From Chrysaora quinquecirrha (taxonomy: Eukaryota > Cnidaria > Scyphozoa > Semaeostomeae > Pelagiidae), in contig JACTAT010000012.1 in NCBI GenBank assembly GCA_014526335.1, forward strand, positions 1,211,318 to 1,275,317: DNA of 64,000 nt. Direction: 5' to 3'. The translations under genes and the position numbers were made by a program. The first letter of the stretch is position 1; each line of letters starts with the position of its first letter. This document shows, one piece after another, positions 1 through 64,000 of this stretch. Below the pieces are notes generated by a model. The model worked only from the letters and a program-made list of their open reading frames with translations. It ran no database searches and was not told the DNA's origin.

Positions 1-1060
1 AGGGCAGCGAATTTTTGCTATTGGAGAGGGGAAACGCCTGGCAGAGATATAGCGGATGTTAGAATCGCCAATCAGGACATTCTCTTGTTCGAATGACCTT
101 ATTTGATTTGGTGGACTTTGGTTTGATAATGGGGATTCGTTTGTTGCATTACTTTGTTGTAATTGGTTTGATTTAGTTTGAGGTACTTGAGATGTGGGTT
201 TTTGATTCCATGGATGATTCATTGATGTTGGATGTTTTGGTTTAGTTGATGCTAGGTATCTTGGCGGTGGAGGTGGCTGCGTAGGTGCAGTAGTTGCAGG
301 AAAGTTGTCGATCGAATTATATATTTCTGGAATAGAAATCTGGGGGGTTGAAGGTGACGATTGTGAAATTGCATAATCAACTTCTTTCGAGATGTTTCTG
401 GTTATTTTATGCTCCAGATTTGCGACATCTGAGTTGACATCTTTGCGCAATTTTTCAAGCATGGCTTTTGTTTCTTTTTCAAACGTTTCATACCTGTATG
501 TTACCTCGTTTATTGTGCTTTGTTGGGCAGAAATGGCATTCTCTAATTTTTTTTGCTTTTTAATGATATCATCTACGTTTTCTGATAGACCTTTGTTGCT
601 CTCTTCGATAGAGAAACAACGTGTCTGGCATTCTTTCAATTGAGCGTCCATTGACTCGATTTTTTTAATTGAGGGCATGACTGCATCAAATTTGAATTTC
701 AAATCCTTCATGGATTGCTGCAATTCGGTGAACATGGAAAGAATTTTTTGTTGCCAGGTGCTTTCTTGGATGTGTTGCAAGCTGTCATTAACCTCCGTGG
801 TAACATTGTCTTCCAAAACGATTGGAATCTCTAATTCTTCAGAAATAGAGATGTTGACAGGCTCTTCCGTGTTGAGATCAAGGTTGACTTCGTTCGAGTC
901 ATTATGGAAGATTATTTCGATTAAACTTACATGCGAAGGTTCTTGATTTTCTTCGTCAATTGCCTTAAGAATATCGTAATAGAACTTAATAAAGTTCAAT
1001 AGGTGTTCAGGATTGCCTTGCACCAGGATTTTTCTTTTGGCTGAGAATAATTGTATGCAC
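1..1060 (-). CDS. Partial CR1-like LINE ORF1: coiled coil followed by start of SGNH esterase
   Basis: An open frame on the minus strand runs without a stop from about 1060 to base 1 and leaves the window, so the C-terminus is missing. It starts near NRLCIQLFSAKRKILVQGN, passes an acidic stretch, then a Lys/Glu-rich region likely to form a coiled coil, then a Pro/Gln/Ser-rich linker. It ends in VLIGDSNIRYISARRF, which fits block I (GDS) of SGNH/GDSL hydrolases. ORF1 proteins of CR1-group non-LTR retrotransposons are known to carry an esterase of this kind, so I read this as a CR1-like ORF1; a host gene with an SGNH domain is the alternative. No start codon is clear, because the 5' side runs into the ATT microsatellite at 1078-1197. 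Confidence 0.5.
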
Positions 1061-1076
1061 AGTCTATTATTACAAA

Positions 1077-1077
<1 letters not shown>

Positions 1078-1130
<53 letters not shown>

Positions 1131-1197
1131 ATTATTATTATTATTATTATTATTATTACAGTCTATTATTATTATTATTAGTCTATTATTATTACAA
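1078..1197. repeat. (ATT/AAT)n microsatellite
   Basis: About 120 bp of nearly pure ATT repeats with two short interruptions (AGTCTATT). Poly-Tyr and poly-Asn open frames here are products of the repeat, not genes. It abuts the 5' end of the ORF1 fragment. Confidence 0.95.
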
Positions 1198-2342
1198 AGA
1201 AGGAAGTTTACTTTGCTTACAAAAGTAATTGCATGTGTATAAAAAATGCCTGCCCAAAAAAATTTTTCCACTGAGGTCACGGAGCCCTGGGCACTCGAAA
1301 TCTCGGCTTCGGCGGGAAAATGTTATATCTAATAATTTCATCGACTTGAAATTTAAGTAAAAGACTCCATTATTCAAACTTTGATGAAGTATTATTCAAG
1401 AAAACTACGAGGTAGAGATTTAGTATATTTAAGAAAAAAATTTAAACAGTACAGCGATCAAATGCAAAATTGTTTTAAACTATTTTAAACTATCTAGACT
1501 ATTTTTCTCTCAAGATGAAGCCGAGGATGAAGCAGCAAAACTTTTATTTTATGGAAAAACTTTGGCTGAAATTTTGACTTCCAAATGAGAAAACAGATAA
1601 AAGTACCGATTTTCAGGCGAATGAATCTTTTCAGGAACAAAATGATCAAGTTGGAAAGAACTAAGGAACTATCTGAAAATTATCTGGAGATGTTTTGCTT
1701 TCTAATCGACGACACGAAAATGCTCGGCAACTGAGTGAAACATTGGAATTTAACTTTTCCGTTGTACTACTTTTGTTAAAGGTTTCTGCTGAAACTAGCA
1801 AATTTACTGTTCCAATAAATGTATTAGTACCCAAATATTTTCATACAAAAAAACAATTTTGAATTCACCAACCTGAAATCTCATCTTGGGAACATTAAAA
1901 ATCTGTTTCCTCGGTTCTGAAGAGCATAACTAATGCAGCATCACACAGGTTTTTAATGGGGTTAGACTTGTTTAACCCTAGTTAGTGACTATAACAAGAC
2001 GGGTTGTCCCGCGACTCGTGCGGTAGCTCGATGTTACAAGTCTTCCGCCTTGTGTTTTCTCTGCAAGTTAGCTTTGCTGAAAGATTGGAAAGTTTGAGAA
2101 ACAGATAATCATGTGTTGGCATCACAGCTTTTCCCGCCCTCCCTTTGCTCCCTCTTTCTCTTTCGCTTTGCTATTTTCCTTCCGACAGAACTTTTTCCTC
2201 TGTTGGACAAGGTGCATTGCCCGGAAACCATGTTTCCCATAGCCAATCACCTGACCGTAAGGGGTCTATTGTGCAGGCAAACAGGGCAGTGCACAAAAAT
2301 GCCCAATTTTCCTGCTTCGCCCGGGGTTATAGGAATTAAAAA
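1198..2342. other. Intergenic DNA, no recognisable gene
   Basis: AT-rich sequence between the LINE ORF1 fragment and the Penelope-like element. Short open frames show no family motifs and no splice signals that join them. Confidence 0.5.
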
Positions 2343-4069
2343 AGAACAGCACAATTTTTAAAAAAGATTCAGTACCATGAAGAGAGAGACAATTTTACGA
2401 CGTTTCGGGCATTACCCTTTTCAAGTAACGGTTAAATTTAAAATAGCAAATATATGTAATTTGAGAAAAAATTGAAAACGAGGCAAAATAAAGATTTACA
2501 GGAAAAATAAATAAACAAATACTGTGCGTGGATCTATAAAAACGAGAACTGTTTATTAAGTCCCTGAGGATTTAGTGTACCTAGTTTATGAATTATTTTC
2601 TTCTCTAAAGTTTTCCTTGCTCTAGAATCTGATGGTGCATGTGTAAGGGCTTGAACTTTCATGTCGTTGATGGAGTGGTTTAGGGAGTTGAAGTGTTTGG
2701 AGATGTTGATGTCGGCGTCGTCTAGGTGATTCTGTTGGAGGTATATCTTATTTTTACATTTCTGAGATGTTCACCAAAGCGGTTATTCAACTGACGGGAT
2801 GTTTCACCAATGTAGAGGATGTTGCATTTTGAACAGCGAATACAATAGATAAGACAGGAAGAGGAACAGATAAAGTGTTGTCGAACAGTGAAATTAGAGG
2901 AACCAGAAGAGGACTTGATGGATTTGTTGTTGTCGATGTGGGAGCAGGTGTTACAATTGCCATGGTTACAGGGAGAGGAGCCAGGTTGCTGGGCTGATGG
3001 AAGGTTGGATTTGACTAGGAGGTCTCGAAGATTGGTGTCACGACGGTAGGCCAGAAGAGGTTTTTCTTTGAATATATTTGAGGTTTCGGGAGATTGAGTA
3101 AGGATGTTGTAATTCTGCATTATGATGTTGCGGACTTGACGGTATAGTGGGTGGTAGGTTAAGGTAAGTGGAATACGGTTAGTGCTTTGATTATTTCGTT
3201 GTTGGTACAGAGCGTCGTGGCGTGAAATATCAAAAACTTTGGTGAGAGCATTTTTTATTATATTGTCAGGATAACCGGAATTGAGGAAAAAATTGTGCAT
3301 TTCTTGAGCTTTGGATTTGAAATCATGATCATCAGAGCATAAACGGCGGAGGCGAAGGAATTGGGATAGAGGTATAGAGTTCTTGCATTTTGGTGGGTGT
3401 GATGATTTATAATCGAGGTAGCGATGGGCATCGGTTTCTTTGTAATAAATGGACGTGTTGAGATGGTCATCAGAAATGGACAGGTTGATATCGAGGAAGG
3501 ACAGGCCGCATTGAGTTATGTTGACGGTGAATTGCAAGGCAGGGTGGAAGTTGGACACAAAATCAATAAATCTTTGAAGTTGTTGAAGCGGCAGGGAAGA
3601 TGCACCAACGACATCGTCGATGTATCGTAGTAGCAGATCGGGAAAAGGACCGGTATACGACTGGGAGATTAGATATTCTTGATATCCAACAAACAGGCAG
3701 GCATAGCTGGGACCGAGTTTACTACCCATAGCAACTCCTCCAACTTGAACAAAATATTGCGAGTCGAAGAGGAAGCCGTTGGTAGTAAGAACCAATTCAG
3801 CAAGGCGAAGAAGGGTAGATGTTGGGGGGTCTTGTGAAGGTCTGAGATCCAGAAAATGTTTGAGTGCGACGAGACCATCAGTATTTGGAATAACAGTGTA
3901 GAGTGATTTGACGTCCATTGTAAAGAGGTATCTTTCGGAGCCTTGGAAATGGAAGTTGTCGAATATGCGTAGGGCGTCGGATGTGTCTTTAACAGGGTAA
4001 TGCCCGAAACGTCGTAAAATTGTCTCTCTCTTCATGGTACTGAATCTTTTTTAAAAATTGTGCTGTTCT
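2343..4069 (-). mobile_element. Penelope-like retroelement, 5'-truncated, with 76 bp inverted terminal repeats
   Basis: Bases 2343-2418 and 3994-4069 are perfect reverse complements over 76 bp (outer end AGAACAGCACAATTTTTAAA). They enclose a reverse transcriptase with a C-terminal GIY-YIG nuclease on the minus strand. Penelope-like elements are known for terminal repeats in inverted or direct order and for 5' truncation, which fits this layout. The inverted repeat supplies the first codons of the open frame, so that ATG is not the original start. The identical arms suggest a recent insertion or a structural constraint. Confidence 0.85.
2534..4035 (-). pseudogene. Penelope-like reverse transcriptase with GIY-YIG endonuclease, truncated and frameshifted
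   Basis: The minus frame from 4035 shows RT motif A (TMDVKSLYTVIP), a middle block with GGVAMGSKLGP and the catalytic RYIDDVV. It then shows a Cys/His-rich linker (CNHGNCNTC) and the nuclease core LIYCIRCSKCNILYIGETSRQ with the following R and H residues. This order is diagnostic of endonuclease-bearing Penelope-like elements. The RT N-terminus before motif A is absent. Near 2750 a one-base loss in an A-run ends the frame at 2722. The next frame continues as NKIYLQQNHLDDADINISKH and on to a stop at 2534-2536, giving the normal nuclease C-terminus. The gene is inactive as it stands. Confidence 0.85.
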
Positions 4070-4110
4070 ATTCATTCTTAAGTACCACACGCTACACCTT
4101 TATATTATTT

Positions 4111-4264
4111 ACTGCTTCAATGTTTTTCACTATTTTCCACAAAAAGCAACAAATAAGTCGTTATGTTTATTGCTTTTTATCAAGACAATATTTTGCTCAA
4201 AATCTGGAAGGCACTGCTTCAATGTCTTTCACTATTTTCCACAAAAAGCAACAAATAAGTCGTT
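4111..4264. repeat. Pair of about 52 bp direct repeats
   Basis: 4111-4162 and 4213-4264 share ACTGCTTCAATG, then TTTCACTATTTTCCAC and AAAAAGCAACAAATAAGTCG, with one clear mismatch. They lie just outside the right arm of the Penelope-like element. Confidence 0.8.
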
Positions 4265-5860
4265 TAACTTTTATTCTAAATAAAAGTCAATGAAATTGTG
4301 AACATTTTCCCGCCTAAATCAAGTTGGGCGAAGCCCCTGAGCCGTCATGGCTTTGTTATGTAAATTTTTTATTTTGGGCCTACGGCTACTCTTGGCCGCC
4401 ATTTTAGGTCAACCGTTGCAATACTTTTGTCCCCTAAGTGTAAAAGTGCTCCTAGTTTGTTTTTGTGAAAGCTGTGGCCGAAAGTCGCTTGAATCTTTGA
4501 CATGAAATCGAGAAAAAGGTGGGAGAAGATGATTAACCAATCAGCGATGGCTCCAGAAAGTTGGAGTCGCTGTCCACTTTTTCAGCTGAAAGATTATGAG
4601 TCCCACTCTGAGCAAACAGCTATATGGTTGTTGTTGTTGTTGCAGCTGTTTGCGACGAGTGGGACTCAGGTAATCAGTCTAAAGCAAGTCTACTGTTTGC
4701 ACAGCACCGTTGATTTCACAAAACCGCAAACGAGGACAGCCTCATTTTGTCAAGAAACAAAAAACATGGCCGTTTACTAAACTAGGCCTTGCAAATTCGA
4801 GCCAAGAAGCAGAGAAGATCAGGTATGATTTTAATCGAGAGGAAACAAACACCTCGTTTCCTAACACCCATGGTTCCGGCCACAAAATCTGCCAAAATAC
4901 AGGCATAAAAACATGTAGATTCCGAAAGCAGATGTTCTTAGAAAGGAAATGCAAAGAATTCGATTGATAACTGCAAGGCAAGATTCAATATCTCATGTAG
5001 CATCATTTTTTGGTTTTTATAGATGTTTTTTGCATAGTTTTCGGCCTATTTTGGTGCGAAATTTTGAAGAAACTGCGACGTCACTTAAAGTTACTGTTAT
5101 TTGAACAGCCAATCGAATTGCGAATAGACAAGGCCGATACCAGGGTCGAATATGGACAGCGGAGTTTTACGTAGAGGCCTATTCACCCTGGGGACGAGGT
5201 TGAATTGCGGGTTGAAATCGCTAAATCAACTAATCAGAATGCTTATTTCGAAATGCTGCTCTCTGATTGGTGCACCAATTTTTTGGTGCGGGCTGCCACT
5301 TTCAGATGATAAAAGGAAACAAGTCCTTGACTGAAGCGAACAACAACAACATCAATTCAATTCAATGTGAGCGAAAGTTAGGGACTTGGGAAACAAGTCT
5401 AAGACACACACACACACACAAGTTTACAAATTTCCAGTTTCTTCAAGAATATTATACTGCTACGCTGACGCTTCGCGCTGCTCCGCAGCAATCAGATATT
5501 TTTGCTTTTTGGCCTATTATTTCTCGATATTTTGATTTGGAAGTGATTATCCAAAGTCAGGGAGCATTTGTTGTCCTCTGGGCTGAGGGCTAGTCTATGT
5601 AAGATGACTGACTGGCGAGAATTTTTTAGGTCGAAAAATTCACCGTTTTGTATTGCAGTGATAAATGAAGCAGGAATGTCATGATTGTCCCCAAAATCAG
5701 CCTCCTGTACAGCATCCCTTTACTCTTTGTCACATCTGTTCCATATCCATATCATTACATCTGAGCAAATACTCTAGTACGAGGAGAATTTTTTGCTTGA
5801 AGAATAATCTTAAAAAGCTAGTCTTGTAAGTTTGTAACTAGTTTTTGCTGTGATTATATA
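4265..5860. other. Intergenic DNA with a short inverted repeat and a CA run
   Basis: No gene seen. 4597-4672 holds an imperfect inverted repeat of about 24 bp (GAGTCCCACTC...AAACAGCT and its complement) around a TTG-rich loop, possibly a MITE remnant. A short (AC)n run lies near 5405. Confidence 0.4.
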
Positions 5861-6322
5861 TTTCGATTATCCGGAATTTTGGATTATCCGCACACATTTT
5901 GAATATCTCGTGTCCCGAGTAGGCCGGACAATCGAGTAACCACTGTACCTCAAAAACCCGCGTATAAGGAATCAACTTATAAGAAAGTGCAGGCATTTTT
6001 CTCTAAAAATGCCATGATATGAACTGTGGAAATGATCATATTTTTGGTATCTTGAGACAACGATGTTTTATCTTGAAAATGAAGAAGTTTTATATTTAAT
6101 TAAAGACAAGACTATACCTTCATATTGTTAGTGAAAGAAAAAGAAAAAATATTGCCAACCTATGAAAATATAAAGTTAAATCAGATGTCAATTATCAAAT
6201 ATGACTGTAGTACCTATATATCTCGCATTTCAATAGTTTGGTGATTTTTGGTTGAACATTTTGACGGATCGGATAACCGAAATCCGGATATACGAAGGCC
6301 AGATAATCGAATAACTACTGTA
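5850..6322. repeat. Two pogo/Tigger-like terminal motifs in direct order
   Basis: On the minus strand 5922-5947 reads TACAGTGGTTACTCGATTGT and 6298-6322 reads TACAGTAGTTATTCGATTAT. Both are followed inward by ATCCGG-containing sequence. CAGTNGTTNNTCGATTATCNGG ends are typical of pogo/Tigger elements. Because both face the same way, these look like ends of two different copies rather than one intact element. No transposase is seen. Confidence 0.4.
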
Positions 6323-6738
6323 CAAGACAATCTGTGGTATGTGAAAAGGCAGCCTATGTAGCTACACAAAAAGCAGGAAACAAGTCGCCACAATTTTCGT
6401 TCATTTCGTATGACTGCCAATCCGCACGAACTTCACGACAGGAAACAATAGGCCGTTCTGTGTTTAGTATATATTGTCCTGCAAAGAACAAAATCAGTTA
6501 TAATTTGCAAAGCACATTGGTTCAGATTATAGTAAATGACTCGGCTGGTTGTAAGTAGCCTGCTATCATTTCTAACGTGTGGCTCTCTATTGCAAACGCA
6601 AGCCTTAAATTTATAATTTTTCGTCTTGGTGAAAGTGAATTCGTTAAATTTCAGGTTTTTTCGTGTCGAAAGCGTTTCTTGACAAACCTAAAGAAAGGAG
6701 TGTAAATTCTACCTTGTTAAAATTTGTTTTCTTGGTTT

Positions 6739-6890
6739 TTAATCAAGTGATTTGATGAATTCTGTGGCAGATACCTTGTAGCTGTAATAAGTAACAAATT
6801 TTGCTGCTCGATCTTGCAGATTGTGTAAGGATTGCAATAATGTTTTTCCACACCACACAGTGGCAGAAATTTGGCTCCATATGTGTTCAA
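6739..6890 (-). pseudogene. LINE reverse-transcriptase C-terminal fragment
   Basis: The minus frame reads VWCGKTLLQSLHNLQDRAAK then FVTYYSYKVSATEFIKSLD. This matches the thumb-side region that follows the RT core in invertebrate CR1/RTE-like LINEs (CGKTL, LQxLQxRAAR, Y..SATxxLKSL). Upstream and downstream sequence is not alignable by eye, so it is a short dead remnant. Confidence 0.55.
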
Positions 6891-7019
6891 TTGAATTTTC
6901 GAAGCATCTATAGGGACGAACTTTTATGCATATGTCAAGAGTCCTAGCATTAAGGGAGATTATCTTCATATTACGACTCCTAACTATTACAGATTGGAAC
7001 GACTTTAATTTTTGCACGG

Positions 7020-10000
7020 CCAGTAACCCATGATGGGGTCTCTAATTCTCTAATTCATTGTCTGCACACATTTAGGTCTGATCCGGAGCCTAATCATTGC
7101 TAGACTCTTGACGAAATTGCTTTACAGTCTGTTTTCTGTTGTCACGATTCTGCATAAGTCCTGTCCTGGCAAAATACTTGGGCTTCTCTGAGAAAAGAGG
7201 ACACTAAAAGAATATTGTCCACCGCAGGGAAAACAATTGTCAAACACCAAAAACAAAGAAAGTAATTGACATGTGGTGATAAAAAAATGAAATTCTTATC
7301 ACTGTTGTGCATTGGGCTTGGGAATTCGGCCGGATACGCTGATATCAAAAAGGTGAAAGAACAAAAAGAAAAAGTACTAATGATGATGCTAGTCAGCGCA
7401 TTTTCCTACAAAATAGAATGGATCAAGCTAATTGGGACATTAAAAACATCTGCAGATGAGTAGGTCCTATTCCTTCCCTAGTAGTGAGCGCCAAAATCGC
7501 ACAATTTCCCCAGTAGTTTTGCCGCTTTTCAATTACCAAACCAACTGGAAGTTTTTTCGAAGTGGCAATGGCTTCTTTAGTTAGCTACATTATGTATTCA
7601 AGACATCGGCAGTATTGGTAAATACAATGTTTTGTCTGAACTTCGTACAAGAAAATAATGCTACTTCCTATTGAATTTGACTTTTGCCGTTTCTCGTTTG
7701 GAGCAACTGGGACATACTTTTAAAAGCAATGCAATTTACCGCAGCGTAGACCCGTTCGCTTCTTTCGGTTACTACCCTTTTGCACATTTTCCTCAGTAGT
7801 GCAAATTTCTTAAAAAATGCCCTGCAGATGACTGTGACATTTAAATTGGTTATACAAACCTGAAAGTATATTTAGATAATAATTTATCTTTTAGAAGCAC
7901 CGAAGACTCTCAGCAACTGACTGCTTATTTGTGATTTTGTGATGTTTATCATGCAAAATCCTAAGTAAAAACTATGAAGTGCAACGTCTGAAAATCTAAT
8001 TTTTCTGATCAGCTCAACTTTGGGTGTTTTTTCTTTGGCTCAAACTGATCAAATAGACATGATCCATCAACTTCCATGCACGCAAATGTTTGCATACTTG
8101 TAAAGAAGACGGCCTTATGGAGACCTGGTGAAAGTTTAATTTCTATTATTTTTCATATATAGTTTTGACACTATATTGATTGTTATGTGCTGAGTCCATC
8201 TTCCTCTTTTCAGTTAGAAGGGGAAAAAAGGACTGAACACCAGAAAGGAGAACCTAACCTGAGAAATTCGTTTAAAGCTATGAGTTTATATGAGGAGCAA
8301 GGAATGACTTTTTAATAATTTAGATTCATAATCCCTTTTAGCTGGAAGTCTTTCAAGGTAGTGGTCAGAGATTGGCAAGGGCTAGTCTCTCTACTAAATT
8401 GTGAAATCAGTTTTGTCTCCTTTCTGTGGAGGAAGCGTTGAGAAACCCGTGCATGGCTTTTAGGTGTGATATCCGCACGATTCTGCCAACCATTTGGAAG
8501 GTGGGCCAAGGCTCCTGGTCTTTCCGTACTTGCTGCATTCTTTGAGGTACGTAAATGGGGCAAACCCTTCTTTAATGCGTGTCACTTATCCCTGTTGAAT
8601 AACTGCAAAAAGCATGGTTAGAGCGGGCAAGGGCTAGTCTCTATACTAAAGCATGTTATAATATAAATTGTTCATCTGTATTTATCTTTTAAGCATCAAA
8701 ATTTATTCGTTTACAAATGAATATCTCTGAACATATGCACACATGCTCTGCTTTTGTCAAACATGCAAAATATTGAATTCAACGGAGCAAATAAACAGGG
8801 ACTTTGCATTAATGCACAAGCTTCTTATGTTTAAATTATAGCATTGAAGTTAACTAGTGATGAGTGAGTTGCAGATGAAAAATTGATGAGTGACATTAGC
8901 AATACTTGATTCGCGCACAAAAATATATCTGTAGGTTTTAAAAAAACTTTTTTCACATCGAGAGTTCAGTTCAATGAAAATAGCTTGTTTGGACTCTACC
9001 ATTCCCGTGTCTGTTCTGTATGTACAAAGGAATATGAAGTGGAATTTGGCCTAATATCGAAATTGACTGTTACCCTTGCATGGCACTGAATTCTTTTCAA
9101 CCTCACAAAAGTTCTCTCTCTTAAATGTGGCAGATTAGAGCATCATTATTTAACAATTAGCATCTGAATACCAACAGTTCATTCAGTGTTGCAGCATTGA
9201 ACCGTTACTGCCAAGCCAAACTAATGGTTACATTGGGAAATTCCAGGCCTCGTGGGATCATTTAGCATTATTAGGAGACGAGGCTGTAGCAAGAAAGAAT
9301 ACGAAAACGAAAAAGCAAACCCGGCAAAACCCCTAGCATCCCATAGACTATGAAGAAACCAAAAATTTCACCCCAAAAATGCCAACTTTGGTCCTTTTTT
9401 GCTTCAGTCAATTAAACTTCCTTTTTTTGTAGAACAGGTGACAAAAATAATCTACCATGAATATTGGGGCTCGCAACCCGTTCGCATATCACTGGTCACA
9501 TTATTCATATTTCGATTTAAATACTGAATACCTCTATTAAAAGAAGCGTTTATCAAGCCGAGAAAACAGTTTCCTAAATATAATGATTTCTAGAAATAGT
9601 CATGAGATATTTGACATATTTGATGTTTTTCCTTTATTTCAATATAACATACAAAATTGCTTCTAGGTCTATTCTACAATAGCACTGACAGCTGCCAATC
9701 AACGTCATTTCTGAGCATAGGTTGTGTAAGTGGCGGCAAATCTGTTAAAAGAAAAAGTATCTGTATTTAATTCAAATGCAATTTTGAAAAAATAAGTTTT
9801 AATACTAGTTTAAAATGCCTTTATAATGGCGGCAAAGAGATGCATAAATGCTTTTTCGTGAATTTTTGTGACTTGTTAATACGTCAAAGGAATTACAATG
9901 GTAGGTCGCGCCTTTTTCGTCGACTCGACTAGTGGAATGAAGAAATAAATCACAACTGACCAAAAGTGAAAAATTAAAATAGTGGCGTGTTCCTTCTCGT

Positions 10001-10210
10001 CTACTTCAGGCCCGAGGATACACTAGTTCAGTATGCACTCGCTAACGTAGTAAGCGTTTGTGGTTTGAGGGGGCTTTAAACCAACTGTTGTGATGAGTAT
10101 CGCTATTTGTCAAATTCCAAAGAAGGGGAAAGAGAAAGACAATGAGTTAGCCAATGCAATAGGTTCAGCGAAGTAATCTTTCTTGATTTAGTATGTGGTC
10201 TATAGACTGT
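7020..10210. other. Intergenic DNA
   Basis: AT-rich with no convincing coding exon on either strand. A 25 bp direct repeat (GGCAAGGGCTAGTCTCT then TACTAAA) occurs at 8374-8398 and 8626-8650, about 250 bp apart. Confidence 0.4.
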
Positions 10211-10652
10211 TTCATAGAGGTCTGGATCGGCGTGACACTTTTCTGGAAAATGGTAGACATGTTGATTAAGGGGGAATCCTTTCCACGTGCAACGACCGGA
10301 ATCGCAGTCGTGTCAGAAGAGATTTTGCAGCAAATTTTGCTTCAAATTCACGTTTAATGGAAGTTAAAGCGAAAGAAAGGATTCCAGTCCAAGTTTATCT
10401 GCTCTAGGGGGCATCTAATCAAGTATTTTCCTTCTGTGAGTTACTTGCATCTTGTTTCCGGAATTTCTAGAGATATTTTCAGCATTTACTGTCAAACAAT
10501 CTTATTCTTCCATTATTCATGAATAAAAAGTAAAATCTGCATTACCACTCCTAAAGCGTCTTCAATGAAGATCGGTGCACATGGAGAGGATTCCCTTACG
10601 ATATCTTCCATTTTCCAGAAAAATGTTGCGCGGACCCAGACCTCTTTGAAAA
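10211..10652. mobile_element. MITE, family A, copy 1
   Basis: The ends are inverted repeats of about 45 bp: TTCATAGAGGTCTGG...TTTTCTGGAAAATGG on the left, and on the right the complement of TTTTTCAAAGAGGTCTGGG and TTTTTCTGGAAAATGG. Length is about 440 bp with no coding potential. The same ends occur at 27986-28412, which shows this is a repeat family. Confidence 0.75.
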
Positions 10653-10692
10653 ATTCTATTGTGGATTACGAGCTTACAAAATTCTGGAAACT

Positions 10693-13513
10693 TTAACTTG
10701 GAAAAGATGGAAAGAGGTTTCTGAATGGTTTCTTAAAAGTTCTAAGGTGGTTGAAAAATAAGACGCAATCATTACCTTCAATATTCGAATTAGAACCTTG
10801 CTGTTTTGTTGACTGAAAATCAGCAATGATACTATTGACAGTTGTTGAGGGTCCCATTGCTATTTGTTTTTCATTTTCCTTTTGGTTTGACATCCATATT
10901 TCACTCCACGAATTTTTAATCAGCAAAAGACAGTCTCGAAACGATGTTTGAAGCTTAGGTGCCTCAGTGTGCTTGGAAAATAGCACCATAATCTTTAGGA
11001 GTGAGCCAATACTCTCTAAAAATGAATATAATAATACCATGACGAATTTTTGTACAAAAAGTGAGCCAGTAGAATCTGCTTGGACGTTAGAAATGAGATG
11101 TAAAACAGAGAGTCGAGAAAGCGTAGAAAAATACCGCACTAAGATAGTTAAGAATAAAATTTTCTATTATAGCATGAAATAAACCACCACATAATGTAAA
11201 AAGATTACAAAATGATCAACAAAATTCATACAACCTTGTAGTTTATCAATTGTATTAATAATCTGCGCCATAGATTCCATAAGTGCGAAGTCCTCATATC
11301 TGCTTCCTTCCTTTAAACTGTACTTTTTTCTCTTAAACTTGCGACGTGATTTAGAAGAATGCCTAGAGTCAATAATACAAATAACAGCAAGCGATGAAAG
11401 ATGTCTGGAAAAAAGGAATCTGTTGTTAATCATACCCACTATCTTAATTCTCTGCAGTACAATTACACAGACGAAGGCGTTTTCCATTTATAACATCGCA
11501 TATCAAAGGGTTGCTCAGGAGAAAAATTTTATCTGAGATTTAAGCATAACAGAGTATTTGATGTTGAGTTGAAACTATTTGGAACTTTTTCAGGTAAAAT
11601 TGTAACAGTCCACCTGCCATTATGGTCAAAGTTTAAGTTTGACTAAATCAAATTTCGCAGCCAATAGTACTGTGCGATGTAGTGCGTTACCATTGTTTTG
11701 TCACATGGCTCTGTTGCTATGTCACACAGAACCAAATTTGTCATTTGCATTAGGTCGACAATGGTCGAAATTTCTGAGCAGATCAATAGCGATTAGATTC
11801 GATTGAAACTGAAGATTCTTGGCGGGCAAGCAAAATCCCAAGCAAAATTAACTTTGAGGGAATTTTCAGTTGGTTTATACTGCTGAAAATGTTCTTATAA
11901 ATATATGGTAAATTTAATTATGTCGATTCATAGTAACTCTACTGGTAGGAATCAAGATAAGTTCTCCTTCGTTAAACATAACTTCGACCAGAAATGTATG
12001 CAAGAATATAAGTTGAACGAGCACGGCGAAGTTGCTTTGATAGAGTTTCTGCGAAAAAAATACAGCGAAATGCTCATCTTAAAATCTCTGCTTTACTTGT
12101 TAATTTACATGATGCTGGTATTTCGTGGTCTCTATGGCATAGTGGTTAGCGTGCAGGGCTCCTCACAACGAGAATTTTGTGGGTTTGAGCAAAGGTTTTT
12201 CCACTTTGATTGCAGATCAAGTTGTTACATTTAGGCCACTTGGAATAGCCTTGGGCAAGTTGTTAACGCAAATGCGCCTCTGGGTGTATAAATGGGTACC
12301 TGCAGCGTACCATTATGAGGGCCGTTGCGCAACTTCAATTAATTATCTTATAGAAATGAATGTTTGAGAAACTGTGTTACTTAAAAATTTTTCTATCTGA
12401 AAACTTTATTTGAAAAAATCAATTCAATTTAGAAAAAATGATCATAGCGGAAAAACGGAAAAATGATGCAAAATATTAAAGTAAAAGTCGTAGTCACGTT
12501 CTTATCCAATTTAAAAAAGCAGCTCTTTGGATTCGGCATTTTTGATTAGGAAAAATTTTCAAGTTTTAGCACTAGATATGATCACTGCTTTTAGCAACTT
12601 GAAATGTGCTAACACGTTAACAACTCGTGGATTTAGTTTTTCTGGTTTCAAATCAATAAGTTCTTAAACATACTGTTGATTAATATAAGCAAATTAACGG
12701 CAGGCTGGAAACAGCATAGTAAAACTTTCACCTACCCTGACATCCTAGATCCTTTTGAGCTTGCAGAAACCGTAGAGAAAGCAGAAACACTGCTTGCATC
12801 TGAGAACAGATCGTTATCACCTTCATCTTGGTAACCATCTTCTGAAAATAACACAGCAACGCAAATTATATATTACGCAAATTACTACGCAAATTATATT
12901 TTACGGTAATATGTTGTTCATTATGCTAGAGCGATGATTATTTCATTTCCGTTATATTTGTTACATTGTTACATTATGTTACATTTTTTTATCTGTTATA
13001 AGCTTTGAAAAAACCTAGATTTACAAGTTTAACGGCTACTTTGTCATCAAGCCTTTCTTTGCTTGCTTCAATCATGGACAAAATTGTCATTGACACCTAG
13101 GCCCCCCAGTTCAATGTTGATTTGTTTCATCCACATCAGAAGTCACAAATCCATCATGCGGGTGACAATGTGTTATTAAATCCATGAAAAATTACAACTA
13201 TTGAAATGGGGGGGGGCAAAGACATGGACCCTAAATCAACATGATGGAGTACTTGTCTCAACATATTTAATGCATGATTGTACAATCAACAAGGATCACT
13301 TAAGAATCACAAAAAATGACTTGATTATCAAAATACCGAGTGATTAGAAAATAATAAAGATTTTTCGTGATTACAATTTGCATTAAAAAAAAAACAAACC
13401 TATTCTTTCAGAAGACTGTTTCTCTTTCAGAACTCGAACGACCATAAGCCTCTCTTTATGGTGTATAAAGCGTTCACTTAAATCTGCAATTGTGTCTTGA
13501 TAATGATTGAAAG
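10693..13513 (-). CDS. ELP1: ELP1 exons 30-33: C-terminal region and stop
   Basis: Exon 13400-13513 (FIHHKERLMVVRVLKEKQ), exon 12736-12841 (NDLFSDASSVSAFSTVSASS), exon 11235-11362 (KSRRKFKRKKYSLKEGSRYE, then DFALMESMAQ) and final exon 10693-11015 (LQTSFRDCLLLIKNSWSEIW, MGPSTTVNSIIADFQS). The basic KRKKYSLKEGS block lies in the C-terminal basic region implicated in tRNA binding in the family. The final tail after ADFQSTKQQ diverges from the usual C-terminus. Either the exon reads through to the stop at 10693, or a donor at GGTAATG near 10785 leads to one more exon that I did not find. Donor GTTGTA at 11235 is weak. Confidence 0.85.
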
Positions 13514-16500
13514 CTGCAATGGAAATTTAAACTATACGTCTGAATGTAATAAAAGCAGAACAAGAGTTGGCAAGCGAGGAAACGTTTATACTAAACAGAT
13601 ATGGAATTAGCAATCAAAGTTTATACGAATCAGCAGAAAATTAATCCGAGGAAAAAGGTTCGAAAACCATTAAAGGGATCAAAGTATTAAAGTGCCTCTT
13701 GACTAAAAAATTTTTTCATCCAGAATCGTAGTTTGAGACACGCTGATAACGAATCTGCAATTTAATTTTCGAAAGGGTGCATCAAAATCGAACTATTGGG
13801 GGTTTTCTGGTGCCCCTTGTTGATTCGGGACCGGGTTTTTAGTAGCCTGGTACCGAGTTTCTCTGACGTCATACCGGGAACGCACTCATAGCTCATTTTC
13901 TCTCTCGACTCTCGGCTAAGGAAAGTTAGGACAGTTGTTTGTTTCATTCGAGTTTTGTCATGTCTTCGTCTGGAAGTGATATATCGCAAGCTGGAGATAG
14001 CTCTAGTGATAATTCTGGTTTTAATTATGCCTTGGAAGCTGAAGAAGACCAAGATCAAGATGTTTTTGCTGGCGCTGAGGCAATGGGAGCTCAATATGAC
14101 CCATCTGGATACGAAGAAGGACCACACAATTTCGACCCTATTGCAGATGACGAATTTCTTTTTAATTACGAACGAGAGGTAGCAGATAGAGAAGAGGCGG
14201 ATCGACAGCTTCAAAGACGTTTTGATGGAACTGAACCCCTAGTATCCTGGTAAGAATCTTTTTATCTAGATTTAATCGTTATTCATGACCGACAAAAAGC
14301 AAGAAATAGCCAGTATCGGCCTTGTGTTAGAAAAAGATAACAGCCTGGACTGGGCTGGGGACTTCCTTCTTAGGTTTGATATAGCTAGATACACAATTGT
14401 TCATAAATTTGTTTTTTATTACCAACTCATTCAATTCAGGTGTAAATGTGGACGCTGTTCATTAGAAGAGTTATCAAATGCCAAGGAATGCAAATGTTGC
14501 ACAGAAATTGAAAGCTGTATGGTTGCTATAAATGATGCTGAAGTGGTTGAAGAGGTTGGCAGTGTCGTAAGTTGTGTGACAGAACATCCAGGTTTCTCAG
14601 CTGTCTGTTTAAACAAGTGGAGTCTGCGTTTGGCTGCTGATAAATATAAAACTAGGCATGGAAGAAGATATCGTCGAGCTGGATTTGAAAATGAGTAAGT
14701 GCTATTTGCCATATCATTTGAGATTTTTGGATGTCATTTTTTCTTCACAAACACGCTGTCAATTTCAAAGTCATTGAAATAGTAGGAATCACTGATCATT
14801 GTTTATTTTACATACTTCAGTAAAAACATTAAATATTAATTTCTTTTAGTTTTTTACGGAGTGTATCATACAGAGACTTCACTCGTCTCATACATGGCTA
14901 CCTTGGCCACAACCAAAGAATTCCTTTGCCAGCTTGTGCATATGTGGCCATAAGAAAGAAGTTTCCGCTAGTGGTTGGAGAAAAAACAGGTTTTAGGGAA
15001 GAAGCAGACTCTGAATAGATATCTCGTAAGTAGGTAAGTATAACATTTATTGACTTATATATTTAATGTGAATCTACACGCATGATTAAAAATTATCAAA
15101 CAGTTCCAACAATAGATACCATATTAGTTTGATTTGGAGCCTTCTTTTACTAAACCCTTGAATATAATGCCTGGCTGGTCTTTTAAATTAACAAAAAATG
15201 GTTTTTGACATGCTGACTGTGATTTGTTGTCATCAACTTAACCCTTTCACATCCGCACTCCTAAGGCCATCAACTCCTGCAATCCGCATTCCCTGAGCAT
15301 TCCACAAGGATGAAACTGACTAATTTCAGATCCAGTTTTCAACAGTAAAATGCACTCTGATTTAAAAATAATCCAAACAGAAAATATACAGAAAGCTTTC
15401 AAGTTTACAAATGAAATATTTTTGATGATCTAAAGTTCTTTTTTGTCCGCTTCTATCGAATTTTTCAGCAGAGGTCCTAAAAATTTGTTCTTTCCTTTTC
15501 CCGCTTTGAGGCGCCTTGCGAGAAAGATTCAAAATGAAAGTTTCAGATCCTTCTTTCTCATCCGAATATCAAATAAAAACATTTCCACCAATTCTAGCTG
15601 CATTTCTTCCTCAATTTATCAACAAATTATTTGTAAATACTGCCAAGTCACTGAAAGCAAAGCTCTAAAACTCGAAGGAACGATGTGGCCTAACCGCCAT
15701 TACTTCCGCGCTGAAAATAACAGACAAACTTTGAACAGGTATTGCTCCAGTCTTTCATATAGAAACATATAGAAGAAATGAACCAATCGGATAGAGCTAA
15801 ACGGGCCCTATTGTTTCCTATACAATAAAGAGCCATTCTGTCATTCCTTATTTAGATTACTGCCCTTTTATGGGAGGCACCCGGAAAACACGAAAACGTG
15901 TTGGCGGACGTCAAGGACATTCAGATCAAAACACGAAAACGTGTTGGCGGGTGTGAAAGGGTTAATTGATATGATACTTTGTTGTTATGGTGGGACTGAG
16001 TATTTGGTAAAGTTGTAAGTATATTATAAACAAGGTATTTTCTTTTGTTCTGTGGCTAAGAGTACCTTATAAGAGAGTATGTTATATCCAAATTATACTG
16101 TATACAAATACTATAAACCACACAGATACCACATTACTTTTAATACATACTGGTTTTTATAAAGACTGTTAAGTACCAAAGGTCAGAGATTTGAACTTAA
16201 GACTTTGAACTACTTATTCTTTGGACAGTCTTTGATCTTCTTGTGTCCTTTCATAGGGTTTTTGCAAACAGAGCAACATGGTTTTGATCTTTGTTGACTC
16301 TTAGATGTCTGCAATTGATTTACTACAATGAAAAATCATTGGGAATAAGTGTTTGTCAAGAAGACCAATTAGAGGACTATTTATGATAAAGATTCATCAA
16401 AAGTGGAGCAAATGAGCCAATGTGATTTTACCTGGCATTGTTGGAGGTACATTGATAGGAATCAAAGATTTTCGTGCCCTGTGAGTTTGAATTGCAGTGG

Positions 16501-19500
16501 CAGATGATTCTTTGGTGAGCATCGTGTTCATAAAAGATGGTGTGATTTCGTCAAGTTCTGCTTTGGCAGTTTTCAATCTCTCTGGTGTCTTGATGGTATT
16601 AAGAACAAATGGATAGATATCTTCTACATAGTCTAGAAAAAAACACAGATTGTGTTTAACATTCATGATTTTCAAACAGTTGTTGGACAGAATGACAAGA
16701 CTGAGCTTATTGAAACAAACAGTGCTATTAAAACTTACCAAAATTCTGTGCTACGCGGACATCTCTAACTGTTGCCATCCCATTTTTAAACTTTGGATAG
16801 TCTACTTTGACACGTTGAGAGCCATCAATCTTCTTCTTAACTTCACGATTTACATTATGGTTGAAGAGAATAGCAGCCAAGGCAATTCTGTTGGATTTTG
16901 ATAGAAACAAAAATATATACAACTTGTATAAAACACAAGGAACACAAAATTGATACTGAGAATTTCATCAATTTGTTTCAAATGTGTGCCTCACCTGCAG
17001 TACATGCCAGGATATGAATAGCAAATCATCTTTGGGGCAAATTGATTGAGAACAGAGTGGAAACCTTCCAAACAACTTGTTTGTGCATCATTAGACACCT
17101 GTTTAATACCCTTCAACAGTCTCTTGTCAGTTAATGCTTTGGAAAGTTTTTCATATGGAACAGAATCTGTGAATAAATTCATTTGTTATGTACATTTAAT
17201 ACTGTTGGAATCTGGAGCAGATGAAAATCAAAGACAAAAATGCTGAAGTGAAGCTTAGCTTCCTATTTTTTACAGCTTGCAGTTCACATGTAGTAGGAGC
17301 CACAGTATCAGAGAAATGCAGAGTGAATACAATTTATTTTGATTGTCCCAAACTTCATCGAATTAGTATTGAAATGCATATTCTAGCTTATCATCAAGAC
17401 ATCCATGTGATAATGATTGAAATAGCCAAAGGCTCACCTTTCATTAACCATTTCCGTTGAGCAATTGGACCATGCACACATTTGTTAAAAAGGGGATTAT
17501 CAGGAACTTCGTGTTTGTTAACAACATGACTCAGGAACACCTTGAACTTGGCCAGTATAACTTCACCATTTTCATCTGCTGTTGATGTAGCACTCCAGTA
17601 AAGGTGATTAACACATGACCTGATCCATTCCTTTATTGAATCGCAGCCTTTCTCCTTGCCCAGTTTTGTTAAAACCTTGTTGATTTCTGCAAATGGATAG
17701 ATTAAGATGTCTTGGTTGTGCTCAAAAGTTAAAGGAACAAAGATGTTTTAACTTTGAGGTGAAAAGATTACTTACTTTTTGCAATATGCCAGAGGTCGAA
17801 TCTGTGCTTTATGCTGGATTTGTTCTCTTTCATGAAACTTGCAATGGTGGCATGCCTGTCAGAAACAAATTTGTTGATAACTATTTCATGACTTTCAAGA
17901 AATTCCAAGCATTTTTTGAATCCATAGAACTCCATCGCATTGCTGCTTCCAGCCTGATTTCTCTGGACAAGATCAAGTGAACAACAGCTGATTGTGAGCA
18001 AGAGTACATCGAGTAGGCACCATACTTTGCATTGTGGCCCATATTGTCATGTCTTGCATCTCCAGCTAATACTACAGGTTCTTGGCTCTCTTTTAAAATA
18101 TTTACAAGGTTTGACTGATAATCTTTCCAGTGGAGATATACAGCCGGGAAGAGCTTTGTCTGTTGATGGAAGAAACAGATATTGTAGGTTTAAAGGCAGT
18201 ATGTACTTCAGAAATTTTGCAAGTAGATCAATGTTAAAATGCAGAAAGACTCACAACCCCTGAAATAATGGAATTGTATTTGGAAAAGTGAAATATTACC
18301 CTCTGATGTTTGAAGAATGTTGCCAGTGTTATTGAGCTGATATTCATGTGCTTGAAAATCTGTACAACTTTCGAAATCGAGCCTCCAGCTAGAAGGATGG
18401 ACATGCTTAGCAGGAAATTACCAGCAGGAATTTTTGTGCCTGGCATCTGTGGTTGACTTTTCCATGTGTGTTGTTTCATGCATCTTGGATTGATACAAAA
18501 TGACTTCACAACAAGCATCGTTCCACATCTACTCGCCTCTAAACTTGGATTGTCAGACTTGCAAATTTGACAGAATTTAAATAGCATCAATATCTGAGTT
18601 AAGAATACAATGAATTTTGGTTCTGTTCGCAGATTTCCATCTTTAGTTACCATTCTAGAAAGAAAGATTGCATAAAGTTTGAACAGCTGTTCATTGTAGT
18701 GAGTAACAAGGTCTTAATTGGTACACACATAAATTATGCTTTGAACTTACTGTTCAGGTTCATCTTGATCACTATCTGAATCAGTTTCATCCGAATTATC
18801 AGAAGGCTCGTAACATGGCATTTCCTCATCTTCCATTTCAAACTTATCCTCATCCATGAAAACACTTTCACAGTATTCATCACCAGAACTTTCACTTGAC
18901 TCACTGAGTGGCAAAGATTTTACAGGAGACTTCTTTTTGGTGACTTTTTTCTTTTGAGTTTATTCAGTCTTCCTGTTGCAGGAAAATTAATTAAAAGGAT
19001 AAAGAAAGAATAATTTTTGTACAAAGTTACTAACTAATTGTCATGAAAACAGCAAATGCATGGGGTAAAAGCAAGTGAGCAAGTGAAATATTGTTAATTG
19101 TTTAGAAATTGATCAATATTCAAACATGTATGTCTGTAGAAATTCAAAACAGAAGGAAAGCTGTCCTTACTATTCAGTGTTCGATTCTTTGACTTCTGGT
19201 GTGCCAGCAAAACTCTAAGAGTAATTATGCAATTTTTTGCTTTCCGGTTCGCCTCTTTCAAGGAAGTACATTCAGCACATACAGGAACGTCTTGCTGCTT
19301 TTTTGGTGAATGTTTTCGTGGCTACGAAGCAATATATATAGATTACGAATAAATTGAATGAATGAATATGTGTCATCCATTCTCATTGTAAGGAAATGGA
19401 ATGCTCAAATTTGAACAAAATGACTTCTGGAAGAAAATTTCAGCTTTGACTATAATTAAGAAATTCTTTACAATTTTTTAGTAACTTTTTCTAAAAAACC

Positions 19501-22500
19501 CTTGTAAAATTTTGAGAAAAGATTATTATAAACAAAGAACATATGTTTTTTCTGGATGACTTGTTTCTGCTTAATATGTTACTTTATTGAGAAAAGAAAG
19601 TAGACATACAGGTTCATCCACAATGGGCATGGGCTCTGCGTGTGTATCATCAATGCCAATATCTTCCAAAGGAGCCATTTCTTCGTCATCGTAATTCTCT
19701 CCCTCATCGTAATTTTCTTCCTGCTGAAGATCTTCGTTTGCTGCTGGGCCGGGGCCTACTGATTTTCTTGACTCTTTGATTATCTGCAGCAAAAAAAAGT
19801 AACTTTTTAGATCAAACTGCATTATTATTTTACCTACAGAGGTAAGTCATTTCGTTTTAAAATTTATTCTAATAAATAAAGAATACAAAACAACAATTTT
19901 TTACGGATACCCTACTTAGGTCGATAAAGACTTACTTTCTACGTGTTCGCTCTGACATATTTTCATTTTCTTCTCTTCCAGTTTCCAATTCCAAAATTGT
20001 AGGGAACGGGACTACTCCAATTTCATCTGTTACCAGCCTTGGGGTTCTTCCAGGAACAAATATTTGTCTCGTGAAGCAATCCTTGGTAAAATGTCGAGAA
20101 CAAACCACAGCATGTTTTGTTGGTTGCCACCGATCACTTCTTTTCGATTTTATAAATTTTATCCACTTCTTTCTCCTTCTCTTTGCTTCAGGACGATCAT
20201 CGTCGAAAAATGGAATTGGATGAAGCGCTATGCCTCTTTCCTTATCAGGATTGTTATTACAAGTTGGCAGAATACACCTTGCCGGCATCGTGACAAAAAT
20301 CAAATTTCCCACTTTTTACTTTGCATAGCTGCCCTGCGAATGAATTTATTCGTTCCCGGTATGACGTCAAAGGTGACTCGCCCCAGGTTTTTACGTCATT
20401 CATTCCACTGCGCGGTCGTGAACCACAAAAGATTACGAAAACAGCCTAATTTCTCAAGTTTGGTGCGTCATAACTCACGAACCACACCTCCGATTGAAAA
20501 AATTTTTTCGATTTTGAAATCAGCAGAAAGGATTCATTCAAAATCCGTCGTAATATTTTTTAGTCAAGAGGCACTTTAAGAACTGTGACGAATCATTTAA
20601 GGAAGGAATATTTCACATCACACCAAATAAAGATAAAAGGAAAACAACATGTAAAAGAACGAGAGACCAAACTATATCAATAATATCGCCATAAATCCTA
20701 AAAGACTTCACCCACCCTCGATTATTGCCGGTATCAGGTTTGTTTCTATCAAATCCTTTCTATCGAATCGATATATCTACGAAAAAATTAAAGACATATG
20801 TAGTCAACAAAAATTTCAGTAACACTGTGAAGGTAAAGGTGAAATGGTGTATTTAGCACCAGTTGCTAGGATCTCAGTTAGTAGGTCAACTGATCGAGAC
20901 CTCGACCCTGGGTGTGAAGCCGATGTAGCTGGGACTCAAAACCCCCTCGCAGAAAAGATAACAATGTAGATAATATTTCTGACACCACGAATCAGCTTGA
21001 TTAGACCACAAGACCACAGCAATTCATTGTTATTAACTTGACATAAATATCTCCAGGAAACTCTGCTACAAAGGCTTATGTTGCCCAGTAAACGAACGCA
21101 GAACACCAAGAAAAGGATCTAGAAATTATTAAATAAGATTGCCCACAAGAAAACATTCGTTAAAGAATACCATGCGGAGTGAGTCTTCCCAAAGATGACC
21201 ATCAATACAGGCGACAATCGCAGATTCATAATCCTGGGAAAAAGAAACAGAAACTTTTGATAGGATAAAGTTTCAAGCTAGACCCTATACACACAAAACG
21301 GGTGGATGCATACGACAGGGAGGTTTTCATACTTGTGTAGTAGAAAAGGCTTCCAGGGGCGAGTTATTATGGTTCATGTGAATTGTTATACTTTATAACC
21401 ATTTTATGCTAATTCATACACAGTAATAACCTGCCAATGTAAGTCTTATCCACAATATCAAGCATAACACACCGCTCTGTTGCGGATATCAACTTTATTA
21501 ATGAATCTACGTTCACTAGCGTGAGTCTGAATGAATCATACGCTTTAAGAACAATATTGTTTAAAACCTAGATTCGCTATGATTTATATCAACGTCAACA
21601 AATGTCAATGCTGACGCAGCTGTTGAAAGAAACTTTAACGGAAAATTTAAGCTTTTTACGAAGAGACTTAATTTCTAAGCCTGTAAGTAATTTCTCTGCC
21701 TAGCTGTTCATTGACTGAGCATGATCTAGAACAGCAAATAAGAACATTTCGACGGTGTTTAGATTACCATACAAAGTCTTGGCCTGAGTTGGTACCTCAA
21801 AATAAATTGACATCGAGTAATATTTAATTACGCTACGCTCTCCACGTGTTTTGAGCTAAGAAATTTAGTGTTTAAGAAATCTTGTAGTTTCTTTGGATAA
21901 TAGGAGGTATTTATTCAAAGATAAAGTGGTGAGTAAATAGTTGATAATCTGACTATTCTTGCCTGGTTATAAATTATTTGCAAATAAGAACAATTCTCAT
22001 TCATCGAATTTTCGAATTCGACATCGTGGTTAGGCCATTCTACTACAAACATGAGGTCCCCAAATGTTAAAAAAGTACGTTTGGGCTCAAACATGAAAGC
22101 TTCAAAAGCAAATTTTGTAACAGATTTGCGTTTTAACACCTATAATAGCGGAGGTAGTATTTCTCTACCAAGCAAAGAGATCTCCATCAAGATGATTGAA
22201 GCTTGTGATCTCAGGTACTACCACGACCTGGCTATTTCAGAGACATACAAAGATGCCATTCTTGTCCTGTGGGAGAATGGAAAAGGTGAAGCCCCACCTC
22301 GAGATGTCCAAGACTGATTTGAATACTCAAAGATAAAGCAATTAAAACTTGAGTTACATTATAATGAGGGCCAAAACAAATTTCGTAAAATCCTCGGGAT
22401 AACCTTTCATCTGACAGGCCAGAAAAACTCAGTTGTTGTGTCTGCCCACACTGCCCACGACTGGATAGATTTTGAATTCCCAATCATCAAAGATCTAATC

Positions 22501-25500
22501 ACAATGAAAGAAAAGGGAGCAACGAGGAATAAGTTAATTCAAGCATCCAAGAAAGAGAAATTTGCAAAGCAAATCACTTCTAACCCTCAAAAGAAAGGAA
22601 AGCTGTCCACAATTTATTTTGATGACGAAAAAAATGAGGAAGTGTCCCCCTGCGGAAGTTCGGAAGTCAAAAATCCTGAAAATTTGATAAAAGATACTGA
22701 TAAACCTCCTGCACCAACTTCCTCTATTGCTAAATATCCAAGTTATTCGGAAGATTCTTCTGATGACTCTGATTTTAATACTGAGGGCCCCTTCTTTTCA
22801 AATAGCCCAAAAGTATCCAGAGTTCATTTTAAAAATATTGAGCCCAACCTTAAGAAATTGATGAAAGAGAATGCCGAACAGAAAAAAGACAATGTAAGCT
22901 TGCAATATAAGATCGACCATTTGACTGCAAGCTTGCTTGAACAAGAACAAAAAATCGAAATTCTTTTTGAAAAGTAAGCATGATAGAATCAAACAAGAAG
23001 AGCAAAGAGGTCAAATTGCCCGCTCAAAACAAAGAGAAACCTGCAGAACCTGAAAGTCAACCAGAACGTCATGCTCCTACCCAGCTGAATGTATTAAATG
23101 GTGATTCCAACCATTCCCAGGAATTTTCCCCTGAAATCGAGAGGAGAAATGTGTTCACTGATGATTCAAAGCGTCCCTGGTACAACATTTGCAAGGATTA
23201 CAACAGAGGAAACTGCACCAGGAGCAATTGCAAGTTCATACATAAAACAGTGAATGCATGTAGATTTTTCAATACAACAGCAGGTTGCAAAAAGGGGTTG
23301 GAGTGCAACTTCTTGCATATAAGGAAAGTCAATGGCAGAAACCAACCAACAACATCAAACAACCAACAATTTCCAGAACAAAATCTGCAGTCTTTTTTAG
23401 AGAACACTTTAGAGTCCAAGCTGACCAAACTACTGCAGCCTCTCATCAATCATCCACAGCAAACGACCATACACCCCAACGCCACCTTCCATTACCTACC
23501 ACCCCCAACAAACACATTTCAGACCTATCCTCCCCATTCGCCTCAACAAGTTTACGAAATCCAAATGCCAGCAGCAGCACAACCAGCCCTATACCCTCCA
23601 CAACAACTGCAGCAAGTAACAAGCAGAGCCTAAAGTGCGTTTATACTAATGCAGATACTCTAAGTAACAAGCTGCCTGAACTTGAAATTAAGTTAACTGA
23701 AAGAAGATTAAATCCATCTAAATGTATTTTAAACTGTTTATATACAAATGCAGACAGCTTAAGTAACAAAAAAGACGAGTTAGAAGCCAAACTGTACCAA
23801 TCGAGGCAAGACATATGTGCAGTAACTGAGATTCTACCAAAACATAGTAGCAGTAACTGGATAGATCAACATTATCGTATAAAAGGCTACCAAATTTACA
23901 CGAACCTTAGCCATGCACCGTCGCGTGGTGTTGCTTTGTACATAAAAGAAGGATTGATAGTTAAAAGGATAGAAAGTGTGAACTCGATGATCGAATCAGT
24001 TTTCGTAGAAATAAAGCTTTTGAATAATGAGAAAATCATTTGTGGAGCCATATACAGAAGTCCTTCAACCGATAATCACGAAGCCATAAGAAATCTGATA
24101 AGAAATGTCTGCAGCGAAAATTCAAGCAACAGGATACTTCTCTTTGGGGATTTTAACTATCCTGAAATCGATTGGAATAATCATTTTACATGTACAGATG
24201 ATTCACATCCTGCTTATCAGTTCCTGGAAACAATTGATGATTGCTTTCGTATACAATGCATTGACAAACCAACGCGCCATAGAGTAGATCAAACATCTAA
24301 TACACTAGATCTGATTTTCACCGATGATCAAACTTCTATAAATAAACTTAAATTTGGAGATCCTTTAGGATCAAGCGATCATGTCACAGTAGAATTGGAG
24401 TACATAGTCAAAGCAAAATTAGATTACAATCAAAGCTCTGATACAAAACGATTTGCACTAGATCGGGGAGATTACCAATCAATGAAAGATGACCTTAATA
24501 GTATAGATTGGGACAAGGAGTTCCAAAGAATGAGTACCAATTCTATGATGACCTTCTTTGAATCAAAACTCAATGAAGTAAGTGAAAAGTTTATTCCACA
24601 GTTTCCTGCGGACGCCAACCCAGGAAAAGGAAATCAACCATCGTGGATAAATCACAAAACATTACGTGCATTAAAAAAGAAACACAATGCGTATAAACGT
24701 TGGATGAAAACCAAAGATGGTAAAGACTATCAAAAATACAAGCAGCATCGGAATACGTCGAAAGCCCAAGTCAGAAATTCAATTTTAGAATTTGAAAAAA
24801 GAATTGCTCAAACTATTAAAAAAAGCAATAAAGGATATTGGAAATATGCAAACTCAAAATTAAAAAGTAGATCAAAAGTTCCTGATTTGAAATTAAGGGG
24901 AGAGTCGTATACTTCGAATGACCAGGAGAAGGTTGATATTTTGAATGATTTCTTCTCTTCAGTTTTCACAAATGAGGACTTAAATAATTTGCCTGAATCT
25001 CCGACACGTATCTTTGGATTGAAACTTGAAGATATTGAAATTACAAAACCGATTGTCTTGGAAGCGTTAACTTCACTAAATGGTTCGAGATCTCCAGGAC
25101 CTGACGCTCTCCATCCCAGAATACTCAAAGAATGTGCTACAGCTATTGCTTACCCTTTGTCGTTAATTTTCAAATCAAGCCTGGTCTCTAGTGAACTTCC
25201 AACGCACTGGAAATTAGCTAATGTGACACCAGTTTTCAAAAAAAGGGAGCAAACATAGTAGGGAAATCTATCGTTTGCAGAGTAATGGAGAGGATTCTCA
25301 AAAATGCTATCGTTAATCATTTAGAAACAAATAGCTTATTTTCAAACAGTCAGTGGGGGTTCCGAGGAAAAGATCTTGCGCCTCGCAGCTCTTAAAAGTA
25401 TTCGAAGATGTAACTGCCTACATAGATGAAGGCCACTGCGTAGACATGATATATTTTGATTTTGCTAAAGCTTTTGACTCTGTGCCTCATGAGACTCTTA

Positions 25501-28500
25501 CGCAAAATAGAATCGTATGGTATTGGTGGGAACTTTTTAAAATGGATTAAATCATTTCTCAGAAATCGCAAACAAAGAGTGATATTAAATGGTTTTAAAT
25601 CGAACTGGAGTAACGTTGTAAGCGGAGTTCCACAAGGGAGCGTATTAGGCCCGTTGTTATTTCTGTTATATGTGAACGACCTACCAGAACATATTGAAAA
25701 TTGCAAGGTTGAAATGTTCGCTGACGATCTCAAAATTTATTCACCTCATGTATCAAATGATGATAAAATTCAATGTGATATTTTCAATGTTGAAGAGTGG
25801 TCATTAGCTTGGCAACTCCGATTAAACAAAGAAAAATGTCAATTTCTGCAATTAGTTGAAAAGAATACTGATCAGACGAGTTACTATTTAACCGATGCCA
25901 CGATAAACTCATATGTACCTATTTCGAAAGTGTTACACGCTAAAGATTTGGGAGTATATATCGATGAAAATTTAAATTTTGATAAACAAGTAGCAGAATG
26001 TACAAAAAAGGCAAATGGTATCCTAGCGTCAATAAAAAGAACAATTAAGTTTATAAACTGCGTTACTTTTAAAATGAACTTCCAGCTGACATAATCAGCT
26101 CGCAAACAGTTATTAAATTCGAAGAATCGTACGACAGACACATGGGGGACAAAAAATTTATAGTCATTTGAGAAATTTAAATAGGGCTACATAGGCTATT
26201 TAGCCTTTCCTACCCTTATAACTTTATATTATATTATAAATTGCAGGAAAAATAAGTTTTTTGAGAATCGGCAAAAACAAGGCCTATGGCTGTTCTTTCA
26301 TTGCTAAACCAGAAAATCTACAGAATAACACACAAATAATACCTAATTTCGTTGTTCATATTTACTCACAATCCTGGCCAAAATTCACAGAGACTTTGGC
26401 AGAAAATCTACGTGCGACACAAAACTTGTTACAAATCTTTAGGAATAGGAGAGCCCCCCTCCCCCCTGGGAGAGACGGCTTCGACAAAGCAGAGCTGCTT
26501 TAAAAGCTTCAAAGTGTCTCCATTATTTTGGCCAAGATTGTACCAGCAACCATTTTGAGGAAAGTTGCGCAATACTTTTCAAGGCTGCAAGAAAGAGGCG
26601 CCAGAGAAACATGAAACTCAAGCTAGACTTATTTTTGCAAAATTTTTTAAATTTGAAACCAAAATTTAGCACAAAATGTGAATACCTCTGCATAAACTTC
26701 CAACAAAACAGCAGCCTCATCCCACCGCTTCATTTCTTGTAACTTCTCTGTAACAGAATTCGCTACATTGTAATAAGAGTCTCATCTTGCATTCAATCAG
26801 TAACGTAATTGTTATGTGGAAAACCTAATTTCTAACCTCACTTTGCGCTACTTAAGTTTAAATCATTTCTACAGTTATAAATTTTTAATAGTTAATATCA
26901 AGCTGCACAAAGTATATGGCCTATACAAACAAAGTATATGGCCTGTGTGTAAAATGGTGAGCAAATTATGCGGAGAAATGATGCCATGGAAATCTATATT
27001 CAGAGACAGATCTATGTACTTAAAACAATCCTTTCTTCTCAAAGAGTAAGAATCAAAATTGATTAAACAGAAATATGCGTTAATTGGCATATTTAACATA
27101 AATTAGGCAACTGTTTCTTTGGGTAAAGAAAAACTACCTGCCATGTCTTTAGCTAGTTGACAAATCTTCTCTTTCGAATACTGTAATTTCGAGGCCTCAC
27201 ATAAAGCAAGTTTCCATTTGACGCATTTAACAAAAGAGTCAAGTGCTTCTTGGTAGAAACCAACACGAGAGTATACTGTACAAAGAAAATTGGCAAATAA
27301 AACAATTCAATAAAAGGAGTTTTTTGATAAAGATTTTAACTAATTATAATGCATAAATAATTTCAGTAACAAAGAAAGAATTGGAAAACTGTATCTTTAA
27401 TTGTTACCCTATGGTCAAGGCCGTAACTCTGTCATACAATCTGATTGGCTGAAAACGTTCGAATGCGACAAAATGATAGGGCATTATTATACGGTAATGC
27501 CCGCTCATTACGTAACAAATCGAATTCGAATTTGTACGACGTTTAGAACGCAGTTTCGTTGTAATGGCTTCATGTGCGACTCTTTGAAGACAAAACGGGA
27601 GATTTGTAAACATTAGGGATCATGGCCATGCCCTGTCCAGCCCTGCCTATAGGGTAATAAACCTCGCAAGCTCAGTTTTGCACTGACGGCTTTGGGTTAA
27701 TATTTTCTGGTATTGCCCTGGGAAACAGTTATTATAGGCTTAATACAGCAAGCCTGAGAGAAGCATAGCATATACAGAAGAGAGAAAAAAAATGAAATAT
27801 GAAACCTAAGCCAGCTTCTTCATAACACTTTTTCTTGACAAGATTAGATCCATACAAAAAACTGACACGCTAGAAAATAAACGATAAACACACAACGTAA
27901 ATAATGTTGCGTGTTACAGCATGCAATGTAATTGCATAATCTTAAAGGGTTTAAGCAAAACTATAAACAATACCAAACAATAGAGCTTTTCAAAGAGGTC
28001 TGGCTTGGCGTGACATTTTTCTGGAAGATGGAGGACATCTTGAGTAATCCAATCCGAATGCAATAACCGGGACGGTCAAAGAAAGGTAAGTGCAGCAAAC
28101 TTTGCTTCAAATTGTGGAAAAATGGCATTTATGACTTAAAATGTGCAAAATATCTACAAAAACTTTGGAATAAAGATGCAAGTAACTCATAAAACGGGAA
28201 ATACCTGATTAAAAGTCACCTTGTGCAGTTAAGCTAGGAGTTGAATCCTTCTATACTTTTTCTCCAATTAAATGTGAATTTGAAGCAGAATGTACTGCAC
28301 TAGCTCCACTGAGGCCAATTGAACCCAGGTCGTGGCATGCGGATATGATTTGCTTACCCAAGATGCCTGCCATCTTCCAGAAAAATGTGGTGCAAAAAAG
28401 ACCTCTGCAAAGGTGTATACCATAGACTAACAAAAAGTCGTTATCAATACACAAACATAAAACAGAAGGGAAAGCAAAGAAGTAAACAACGATAAAAAAT

Positions 28501-31500
28501 TACCTTAAAATTCTCTTGGTTACTGCTACATAGTTCAAGAGCTTCTTTATAAAATTCATTTTCTAATACAAAAGTTAGATATTCTTCGAAATAGGATTCT
28601 CCTGTAAAATGGATGTTTTAGCTGAGTTAAGCAATGTCAACACAGCAAAAATACGGCTAGAAATTGGCGTTGGTTGTCTATAAAGATAAACTTCATGTTA
28701 AACCTTGTGACACGTGGTATTATGAGAGCAAACAGTTTTTAGAAAACTGGTCCTCAATTACTATAAAAAAAAAATAAATAATATTTGCGACATTTTGTTA
28801 TTTACATTTCCTTGGACCTACCAGGTATACGTTCACAGCACGGTAAATTACTGATCAATTCGTAATGCAAACGTTCTGTTTATCGCATTTCATCTGCAGG
28901 CAGCTTGTCTGAACAGTCTCTCAGTCTCAGATAAGGTTGTTCTAACAAAAGGTTAACATAAAAACCACATTAAATGCTACTTAGAAATGGATACATATAC
29001 AAACCACAGTTGAAGATGTGTTCTAACGCTTTCCTATATCGTTTGAGATGACAGTCTATTTTGAATTTGCCATAATCGTGTTCATAACTTTTCATTTCAT
29101 TCAGAAAAGGTAAATATTCTTTAGGATCCTGAAAAAAAATTCATCTTGAAAAAAAGAATGCCTCAATGCAAAAAACTTGAGTTAACATGGTTACAGCAAA
29201 ATGGTAAAAAACTACCAGCTGTTTGAGCAGATTGCAAAACAATTACTGAATCTTGTTATCAGAAATGTAGATCGTTCTTAGTACTCAGATTTTGAAATTT
29301 CTGGTTGATTCAAGTAATACAAATTTTTTAACCCTACTAAAAAATTCTATGACCTGAAAAATATGCGACCTGACAAAATTTAATTGTAATTTGACATTTG
29401 ATTACGATTCATTTCTGTTTTCTTTAGAATCAATTGCATAACATTTCAATCCAATCCTTCTGCATTGTATCTTTCTTTTGGTGTTTAAAACGGTTAGAAA
29501 CTGTACAGGAACAATGCAATTTATGACTAACAACATTTTGCTGTTTTTTTAACTTTTTTTTTTAATTTTTATTTCAAATATGACGTGATAAAGATGTAAG
29601 ATAAGTAAGACGTAATGGATGTATTAAATTGCTGGTGTTAGTATTTATAAACTTAAGAAATATCACATAAAAGCTCTAATCAAGACCTACCATTTGGTAT
29701 ACAACACAATTTAATTGACAAAAAGCAAAAAAATTGATCATGTTTGTAAAAACATTTGCTTCACTCTCTTCGTCATAAGGAAGTCTTGTGGTCACGTCAT
29801 AAAATTTGTGAGAATGAAATTTCATTGTACGAAACTAGATAAATCCAAGGGAGGGGAGGGGTGGGGCGAAAAACGACCCAACGCTAACGCCAGTAAGGAA
29901 AGACTAGAAAGAATCTAATGCCTAAAGAGCTGTATTCCAAATAGGAAAAAACCACAGGCTAACTAAATATGTCGCCCTTAAAAGTTGTTTACACAAACAC
30001 CTATGGAGGTTGTGATTTTGAAACATGATAAATAAATATCAAATACATACCTTATTTGATTTCTCTGCTACCATCAACGTGATATCGAAGTCATATAGTC
30101 CTAACGCAACGTTATAAAGCTGCTCAACGTCAGTCATGTATAGAATATGCTTCAATGCTCTATCAAATGATGTTGCACTTTCCCTCTGTTTATCTGCTAT
30201 ATTGAAAAGACAAGCAATTAAAGTTTTAATTACAATTCTACTTTATTATTCATTTCGCTATTTTTATATGGAGTAATGTATGACGTCTGCGTGGATTCGC
30301 TACGGTTGAAATTATATTACTTCAAGTAGAAGTTCTGATATTTCCATGCACTCAGTTATTAAGCCTGATTTCCAATTACCTCTTTCTGCTTTTCAGCTTT
30401 TTAAGGCTTGGTCGATAAGGTTTCTGAAAGCAACAACGAGCAGCGGAGAGGAAAGTTAAGTAGGCAAAGGGAGAAGAAAAACCACAAACTGCAATGAACG
30501 ACCACGTTCAAAGACAAACAACGAACACAACTTTTCAGTGAAACCAAACATAAAAAAAGGAAGTATGGCCTCAGAGGTAGCTAATAGTGTTGTGTTTGAA
30601 AGGCTGAAAATCAAACAGCAGACAAATTATCTCTGTATACCACTTTCTAACGTTATCTGGTAGCATCACAAAATATGATAAAATACCTTTAATCTTCTTC
30701 ATTTCAATTAAAACTGTTTCTAAATCGGGAACTGTTTGCTTTATGTAAGAGGTTAAAAATGCAAGAAATAACCTAAAAGTAAAGGAATAAGTGACAAACA
30801 GCAGAATAAAAATCTATTCAGATTACCACTTAATACAATAATTCATAGACAACCTCTTTAACATCCTCCTAATAAGTAAATTATGCCAACAATGTAAACA
30901 ATCTAGTAAAAAATCTAGTCGTTTGGCCATCTGTATAGTGCTGTATGTAATCTATTTAATCTTATAGCTTTTTTCAACTTACTCAAAAGTCCAGTGAAAT
31001 TTTGGTTCTATTGCGTTTACATAATCGTTTGGCGGGGTTCTTCACTTCTGCATTGTTCGCGCAAGCGTCAGAATCTTTGCTCACTCATTGAAAAAAATGC
31101 GTCAGAATCTTTGTTCACTCATTCAACAAATAAGAAGGAAATGTATAGTAAAATGTGTAGTCGTTTTGTCAGAACACTAAATCGAGCTATAAATCTAGTC
31201 GTTTGGCCGGGGCTTTTGAAGGAGAATTAATCCATATTTTCAGAATCTGACAACTGTTAATTCCCAAATTGGTCATTCATTTTCTTCATAGCTCACACCA
31301 ACTAGCATTTCAACTTCCCTAACAATATTAATCTCTAAAATGTTGAAAAAACTCATGCTGTCTTGAAGAGCCGAATATAACAATTAAAACTTCCGCTTGC
31401 ATTTGATATAGGATTCATTACTCTTTAAAATAAAAATCAGTGCATTCCTTTTCTTCAAGCTTTACTGCAACAAATAATTACATCAAAACAGAAAGATAAG

Positions 31501-34500
31501 TAACCCACTTGTCAATTCCCAGTCGTTGAATGGCTTCACGTACAGCTATGCATACTATGTCCACTTTCTTGCAACCATTCTTGCTAGAAAACAATAACGT
31601 TTTCACATGAAGTTCTTTTTATATAATTATCAAATTAGATTAATTATTTAATTAATCTCTCAACTGATATATCTGGCAGTATCTGAAACAAAACCTAGAA
31701 AAGAAAATTACTATAGCAAAAATGTATTGTGTGTTCTTATGGACCCATAAAAAATTTATTTCAAAATGTGTTAGCTTCATTTTAGATGGTTTATCATAGC
31801 AAATCATTAAATTCAACCATTCTGTTTGGCTCAAAGAGAGCCAATCAGCAACAGAGAAACGTTCCGAAAGAATGAATCCTGGACTGGTAATATGATCGAA
31901 AAGATGAATGTTCTGACGAGTGTATGCTAGAACACCACTGCCAAATCCTGATTTTTCACAATAAATACATCGATTAGTACCAGCTACCCTTATAATTATA
32001 AATATCTACACAAAATATATATTCGATAACAAAATTAACAAAAAATAAAGCAATGAAAGAAATAAAGAAAGTGATGACCAAGTTAACAAAGGAAACAAAA
32101 AACAAAATTAGAAATTGCATATATATCACAAGCAAACAAATAAATGAATAAATAACAGGCAAACAATCAAGCAAATAAACAAAAAATAGATAAAAAGATA
32201 AGATGGATAAATAACTGAAAAAAAGAACAAATAAATAACAAATAAAACAGATTTATTGATAAAATGCACCAAGGAGAGCGGACATGCCATCACTAGTTAG
32301 CCAGAAAGTGAAAGCTGAATGCCAGAGTCATCGATCCTCACCGTTCTCGCTTAACTTGCTGTGACAGACAACTGCTTGCTTTTCAAAATAGTTAAACGAA
32401 TATCGTTTTCAAAGCTGCAAACTACATGCTAAAATATCAATTTATTGACACAATACCTATTTTTGATATTGTACTCCGAATTTTTCCATCATAACAACAT
32501 GCATAAAATGATTGAGTGACGTCCTCTTCCCTAGAATATAAAAACATGCATGAAAATTACAGGATTCTAAAGGGCTAAACGGCATCATCTTTTTGAGAAA
32601 AGAAAGCAATACATCCCCGCAATGAATAACTCCTTGAGTTCAAAAGCTTTGATTTTTATGATTATTATTTTTAAAACTGCCCTTTCTATGCACAAACAAT
32701 TCGCTTCGATACTTTAACCCCGTTTTTAACCATGGTTTTTATACTTAGTAAAATTAACAGGGTTGCTATCCGGATTTTCCTCAATCTGGGTAGCGATCCT
32801 TATGAGTTATGTCGTAATCATATGCGCAAGGCTATTAAATTTACAAAACACTATTAACAGAAGGTGTGAAGGATCTGTCAATCCTATCCTGATAATCAGT
32901 CTGTTGTGAAAAGTCAAGAGCGTTTCAACAAGCCATAACCACATGCGACGGAAACGCAACGCAAGCCTTAATCACGACGTTATCTTGATAAATTATATGC
33001 CGATAGTGCTTCTTATAATTTCCCAGTATAAGAGTTGAATTAAGGGTTTTAACAAAATTAAAGTTTTTATAGCATTTTATTTTCTTTAGCATAAAAAGTA
33101 AATAAGGTTTCTTACATTAAATCAGCTAAAAAAAGATTAATGTCAGTTTCTGAGCTCACATCCGCCACAAAAGTATCCACGTTTTTGATAAATAGCTAAA
33201 AAAGAATGGGAAAATTTACTTAAAGAAAAAAGCGAGAACCTATCAGAAAGCTTGTATGCTAGAAGCAATATGGTCCTATCTATCTAACTGAGTCCAAGGC
33301 TTTTTGGTACAATTACTGCATGAATCTGTAGCTTGCGTCCGGCTTTTGTCGCCCCCACTATGATCACCCGTGGGGGGTACATGAATTATGGATGGATGGG
33401 GGTGTGCCGCCGAGACTTTACAGACCCATTCACTTATAATATAGACAATCTTTATATTACGAGTAATAACATAGGAGATATTAGACTTTCCAGGCCATTT
33501 TATTACTTGAAATCACACCATGAACATATTCGACGCGATATTAACACTTTTTAGACTACTACAACGTGAATTTATTTAATTTTCTGCACTTTCCAATCCC
33601 CGTATATGGTGTTAACAGTAAAGATCATACCCATGTTTAGAGAATTTCAAGGTCAAAACCCACCCAAATGGGTGACACAAACCCGAATCTGAATTATATA
33701 AAGTGCCTCCCGGATCTGCTTGATGGTAAAGACAAAACAAGAACAAAAAGTGTGACGTAGTTTATCTATATAGTAAGTCTAGCTTTCAGTGGGAGATCTG
33801 CTGACGACCCTTATTATACAAAGGACCAAAGCTCGAAGAGATATCAAACAGATTTTCTCAGAAATTACAGTGACGGACTCGCATTTAAGCTTGAAAAAGG
33901 TGTAGATGATTATTCGAGCAAGATGCCACAAACCTCAGGATTATGATCGTATATGAGATTGAGATTGATCCTATGACGCTTCATGGTATTCAATGCTTTT
34001 TTGTATGCCATCCTGAAAACAACCACATGGAAATCAAAGTGATAAATATTGCACTGTTGAAGTCAATCGATTTCAAATAAGCAATATGTAAAAACATTTC
34101 AAAGGCCAAAACTCATAATCACCTCATTTCTTAGAGTGAAAGAACAGTATGCAATCACGTTCAAGCATAAACGTTTCTAATTGGCATGCTTTTTATGAAA
34201 GAACAAACGAATAACAGAGCGAATGAAAAAAAAATGATGAGCAAAAGAGGGATGGGTATGCTGGTATAAAATAACTTATACTTAATACTTAATTAATACT
34301 TGATTTATACTCACTTATCAAGAAGTTTTTTCAAAAATGATACCACAAGTACACGTGGATGGATTGTTTCCAAATTTCCTCGAGGCATCTGAAATGGACG
34401 CAAAATAAACATGTTAGTTGTCAAAAAAAGAACATTGTATTGTTTGTATTGTACGGAGTGGCTTAGGAAGATTAAAAGTTATTTCTGTAGAAAACTAAGA

Positions 34501-37500
34501 TTAGGACCGGCTTTGAACGTGAAAATCGTTTGACTTAGAAAACTGCTGTCCAGACCAGATCAGTCTATCATGTTTCTTCCAAAAACAGCTCCGTTGATTT
34601 TTTTACTCTTTGCTAAAATAACTAATCTTGTCTCGTTCATTATGGATTTGATCAGATCTTCCGATTTAAAACTGACTCAGAAGAACAAGTTTTGAGTGTG
34701 CAATGTAAAGCGTTTTTCATGTGCAAATTCATTGGAACATACAACTACTTTTTCTTTCCCACCATTTGTTGGCACTGTCTTGCCGGAACGATGTGATCAT
34801 ATGACAATTTTCATCCCGGCCAAACGAGATCCCGGTTGTTTCAAGTGAGATCTGGGCTAGCCGGGATGCCCCGTTTGCCATATGAACACGAAATCGAAAG
34901 ATAAAGGTTTTCGAATAGAAGGTGGGATCTCGCTTAGTAATGCTATCCCGGCTTAGCAGGATACTCCGGCTCATATGAACAGGCCCTTATTTCAAGTGTG
35001 GTGAAAGGTTTACCATTTCTGTTTGCTGTATTGTTGGAAATTCAGTTTGATTTCAGGAGAAGAAAACTGATTTGAAATGATCAGCGATGGCTTCTACAGC
35101 TTCTAGTTCATTCATTGAAAGAGAAAAGTAATTCATTGAAATTTTGAAGTGTCTCGATGAAGAGACAACAAAAGCGCTAGCTAGCTGTCGATCTTACATA
35201 GACTAAACAAATAAGAAGCCCTATCGACCAACTAAAATCCATCACCTACATACAGGTATCTTACGTTTAGTTTAAATTACGGTTTTCTTTCTTACTCCCT
35301 TTGCTCCTTTTATTTCTCTTTTACAATTTTCATTCATAATAGTACTTTATCAACCTTCTTATACTTTGTAGTTAAGTAGTTTTGTATAACTTAATTGCAT
35401 CTAAAATTATTGTTGCTTTTGGTTTGCCTCTGTAGGCTAAACACTGCTAGGCTACTTTCCTGTTGGGATTCATTCATTAGGTCGTTCGCAGACGATCCTC
35501 CAGAGATACTATCCCATATCAGTGTTAAAGTTCTCTAGGGTCAACAGCACTGTTGTTTGCTGTTGTCAATACCATGTTCATTGCTTTATGAGGTCACCAT
35601 TACAAGGATAAGTTATCTTTATATGGAACACATTATTTACCTGCAATACAACTTTCGTATCCTGACACAAAACTGAGACAATTTTTGAGCCTCTTTCCAA
35701 TTTTCTTTCGGATTCATAAAGATTAAGACCTGAGCTTTCACTTCCGAGCAGCCCTGAAAAGATTAATTCATCATGATAATATACACATTTTTACGTAAAA
35801 ATTCCAAACAAACAAATATTCCTTATTGTATATGGATGTCAAACTATGTCACACATCTTTTGGTACATGCATTTCTGGAACCTAGAAAATATATTCACAT
35901 ATTGTAAGCTGGGTTTCAACTTAAATGAACGTTACTTAATCCACAACATCCGATTCGACCTCTTTCAATGCCAGTTGTACATGCGCAGAAATGTTGAGAC
36001 GGGGGATTCATCTTGATGGCTTTCGACGAATTCGGTCAAGACAAAATTTCAATAGGAAAATAGAAATTTCTTGACATCTGCGCGAAGAGTACGCTAATTT
36101 TATCTTAGTAAATTGGGGACGCGTTTAGTGGAACTGGATAAGTCTCTGGGTGACTAGATGGAATTCGATCGATTCGACACATTTATTCCAGAGAAAAGCA
36201 ACCTTAAAAGTCGAATAAATGAATGGATAATTTGACATGTATATAGTATAAGTGATTGTTAGCATATAAGGATGTCTTCTTCTTCTTTTCATCATCATAA
36301 CGACAGGCCAGAGGTGTGCAATATGCACTCGCAAAAGAAGAGAAAACTTTGCAACAAAAGGTACTACATTATCCTGAACGGCCATTTGGCAGGATAGAAT
36401 TCTACAATAGAGGACGTATTTATCACCTATACTTATATCGATTAAGATATACTTTGGAAAGGATTAACGATGATGTAGTTACATTGAAGTGTAACGACCA
36501 ACTACCAACAACGTTAATGTTCTATAAGCACGGATAAGCAACAACCAGAGATACCCCCAGGAGGGGGGTACTCATTAACTTTCAATACGAGGTTCTCCAT
36601 GCCAATATTTGCGGTCCGAAATCTTACGCTAAATCAATATTTGGGGTCTGTAAATTACAACCTGGACAAAAATTCGATATTCGGGTTTCACAAATCTCAA
36701 GGAAGAATCGGGCAATTTGGTGCGACTCATTACAATGAACTATCCAAGAGCTGTCTTATAAATAAATGACACTGCTTTCAAGCGTTCTTTATTGCGTTGA
36801 TCTAAATTCCTCTCTTCAATCGTTACTAAGTCTAGTATACTCTGGTGGAGGTGAAAATATCAACCCAAATCCATCAGAAATACAATAATACGAACTCGGG
36901 TTCTATTGTGCAAGTGATCGAAAGGTAAAGATTTATAGCAAAAAATTAGACTCAATATTTGGGGTTCCAAAACATTAGGCTTCATATTTAGGGGTCAGCC
37001 AAAATAGTGACATGGACCCCCCGGATTGAAAGTTAGAGAGTTAACCCCCTGGGGAGATACCTACTTACGCCGTTGACTCTCCAAGTGCAATTTTGCTTTT
37101 AAAAGGAATAAAGTCGATAGAAATGAGCTCCTTCCTTGACTACTTACTTTAAAAAGGTTTGAGGGTTTCAGAAAAAGAAATTCAGATCATAAAATACTAT
37201 GATGCTCACATTTCAGAAGGTTATCAAGATGTAAACAACGCAAGGTATGAGCATGTGTTGTATAAATAAGATACTCTTCATGTATGGCAAATGATGTACA
37301 ATTCTCAGCTATCTGAAACAAGAAATAATTTGCAGTTAACAAAGCCATTAAGGTTCGCTCTGTTTCACCTATCTGATGAGAAAACACGATGAATGTCATA
37401 CACTTTGAGAGACTCTAGGTTAGTATTTTTTTATAAATAAAGCTTGTTTCTAATTGTGCGCTCACGCGTGCTCGAAATTGAAAGAAACATCACAAAAAAG

Positions 37501-40500
37501 AAGCATTCAAGAGAATGATGTTGTTTATTCCAAAAAGGAAAAAGGTCTCTCAAGCTTAACAAAATTTGGTAACAACTACAAGAAAACTTCGTTATCCAAA
37601 ACCATGAAGGCAAATATTGATTGGTTTGAGTAAGCGAGGTATTCAAGTTATTCAGGGCAAAACAAATTCTTAAAGGTGTCAAGAAACACGAAAACCAATC
37701 GAAACATCCCAAAAAATTCTGAATAAGGAAACTTGACCCGACGAAACAGTTTTACATGACGAAAAAACTGAAGCTGTTTAATGAGGCTCAACACCAAATC
37801 GAAGTATGACGAGCTTGAAAACGGCTGTTCAATAAAGTTTATAAAAGACATAATACACCAAGGCCCGCACTGTACAATAATACCAGATTTTCATGAAAAA
37901 TTGTTCATAGATTACCTGCTTTTCATCAATAAACAAGTAAAACCGCTCTGTCATCCCAATGAGTACATCCTAAAACAGCAAGCAAAATTTTCCTCTGATA
38001 AAAAGACATTTGGTCAATTATTCCAGGTCAGTATACGACTAAGGGCCTGTTCATACGAGGCGGGGTATCCCACTTTGCCGAGATAGCAATAAAGCAAGAT
38101 CCCGGCCTCTATTCGAAAATCTTTATCTTTCGATTTGGTGTTCATATGGTGAACGGGGTTCTCGTTTGGCGGAGATGAAAAATTATATGAACACATCATC
38201 CATCCCGGCAAGACGGATGAAACAGTTGTTACTGCGCATGCTTTTGTTTTTTTCTCAATTAGACTAAATGTTGCGCCAGACTTATCCCGCATGTTTTCTC
38301 GTCTCATATGAACAGAACAAAAGACGCCTCGACAGTGAAAAGTATCCCGGTGAGCAGGGACATCTCGCCTAATATGAACAGGCCCTATAGACAATGCAGC
38401 TCATAAACTAGCACATCTTCCCAAGTCCAGGGGTAAAAATTTTTGTATCTCAATATTAAATATCAGGTCATCCTTATTATGGTTGAAATATATAAGAAAT
38501 AATTGAAAATAAGAAATAATCGAATCTACCGTATGATTTATGGTGCAAACAGACATTGATTCACAAGGGCTAGGGAATCTCAAAACTGAACCAAGAGGTG
38601 TGATCCATGGTTTCACTACGAAGGTGTCGTCATCTAAAAAGAATACACGGTAGAACAGATTTTACTCCTTCATGATTTATAATTGTATAAATAGAAGTAA
38701 AATACAATGAACAAAATATTGAAACTTATACTTTGGTTGTTCATCTCAGCGAATATTTAACATAGAAGATTTATTTCCAACATTTCAGCATTATCATTAC
38801 ATTTTCGTATAGATACGTGGAGCAACTTTGTGGGCTGGACCAAAAGTCCAGTTGCTTATTTAAAAAACGTGTAATACTCTAAGGAGAGGAGGCCCAAGAG
38901 CATTAATATCATGAATGATGTTCCCTAAATTATGTTGTTTTTCTGCCTTGAACATACAGACTTCAATACAGAAATTTTGTTGCTGTTGTTGTTCGAAAAA
39001 CGCCACATTATATAAGCTTTATACGTATAATAAATAAATAACAAAGAAGAAAAGCCGATTTAAATAAAGATTACTGATGAGGTTACGACTCGGTCATTCA
39101 AGAAAGTCAGTGACGTACCTCTCTCGCACGTGAAAATTTCTCCATCACGCATCTGAATTGCAACACATGATGATTCTGGATTGACGGCAATAGAATGTAC
39201 TTTTCCATCAACACGAGCAATATCACTAGAAAAAGATATCCATTGCATTAAAATTTTGCAGTAATCAAGTGCACCTAATGAAGAGGAAGAAACTAGGAAG
39301 GCACTTATTTCTGACGTTCCTAGTGGTAAGACATTGCCCAGTGGCCCTTATTCCTTGCCCAGCATCGAGCACAAACGGTGCTATCGCTATATTCAAAAGC
39401 TGGGCCCCTTCAAGAACTTCCCGATTCTATACGGGCATTGACTGGGGAAAGTGCACCTAGACTTAATTTTGGCTGCTAAATGCGAATTCGTTAAACTCTG
39501 TATCTAAAAATTGTGAAAAATTTCCATAATCGCGGCCGTTCATCGAAAAGGTCTATAAAAGTGCATGTATGACGCCCTAAAGGGCAAGGTCTCAGAAAAT
39601 TTTCAGTACAAGAATATATTTGACTACAATAAAAAAATTATAGAAATTTCTGTGATTTCATTGCAAGTATTGTTGTTTCGAATGTCTGTCGTGCAGGCGT
39701 TTTATTCTTGCAGGGAAACGAACAAAAACAAACTGGCAACAACACTTTCTTTATAACCAATAGATATATGGAGATATTTATCAAACAGAAGAGGATTGAC
39801 TGGTGTCATGGACTGCGCCTGAGTCATGTTTGCGAGAGTTCGCTGTTGGAGTACCCTTACTGCAGCTTGGCTAGTACCACAACCATTTTGTTCGCGAAAA
39901 GGCGGCGTAGAAAATGCCCTTGAGTAGATAATTTTCAACTAATTAAAAAGGTTTGCATAGAAACACTTTTGGAATGTTTTAATATTTGTGTTATAAAGTC
40001 GGTTTCTTTACATCAGCGTTTCGTATGTTTCCAATAGAAATTCATTTTGAAATACCTGCTTTTGATTGTAACTGAGTTATTCTCTGAATGCGACAAGAGA
40101 CATATAACATCGTTATGCTTCCGATCTTTAGAAACCGCTATGAAACAGTTATCTATCCAATGTACAAGATGCATGAAGCTAAAATGATCTGCAAGGCGTA
40201 CACTCCAATCTGCCGCATTCTCACTGTAAAGAGATATAAATATCAGCTTTAATGCAAACAAAGACTGGTCTTATGATGCAAAAAAATTTACAATGAATAA
40301 GTAAATGTACTTTTGTTTCAAATTCTAAATTCAAAGAAGATGGTAATTACAGTTTTCATTCTACTGGTCATACTACCCTACCGTTGCCCTGACCGCAACA
40401 ATGGCGACATTGTTAAGATCAGATGCTTCAGACAATTTCCTTTACATCATACCAGAGACTTATTCTACAATACATTCTGTTGTTTATGTGAAACCATGGG

Positions 40501-42746
40501 TTATGGGATACATTTTGCATCGATAAAAGGGTTTATTTCTATTTGCTGCTGCGAAGGCGCAATTTTGATCCCTGCGTAATCGAGTAATGTGACGCTAAGT
40601 TATTATGGCACTCAAACTGAAACCAAAAACTTGGTGAAGGACATCAGATATAGGGATTAGAAAGAAGACTGGGAAAAATATCCTCTATTCTTATTCCAAT
40701 GTCAAATTTTCTTCCCATGGTCGAGACATTCCACAAATTGAAATTTTAGGATTTCCAAAAAATGCTAGCGTAAATACGGGGGTTCAGAATGTACTTCGAA
40801 AGTACGGGGGTTCAGAATGTTCTTACCAAAGAATGTATTTGTTTCAGGCTTTTCGGATGCCACACACAGAATTAAAATGACGTCATCGGGGCAGTCAATT
40901 ACCAGAAAACGTTAATAAATAAAAAATACACGATTTATGAATAAAAAGATAAACAGCACAGAAATCTTCAATACTAACAATTCAGAAGCACATAAAAAAT
41001 GTAAATAAACTTCAAATTCATCATGTTGTAACAACAACCATCCACCGAACGGAAAAATTGATTAGCAGCTTCTTGTGCCAAAGAAACATCCAGAAGTCTC
41101 ATTGAAGAAATTGTTAGAACTTACCAAATAACTTCAATCTGCTGAATAAGAATTTCCTTCTCTTTTATACACAAAGATTGCATTGTTCCATCGGCAAGAA
41201 TAACAGTTGCATGGTTTGACAAATGGCCAAAACAAACTTGATTTACTGGAGACTGTAGGGTGATATTTCTAAGTGACATCGGAGGAGGAACAACAGCCTT
41301 GGTAAATGGAGTGAGCAAGAGTTTCGCTGAAATTGTGAAGAATTACTTTAGACATTTCATGTTCAAAAAGCCTTGTTATTAAGCTGCAACAGAGTAACAG
41401 TCTTATCAAGACATAAACAGTAACTATACACAAAATAGCTTAGTAAATTTGAAGTAGTATAAATTTCGAAATTGCAATGGACAGCGGTAACGTTGTCAGG
41501 CACACTTGAAAGCATTTTAAATGCTTTTCAGCTCGCTGTACCCTAGAGCTGACAGGTGTTGAAATCAAAATTCGATTCTAGCTTCAGTTTTCTGATTGGA
41601 GAATTTCGATCCGCGTCGCATCTGGGTATAAATTCCACCTCAGTCAGCTGTTTCAGTCTGAAAAGCTGTATATAAGCAAGCATAAATCATCATCCTTATG
41701 TAAACTTTGACTTAGTAAAAAGGTTGACAGTGTTATCGATGAAATCTATAATCAGTACAACAGAATGAGTGAAAGCTATCTGCCTTAACGCAAGAACCAA
41801 ACAAAACAGCTTTGGAAATATTTCTCAACTCATTTCTACTAAGTAATGGCATGCTACATTTATAAAAAAACCACGAAAATCTGTCACAACAAAGAAATGA
41901 TATTTGATTAATGTTAGTCCTGCACTGTATTCTATATTCTATATTGTATATTTGAAATCTTATTGTATGTTAGTAAGAACATACCCCCATCGATGACAGC
42001 AACGCAACTATCTTTACTTTGAGAAACCGTCCAATGCCACGTATAGATGAGATAGAGACCATCTAAAAAGTAGATAAATACGACATGTGTATACATAAAG
42101 TATTTCATAGCTGCTTTGATACCAAACACAGTTAATTCAAAGCTCAACATATCACTCCCCTGCAGACAAATTAAATACAAAATGTATATGATTCAACAAT
42201 ACTTCGAAAGTACATTCCCAAAACCTCATTTTCATATGAGTTTTACACAAACATGGGAATTTATAAGACGTTCGAAAAATTGAGTTGAAAAAGCTGAACA
42301 ACTGAATATAATGTCTATTAAAATGGTCAAATGGCACTTTCCTTCCGGCAAACTAGAAAAGGTAGCATTCAATTTTCCAAAGTGAATTATGAATTCCAAG
42401 AAAATGTACACGGACAAGGGAATTTATGAGACATTCAAACAAGTGACTTGAAAAAGCTGGACAACTGAATATAATGTCTACTCAAATAGTCAAAGGCATT
42501 TTTCTTGCCGCAAACTAGAAAAATAGCAACGCTGTAGCAATGTCCGAAGGACGATGGTGATGATATAGTAACGTTGAAGATGATGACAATGATGACGAAT
42601 ATGACGAAGAATAAAACAAGGATGATGATAATGATGATAATGATGATAATGATAATGATGATGATGATGATGTTGATGATGACGATGATGATGATGATGA
42701 TGACGATGATGATTATGATGATGATTATGATGATGATGATGATGAT

Positions 42747-42777
<31 letters not shown>

Positions 42778-45700
42778 ATGAAGACGATGATGATCATGAT
42801 CATGATGATAATTTTGAAGATGAAGACAACTTTGAAGAGGATGATAACGATGATGACGATACTGAAGACCGAGCTGAAGACCGAGCTGAAAACCATGATG
42901 ATGGATTGATGATGATCATGATTGTTTTGATGCTGATTATACGGATGATGACAATGATGATCAGATAAACCTTTCCTGGGAGAAAGGAAAATTCCAAACT
43001 TTTGAATCGAAAATAGAAAATCTCTAGTCATGCATACCGTAATAATAAATTTAAACTCAGGTTAAACTGCGTAGCAAATAACCCCCAGCACGGAAACCTG
43101 TAATCTTTGCTGCAAATGATGAATTGAACATTTAATAGCTATCACAAGAATTCGCATGTAGGTGACTATATATATTGGCATGCAGATGACTATATTCGAT
43201 AATTAGTAGAACTTAGAAGAATTGATTGCCAACTTTGAGTCATTTATGTTTAGATGATTCTCGAGGCCGCAAACTATTTTGAAAAATATGTCAGACTTGG
43301 CAACAATATCTACTGCGCCACAATTTCCTCCTCTCTTCACACGAAAATATGTTACACGTTAGAGGACTTCTAGAAACATCTGACAAAACAACCCGATCAA
43401 GAATTGAATTAAAATACTTTAAAATAAAAATAAAATCACAGTAAATTTGAGCAACATTTTGTAATATTGTAGTCAAACCTTTTCTTGAAGCCTGACCGAG
43501 CCGTCATTTTGCGAGAAAATCATAGTTCCAAATTTTTATTCTCGAAAGTTTTGATGTTATAGAATGTTCCTGCATCGTGGATCGAACTCACAATCTTTGG
43601 CCCAAGGAAGAAGCGCATTATTCCACTGCGCTACACTAACAGTTGATTCTAATTGATGTTTTTGGCAAGCAATTGCATTTTGGTAATTATGCCCACTAAC
43701 GACAACACTTAACGGCGATTTCAAAGTTTAATTCCTATAATTTGTGGTTTTATCTTTTGTTACGCGGTTTGGCAGGAAAAAGCGTCTCAAAGTTTATATG
43801 CCTATATGCCTATGCAGTTTTAAAGGTATTTCTGCATCCCACTTTAAACAAGAGACGCCATAACATCTAAGTTCCTTTTAATATGTCCTTCGGACATAAA
43901 AACACAAAGAAAAATTATGCTGCTATACCAGGTGAGTGGGACTCCAAAGCTACACGTGCGACTTATGGCTTGAAATGGCGACAGACAATATGAAAATTTT
44001 TCACTGCGACTTTAAAAACTAGAAGTCGCACGAGTAGGCATGGATAGATTTTTGAACAATGTGTTCTTCTACCTAAAGGAACGCAGCTGCAGAACATTAA
44101 TTTGGTTGATTTTTCAAATCGCGACATGTTTTGGTAAGACCAACCAACGAGCTAAATCAATTTCTTATCCAAAAATATTCTTAATGACGCAATTCCATTC
44201 CTCGCACTTATTCGTGCGGCCTACAATCGCTGAATGACGGACGCGATGGAATCCACTGATAGCACTATTGTTTTGAGATAAAACTTACAGCTGAACAGAG
44301 ATAAACATGAAGATTTGTGTGCTAGTTAACATATTTTTCACTTTTAACATCCATTCTTTACAAAATATTCTAACGCTTTTTACAGAAAATGTTGCTATGT
44401 ATTGTACGTTGATGATAGTATACTTCTATGTATTGACAAGACTGCATATCAGATTTCGAGATGAAATTGTACACTATTCCTTTGCTTGACGCTTACTGAA
44501 AACATCAAGCCAGAGATATGGTTAAGTATCAAAAAAATGAACCATACAAACCTCCATCTCCTTAGGTTGAAAAGGAAGAGCAAATTCCCCATGAGTCAAA
44601 CCATTCTTCTCAAAGAATATGATTTCGTGCTTATTAGGTTTTCGTTGGGAAGATGCTATCAAATTTCCATTTGGCCTGTAAATTTACAAAACATTGTGTG
44701 ACACTGATACTTATTTCGATAAAGATACATAGATATGAAACAATAAACATGCGTATCCAGGGAGCGTTATGAAATTGACATAGCTGTGCCGTCTTTGTTT
44801 TAGCTGAAACAAAACAAATTCGTCGAAAAGCAAAAAAATTCTTTCAACCAGGTTTTGTAATAACTTCAGCATACATTTGACTGCTTTGCTATCTTGGTTT
44901 TTGTTTTGTTGAAAATGTGTGTTGAAGAATTATCTATAAAATATTGTGGAAAATCAGATAAGCTTCAAAAATTTCTTTGAAACTTTTTCATTTTTGCTTT
45001 CAGTAGAATGGAAGTAAAGTATCGATACATTCGTGCAATACATTAACACAAGAGATAAAAAGGAAAACATAAGTAGAATTTGAAATTAAATAAAACGCTC
45101 TTACTTCCAATCTAGGGAATGTTCTAATCCTTGGACAACATCATTTGTAGAGAACAACGAACCTTCACGTGACCTTACACGAAGTTTTCGAGATCCTAAA
45201 ATGAGGGAAGCAGCATCACATTAACCAAAGCTTGAGCACATAAATTGACACACTGTGTACACGAGCGATACTAGATCTGTTCTGCTCCGACCCGGAGCCA
45301 AATCTGGCCCTATTCGATGCGTTTACAAAGGAAGAACTGGATATGCTCCGATCTAACCCAGAAATATTTAATACAACCGTATTTTTCTATCAAGCATGTG
45401 CCATCACACTTCTTGCTACAAAACTGCTTGAAATGTCTTCTTTTTAGAAAAATGGTGCGTTATTGTAGGCTTTATTAATTCACCTTTAGTAACGTTTTGT
45501 ATGCGTACAAGTTCTGGTCTAAAGCGTTTACATGGGATCTAAATAGAGCAAGAGATAAGCTGGCTATATTTCTGAACAGATCCAGAACTTTTTCAAAACA
45601 GAGCCAGAAAAGGAACAGATCAAAGAGATCTCGTGTAAACCGAAGGCATTTTCGAGCCAAAACTGGCTCTTGATCGGACCTGAGCCGATCCAGTTACTTT

Positions 45701-48700
45701 CGTGTAAACGGGGTTAGCTGTAATACATCACATTTTTAACCGAAGAGAAACTTGACAAGCTAATGATATAGAGCTCGATAAGGTTTCCAAAAAACTAAAG
45801 AACTATTAGTAGTGCCCGTGAAAAGTAGTGCCAGTGGACGTACACACTTTGAAAATCTTAAAAATGTTGGTCAATTTTCGGTGAGCCTAACGAGAAAATG
45901 CTTAGCAAAATTTATTTCCCATTCAAATGAAAATTACCAATAATTAGCTATCTCCTGGAAGTCCGAACAGATGTTGCAAAAAGGCTATTTTGGTGTAACA
46001 TTTGATACTTGCTTGCTGTTTTAATGAATACTTCTTCATTTGAAATATAGGTACTGTAGATAAGATTAATTAAAAATATTAAGAAAATGGACCTGTTTGG
46101 GGATCTACAGAGCTAGTAACAAAATATTGTCCATCTTCAGACCAACATATTCTTATCATTCTATCATCCCAAGGTAATATTGGATCAGCTACCTAAATTC
46201 AAAGAATTTCAACATTACTCAAATTGCTATACGGAAAATATGCCAAAAAGATAGTAATGATTTTTAACTGCAAAAACCAATCAACAACATCATATTAAAG
46301 TCTTACTTTCTGTTTGAGATCTTCAGGCTTTGGTTTACCTTCTTTTCCGTGAAACTGGGTTGCTTTCTTTCCCCAACCAACCGTTATTAATTCAGCTATG
46401 TGAAAAATAGCAAGAGGTAACAACATATAAGTTTCAATATATCTTCATATTCTCAGGAACTTCAAGCTCTTTAGCTTAACCTGCACATGTCACCGTATGT
46501 ATAAAATCTTTTGGTCCATTATAATCAAGGGACAACAAATGGAGTATATGGAATACTCTGCACGATGAAACCAAAGAAATTACAACTGTTTACAGCTTCT
46601 AAACATGAGAGAAAACCGAACTGATTCCCTATGTGTACGAATTATGTCATTGACTTTCTTAGTTCGTGTTTCTTTTCTACTAACAAATGAATGAAAATGA
46701 ACGAACAATTTTATATTTCTAATCCACGTTTCTGAACATAAATTAATAAGCTCATAAGCGCCCTTTTTGCAGCGAGTGACATCTATACTCACCAAAAATG
46801 CCAATGCTTTGCATTTCGTTCAGAATTCAAAGTAGGATAGTCATTTTAGTTATTACACCTTTTCTCGTTGCTGCTACGAATTGTAGGATAAATTGCACAA
46901 ACTTATAATTTTTTTCAACTGCTTTCCTTTAAATCCTGGCATTATAAGGCTTCTTTCCAAAGATTTTAGGACTGCTCCTAGAGGTCCAGCAGTCATAAGA
47001 ATGATCTTGAATTTTGGAACCTAGGTAGGGTTGTTGCTTCTGTCTGAATGTCTAAATAGGGGCATTAAAAAAGATACAACATAGCATTGAGCCTGAGGCC
47101 ACGCAAGAATAAGAAAATTATGGCCTGTTAGTATCAGGGCTTTCAAATGCTCAAACCCACAAACATTATCTGGTGTACTCTACAGCCTTTATTCCGTACA
47201 CAGATACACAAATAACTTGCCAAAATTTAGAGCGACACAATAGCGGCGTGACTACTTGCATTGTTACGAGAAATGCTTTCGTTGGACCCACGGCCATTTT
47301 GGTGACCAATTTTTGACGACTGTTCGAATACTTTTGTCCAAAATATATAAAGATGAGAAGCGCATCATATTGAATTTGCAAACGAATCAGCCGAATCTGT
47401 TTCATTTTCATCCGTATCCCATCATTAATTTTTCAAAACATGCAAAACGCAAAAATGTTCTTATTTATCAGTTGACACTGTAAGATAACTTCTGATTTGA
47501 TATTCAAAAAGAAATGGAACATTTCTAGTTTTCATTGTGTATCTTTCTCGGTATACTGGAACGCTATAATTACTTAAAGGGAGTCGACAAGGTTAAAGCT
47601 GGCACGGACCAGTTACTTTCAGATGCCATAAATAAACTATTGTCTTTTGGTAATGGACAATAAACTGACTCTATTGTACAGTACAGAGAATCATTGCCGT
47701 GACTAACGCTCTTTCAAATTCGACGTGATTGAATAGGCTATTTTTAGAATTCATTGCCTTAGGCTCGTCTGTTCCCTTTAATTGGATTTAAGTAGATTTT
47801 TCATTTTGGCTGTAGGGGCGTGTGAAGATTTCATTACTGCCCTGGTGGGAAGATTACTGGTTTTGATCAAAAAGAGAGGGAAATGTTTGTTGAAATATAT
47901 AAACAAAGGAATAAAAAATAACTTGAAAACCATTAACATGAAATTGGAATACAACTAGGTACCTTCTCCAAATTCTGGTGGATTCAACTCCGTTTCTGTC
48001 AAAGGATCAAGATCTCTGTTCATCAAAACAAGTTTCTCGTTTCCTAAAATCAAAAGAGTACAGGATAAAAAAATGTTGGTTACAATTATCTATACGCATA
48101 CTCCTACAGTACTTTGAATCCAAAAAACTCCCGAATGATACATTTTCCAACGCTATACATTGCGTATTTTCTACGTCATCTCCACTTCAGAAATTTTGAA
48201 AAATTACTCCTGTTTTAGAGATTTCTATATCTCGTTTCTCATCTTAAGTCCTACATTTTCTGCGGTTTAAAGATTTATCCCGACTGGTCTGAGTTGTTAT
48301 AAAATCTCAAACTCTGAAAGTTCATGATAAAAGCCGCTAAGGTGGTAAATTTTGCATCTAGATTAGATTTTACATGCTTAATGCGAATTGCGTACCGAAA
48401 ACTCTTTATGTCAAAATTTTGAAAAATTCTATAGTGGCCGCTGTTCGTCGAAAAGGTGTATTTCCTTTACTTTAACAACCCATTGCCAAGACATCAGCTG
48501 TGGTTTCAGCTCATTTTTTTAAAATCAGGTTTCACACATCCAAGTGGAAGTCATATCAATGAAAGCTATATTGATAAAAAAAAAAACTAGACAGAAAGCC
48601 ATTTACCAGTAACAAGAACCATGATATCTTGATCTGGACTCCAACTCATACAGAGTATTCCTGTTTCCATAGTCGCAATACAATCAAAAGATTCTTCACG

Positions 48701-51700
48701 ATATCTCCATTCGTAGATATCTCCATTGGTTGTTGCAACAATTAATATATCATCATCAAGAAAATTTTCAATAGCAATTATTTCACCATCATTGATGCTT
48801 GTTTGGTTGAATATCTGAAAAAGAGAATATTATATAAATATCGCAATGAATTGCGGAAACACAATAGGGAATACCTAAAAGCTTGTTTACACGCAGTACT
48901 GACAATTCCTGATGGCGAAATTTAAGTACTCAATATTTCTTAGCAATTCCTTAACTTTTTACTTTTTGATTCTTCCAAATAAACAATCTTCAAGGAAAAA
49001 TAGGCCGGAAGACGAATAGAAATGAATATGATTGAAAACCTTGAATCCTAAAGCTTTTGCCTATCCTAGTACCACATTCCTTTAAAGCACTTCCTTGTAG
49101 AAAAAATGCGTGTACTCTGATACTCTTCAGAGTCGAAACATCAGAAACAGACGGAAACAAGTGACTGAGATTAGATTTGTAAGTGAAGTCATATTGGGTT
49201 AATGTTTTTCACACCGATTTAGTTATTGAATACAGCTGGGAGTGAGTTATTTCGGTCTGTTTCTGAATTTAAAGGCTTCAGAACTAAGAACAATCGACGA
49301 TTATTGCAAAAATAGACAATATTTGACACCCGTGTCTGATTTGGCACTGACATCAACGTTAAAAAGTGTTGATCTTCCGGGTTTCTGTAAAATCAAAAAT
49401 GAACATAATGAACAAGAAAAACAATAAAATAAAATAAATGAACAAGAAACCAATGGGACCGATCTTGTTGTCTGTCCGGTGAAGAAAGGCGTCGGTTGTA
49501 TATCGAAGCGTTTTTACAAGTAAATGTCCTTTGGCAAGAAAATATTTATCCTCTTTTACCAGGTGTCCACTGTATAAATGTGTCCGTTAATGGAAATCTT
49601 CTGCATTAAACATCCTTAACTACATACTCATGGGCCAGTTAATAAGCAAGTAACTTGATAAGAGTTTGAGGATACTGAGATAGATGTGGAACGGGCCTTG
49701 AAGTAGAGAGAGAGAAAGAAAGCAAAAGCCTCTATGCTAAAAACAAACGCAATGGCGTTTTTAACAGAAAATACAATGATTCGAAACCAAATCCTAAAAC
49801 AGTAATAACAGTTACAAAGAAAAATTCAATGACGGTTCTGGATGGAATAGGGTGGAAAGTAACTTTGCTATTCTGGAGGAGATAGAGAAGTGAGCTTACA
49901 GAAAGGTGAGACTCAACAGTAGCTAATGTGAAAGGGTGTTTAATTTCTGCATGCGTCATTATAAACATTGAAGTAAGCGCAACAGGTAAATATACGCATC
50001 AACCGAAGCATCTTCTCAAACATTTTTAAAAACTGAGATTCATCTCTCAAGTTCGAGAACACTGATAGTGCGTTATCGATTTCTAACAAGAATTCAAGCA
50101 AGAGTACCTGTTTGGGTGTCAGCAGACAACGTTAAGATCTAATCCTCTCCTATCCCATGGTGGTTTTGAAAAATTTCAGATTATTTGCTGCCTCCTGACG
50201 TTTTTTGGCCCAAGAAAATCGTGTTAGTCAGAATGACTTTGCATAAGCTGCAAGGATTTAAACAAAAAGCTTCAACTCGCCCGAAATATTCTAATTTTGT
50301 GCTTCATTTCTCACAGAAGAGCGAAGATCATTCACTAATCTTTAAGTTTTTAAGTTTCATAAAGCATGCCTTCTGTATGATAATGCCTTTTTTCCCATGC
50401 AGGATAGCTATATAAGTAAAAAAATTCATTACACGAACACTTTTCCTCAAGACAGACTTCAAGACAGGCTTTGAACTCAGAGAATCCAATAAGACCGATC
50501 AGCTGATGTTGAAAACAGATTGAAACATGATTGCCAACAATTCAACTGTTGATGCTAACTATATGAATTCATGCAATGAGACTGTGGTAATTCATAACTG
50601 TATCAGAAACATTCCTGGGTTAGTGGCTATTTTCTTGGCAATGATAGCATGTCCAGTGTATGTTCTCATGTTTAAGATTCTTGTATATCATTTCGACTTG
50701 ATGGTCCCTCGTCACAAAATATTGCTCAATTTAAACATCTCTGACAGCATTCAAATAGCCGGAATGGCGATACTTTCTCTATTGGGCTTCATTTTCCAAG
50801 CAAATAGCAGATCAGCTGGATGTCAAGTCATTCGAAAAGTCATGGAATTTCTGGGCATTGCAACCGTTGTTAGCTCAACTGGGAGCATTCTTCTGCTATC
50901 TTTTGAGCGCTACATTGCATGCGTTCACTGCCTGAGATTATATGACATTGTCACAGATAATCTAGTACACAGAGCCATATACTGCATATGGGGAGTTGCC
51001 TTCATCTGCGGATTGGCAGACAAAGAAAGATACCAACCGAATTACACTGTTGTGGCCTTGGTTCTAACTAAATCAATCAGCATCATATACACCATTGTTG
51101 TTCTTTCAAGCACAGTTCTCCTCGCATTTGTTCAATTTCGCTTGTATCGGTTGTCTCATATGAAAAACAAAGTTCTCCCTGGCGACAGCTTCGGAAGAAC
51201 AGCAGAAGAAAATGACACAAGAAGAACTCAAATGAAAGCTGCAATTGTTGCAAGCGCAGTCGTTTTGATGTATGTGATATGCATGTGTCCATTGGCATTT
51301 TACAGTATATCAGTAGGTTTCAATCCAAAGAACGATGAGTCGGCATTCAGACTATAATATGTATTATTTTGGAACAAGTAGACACTGTTGTTGATCCTTT
51401 TGTTTATGGATATGGTATGGCTGACACGAGAAAACAAATGATAAAAGAGCTGAAAAAAATAAAAAACACTTTCCTAACCATGGTAGACAGAGTTCGCTCG
51501 GGCTTACATTGATTGCTTTATTTTGAGGCCGCCCCATTAGAGTATAAGGGGAATGGGATATTTATAGGACAAATCAAAGGGATAAGGGATAATTCTAGAC
51601 AAAATAAAGGGTATACGGGGATATTTTTTTTAATTCTTGGGATAAGAGGGAGAAAGCATACGGGGGACATGGGATATGTTTAGCAAAATGGTAGGAGATG

Positions 51701-54700
51701 TGGGATATTCCAACCCCTCGTAATGGGGCCACAATTATAAAATTTTCAACCTAATGTGAAGACTGAGCAAAGGCGAGAGTTAAATTTGGAATCGATGAGC
51801 TATTTTGTTTCAGCTGCTCTGAATTCCTTGATTTGAATTTCCTTCTTCTTCTTTCAAAGTTCCGAGAAACTGCGTCTACCTCTCTATATCTTTGCTTTTT
51901 GTTACACGTTTTGTAGGCCATAATCAGACTAATCTAGATGTATAGCTAGCCTTGATAACCCGCCGGGTATACTGCATATGGGGAGTTGCCTTCGTCTGCG
52001 GATTGGCAGACAAAGAAAGATACCAACCGAATTACACTGTTGTGGGCTTGGTTCTAACTAAATCAATCAGCATCATATACACCATTGTTGTCATCTTTTT
52101 AAACATCTTTTTGCTGTTAAACCAGCACCTCTAAGAGGACCATTATGGAACATTGTGGAAAAAATAGGAAAAAATAGGAAAAAATAGGAAAAAATGTCAG
52201 CTTGACCTTTTAAGCTTTCCCTGCCACTGAAATTGGGGGTGTTTATCTTTTTTTTTAATTTATATTATTGTATTTAATTCTTTTTAGATTTCATACCTTG
52301 TAAATACAATTAATGTGGCGAATCAAACATACTTATACAGATACCGATGTCGGGATGAATTTAAAGAAAGGTTTCTGTTGTGAAACGATAAACTAAGTTT
52401 AAGGCCAATAAAGACTATAGCTAACAATGTGACTCTGTGCTTCAAGATGAATTTAATCATCAGGCTAAATATTATTTGTCGATGTTAAGAAACTTATATG
52501 CTGAATACTTTAGTTTTGGTAATACTTAGTACGTTTCAACATTCAATGAGCATGGTGAGCTATTTATTTGAAACACTTGTGAGCTCCATCGAGCTCCATT
52601 CATCTGTTACAATCAATCCATACTGAAATATTTACGTTAAACTTATTAATAAAAGACTTTACTGTATGATCTGTATGTCATAGATATGTGCAGGTCTATA
52701 AAAATAAAGTAATTAACTAACCAACTGAATACCTAGTGTTAGTACATTACTATGCAAGACTGAGTACTTGTGTGAATGGAAATAATTCAGTTTTTAGCGC
52801 AGTTTTTTTCATAATAGTAGCATTGCATTTAAACGTGTAGTTATGCAATCGTATTGCTTGAATTAACGTAATATTTCCCTTCTTGGAGCTTTATTTCTGC
52901 AAAATAACATTTCGAGCCTCGTGATAGTGAAATGTCTACTAGATTAACACGTGAAAAACGTTGGAAAACAAACAGGCTTTAATTGCTTGCGCATGCGTTT
53001 TAATTTCCGCCCACATTCACTGTCGAAAAAATGTTAGGAGTGGTTGCAATTCTGCCCGTAAATCATTAGCTTTGCGCAGTGGCATTATCGTAACCAATGA
53101 GGTCTAACCGAGGTGCGATTATTGCTAATTGAAAACTTTTCCCAATATCCCGCAAGACGACGTGAAATATCGTCGGCTTTGCAATTTTTGACAGCCCTGT
53201 AAAGGGCCCACATGCACAATAAAAATTAAATAACGTCAATCCTCGGCCATGCTTGCAAGGAATCAAGGTTTTTCCCGGCTTGCATCAAAGTTGTTGTAAG
53301 CATTCCTCGACATCATTTAGCTCTACTCTGGAAAGCTCACCCGTCTCTCTGCATGAGGTTCTTCTGCGAATCCAACATCGTACAAAAACAGCGCGCAGTT
53401 TTCCAATCGTACCCAAAGCATACACATACTACAAAGCTAAGCTATCGAATTTATGGAAAACTTTAGACGACCATATTCCTTTCTGACTGGAGCAGCCAAG
53501 CTGTTGAGTAATTTTCACCAGAACTATTATACACGCATTTTTCACAAGGAAGTACTTCATAAGGAAGGTAGTACTCGTCTAGGCAAAAACTTAAGGAATT
53601 TCTAGTACTAGATCATAGACTACTCAGGAATCTGACTTTTTCTGTAACTTGTATTTCCATAAAAAAGGATGAAGTTTTGAATAAAATGAGCAAGCAATGC
53701 TTATTGTATGCAGAAAAATATGGCATGGGAAAATAAAGGGGACCAGGGCATGGGATAAAAAGGGGCAACAGGGCATGGGGGGACAAAAAAGTGAGGGCAC
53801 AGGGGCAAAGGGCAGGGGAAAATTGAGGGCATGGGGGCATGGGAGAAAAAAGGGCATGGGGGACAGGGGCTGGGAGGCATGATAAAATTGAGGGCACAGG
53901 GGCATGGAGGGCCAAAGGGCACAGGATTTATCAGACTCCAGAATATCCAGCAACGTAGTCCAAGATATCCTCCATTTGCAGGGACGGATTTAACAGACAA
54001 TGACTGGGGGGGGGTGCCAGGCTAAAAAAGTCAAAAAATTTTTTGAGGGACACGCCCTTTACTTTGGCGGAAAAGGCGGGCAACGCCCTTTTTTATATTT
54101 TTTCTAGTTAAAAATCGGTTACAAAATCATAGTCTTTTGGAAAGGAATGTAGACATTCGCCACCCTCCCAATCAGGAAATATCAATTACACTCAGAAAAT
54201 GATGGAAACACCCATTGCCCATTTTTACATTTATTTTCGCAAATATAATTTCGCTAATGTTCGCTTTATGTAACAGCAATTTCAAATATTGATGTCAAAC
54301 TTTAATTCTTCTTGCTTTCAATTTCGACCATTTATCAGCAAGCTTATTAACGTCTATGTTGTCAACTACATCACTTTCACAAGCAATGATCATGAGGTTA
54401 TTCAGTCGATGATCAGTCATTTTGACCGCAAATAGGTCTTCAGCAACTTGATGAAAAGAGCGCTCATTACTAGCTACGGACACTGGCGCAGTCAGGGCAG
54501 CTTTTGCAAGATGTGGACAGATGCCTTTTGCCAACAAATGCTTTTGCAACAGCTGCATCACAGATTGAATTCGAACTTGTTTTCTTGATATCATTTCTCA
54601 TGTATCTGATGTCAAGAAAAGAAGGTCTGGATCTTTGAGATCGATGGGCATCGCAGGTAGCTTCGTGAATTAGCTTTGGATGGAGGCATCTAAGATGACC

Positions 54701-57179
54701 AAACGACTCATCTAATCCCTTCTCGGATTCCTTATTAGTCGGTCAATGACCTTAAACATGTCGATGCGGTAATAATCTTTAAAACCCATTGTCTGCATTC
54801 TCCTCAAATCTCGATGGAACTCTTCTGGGTCTGTGTCGTTTAGCGTACTCTGCTTCTGGATCGATTCCATATTGGAGAGAGTGAGCGAGGGCTATAGCTA
54901 TAACTCCATCAATTGCCTCTTCATCCTTTCGAATGCCCTCAAGTGACTAGCTGTTTGCCTTATTAAGTCAATACCATTTACTATATCGAACTCAATCTCT
55001 TGCACTTCCATCACCTCTTGTTTCAGTGCAAGCATGATATTCTTGAAGAAAATTAAACTTAGGGCAAATTCAAATGACTTCAGTTTCCCTAACAGGTTAT
55101 TCACAGTAAGGCGTGCATCACGATCACACTTGTTCCAGGATCGCATTTCTTCCAGCAGATGAATCAAACGTTCATAGCATGACCAAACAGCTCTTATAGC
55201 CTCAGCTCTTCCTGTCCACCGTGTTTGTGACAAGCTTTTTAGCAACAATGCACACTGTAGCTCTATTATATCATCATTGTACCTTTCAAAACGAGAGGTG
55301 CTTTTGGTCATGAAGTTGTACAATTGTTGCAGTGTAGAAAAAAATCATCTGCCAGACGGGACTCACTACAAGCATGCTCTACACAAAGATTAGATTTATG
55401 TCCAAGGCCTTTGTAGATGTTCACTTAGTTTAGCTTGAGCACCTTTGTAGATACCAGACATGGAAGCAGTGGTATCGTAGCACTGGAAGCGCACTCCACT
55501 TGTCGGCAAATTTAGCTCATTTATGCACTTGATTACCATCCTTGCCAAACCATCTCCAGTCTTGTCTGATAGCGTTGTGATGTTGAGCAGACGCTCGAGA
55601 ACCTCAAAATCTTCAGTTACATACCGTATAATCAAAGACATCTGGTCCTTGTGACTTACGTCTGGTGTCGTATCAGCCATTACAGAAAAAATGCTCACAT
55701 TCTTGATCTTTTCGCAAATATCATCACGAGCTGTAGAAGCTAGAAGGTCGATGAAGTCATTCTGTGAGGTCTTGCTTAGGTAGGCGACTTTATATTTTCT
55801 CATATTTGTACTGTAAATCCATTCATTGAGAAAAGGAACCCATCTAGACAAGAGTGCAACAGTTTGCTGATAGTTTCCTTGTGAGTCATCTCCTCTTCCA
55901 CGGAAAGCAAGGGCTTGTCTCCCAAGGTGTTTGCAGACATCAAGCAGCAATGCTATCACTCTTCTGTTTTCTAATCGGTCCTTTTCTTCTTTAACAAGGC
56001 GATCTCTGTTTGCCTTACTAAGTGAAAAATCAATTTGTCGTTCGGTGACTCTCAGATTGTCCATTTTCTCCACACATGCTAGATGAGCTTCACTTCTAAT
56101 ATGGCCCAGCAGCTTCCCTGGCTTTTTTGTACCGCGACTTCTCATCTTTTCCCAAGCATTTATGCCATCTTTTGACCATGGGATACAGGCAAAGCAAAAC
56201 GCCTTTTGAAGGGCAACAGGGCATGGGGGGACAAAAAAGTGAGGGCACAGGGGCAAAGGGCAGGGGAAAATTGAGGGCATGGGGGCATGGGAGAAAAAAG
56301 GGCATGGGGGACAGGGGCTGGGAGGCATGATAAAATTGAGGGCACAGGGGCATGGAGGGCCAAAGGGCACAGGATTTATCAGACTCCAGAATATCCAGCA
56401 ACGTAGTCCAAGATATCCTCCATTTGTACTGAGTATCCCCGACAACAATCATGATGTGACCCCATGGTACTACACATCCATCACCCTGTCCACAGATGCC
56501 TCCCCATGGCAACTATGGCATTCATCCATGTACTCAACACCTGCCACCAGCCTGCACATCCCCCAACATACTGCACAGACGTTACATTGGGTAACATTTG
56601 AAACAGGACACAAGAGACTTTTTATCCAGATTTTGCATTTGGTAAGGAATTCTTGTTTTGGGAGTCTTCTGTTTCCAAGAAAGATAATATGAAATGTCTG
56701 ACTCAGAAGGTTTAGGAAAATGTGAGAAGAAAGGCAAAAGAATGATGATGTAATGATATCAGGGCTTATGACAAAATTTGATTTCTTTTGATGAGTTTAT
56801 AAAAGATGTAGATAAAGCAATCGGAAATATGTTCAAAAACAGTCCAGTTAAATTTCATTTGGAGCTGCATGCCTTCGCAACAGAAAAAATGCAACCATAA
56901 CTTTTCAGGCCATAGACAGGCAGTGACTATAATTTACCATCACTGATGAGCAATTTAGCATCACTGATCTTGCATTTATAAGTAGAAAAATAAATAGAGC
57001 AATTGTAAAAAAATGCGAAGAAACCCATTTACCTTGTTATCCTTCAAAGAAAACGAAAACACCTGTGCTTTTGTGGCAAAGAAAATCCATTCTGCTAGAG
57101 CATCAAGAACCAGGAATCTCTGTAACCCACTGACTGAAGTGTCGTTGACATCTGAAGATAAAAGCTTGAGGTTCCTCAT
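10693..57179 (-). CDS. ELP1: Elongator complex protein 1 (ELP1/IKBKAP), 33 exons read, one segment missing
   Basis: ELP1 is the scaffold of the Elongator complex, which modifies wobble uridines of cytosolic tRNAs. Exons by minus-strand order: 57033-57179, 48607-48814, 47963-48043, 46307-46395, 46093-46192, 45105-45195, 44552-44675, (gap), 41985-42062, 41125-41326, 40056-40223, 39119-39225, 38530-38633, 37916-37969, 37198-37312, 35641-35753, 34315-34388, 33934-34012, 33116-33195, 32450-32530, 31509-31583, 30687-30772, 30051-30196, 29005-29128, 28504-28601, 27806-27869, 27138-27275, 26686-26747, 21171-21233, 20716-20776, 13400-13513, 12736-12841, 11235-11362, 10693-11015. Phases join without a break except at the gap. 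Marker blocks matching the family are MRNLKL (start), TVGWGKKATQFHG, TWHWT, KAVVPPPM, MPRGNLE, INLNLIYDHNP, DPKEYLPFLN and KKYSLKEGSRYEDFAL. The read exons give about 1,230 residues; human ELP1 has 1,332. Introns host a Kolobok transposon, a LINE, a hAT relic and a GPCR gene. Confidence 0.93.
12128..12350 (+). mobile_element. tRNA-derived SINE
   Basis: The head reads like a tRNA: ATGGCATAGTGGTTAGCGTG (A-box-like), then GTGGGTTTGAGCAA (degraded B-box). The body holds CTGGGTGTATAAATGGGTAC then CTGCAG, a conserved-looking core I associate with tRNA-derived SINEs from memory only. It lies in an ELP1 intron, antisense to the gene. Confidence 0.6.
13960..15018 (+). CDS. P2X7-type cytoplasmic ('ballast') zinc-domain protein carried by the Kolobok element
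   Basis: Three exons, 13960-14249, 14440-14694 and 14850-15018, join in frame through GTAAGA, GTAAGT and good AG acceptors to give 237 residues. The first about 95 residues are acidic and Ser/Asp-rich (MSSSGSDISQAGDSSSDNSG). The rest matches the zinc-binding C-terminal domain of P2X7: WCKCGRCS, KECKCC, CVTEHPGFSAVCLNKWSLRL, YRDFTRLIHGYLG, then RIPLPACAYVAIRKKFP. All Cys and His of the expected metal cluster appear to be present. There are no membrane segments, so it is not a receptor. A role in transposition or DNA/RNA binding is possible but unproven. The gene converges on the transposase gene. Confidence 0.85.
15242..15961. mobile_element. Nested 720 bp miniature element with TTAA duplication (piggyBac-like ends)
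   Basis: It is flanked by TTAA at 15238-15241 and 15962-15965. The ends are CCCTTTCACATCCGC and GCGGGTGTGAAAGGG, inverted with one mismatch; CCC...GGG ends with TTAA are typical of piggyBac-type elements. Near the right end a palindrome-bearing unit (ACACGAAAACGTGTTGGCGG) occurs twice. No transposase is inside. It inserted between the two Kolobok genes. Confidence 0.75.
16210..20288 (-). CDS. Kolobok transposase with N-terminal THAP domain, 11 exons, frame-damaged
   Basis: Exons 19936-20288, 19610-19783, 19171-19321, 18751-18972, 18300-18654, 17776-18159, 17438-17686, 16995-17166, 16739-16887, 16432-16632 and 16210-16322 total about 840 residues. Exon 1 is a THAP zinc finger (MPARCILPTC, KKWIKFI, VCSRHF, GRTPRLV), a DNA-binding fold. 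Exons 2-4 are acidic linkers. Exon 5 has C-x2-C pairs and IPAGNFLLSMSILLAGGS. Exons 6-8 form the catalytic core with GDARHDNMGHNAKYGAYSMY (first D), KFVSDRHATIASF (second D), FDLWHIAKS, and TSCLEGFHSVLNQFAPKM (probable catalytic E). The last exon is a zinc knuckle, CSVCKNPMKGHKKIKDC. Defects: the exon 1/2 junction is off by one base, exon 4 has lost an A in an A-run near 18930, and exon 6 lacks one base near 17970. All other junctions keep phase. Confidence 0.85.
20716..21233 (-). CDS. ELP1: ELP1 exons 28-29
   Basis: Exon 21171-21233 reads DYESAIVACIDGHLWEDSLR and exon 20716-20776 reads YRFDRKDLIETNLIPAIIE. They match the conserved DYEEAV...[21 protein letters not shown] block. They sit between the LINE (21.9-26.3 kb) and the Kolobok element (13.7-20.6 kb), so each insertion occupies one ELP1 intron. 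Confidence 0.9.
20820..20940 (+). repeat. Possible tRNA-like SINE remnant
   Basis: TCTCAGTTAGTAGGTCAACT followed by GAGACCTCGACCCTGGGTG and TGAAGCC resembles the D-arm to T-arm course of a tRNA. The stems do not close well. It is probably a decayed SINE head in an ELP1 intron. Confidence 0.3.
22051..23633 (+). pseudogene. LINE ORF1 with two CCCH zinc fingers
   Basis: It starts MRSPNVKKVRLGSNMKASK. A TGA at 22315 interrupts the frame, which then continues to TAA at 22975-22977; the rest lies in another frame from 22980. The middle part is acidic with a predicted coiled coil (LMKENAEQKKDNVSL). Toward the C-terminus are two zinc fingers: CKDYNRGNCTRSNCKFIH (C-x7-C-x4-C-x3-H) and CRFFNTTAGCKKGLECNFLH (C-x8-C-x5-C-x3-H, the canonical spacing). 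A Gln/Pro/Thr-rich tail follows. CCCH fingers usually bind RNA, so this protein would be the nucleic-acid-binding ORF1, replacing the CCHC knuckles of many LINEs. Confidence 0.7.
23630..26094 (+). pseudogene. LINE ORF2: apurinic endonuclease and reverse transcriptase
   Basis: The endonuclease half shows YTNADSLSNKKDELEAKL, AVTE, GDFNYPEIDWNN, LDLIFTDD and GSSDHVTVELEY, as in APE-type LINE nucleases. A linker leads to the RT with SPGPDALHPRILKE and HWKLANVTPVFKK, a break at 25258, then NSQWGFRGKRSCASQLL and IYFDFAKAFDSVPHETL (motif A). After a second break near 25500 come GVPQGSVLGPLLFLLYVNDL and FADDLKIY (motif C). At least two frame breaks lie at 25258 and about 25500. The nuclease N-terminus is duplicated: CVYTNADTLSNKLPELEIKL is followed about 90 bp later by CLYTNADSLSNKKDELEAKL. 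The order and motifs fit the CR1/L2 groups. Confidence 0.8.
26686..35753 (-). CDS. ELP1: ELP1 exons 15-27: helical TPR-like region
   Basis: Thirteen exons continue the protein: LERGSKIVSVLCQDTKVVLQ (35641), MPRGNLETIHPRVLV (34315), INLNLIYDHNPE (33934), FIKNVDTFV (33116), EEDVTQSFY (32450), KKVDIVCIAVREAIQRLG (31509), FLAFLTSYIKQTVPDLETVL (30687), ALKHILYMTDVEQLY and LGLYDFDITLMVAEKS (30051), DPKEYLPFLNEMKSYEHDYG (29005), EFYKEALELCSS (28504), YGSNLVKKKCYEEAGL (27806), YQEALDSFVKCVKWKLAL (27138) and WDEAAVLLEVYAE (26686). These are the alpha-solenoid repeats that form the ELP1 scaffold. Exon 32450-32530 must use donor GTCAAT to stay in frame; the stronger-looking GTATTG seven bases earlier would break it. 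Confidence 0.9.
26907..26944. repeat. Short tandem duplication
   Basis: The unit ACAAAGTATATGGCCT occurs twice within 38 bp (26907-26922 and about 26929-26944), in an ELP1 intron. Confidence 0.6.
27403..27658. mobile_element. Short MITE with TTACCCTATRG ends
   Basis: TTACCCTATGG at the left faces the complement TTACCCTATAG at the right, about 256 bp apart, in an ELP1 intron. There is no coding potential; the open frames on both strands here are chance. Confidence 0.5.
27986..28412. mobile_element. MITE, family A, copy 2
   Basis: The left end reads CTTTTCAAAGAGGTCTGGCT then GGCGTGACATTTTTCTGGAA. The right end is the complement of CTTTGCAGAGGTCTTTTTTG with ACATTTTTCTGGAAGATGG. The same family is at 10211-10652, also about 430-440 bp. 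This copy lies in the ELP1 intron between exons 28504 and 27869. Confidence 0.75.
31065..31123. repeat. 25 bp tandem-like duplication
   Basis: GCGTCAGAATCTTTG then CTCACTCATT at 31065-31089 recurs with one change at 31099-31123. A second pair, AATCTAGTCGTTTGGCC, lies near 30910 and 31190. Both are intronic in ELP1. Confidence 0.6.
31974..32260. repeat. Low-complexity (AAAT/AAAC)-rich stretch
   Basis: A purine-rich strand of AAATAAATAAC-like units. The hydrophobic open frame on the minus strand is a by-product. It is intronic in ELP1. Confidence 0.7.
34780..34987. mobile_element. MITE family B, partial copy
   Basis: The right end reads CTCATATGAACAGGCCCT. The inside contains CGAAAGATAAAGGTTTTCGA and several CCCGGC motifs, which also occur in the better copy at 38042-38386. 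The left end is unclear. Confidence 0.5.
36551..37066. mobile_element. MITE with CCCCAGG...TTAACTTTCAAT ends
   Basis: The left side reads CCCCCAGGAGGGGGGTACTC, then ATTAACTTTCAATACG. The right side is the complement of CCCCAGGGGGTTAACTCTCT, then AACTTTCAATCCGG. Length is about 515 bp, non-coding, in an ELP1 intron. Confidence 0.6.
37198..42062 (-). CDS. ELP1: ELP1 exons 8-14: second propeller
   Basis: Exons 41985-42062 (LYLIYTWHWTVSQSKDS, AVIDG), 41125-41326 (KAVVPPPMSLRNITLQSPVN, then QVCFGHLSN), 40056-40223 (MHLVHWIDNCFIAVS), 39119-39225 (VDGKVHSIAVNPESS, GEIFTCE), 38530-38633 (VVKPWITPLGSVLRFPSP), 37916-37969 (DVLIGMTERFYLFIDEKQ) and 37198-37312 (NCTSFAIHEEYLIYTTHAHT). They follow the order of the animal protein exactly and join in frame. 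The 54 bp exon is the shortest of the set. Confidence 0.9.
38042..38386. mobile_element. MITE family B, full copy
   Basis: Inverted ends: AGGGCCTGTTCATACGAGGC on the left, and the complement of AGGGCCTGTTCATATTAGGC on the right. It is 345 bp and non-coding, in an ELP1 intron. A related, more decayed copy lies at about 34780-34987. Confidence 0.75.
39480..39560. repeat. Dispersed repeat shared with 48375-48455
   Basis: GCGAATTCGTTAAACTCT...TGAAAAATTTCCATAAT and GCGGCCGTTCATCGAAAAGG resemble the stretch near 48380-48455 (GCGAATTGCGTACCGAAAAC...GTGGCCGCTGTTCGTCGAAA), in the same orientation. It looks like an old repeat family in two ELP1 introns. Confidence 0.45.
40775..40830. repeat. Short tandem repeat, two units
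   Basis: The unit ACGGGGGTTCAGAATGT occurs twice within 45 bp, in an ELP1 intron. Confidence 0.6.
42253..42533. repeat. Diverged direct duplication of about 115 bp
   Basis: GGGAATTTATAAGACGTTCG...GAACAACTGAATATAATGTC (about 42255-42366) recurs as GGGAATTTATGAGACATTCA...GGACAACTGAATATAATGTC (about 42419-42533). It lies in the interval where ELP1 exons are missing. Confidence 0.7.
42570..42960. repeat. (GAT/ATG)n microsatellite
   Basis: About 390 bp of GATGATGAT-type repeat with variants. It generates poly-Met frames on plus and poly-Ile frames on minus, which are not genes. It lies in the same interval as the ELP1 gap. Confidence 0.95.
43569..43643 (-). repeat. tRNA-like sequence (SINE head or tRNA pseudogene)
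   Basis: The minus strand reads GTTAGTGTAGCGCAGTGGAA then TAATGCGC (A-box and D-arm), a loop CTTGGGC with TGG in the anticodon place, and GTGAGTTCGATCCAC (B-box). The D stem GCGC/GCGC pairs, but the acceptor and T stems do not, so it is not a working tRNA. Confidence 0.5.
44552..48814 (-). CDS. ELP1: ELP1 exons 2-7: first beta-propeller
   Basis: Six exons encode the N-terminal WD40-like propeller: ILIVATTNGDIYEW and MSWSPDQDIMVLVTG (48607-48814), EKLVLMNRDLDPL (47963-48043), LITVGWGKKATQFHG (46307-46395), ILPWDDRMIRICWSEDGQYF (46093-46192), SRKLRVRSREGSL (45105-45195) and KPNGNLIASSQRKPNKHEII (44552-44675). The exon at 46093 uses a weak donor, GTCCAT; the others are ordinary. The last exon ends in phase 0, but the next recognised exon needs phase 1, which is direct evidence of a missing exon or exons. 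Confidence 0.9.
45255..45712. mobile_element. Possible MITE in ELP1 intron
   Basis: The left end, TGTACACGAGCGATACTAGATC, resembles the complement of the right end, GTTTACACGAAAGTAACTGG then ATC. Internal CTCCGAC/GGAGC-type motifs occur on both sides. About 455 bp, no gene. Confidence 0.4.
48815..50526. other. ELP1 intron 1, 3' part, no gene seen
   Basis: AT-rich sequence between ELP1 exon 2 and the GPCR gene. Short open frames at 49242 and 49732 show no family motif. Confidence 0.4.
50527..51512 (+). pseudogene. Intronless class A GPCR with frameshift before TM7
   Basis: It opens at ATG 50527. Two N-glycosylation sites (N5, N17) precede TM1 at about residues 30-53. TM2 is at 66-90 (NLNISDS in place of the usual LAxxD), Cys99 sits before TM3, and the DRY-type motif is FERY at 126-129. 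TM4-TM6 follow, with a basic third loop and VLMYVICMCPLAFYS as TM6. The frame ends at 51357, but the adjacent frame continues as CIILEQVDTVVDPFVYGYGM and ends at a TGA at 51510-51512. This supplies TM7 with DPxxY and a basic tail. So one base is lost or gained near 51335-51350. It lies antisense in ELP1 intron 1. The ligand is unknown. The gene is either a recent pseudogene or a sequence error. Confidence 0.75.
51527..51730. mobile_element. Possible MITE, GGCCNCCCCATTA ends
   Basis: GGCCGCCCCATTAGAG at the left faces TAATGGGGCC at the right. The inside is GGGATA-rich and repeat-like. About 200 bp, immediately 3' of the GPCR gene. Confidence 0.5.
51968..52091 (+). pseudogene. 124 bp duplicated fragment of the GPCR gene
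   Basis: This matches 50978-51101 of the receptor (end of TM4 to TM5) over 124 bp with only a couple of changes: IWGVAFVCGLADKERYQPNY then TVVGLVLTKSISIIY. The flanks do not match the receptor. It is a fragment, not a gene. Confidence 0.9.
52155..52200. repeat. GGAAAAAATA tandem repeat
   Basis: About four copies of a 10 bp unit, GGAAAAAATA. The 52200-53700 stretch beyond it shows no recognisable gene. Confidence 0.8.
53700..53978. repeat. G-rich minisatellite, copy 1 of a 216 bp direct repeat
   Basis: GGGCATGGG/GGGCACAGGG units on plus; 53763-53978 matches 56211-56426 over 216 bp with no difference I could find by eye. All three minus frames are open with Pro/Cys-rich products, which is an artefact of composition. 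Runs of four or more G could form quadruplexes. Confidence 0.9.
54295..56210 (-). pseudogene. hAT-family transposase relic (ZMYM1/DUF4371-like)
   Basis: The minus frame from 56210 reads FCFACIPWSKDGINAWEKM (zinc-finger side). It then shows FSVMADTTPDVSHKDQMSLI (first catalytic Asp region, as in ZMYM1/52-type hAT proteins), RFQCYDTTASMSG (the usual YDxAxxMSG), and after a frame change NLCVEHACS. A further frame from 55323 leads to RFERYNDDIIELQCALLLKS. The C-terminal dimerisation block TAPVSVASNERSFHQV with MTDHRLNNLMIIACE lies at 54295-54594. At least two frameshifts and several stops are present. The N-terminus is cut off by the G-rich repeat. It lies in ELP1 intron 1, in the same orientation as ELP1. 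Confidence 0.8.
56211..56426. repeat. G-rich minisatellite, copy 2 of a 216 bp direct repeat
   Basis: Matches 53763-53978 over its full length in the same orientation. The two copies bracket the hAT relic, 2.2 kb apart. The unit ends in unique-looking sequence (CAAGATATCCTCCATTTG) that is also duplicated. Confidence 0.9.
57033..57179 (-). CDS. ELP1: ELP1 exon 1 (start codon)
   Basis: This exon encodes 49 residues beginning MRNLKLLSSDVNDTSV, matching the conserved ELP1 start MRNLKL. It ends SFSLKDNK at an AAG|GTAAAT donor in phase 0. The next exon is 8.2 kb away, beyond the hAT relic and the GPCR gene. No promoter motif could be picked out upstream. Confidence 0.9.
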
Positions 57180-59147
57180 TTTCTTTATGCAGCATCAGAT
57201 TCACACATGCTTAATCCTGGGGTAGGAAAGAATAAGGAAAGAATAACGATTACTTTGTCTTCAGGTGTATGGTTTGGTGCAGCTAGAATTTTGGATTGGG
57301 TGTGCTTCTGCCACGATACTCAGACTGGCCGTAGCTTAGGATAATGGAAGAATATTCTTAGGGTTTAAATTGAAATAAGATTAATGAAGCTCAAAATAAA
57401 ATGATGTATTTTTATAAACTGACTCATTGACATTTATTTTGGGGGTCAATCATGCAAGGCCAGTATCTCGGACCTCCAAATTTTTCAAAGACCCCAAGCA
57501 TGTTGACATTTTTGCTATTTGCTCAGCAAACTTGGCAAAAAAGACAGACCCAACTAAAAAAACAAAGATTGAAGGTGATGTGGCAATGTGGTGTAGCTTG
57601 ACAACAAGGGTCAACGTCTTGATTAGTTAACCTATCTATGTTCTACATGAGATCCTAGCGACTGGCGCTACAACACCATTTCACCTTTACATTCACCTTC
57701 AAAAATACTACTCTGCAGTATTGTGCCTGACATGGGCTGTTGAATCCCCCATCCTGCTAACTTGTCATCAATTTTTGACCACCACAGATGTAGATGTTTT
57801 TCAGTGTTCCCAAAATGTCAGTCCAACCCCAAATTTATTCTTCATTCCAAAGTTTCAGACGGCAAATATGAACAAGATCACCCAAATTACATTCAATGAG
57901 TTCCCTTGGGTCTTATGAAAATAAGGTAGTGATGACACGGGGTTGTACACCTGTCTATCAATCTAGACTACCTTCAATCACAAATCACCATGTCTCCTCA
58001 CAACACAAAAGTGACAAGGCCAGAATATGGAAATGTTAACCGTAATATCTAGATAAAAGAAAACACGAAAATTATGTATTACTTCCAAACCATACAAACC
58101 GTAATTTCAAATATAGTACTTCAAGCAGTTTCAAATCCTTTGCCAACAGGAATCACCAATTTTGGCTACAATGTAAAGTTTTTTGGTGTTTTATGACAAC
58201 AAACCAGAACACATGATGCCCTGTGTTAGCACATGGAGAATCCAAAATCCCAATGCAACAACAACAACACGTGGATGGAGTACGCGTGCGCACAAAGAGA
58301 ACTTCGCGCCCTCACGCGCCCTCTAAAAGCCTTTTGTCTCCTCTGCGTCTCGTGCGTGTGCTGTGAGCCTAGCTAGATGTGTGCCGTTAAATAGAGCTCG
58401 ATAATGGTTAAAAAGATTTTTAACCGAAAATACCATCATACTATAAAGCCTCCTGGCGGCTTATCGAATATTATTTTTGCTCTTCTAAGAGGGGGCTAAA
58501 AGAGAGGGGGCTTAATGGAACAGGGGCTTATTTAGAAAGGCATTTTATTTGCATTTCTATTAGGCAAACATGAGCATCTCAGTGATTTTATAAACAAACT
58601 TAGTCTAGGTACGAGGATACCATGATCGATCCGAGTCAATCTTAGGCAAAATGTGGATTTTTACGAATTGGCAAAAAAAACACCTAGATATATAGTAAAA
58701 AAAACAATTAGAATGATCTCGACGAAACTGTCGCAGACTTAATTGCGGGTAACAGAGTATTAGCGAGAGAGAAATTTTGATTTGCTTTTCTATGTTCTCT
58801 AATCAGCGTCAGCTAACAACCTTTTCTACATTTGGCTACCTATTTTTATATCTTTAGCTATACTATTTACAATTTTTCATACTATTTGGGTATTTGAAAT
58901 GACAAATAAGGTAATATCTAACCATGATAATGATGATTTTACCTAAAATTGCTATGGAAAGAACATGGTAACTAAATATGATAATATATGAGAATATGTG
59001 CGAACCACTGCAAATCATCTTTAAGATTGAGTTTACCTTCTGAAAATGATTCAGTCGATATCAGTTTTCTCCTGCCTTTGAGACGGCCAAGTAATTTGCA
59101 ACATGGACTAACTTTATGCACATGATACTTTCATACTCACCACCATC
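57180..59147. other. Upstream flank of ELP1, no gene seen
   Basis: This stretch must hold the ELP1 promoter, but no motif could be fixed by eye. 58260-58380 is rich in CG dinucleotides (ACGCGTGCGCAC, CTTCGCGCCCTCACGCGCCC), unusual for this window. Confidence 0.35.
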
Positions 59148-59265
59148 GATATTTTTCCACTCAGTGTATAAATTGTGAAACTTTTGAGTGAGTTCTTCCG
59201 GTATGTAATGACCTCCATGCCTCAAAAAAACCGATTCATTCATTGGTTTTCTTGATGCATTCTTC
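59148..59265 (-). CDS. Possible coding exon of unknown gene
   Basis: After a plausible acceptor (CACTACACAATAG) the minus frame reads NMKNASRKPMNESVFLRHGG, then HYIPEELTQKFHNLYTEWKN. It meets a GTGAGT donor at GATGGTG. The same frame is open upstream of the TAG as well (MKDNLMGRYEKLLAEKEHQL), so it could instead be a longer frame broken by one stop. I do not recognise the family and cannot link it to ELP1. Confidence 0.3.
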
Positions 59266-59433
59266 ATATTCTATTGTGTAGTGAGTTGATGCTCTTTCTC
59301 TGCAAGCAATTTTTCATATCTTCCCATTAAATTATCCTTCATGGGCTTGCTCCGGCTTACATCAGTCAAAAAATACTTTTGCGGAGAGAACAGCCTTCTC
59401 GCACTTCCAAAATTCCAAACGCCATGAGCACCC

Positions 59434-59826
59434 AGGGGGGTACTTCATTGTTCAGTGGACTAGACGTGCCGCCCAGTTTTTCAAAACCCACCCATGTCTA
59501 CCGATAAATTCTGTTTCTCGTGGTACCCATGTATAGAAACAACAAAGAAATTTTTTATCCATTTGTACCAAATGTCACATGTTTGAACCCAATTTAACGC
59601 CTGAGGCAACTCTAAATGCGTCGAAAAGTCATTTGCGCTGAAAACTAAAGCGCACTTTTTATTAGGCTTTTCAAAGCAATGAATGTCTAAAATGTTATAT
59701 ATATTTTACTACCCATGTGTAGAGATTCTTTACGAAAAATCAACCCATATCTAGGGAAATTGGCGCTGAAAAAGTTACCCATTTGGGGGGCACGTCCTGT
59801 ATAATGAACAATGGAAGTACCCCCCG
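59434..59826. mobile_element. MITE with GGGGGGTACTTCATTGTTCA ends
   Basis: The left end, GGGGGGTACTTCATTGTTCA, faces TGAACAATGGAAGTACCCCC at the right. It is about 390 bp. A related left half (GGGGGGTACATGAAT, GTGCCGCC) is visible at about 33371-33440 in an ELP1 intron. Confidence 0.7.
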
Positions 59827-60139
59827 CATAAACAATGATTCGTAGGACATCATTTACTTAAATACCCAGATTGCACAGAAAATCACGGCAAGAGTTAGCT
59901 CCTATAACTGGCAGAGCAACATCATAACAAGGGATTTGAAATCCGTCTACATCAAACCAAAGATCCGGTTTTGTGTAGCCTGAGATGTAGATACTCACTT
60001 TAACTGTAGACTTTTAGATTATCATTGGTCGTTCATCGCTTTCTCATTTGAGCTAAGTTGTGCTCAAAACACAATGCCCTAGGAGCTTCAACAATGATAA
60101 TAATAATATAATAATATAATGAGTTAAGGGAGCGAAGGC

Positions 60140-60540
60140 CATGTGGCCTATACAGCCCTAAGTGCTAATTACAAATCCCCTAACTACTTGAATTCGAATC
60201 TGCTCCTAAACATACAATCATCGTATGCTTTCTCGAATCCTTCAATGGACGAGCTATTTACAATGTTCCATGTAAGATTGTTCCACTCATTTACCACTCT
60301 TTGGGAGAAGAAATTCTTCCTAATATTAGCCTTGCTTCTTTTTATAGATTTTCCAGTTATTTCCTCTTGTGAAATTCTGCCTTATTTCAAAAAACAAAGA
60401 TGAGTCTGTGTCTATAAAACCATTAAATAATTTGTAAACAAGAATCATGTCCCCATGTTTACGTTTGTATTCCAGGGATGGAAGATTTAATATTCTAAGA
60501 CGGTCTGCATATGGTTGATTTTTTATAGACACTACTAGTT
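60140..60540 (-). pseudogene. 3' end of a LINE reverse transcriptase, with A/T-rich tail
   Basis: The minus frame MSIKNQPYADRLRILNLPSL, then EYKRKHGDMILVYKLFNGF, matches the region after the RT core in invertebrate LINEs (LPSLxYRRxRGDMIxVYK). It continues past a frame change as KNFFSQRVVNEWNNLTWNIV and SSIEGFEKAYD, typical of the C-terminus. An ATTATT tail follows at about 60090-60120. Confidence 0.7.
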
Positions 60541-60559
60541 TTGTAAGTTATTATTGCGG

Positions 60560-62400
60560 AATAAACTATCTATTGCACTTTTGCACTTTTTATACATTGC
60601 AAAAAAACTTGCGATTTGTAACAATATGCAAAATTTTATTTTGCAACGTCGTAAACTGTAATTAAAAAGAAAAACGCAATAGAGCAGAGGTTAGAGCAAT
60701 AAAATGCATCGATCAGTAGCTTATTGAGAATCAACTAGACCCTTTGACAGGGCCGTCGCAAGAGCTTTCAACCAAGGCAGGCGCAAAATGTAAATTTGCC
60801 GACAAAATGTGTGTTACGATGGGTCTCGAGACTTAACCATGGTTCGGGGTTCGGGAATTTTCTCCCTGCTTTAATGACTATTAAGGGACACTTTAATTTT
60901 CTTAGCACGTTATCCAGGAGCATCTATTGGTTGGTTGTCAATTAAATAAAGAACGACGTTACAATATATCCAGTACAGTAATATTTTGTCTCTATTTTTG
61001 AAAGTCTCCATGTACCAAACAACTGATCCCTTTCTTCTCAGTTGATTGAAACGAACTGCAATGTGGTTTATTAGACATCAGAAAGACACGTGCCACTGGA
61101 CCCAATATGTTCAATTAGACTTATTGCTTGAGTCGTTAGTTTCTGCTCCTCCACCACACCAACACCCCGCTACAACTATGTTTCAGCGATCTCATTTTAG
61201 TGTTGGTCTCGGTCTCACGATAACAGGGGACTCAGGTAATAAGTCTAATGTTCTATCATTGTGTCCGAGATTAAGCGATTTGACTGTTTAGGGGATGTTG
61301 CAACTCCATAAGCTTTGTAGCCGTTGGACCATTAATGGAGATATACATACAGTAGACTATCGTTAATAATCAGTCATCAAAAATTGCCTGGGGTGACTAT
61401 ACTCATAAGAGCTAAATCAATGTGAAGACCAAAGATGTCGTAAAATTTACGTGAAGACATCAAAGTTCTAAACATTTTATCTTTCTTGAGACGTCATTTT
61501 CTGCATTGAAAATTGTTCTTTAAACGTGGGGTCAGATTTTCTACAGTAAGCACACAGCATTGGCGATCACCTGGTGGTCTTTTGTTATCGTTCTGTTACA
61601 ATATGACGCGTTGCAAGGAATTTCCAACGATGTTCTTACTTACGAATAGAAATATTTTGGACCTCAATTTTCTCAGTTTGCCAACAACAGAAAAGTTGCC
61701 AACAGGCTTGAGGCCACGGGAGGGGGATGCTGCGCTATGACACCCTCTTATAGCTACAGCCCTGCCCTGTGAATCGCAAAATAAGCAATTTCAAATTTAT
61801 TTAGACTCTAATCGATAGCAGTGTTGCCAACTGTAAGCTCAAAGATATTTGTACACGTTTTGTACACAAAAAGTCGAGCTTAAGACCTACAATCTTGGAC
61901 TAAATATTTTTTGCAAAACTTTCATTTTTTGAAAACCACATTTTCAGACCTCTACTGCTCTCCCCCTCCCCCTGTGAACAATGTTGAGGAAATACAAGGC
62001 AAAGCATATGGCTATGATGCAACATTGTTTTAGGGAAAGGGGGCATAGAGTTGATTTTTCTGTCTTTTCCAAGAAAATAGCTTTTTTAAACTCCTTGCAA
62101 AATATTTTGTCCAAGATTGTAGTTCTTTAAGTTCATTATTTTTGAACCTTTTTAAATCGATTGTAGTTTCTAAAATTCCTCGATCGTTCCTTAATTTCAA
62201 ATGCACATTCAATGTCGTGACTATTATACAGAGATAATTGCATGTCAACAAAGCTCGAGACAACTAAAGGAAACATTGGAAACATGCGTAACGTACAATT
62301 TATGTGATATTCGATTTCGACAGCAAATTAATGGAACCGCCTTCCTAATTCTTGATTGGTTGCAACGATAGAAATATTCATATGATCGTAACGATAGCAA
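60560..62400. other. Intergenic DNA
   Basis: No gene recognised on either strand. Open frames at 61046, 61513 and 62030 have no family motif. Confidence 0.4.
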
Positions 62401-62417
62401 AGTAGGTAGAAATTTTT

Positions 62418-62594
62418 AGAAAAATACGACATCTTTCAAAAAAATGTTTTGACTGCATCAACAACCATCATCAGTTTATCGTTATTACCGCCTTGTGCCT
62501 AACCATTTAATTTTTTGATGATTGAAATTATACTTGATCATGATTGTTGATGTAATCAAAACATGTTTTTTTGAAAAATGTCGTATTTTTTCTA
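62418..62594. mobile_element. Short palindromic MITE
   Basis: TAGAAAAATACGACATCTTT then CAAAAAAATGTTTTGAC and CATCAACAACCATCATCA at the left is mirrored at the right by the complement of TAGAAAAAATACGACATTTT, AACATGTTTTGATTACATCA and ACAATCATGATCA. Inverted arms are about 60-65 bp with a short centre, so the element could fold into one hairpin. Confidence 0.7.
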
Positions 62595-63034
62595 GAATTC
62601 AAAAATATTCAACATTGAAAAATTCGTTTGCAAAGTTCTTTTAATTTTCGGTTCCTTATAAACTGGTTCGTTATTATAAAAAAAGTGTTTTGCAGGGCTT
62701 CATGCAGAAACTGCATTAAACATATTTAATCATTGATTGTGACGTAATGTAACGATACAATGATTGTGACGCAATAACTTTATTTATCAATAATTATTAG
62801 GTGCAGGGCATCGCGACTGAGCTCAGAAAGACGACAAATCTAACCAGAAGAAAGTCTCTTTTCCGGAAACGGAAAGAGTTTCAAGATAAAGAAGATAACA
62901 AGAAGTGTACATTTCAACCAAAAAATAGAAAAACGACGGTTGAAATTCACAACAGAGGTGGTGAAAGGAGACGATAAACAGTAAAATTCAATTGAAACGA
63001 GACAATACACATGTAAAATTCAATTGACACAAGA

Positions 63035-63421
63035 ATGGAGCCCAGTAGTCAAACAGCATCAGTTAATTCAGGGAGTGAATTGGTAAAAGAGAGATTCCTA
63101 AAGAATGAAACAAAGAAATCTGGTGAGAATGAAACGAAGAAATCTGGCAATGATAAATCAGATGCATGGAAAATGTTTAATGCACAAAAGCAAGATGACA
63201 GCACAAATGAAAATAACGATGATAAATGTCGATATTGTTTTGGTGGACCATTTTGCTGGGTTGTAAAGCAGCAATTGATTAAACCTTGCTGGTGCTCAGG
63301 ATCTTTGGCATATGTTCATAGGTCATGTCTAGAGAAATGGTTAACAATACGAAATCAAAGCACTTGTGATCTATGCAAATACGAATTTGTAACAGAGAAG
63401 AAGTATAAACATATCAAAGAA
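63035..63421 (+). CDS. MARCH-type RING-CH E3 ubiquitin ligase, first coding exon
   Basis: It starts at ATG 63035. A charged N-terminus contains a short repeat (NETKKSGENETKKSG). The RING-CH (C4HC3) domain follows: CRYCFGG, LIKPCWCSGSLAYVHRSCLE, KWL, CDLCKYEF. All eight zinc ligands and the Trp after the His-Cys pair are present, as in membrane-associated MARCH2/3/8-like ligases. The open frame could run on to 63454, but KHIKE|GTAAGC at 63421 is a good donor. The expected two transmembrane segments are absent here, so they are probably encoded in later exons beyond the window. An intronless cytosolic RING-CH protein is the alternative. Confidence 0.8.
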
Positions 63422-63461
63422 GTAAGCTCTTGTAGTAGAAAATCAAAATATTAACATTGTT

Positions 63462-63714
63462 GTATTTCCTCGAATTAGCACCCTCCCTCAAATAAGCGCC
63501 CCCCTTTGGATCGATCTGCCCATCAGGTTGCCCCAGACACTCCTTTGATAGTTACGCGCAAGTCCTTGAAGAGGAAAGAAGATGGAAGATACGCCTCTTG
63601 GTAGTTGGCGCAAAATAAAATTTTCGCTAGAATATTAGTTTATTATATATTCTCAAATAACCGCTCCTCTCCGAGATGGGTTTTTAGATAAGCGCCCCCC
63701 AGGCGAGGAAATAC
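63462..63714. mobile_element. MITE with GTATTTCCTCG ends
   Basis: GTATTTCCTCGAATTAGC at the left and the complement of GTATTTCCTCGCCTGG at the right, with AAATAAGCGCCCCCC motifs next to both ends. About 250 bp. It lies just after the RING-CH exon donor, so in its intron if that splice is used. Confidence 0.7.
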
Positions 63715-64000
63715 GATATACTTCCATAACATAAATTATTTTGTTTCTGTAATATTACGTGTGTTCCCTGGTACTTGGTTACGATTTTTGACATCTTGAA
63801 CATATGTCCATATAAAGAAGGATTACACTCTTTTTTTCATAAGAACCAGGAAATTTTGATCGAGGCTGGCTGTTCTTAAGTTTTTGCCGTTTTTGAGCCT
63901 TAAATGTTCTTAATCTGTTCTTAAATCCTTGGTAACTTAGACATCTATATTTTTCAATGAATGTCTGGGCTATGGTACTAGGTTTGTTTGCAAATTCAGC

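Follow-up and report, generated by a model that had tools for sequence, protein, structure and literature searches.

A window of 64,000 nucleotides (the whole stretch of DNA analysed here) from the scyphozoan Chrysaora quinquecirrha contains, inside a DNA transposon, a short gene for the "ballast" domain that is familiar from the P2X7 receptor. The question that this locus raises is whether the gene belongs to the transposon and, if so, what it might do there. The preliminary description had put forward the pairing as possibly undescribed, and had suggested from it a transposon route to the P2X7 tail. Both the pairing and the route are supported, but they had already been published. Elements of this kind have been known since 2022, when the ballast-domain protein encoded by the Kol0 lineage of Kolobok transposons was named KolX and when P2X7 was described, in the passages of that paper available to us, as the product of KolX joining a P2X4-like gene, the receptor's tail being derived from KolX (Kojima & Bao, 2022; PMC9587614). 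What is new here is a count of the KolX-transposase pairing in one genome, together with direct sign of selection on KolX. The features of the locus, in window coordinates, are:

13687..20579, no strand: whole Kolobok-type transposon including the TTAA at each end; inverted ends, sibling copies elsewhere in the genome
13691-20575: the same transposon minus its two TTAA
13687..13714, plus strand: left terminal inverted repeat including TTAA; 28 nt, with 96% complementarity between the two ends
13861..13882, plus strand: inner inverted repeat with TGACGTCA, which ends about 90 bp ahead of the KolX start codon
13960..14249, plus strand: KolX exon 1, acidic N-terminus; GT-AG borders, open frame
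14440..14694, plus strand: KolX exon 2, with most zinc cysteines; open frame, Pfam P2RX7_C, alignment to P2X7
14850..15018, plus strand: KolX exon 3, LPxC...IRxxFP and stop; open frame, alignment to P2X7
15237..15966, no strand: nested 730-bp TTAA element; at least 26 further genome matches (from scoring 40 of 179 candidates); a sibling has the empty site
16200..17687, minus strand: stretch with transposase exons G to K, approximate limits
16996..17167, minus strand: transposase exon H, motif LEGFHS
17774..18159, minus strand: transposase exon F, motifs GDARHD, SDRH and DLWH; frameshifted here
18298..18654, minus strand: transposase exon E; its Mutator-like profile match falls below cut-off
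19936..20288, minus strand: transposase exon A, THAP domain; THAP profile E=1.1e-12
20351..20372, minus strand: mirror copy of the inner repeat with TGACGTCA, which ends about 70 bp ahead of the transposase start codon
20552..20579, minus strand: right terminal inverted repeat including TTAA, 28 nt, 96% complementary to the left end

KolX and the transposase gene converge within one pair of TTAA-ended terminal inverted repeats, and the original placement of the ballast gene between Kolobok ends, convergent with the transposase, is borne out by the 28-nt repeats and by the minus-strand THAP gene. The window copy and two siblings keep the TTAA target-site duplication expected of Kolobok at each end; among the other siblings the left TTAA is lost in one, the right is altered in one, and one was read at its left end only. 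The terminal sequence starts AGTGCC and the termini are AG...CT, that is, the 5'-RR...YY-3' required of Kolobok (PMC9587614). The transposase gene has multiple exons; read on the minus strand, it begins at 20288 and extends to about 16200. The Kolobok signature is a DDD/E triad with a C/DxxH motif and a zinc finger ahead of the E. The GDAR, SDRH, DLWH and LEGFHS motifs of the window gene, read by eye, probably represent the Kolobok catalytic residues D, D, DxxH and E, and the profile matches of the exon pieces are only weak ones to Mutator and MULE, below cut-off. Exon F, frameshifted in the window, is open in a sibling copy; exon D has an uncertain border and a stop near its start, and how exons A and B join is likewise uncertain. 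The transposase gene of the window is broken, while KolX beside it stays open.

The nested 730-bp element at 15237-15966 has its own TTAA ends, with CCCTTTCACA at those ends, which look piggyBac-like. At the same position a sibling copy has an empty site with a single TTAA, the 730-bp insert being absent. The nested element is a separate, later insertion and not part of the Kolobok transposon's own design.

Elsewhere in the window, a reverse-transcriptase-like frame with a terminal GIY-YIG domain (2722-4050), presumably Penelope-like, has a near copy, judged by eye, that adjoins the KolX of another locus (L015). At 22318-26094, frames for CCCH zinc fingers, an endonuclease and a reverse transcriptase likely belong to a non-LTR retroelement, and a DUF4371 frame at 55396-56448 is likely the relic of a hAT-type transposase. 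Further frames encode a rhodopsin-family receptor (50524-51357, a 99% match) and a RING-variant domain (63017-63454), and at 10693-11163 an ELP1 helix-bundle profile matches weakly, short of the Pfam cut-off, which may be due to chance or to a host exon next to the insertion.

The three KolX exons join without a stop across GT-AG borders to encode 237 aa, an exon model from genomic DNA that upholds the one first described; an alternative acceptor at 14862 likewise keeps the frame open. Intron 1 falls at the identical codon phase in the window's family (F1) and in a second family (F2), the splice sites having been chosen by eye. The P2X7-type domain, the acidic N-terminus and the lack of membrane helices in the preliminary description are confirmed too. 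Pfam P2RX7_C scores 25.6 bits (cut-off 23.5) over residues 92-231, and the seven zinc-site cysteines of P2X7 align one for one (C98, C100, C103, C116, C117, C123 and C211) in the pattern WCxCxxC, CC, C, LPxC; from these conserved cysteines a zinc site is predicted. Residues 1-95 include 25 acidic and 5 basic ones, KolX has no membrane helix (maximum 19-residue hydropathy 1.17), and the features of a P2X receptor, two membrane helices and a P2X domain, are absent from the window protein. When a structure model of a 52%-identical KolX relative was compared with Foldseek, 14 of 15 matches were P2X7 chains (probability up to 0.96), and the modelled fold is that expected of P2RX7_C. Against solved structures the single window sequence found no match, and the KolX profile found P2X7 at no better than E 0.16-0.38. 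NCBIfam has no family matching KolX, and the viral contigs searched for relatives yielded 14 pattern matches and zero true relatives. The named KolX relatives are all animal, the nearest cnidarian and those further off from echinoderms, amphioxus and fish (120 of 141 matches listed).

The guanine-nucleotide site of P2X7 (R546, H547, R574, R578, K583) reads R, S, Y, R, L in the window protein, two of the five residues being retained, at the R546 and R578 positions; the RH pair of this site is also retained in the KolX of F2 and of a third family, F3. Since the site is, in the passages available, not retained in all vertebrate P2X7 (Rump, 2020; PMC7016195), it is not a family-defining feature. 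Nucleotide binding by KolX is possible but unsupported; since P-element transposase uses GTP, the possibility is of interest.

The genome searched is the window's own, one genome of 328 Mb in 740 contigs, in which copies are assembly places and not independent insertions (flanks are shared within L012/L014, L031/L032 and L023/L025). In the element-DNA search 40 of 179 candidates were scored, so that its counts are lower bounds. At least six further long copies of the F1 element were found. Five of these span the KolX and transposase halves, one of the five with large gaps, and the sixth begins at element position 3275, without KolX. The worry voiced at the outset, that no other Kolobok copy might carry the ballast gene, is thereby removed as far as one genome can tell, both halves being present at least partly in five of six. 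Further matches at 77-81% identity cover transposase parts only. The left flanks differ among the six F1 copies read, which indicates separate insertions. KolX was likewise read in six F1 copies: the window and one sibling encode an identical, stop-free protein of 237 aa, and each of the remaining four is interrupted by one to three stops, two of them having gaps too.

How often the two genes occur together, as the preliminary description had asked, can be stated for this one genome. Pfam P2RX7_C has 26 genome matches in 24 loci, from which the window copy is absent because it is split into exons. All 24 have a convergent partner on the opposite strand less than 5 kb away, namely the Kolobok transposase core at 14 and the THAP exon alone at 10, the weakest partner being that of L015 (31% identity). 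Within the limits of this one genome, the other refuting case named at the outset, a ballast gene of the host that stands free of the transposon, thus gained no support. Paired TTAA repeats were found at 14 of the 24 loci: eight of F2 (six pairs inside the fetched stretch, two after sequence was added), four of F3 and two of a fourth family, F4, which share flanks. Together with the window's family, such repeat pairs are known in F1, F2, F3 and F4. The other ten had no TTAA repeat pair in the stretch fetched (at five F2 loci a single end was seen, and five others had no pair).

A search with the KolX protein, in which 150 of the 364 candidates were scored and 150 of the resulting 159 matches clustered, gave 107 loci; one with transposase exon E, with 150 of 194 candidates scored and 150 matches, gave 142. 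Both are lower bounds. Exon E lies within 8 kb at 66 of the 107 listed KolX loci, with a convergent partner at all 66, against a chance expectation of about 0.7% per KolX locus; a partner on the same strand only, or divergent only, was found within 8 kb at none of the 107. The other 41 of the 107 lack exon E at this distance, and 36 lack it even within 15 kb, 11 of the 36 being F2 places. From the transposase side, a listed KolX lies within 8 kb at 66 of the 142 listed exon E loci and at 76 there is none, the figure for the 60 best exon E matches being 46 with a KolX neighbour at this distance. The two genes are thus not always found together, most clearly when counted from the transposase side.

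Selection on KolX can be gauged against a sister family at L047, which has an intact KolX of 238 aa in three exons (C171:307770-308928, with a convergent exon E at C171:311273-311623), its splice sites placed where they gave the closest match to the window protein. Between the two KolX genes dN is 0.279 and dS 1.82, giving a dN/dS of 0.15 overall; the N-terminal part gives 0.42, and the ballast part has a dN of 0.189 with saturated synonymous sites (pS 0.765). These values show strong purifying selection on the ballast domain between the two families. For the dN/dS check first suggested, across copies, the numbers within families are small. Among eight F2 copies the variable sites are 7 synonymous and 9 nonsynonymous (P=0.058). 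A trio of young F1 copies, picked after the data had been seen, has 4 synonymous changes along with a single stop (P=0.014), and all 15 pairs of F1 copies give a pN of 0.0285 and a pS of 0.0507. The within-family signal is weak, and dN/dS at this level was dropped as proof of selection because the changes are too few. In older F1 copies KolX decays freely. A fair reading is that selection acts on the lineage that transposes, and that copies decay once inserted.

The F2 family also includes elements that have KolX but no transposase core. Its KolX has 230 aa and is whole in eight of the 12 copies read (a thirteenth, L013, was excluded, its KolX being truncated), and seven of these eight have lost the transposase core through internal deletion. 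The derivatives L013, L016-L020, L022, L024, L026 and L027 hold KolX and the THAP exon, minus the catalytic core, and represent about three deletion types. As they were found through KolX, the fraction that retains it is biased upwards.

The inner repeats bear on how the two genes may be expressed. TGACGTCA occurs at both ends of F1 and at the left end of F2, the right end of which has TGACGTAA, with one mismatch, and in both families these positions are upstream of both genes. They could be promoter-like sites, such that each end drives one gene. TGACGTCA is missing from the ends of the two F3 copies examined, which weighs against a general promoter rule.

Collectively, it is very probable that the element is a KolX-carrying Kolobok of the Kol0 kind, in which KolX is the transposon's own second gene and encodes a selected accessory protein that works with the transposase or regulates it. 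KolX would be a soluble, zinc-stabilised protein, expressed from a left-end promoter, that helps transposition succeed by working with the transposase or by influencing the transposase's expression and the DNA ends. The purifying selection between families makes a role in transposition more likely. On the published view, as far as the available passages go, the ballast tail of vertebrate P2X7 would then be a captured KolX domain (PMC9587614).

Other readings of the locus differ in where they place the gene's function. KolX might act on the host rather than in the chemistry of transposition, countering silencing of the element or tuning its transcription. An acidic N-terminus joined to a zinc domain would suit a regulator, and an intact 230-aa frame persists in seven F2 elements without a transposase core, but those derivatives are young and their retention of KolX is biased by the way they were found, and there is no known host target, so that we regard this as possible but rather unlikely. 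A bolder proposal is that KolX, as a cofactor that binds nucleotides and zinc and acts in trans, controls whether Kolobok transposes and is worth keeping even to transposase-less elements, with KolX-only derivatives spreading as selected units; the P2X7 ballast would then be a reused transposition regulator, from which its guanine-nucleotide binding would originate. We consider this proposal as a whole quite improbable. That the window copy is already a domesticated host gene might be suggested by an intact KolX beside a broken transposase, but a sibling copy elsewhere encodes the identical 237 aa and the intactness fits recent insertion, which leaves domestication very unlikely.

DNA transposons do capture genes, and a host ballast gene could have been carried as a passenger by one copy. 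Its presence, at least in part, in five of six other long F1 copies and in four families, its place beside a convergent transposase or THAP exon at all 24 Pfam loci and the strong purifying selection between families speak against this, and on copies, pairing and selection the idea was rejected as exceedingly improbable. piggyBac also uses TTAA targets, but its ends are of the CCC type and those of the window element begin AG; no piggyBac profile matched the transposase exon pieces scanned, the DxxH motif suits the Kolobok signature, and all seven cysteines are present in the window KolX, most of them being missing in reported piggyBac versions. On the ends of the window element (AGTGCC) and the absent profile match in the exon pieces scanned, a piggyBac origin was rejected, its chances being slight in the extreme.

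The element thus favoured, a Kolobok with KolX as its own second gene, bears on the receptor as well. For the ballast of P2X7, no job of its nucleotide and zinc sites is yet known to us. The transposon relatives of the ballast offer many natural variants, a strict two-gene setting and a selectable activity, which makes the ancestral job of the domain testable.

In the literature, PMC9587614 alone was found to join KolX or the P2X7 ballast with transposons or transposable elements, and nothing was found that joins the P2RX7 domain, a transposase and THAP; on Kolobok transposases together with P2X, a review (PMC9319628) came up besides. The available passages of PMC9587614 are silent on gene orientation, per-genome copy counts, selection on KolX, mirrored promoter-like sites and KolX-only derivatives; the word "THAP" is absent from that paper, as is any word beginning "transpos" from PMC7016195. 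Like Kol0 elements with KolX, as described in the passages available (PMC9587614), the window element has a TTAA target, 5'-RR...YY-3' ends, a transposase probably of the DDD/E type and a second protein with a seven-cysteine ballast domain, that is, it encodes KolX, and those passages reveal no defining difference. Its placement as a Kolobok of the Kol0 kind is by features and to that extent provisional. With the P2X7 ballast (P2RX7_C) the window KolX shares the WCxCxxC, CC, C, LPxC zinc motif, IRxxFP and the GF tail; unlike P2X7, it has no channel or membrane segment and only two of the five guanine-nucleotide residues. The ballast domain has been reported across animals as one or a few (<10) genes per species, in the passages available (Rump, 2020; PMC7016195), whereas in this animal it is a mobile-element gene at at least 107 assembly places, far from such a small host family. 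The Nanor-like proteins, which we liken to KolX by their description alone, are likewise short, free-standing ballast proteins; in the parts of the literature available they are proposed to be domesticated host genes (PMC9587614; PMC7016195), whereas the window KolX sits in a mobile element.
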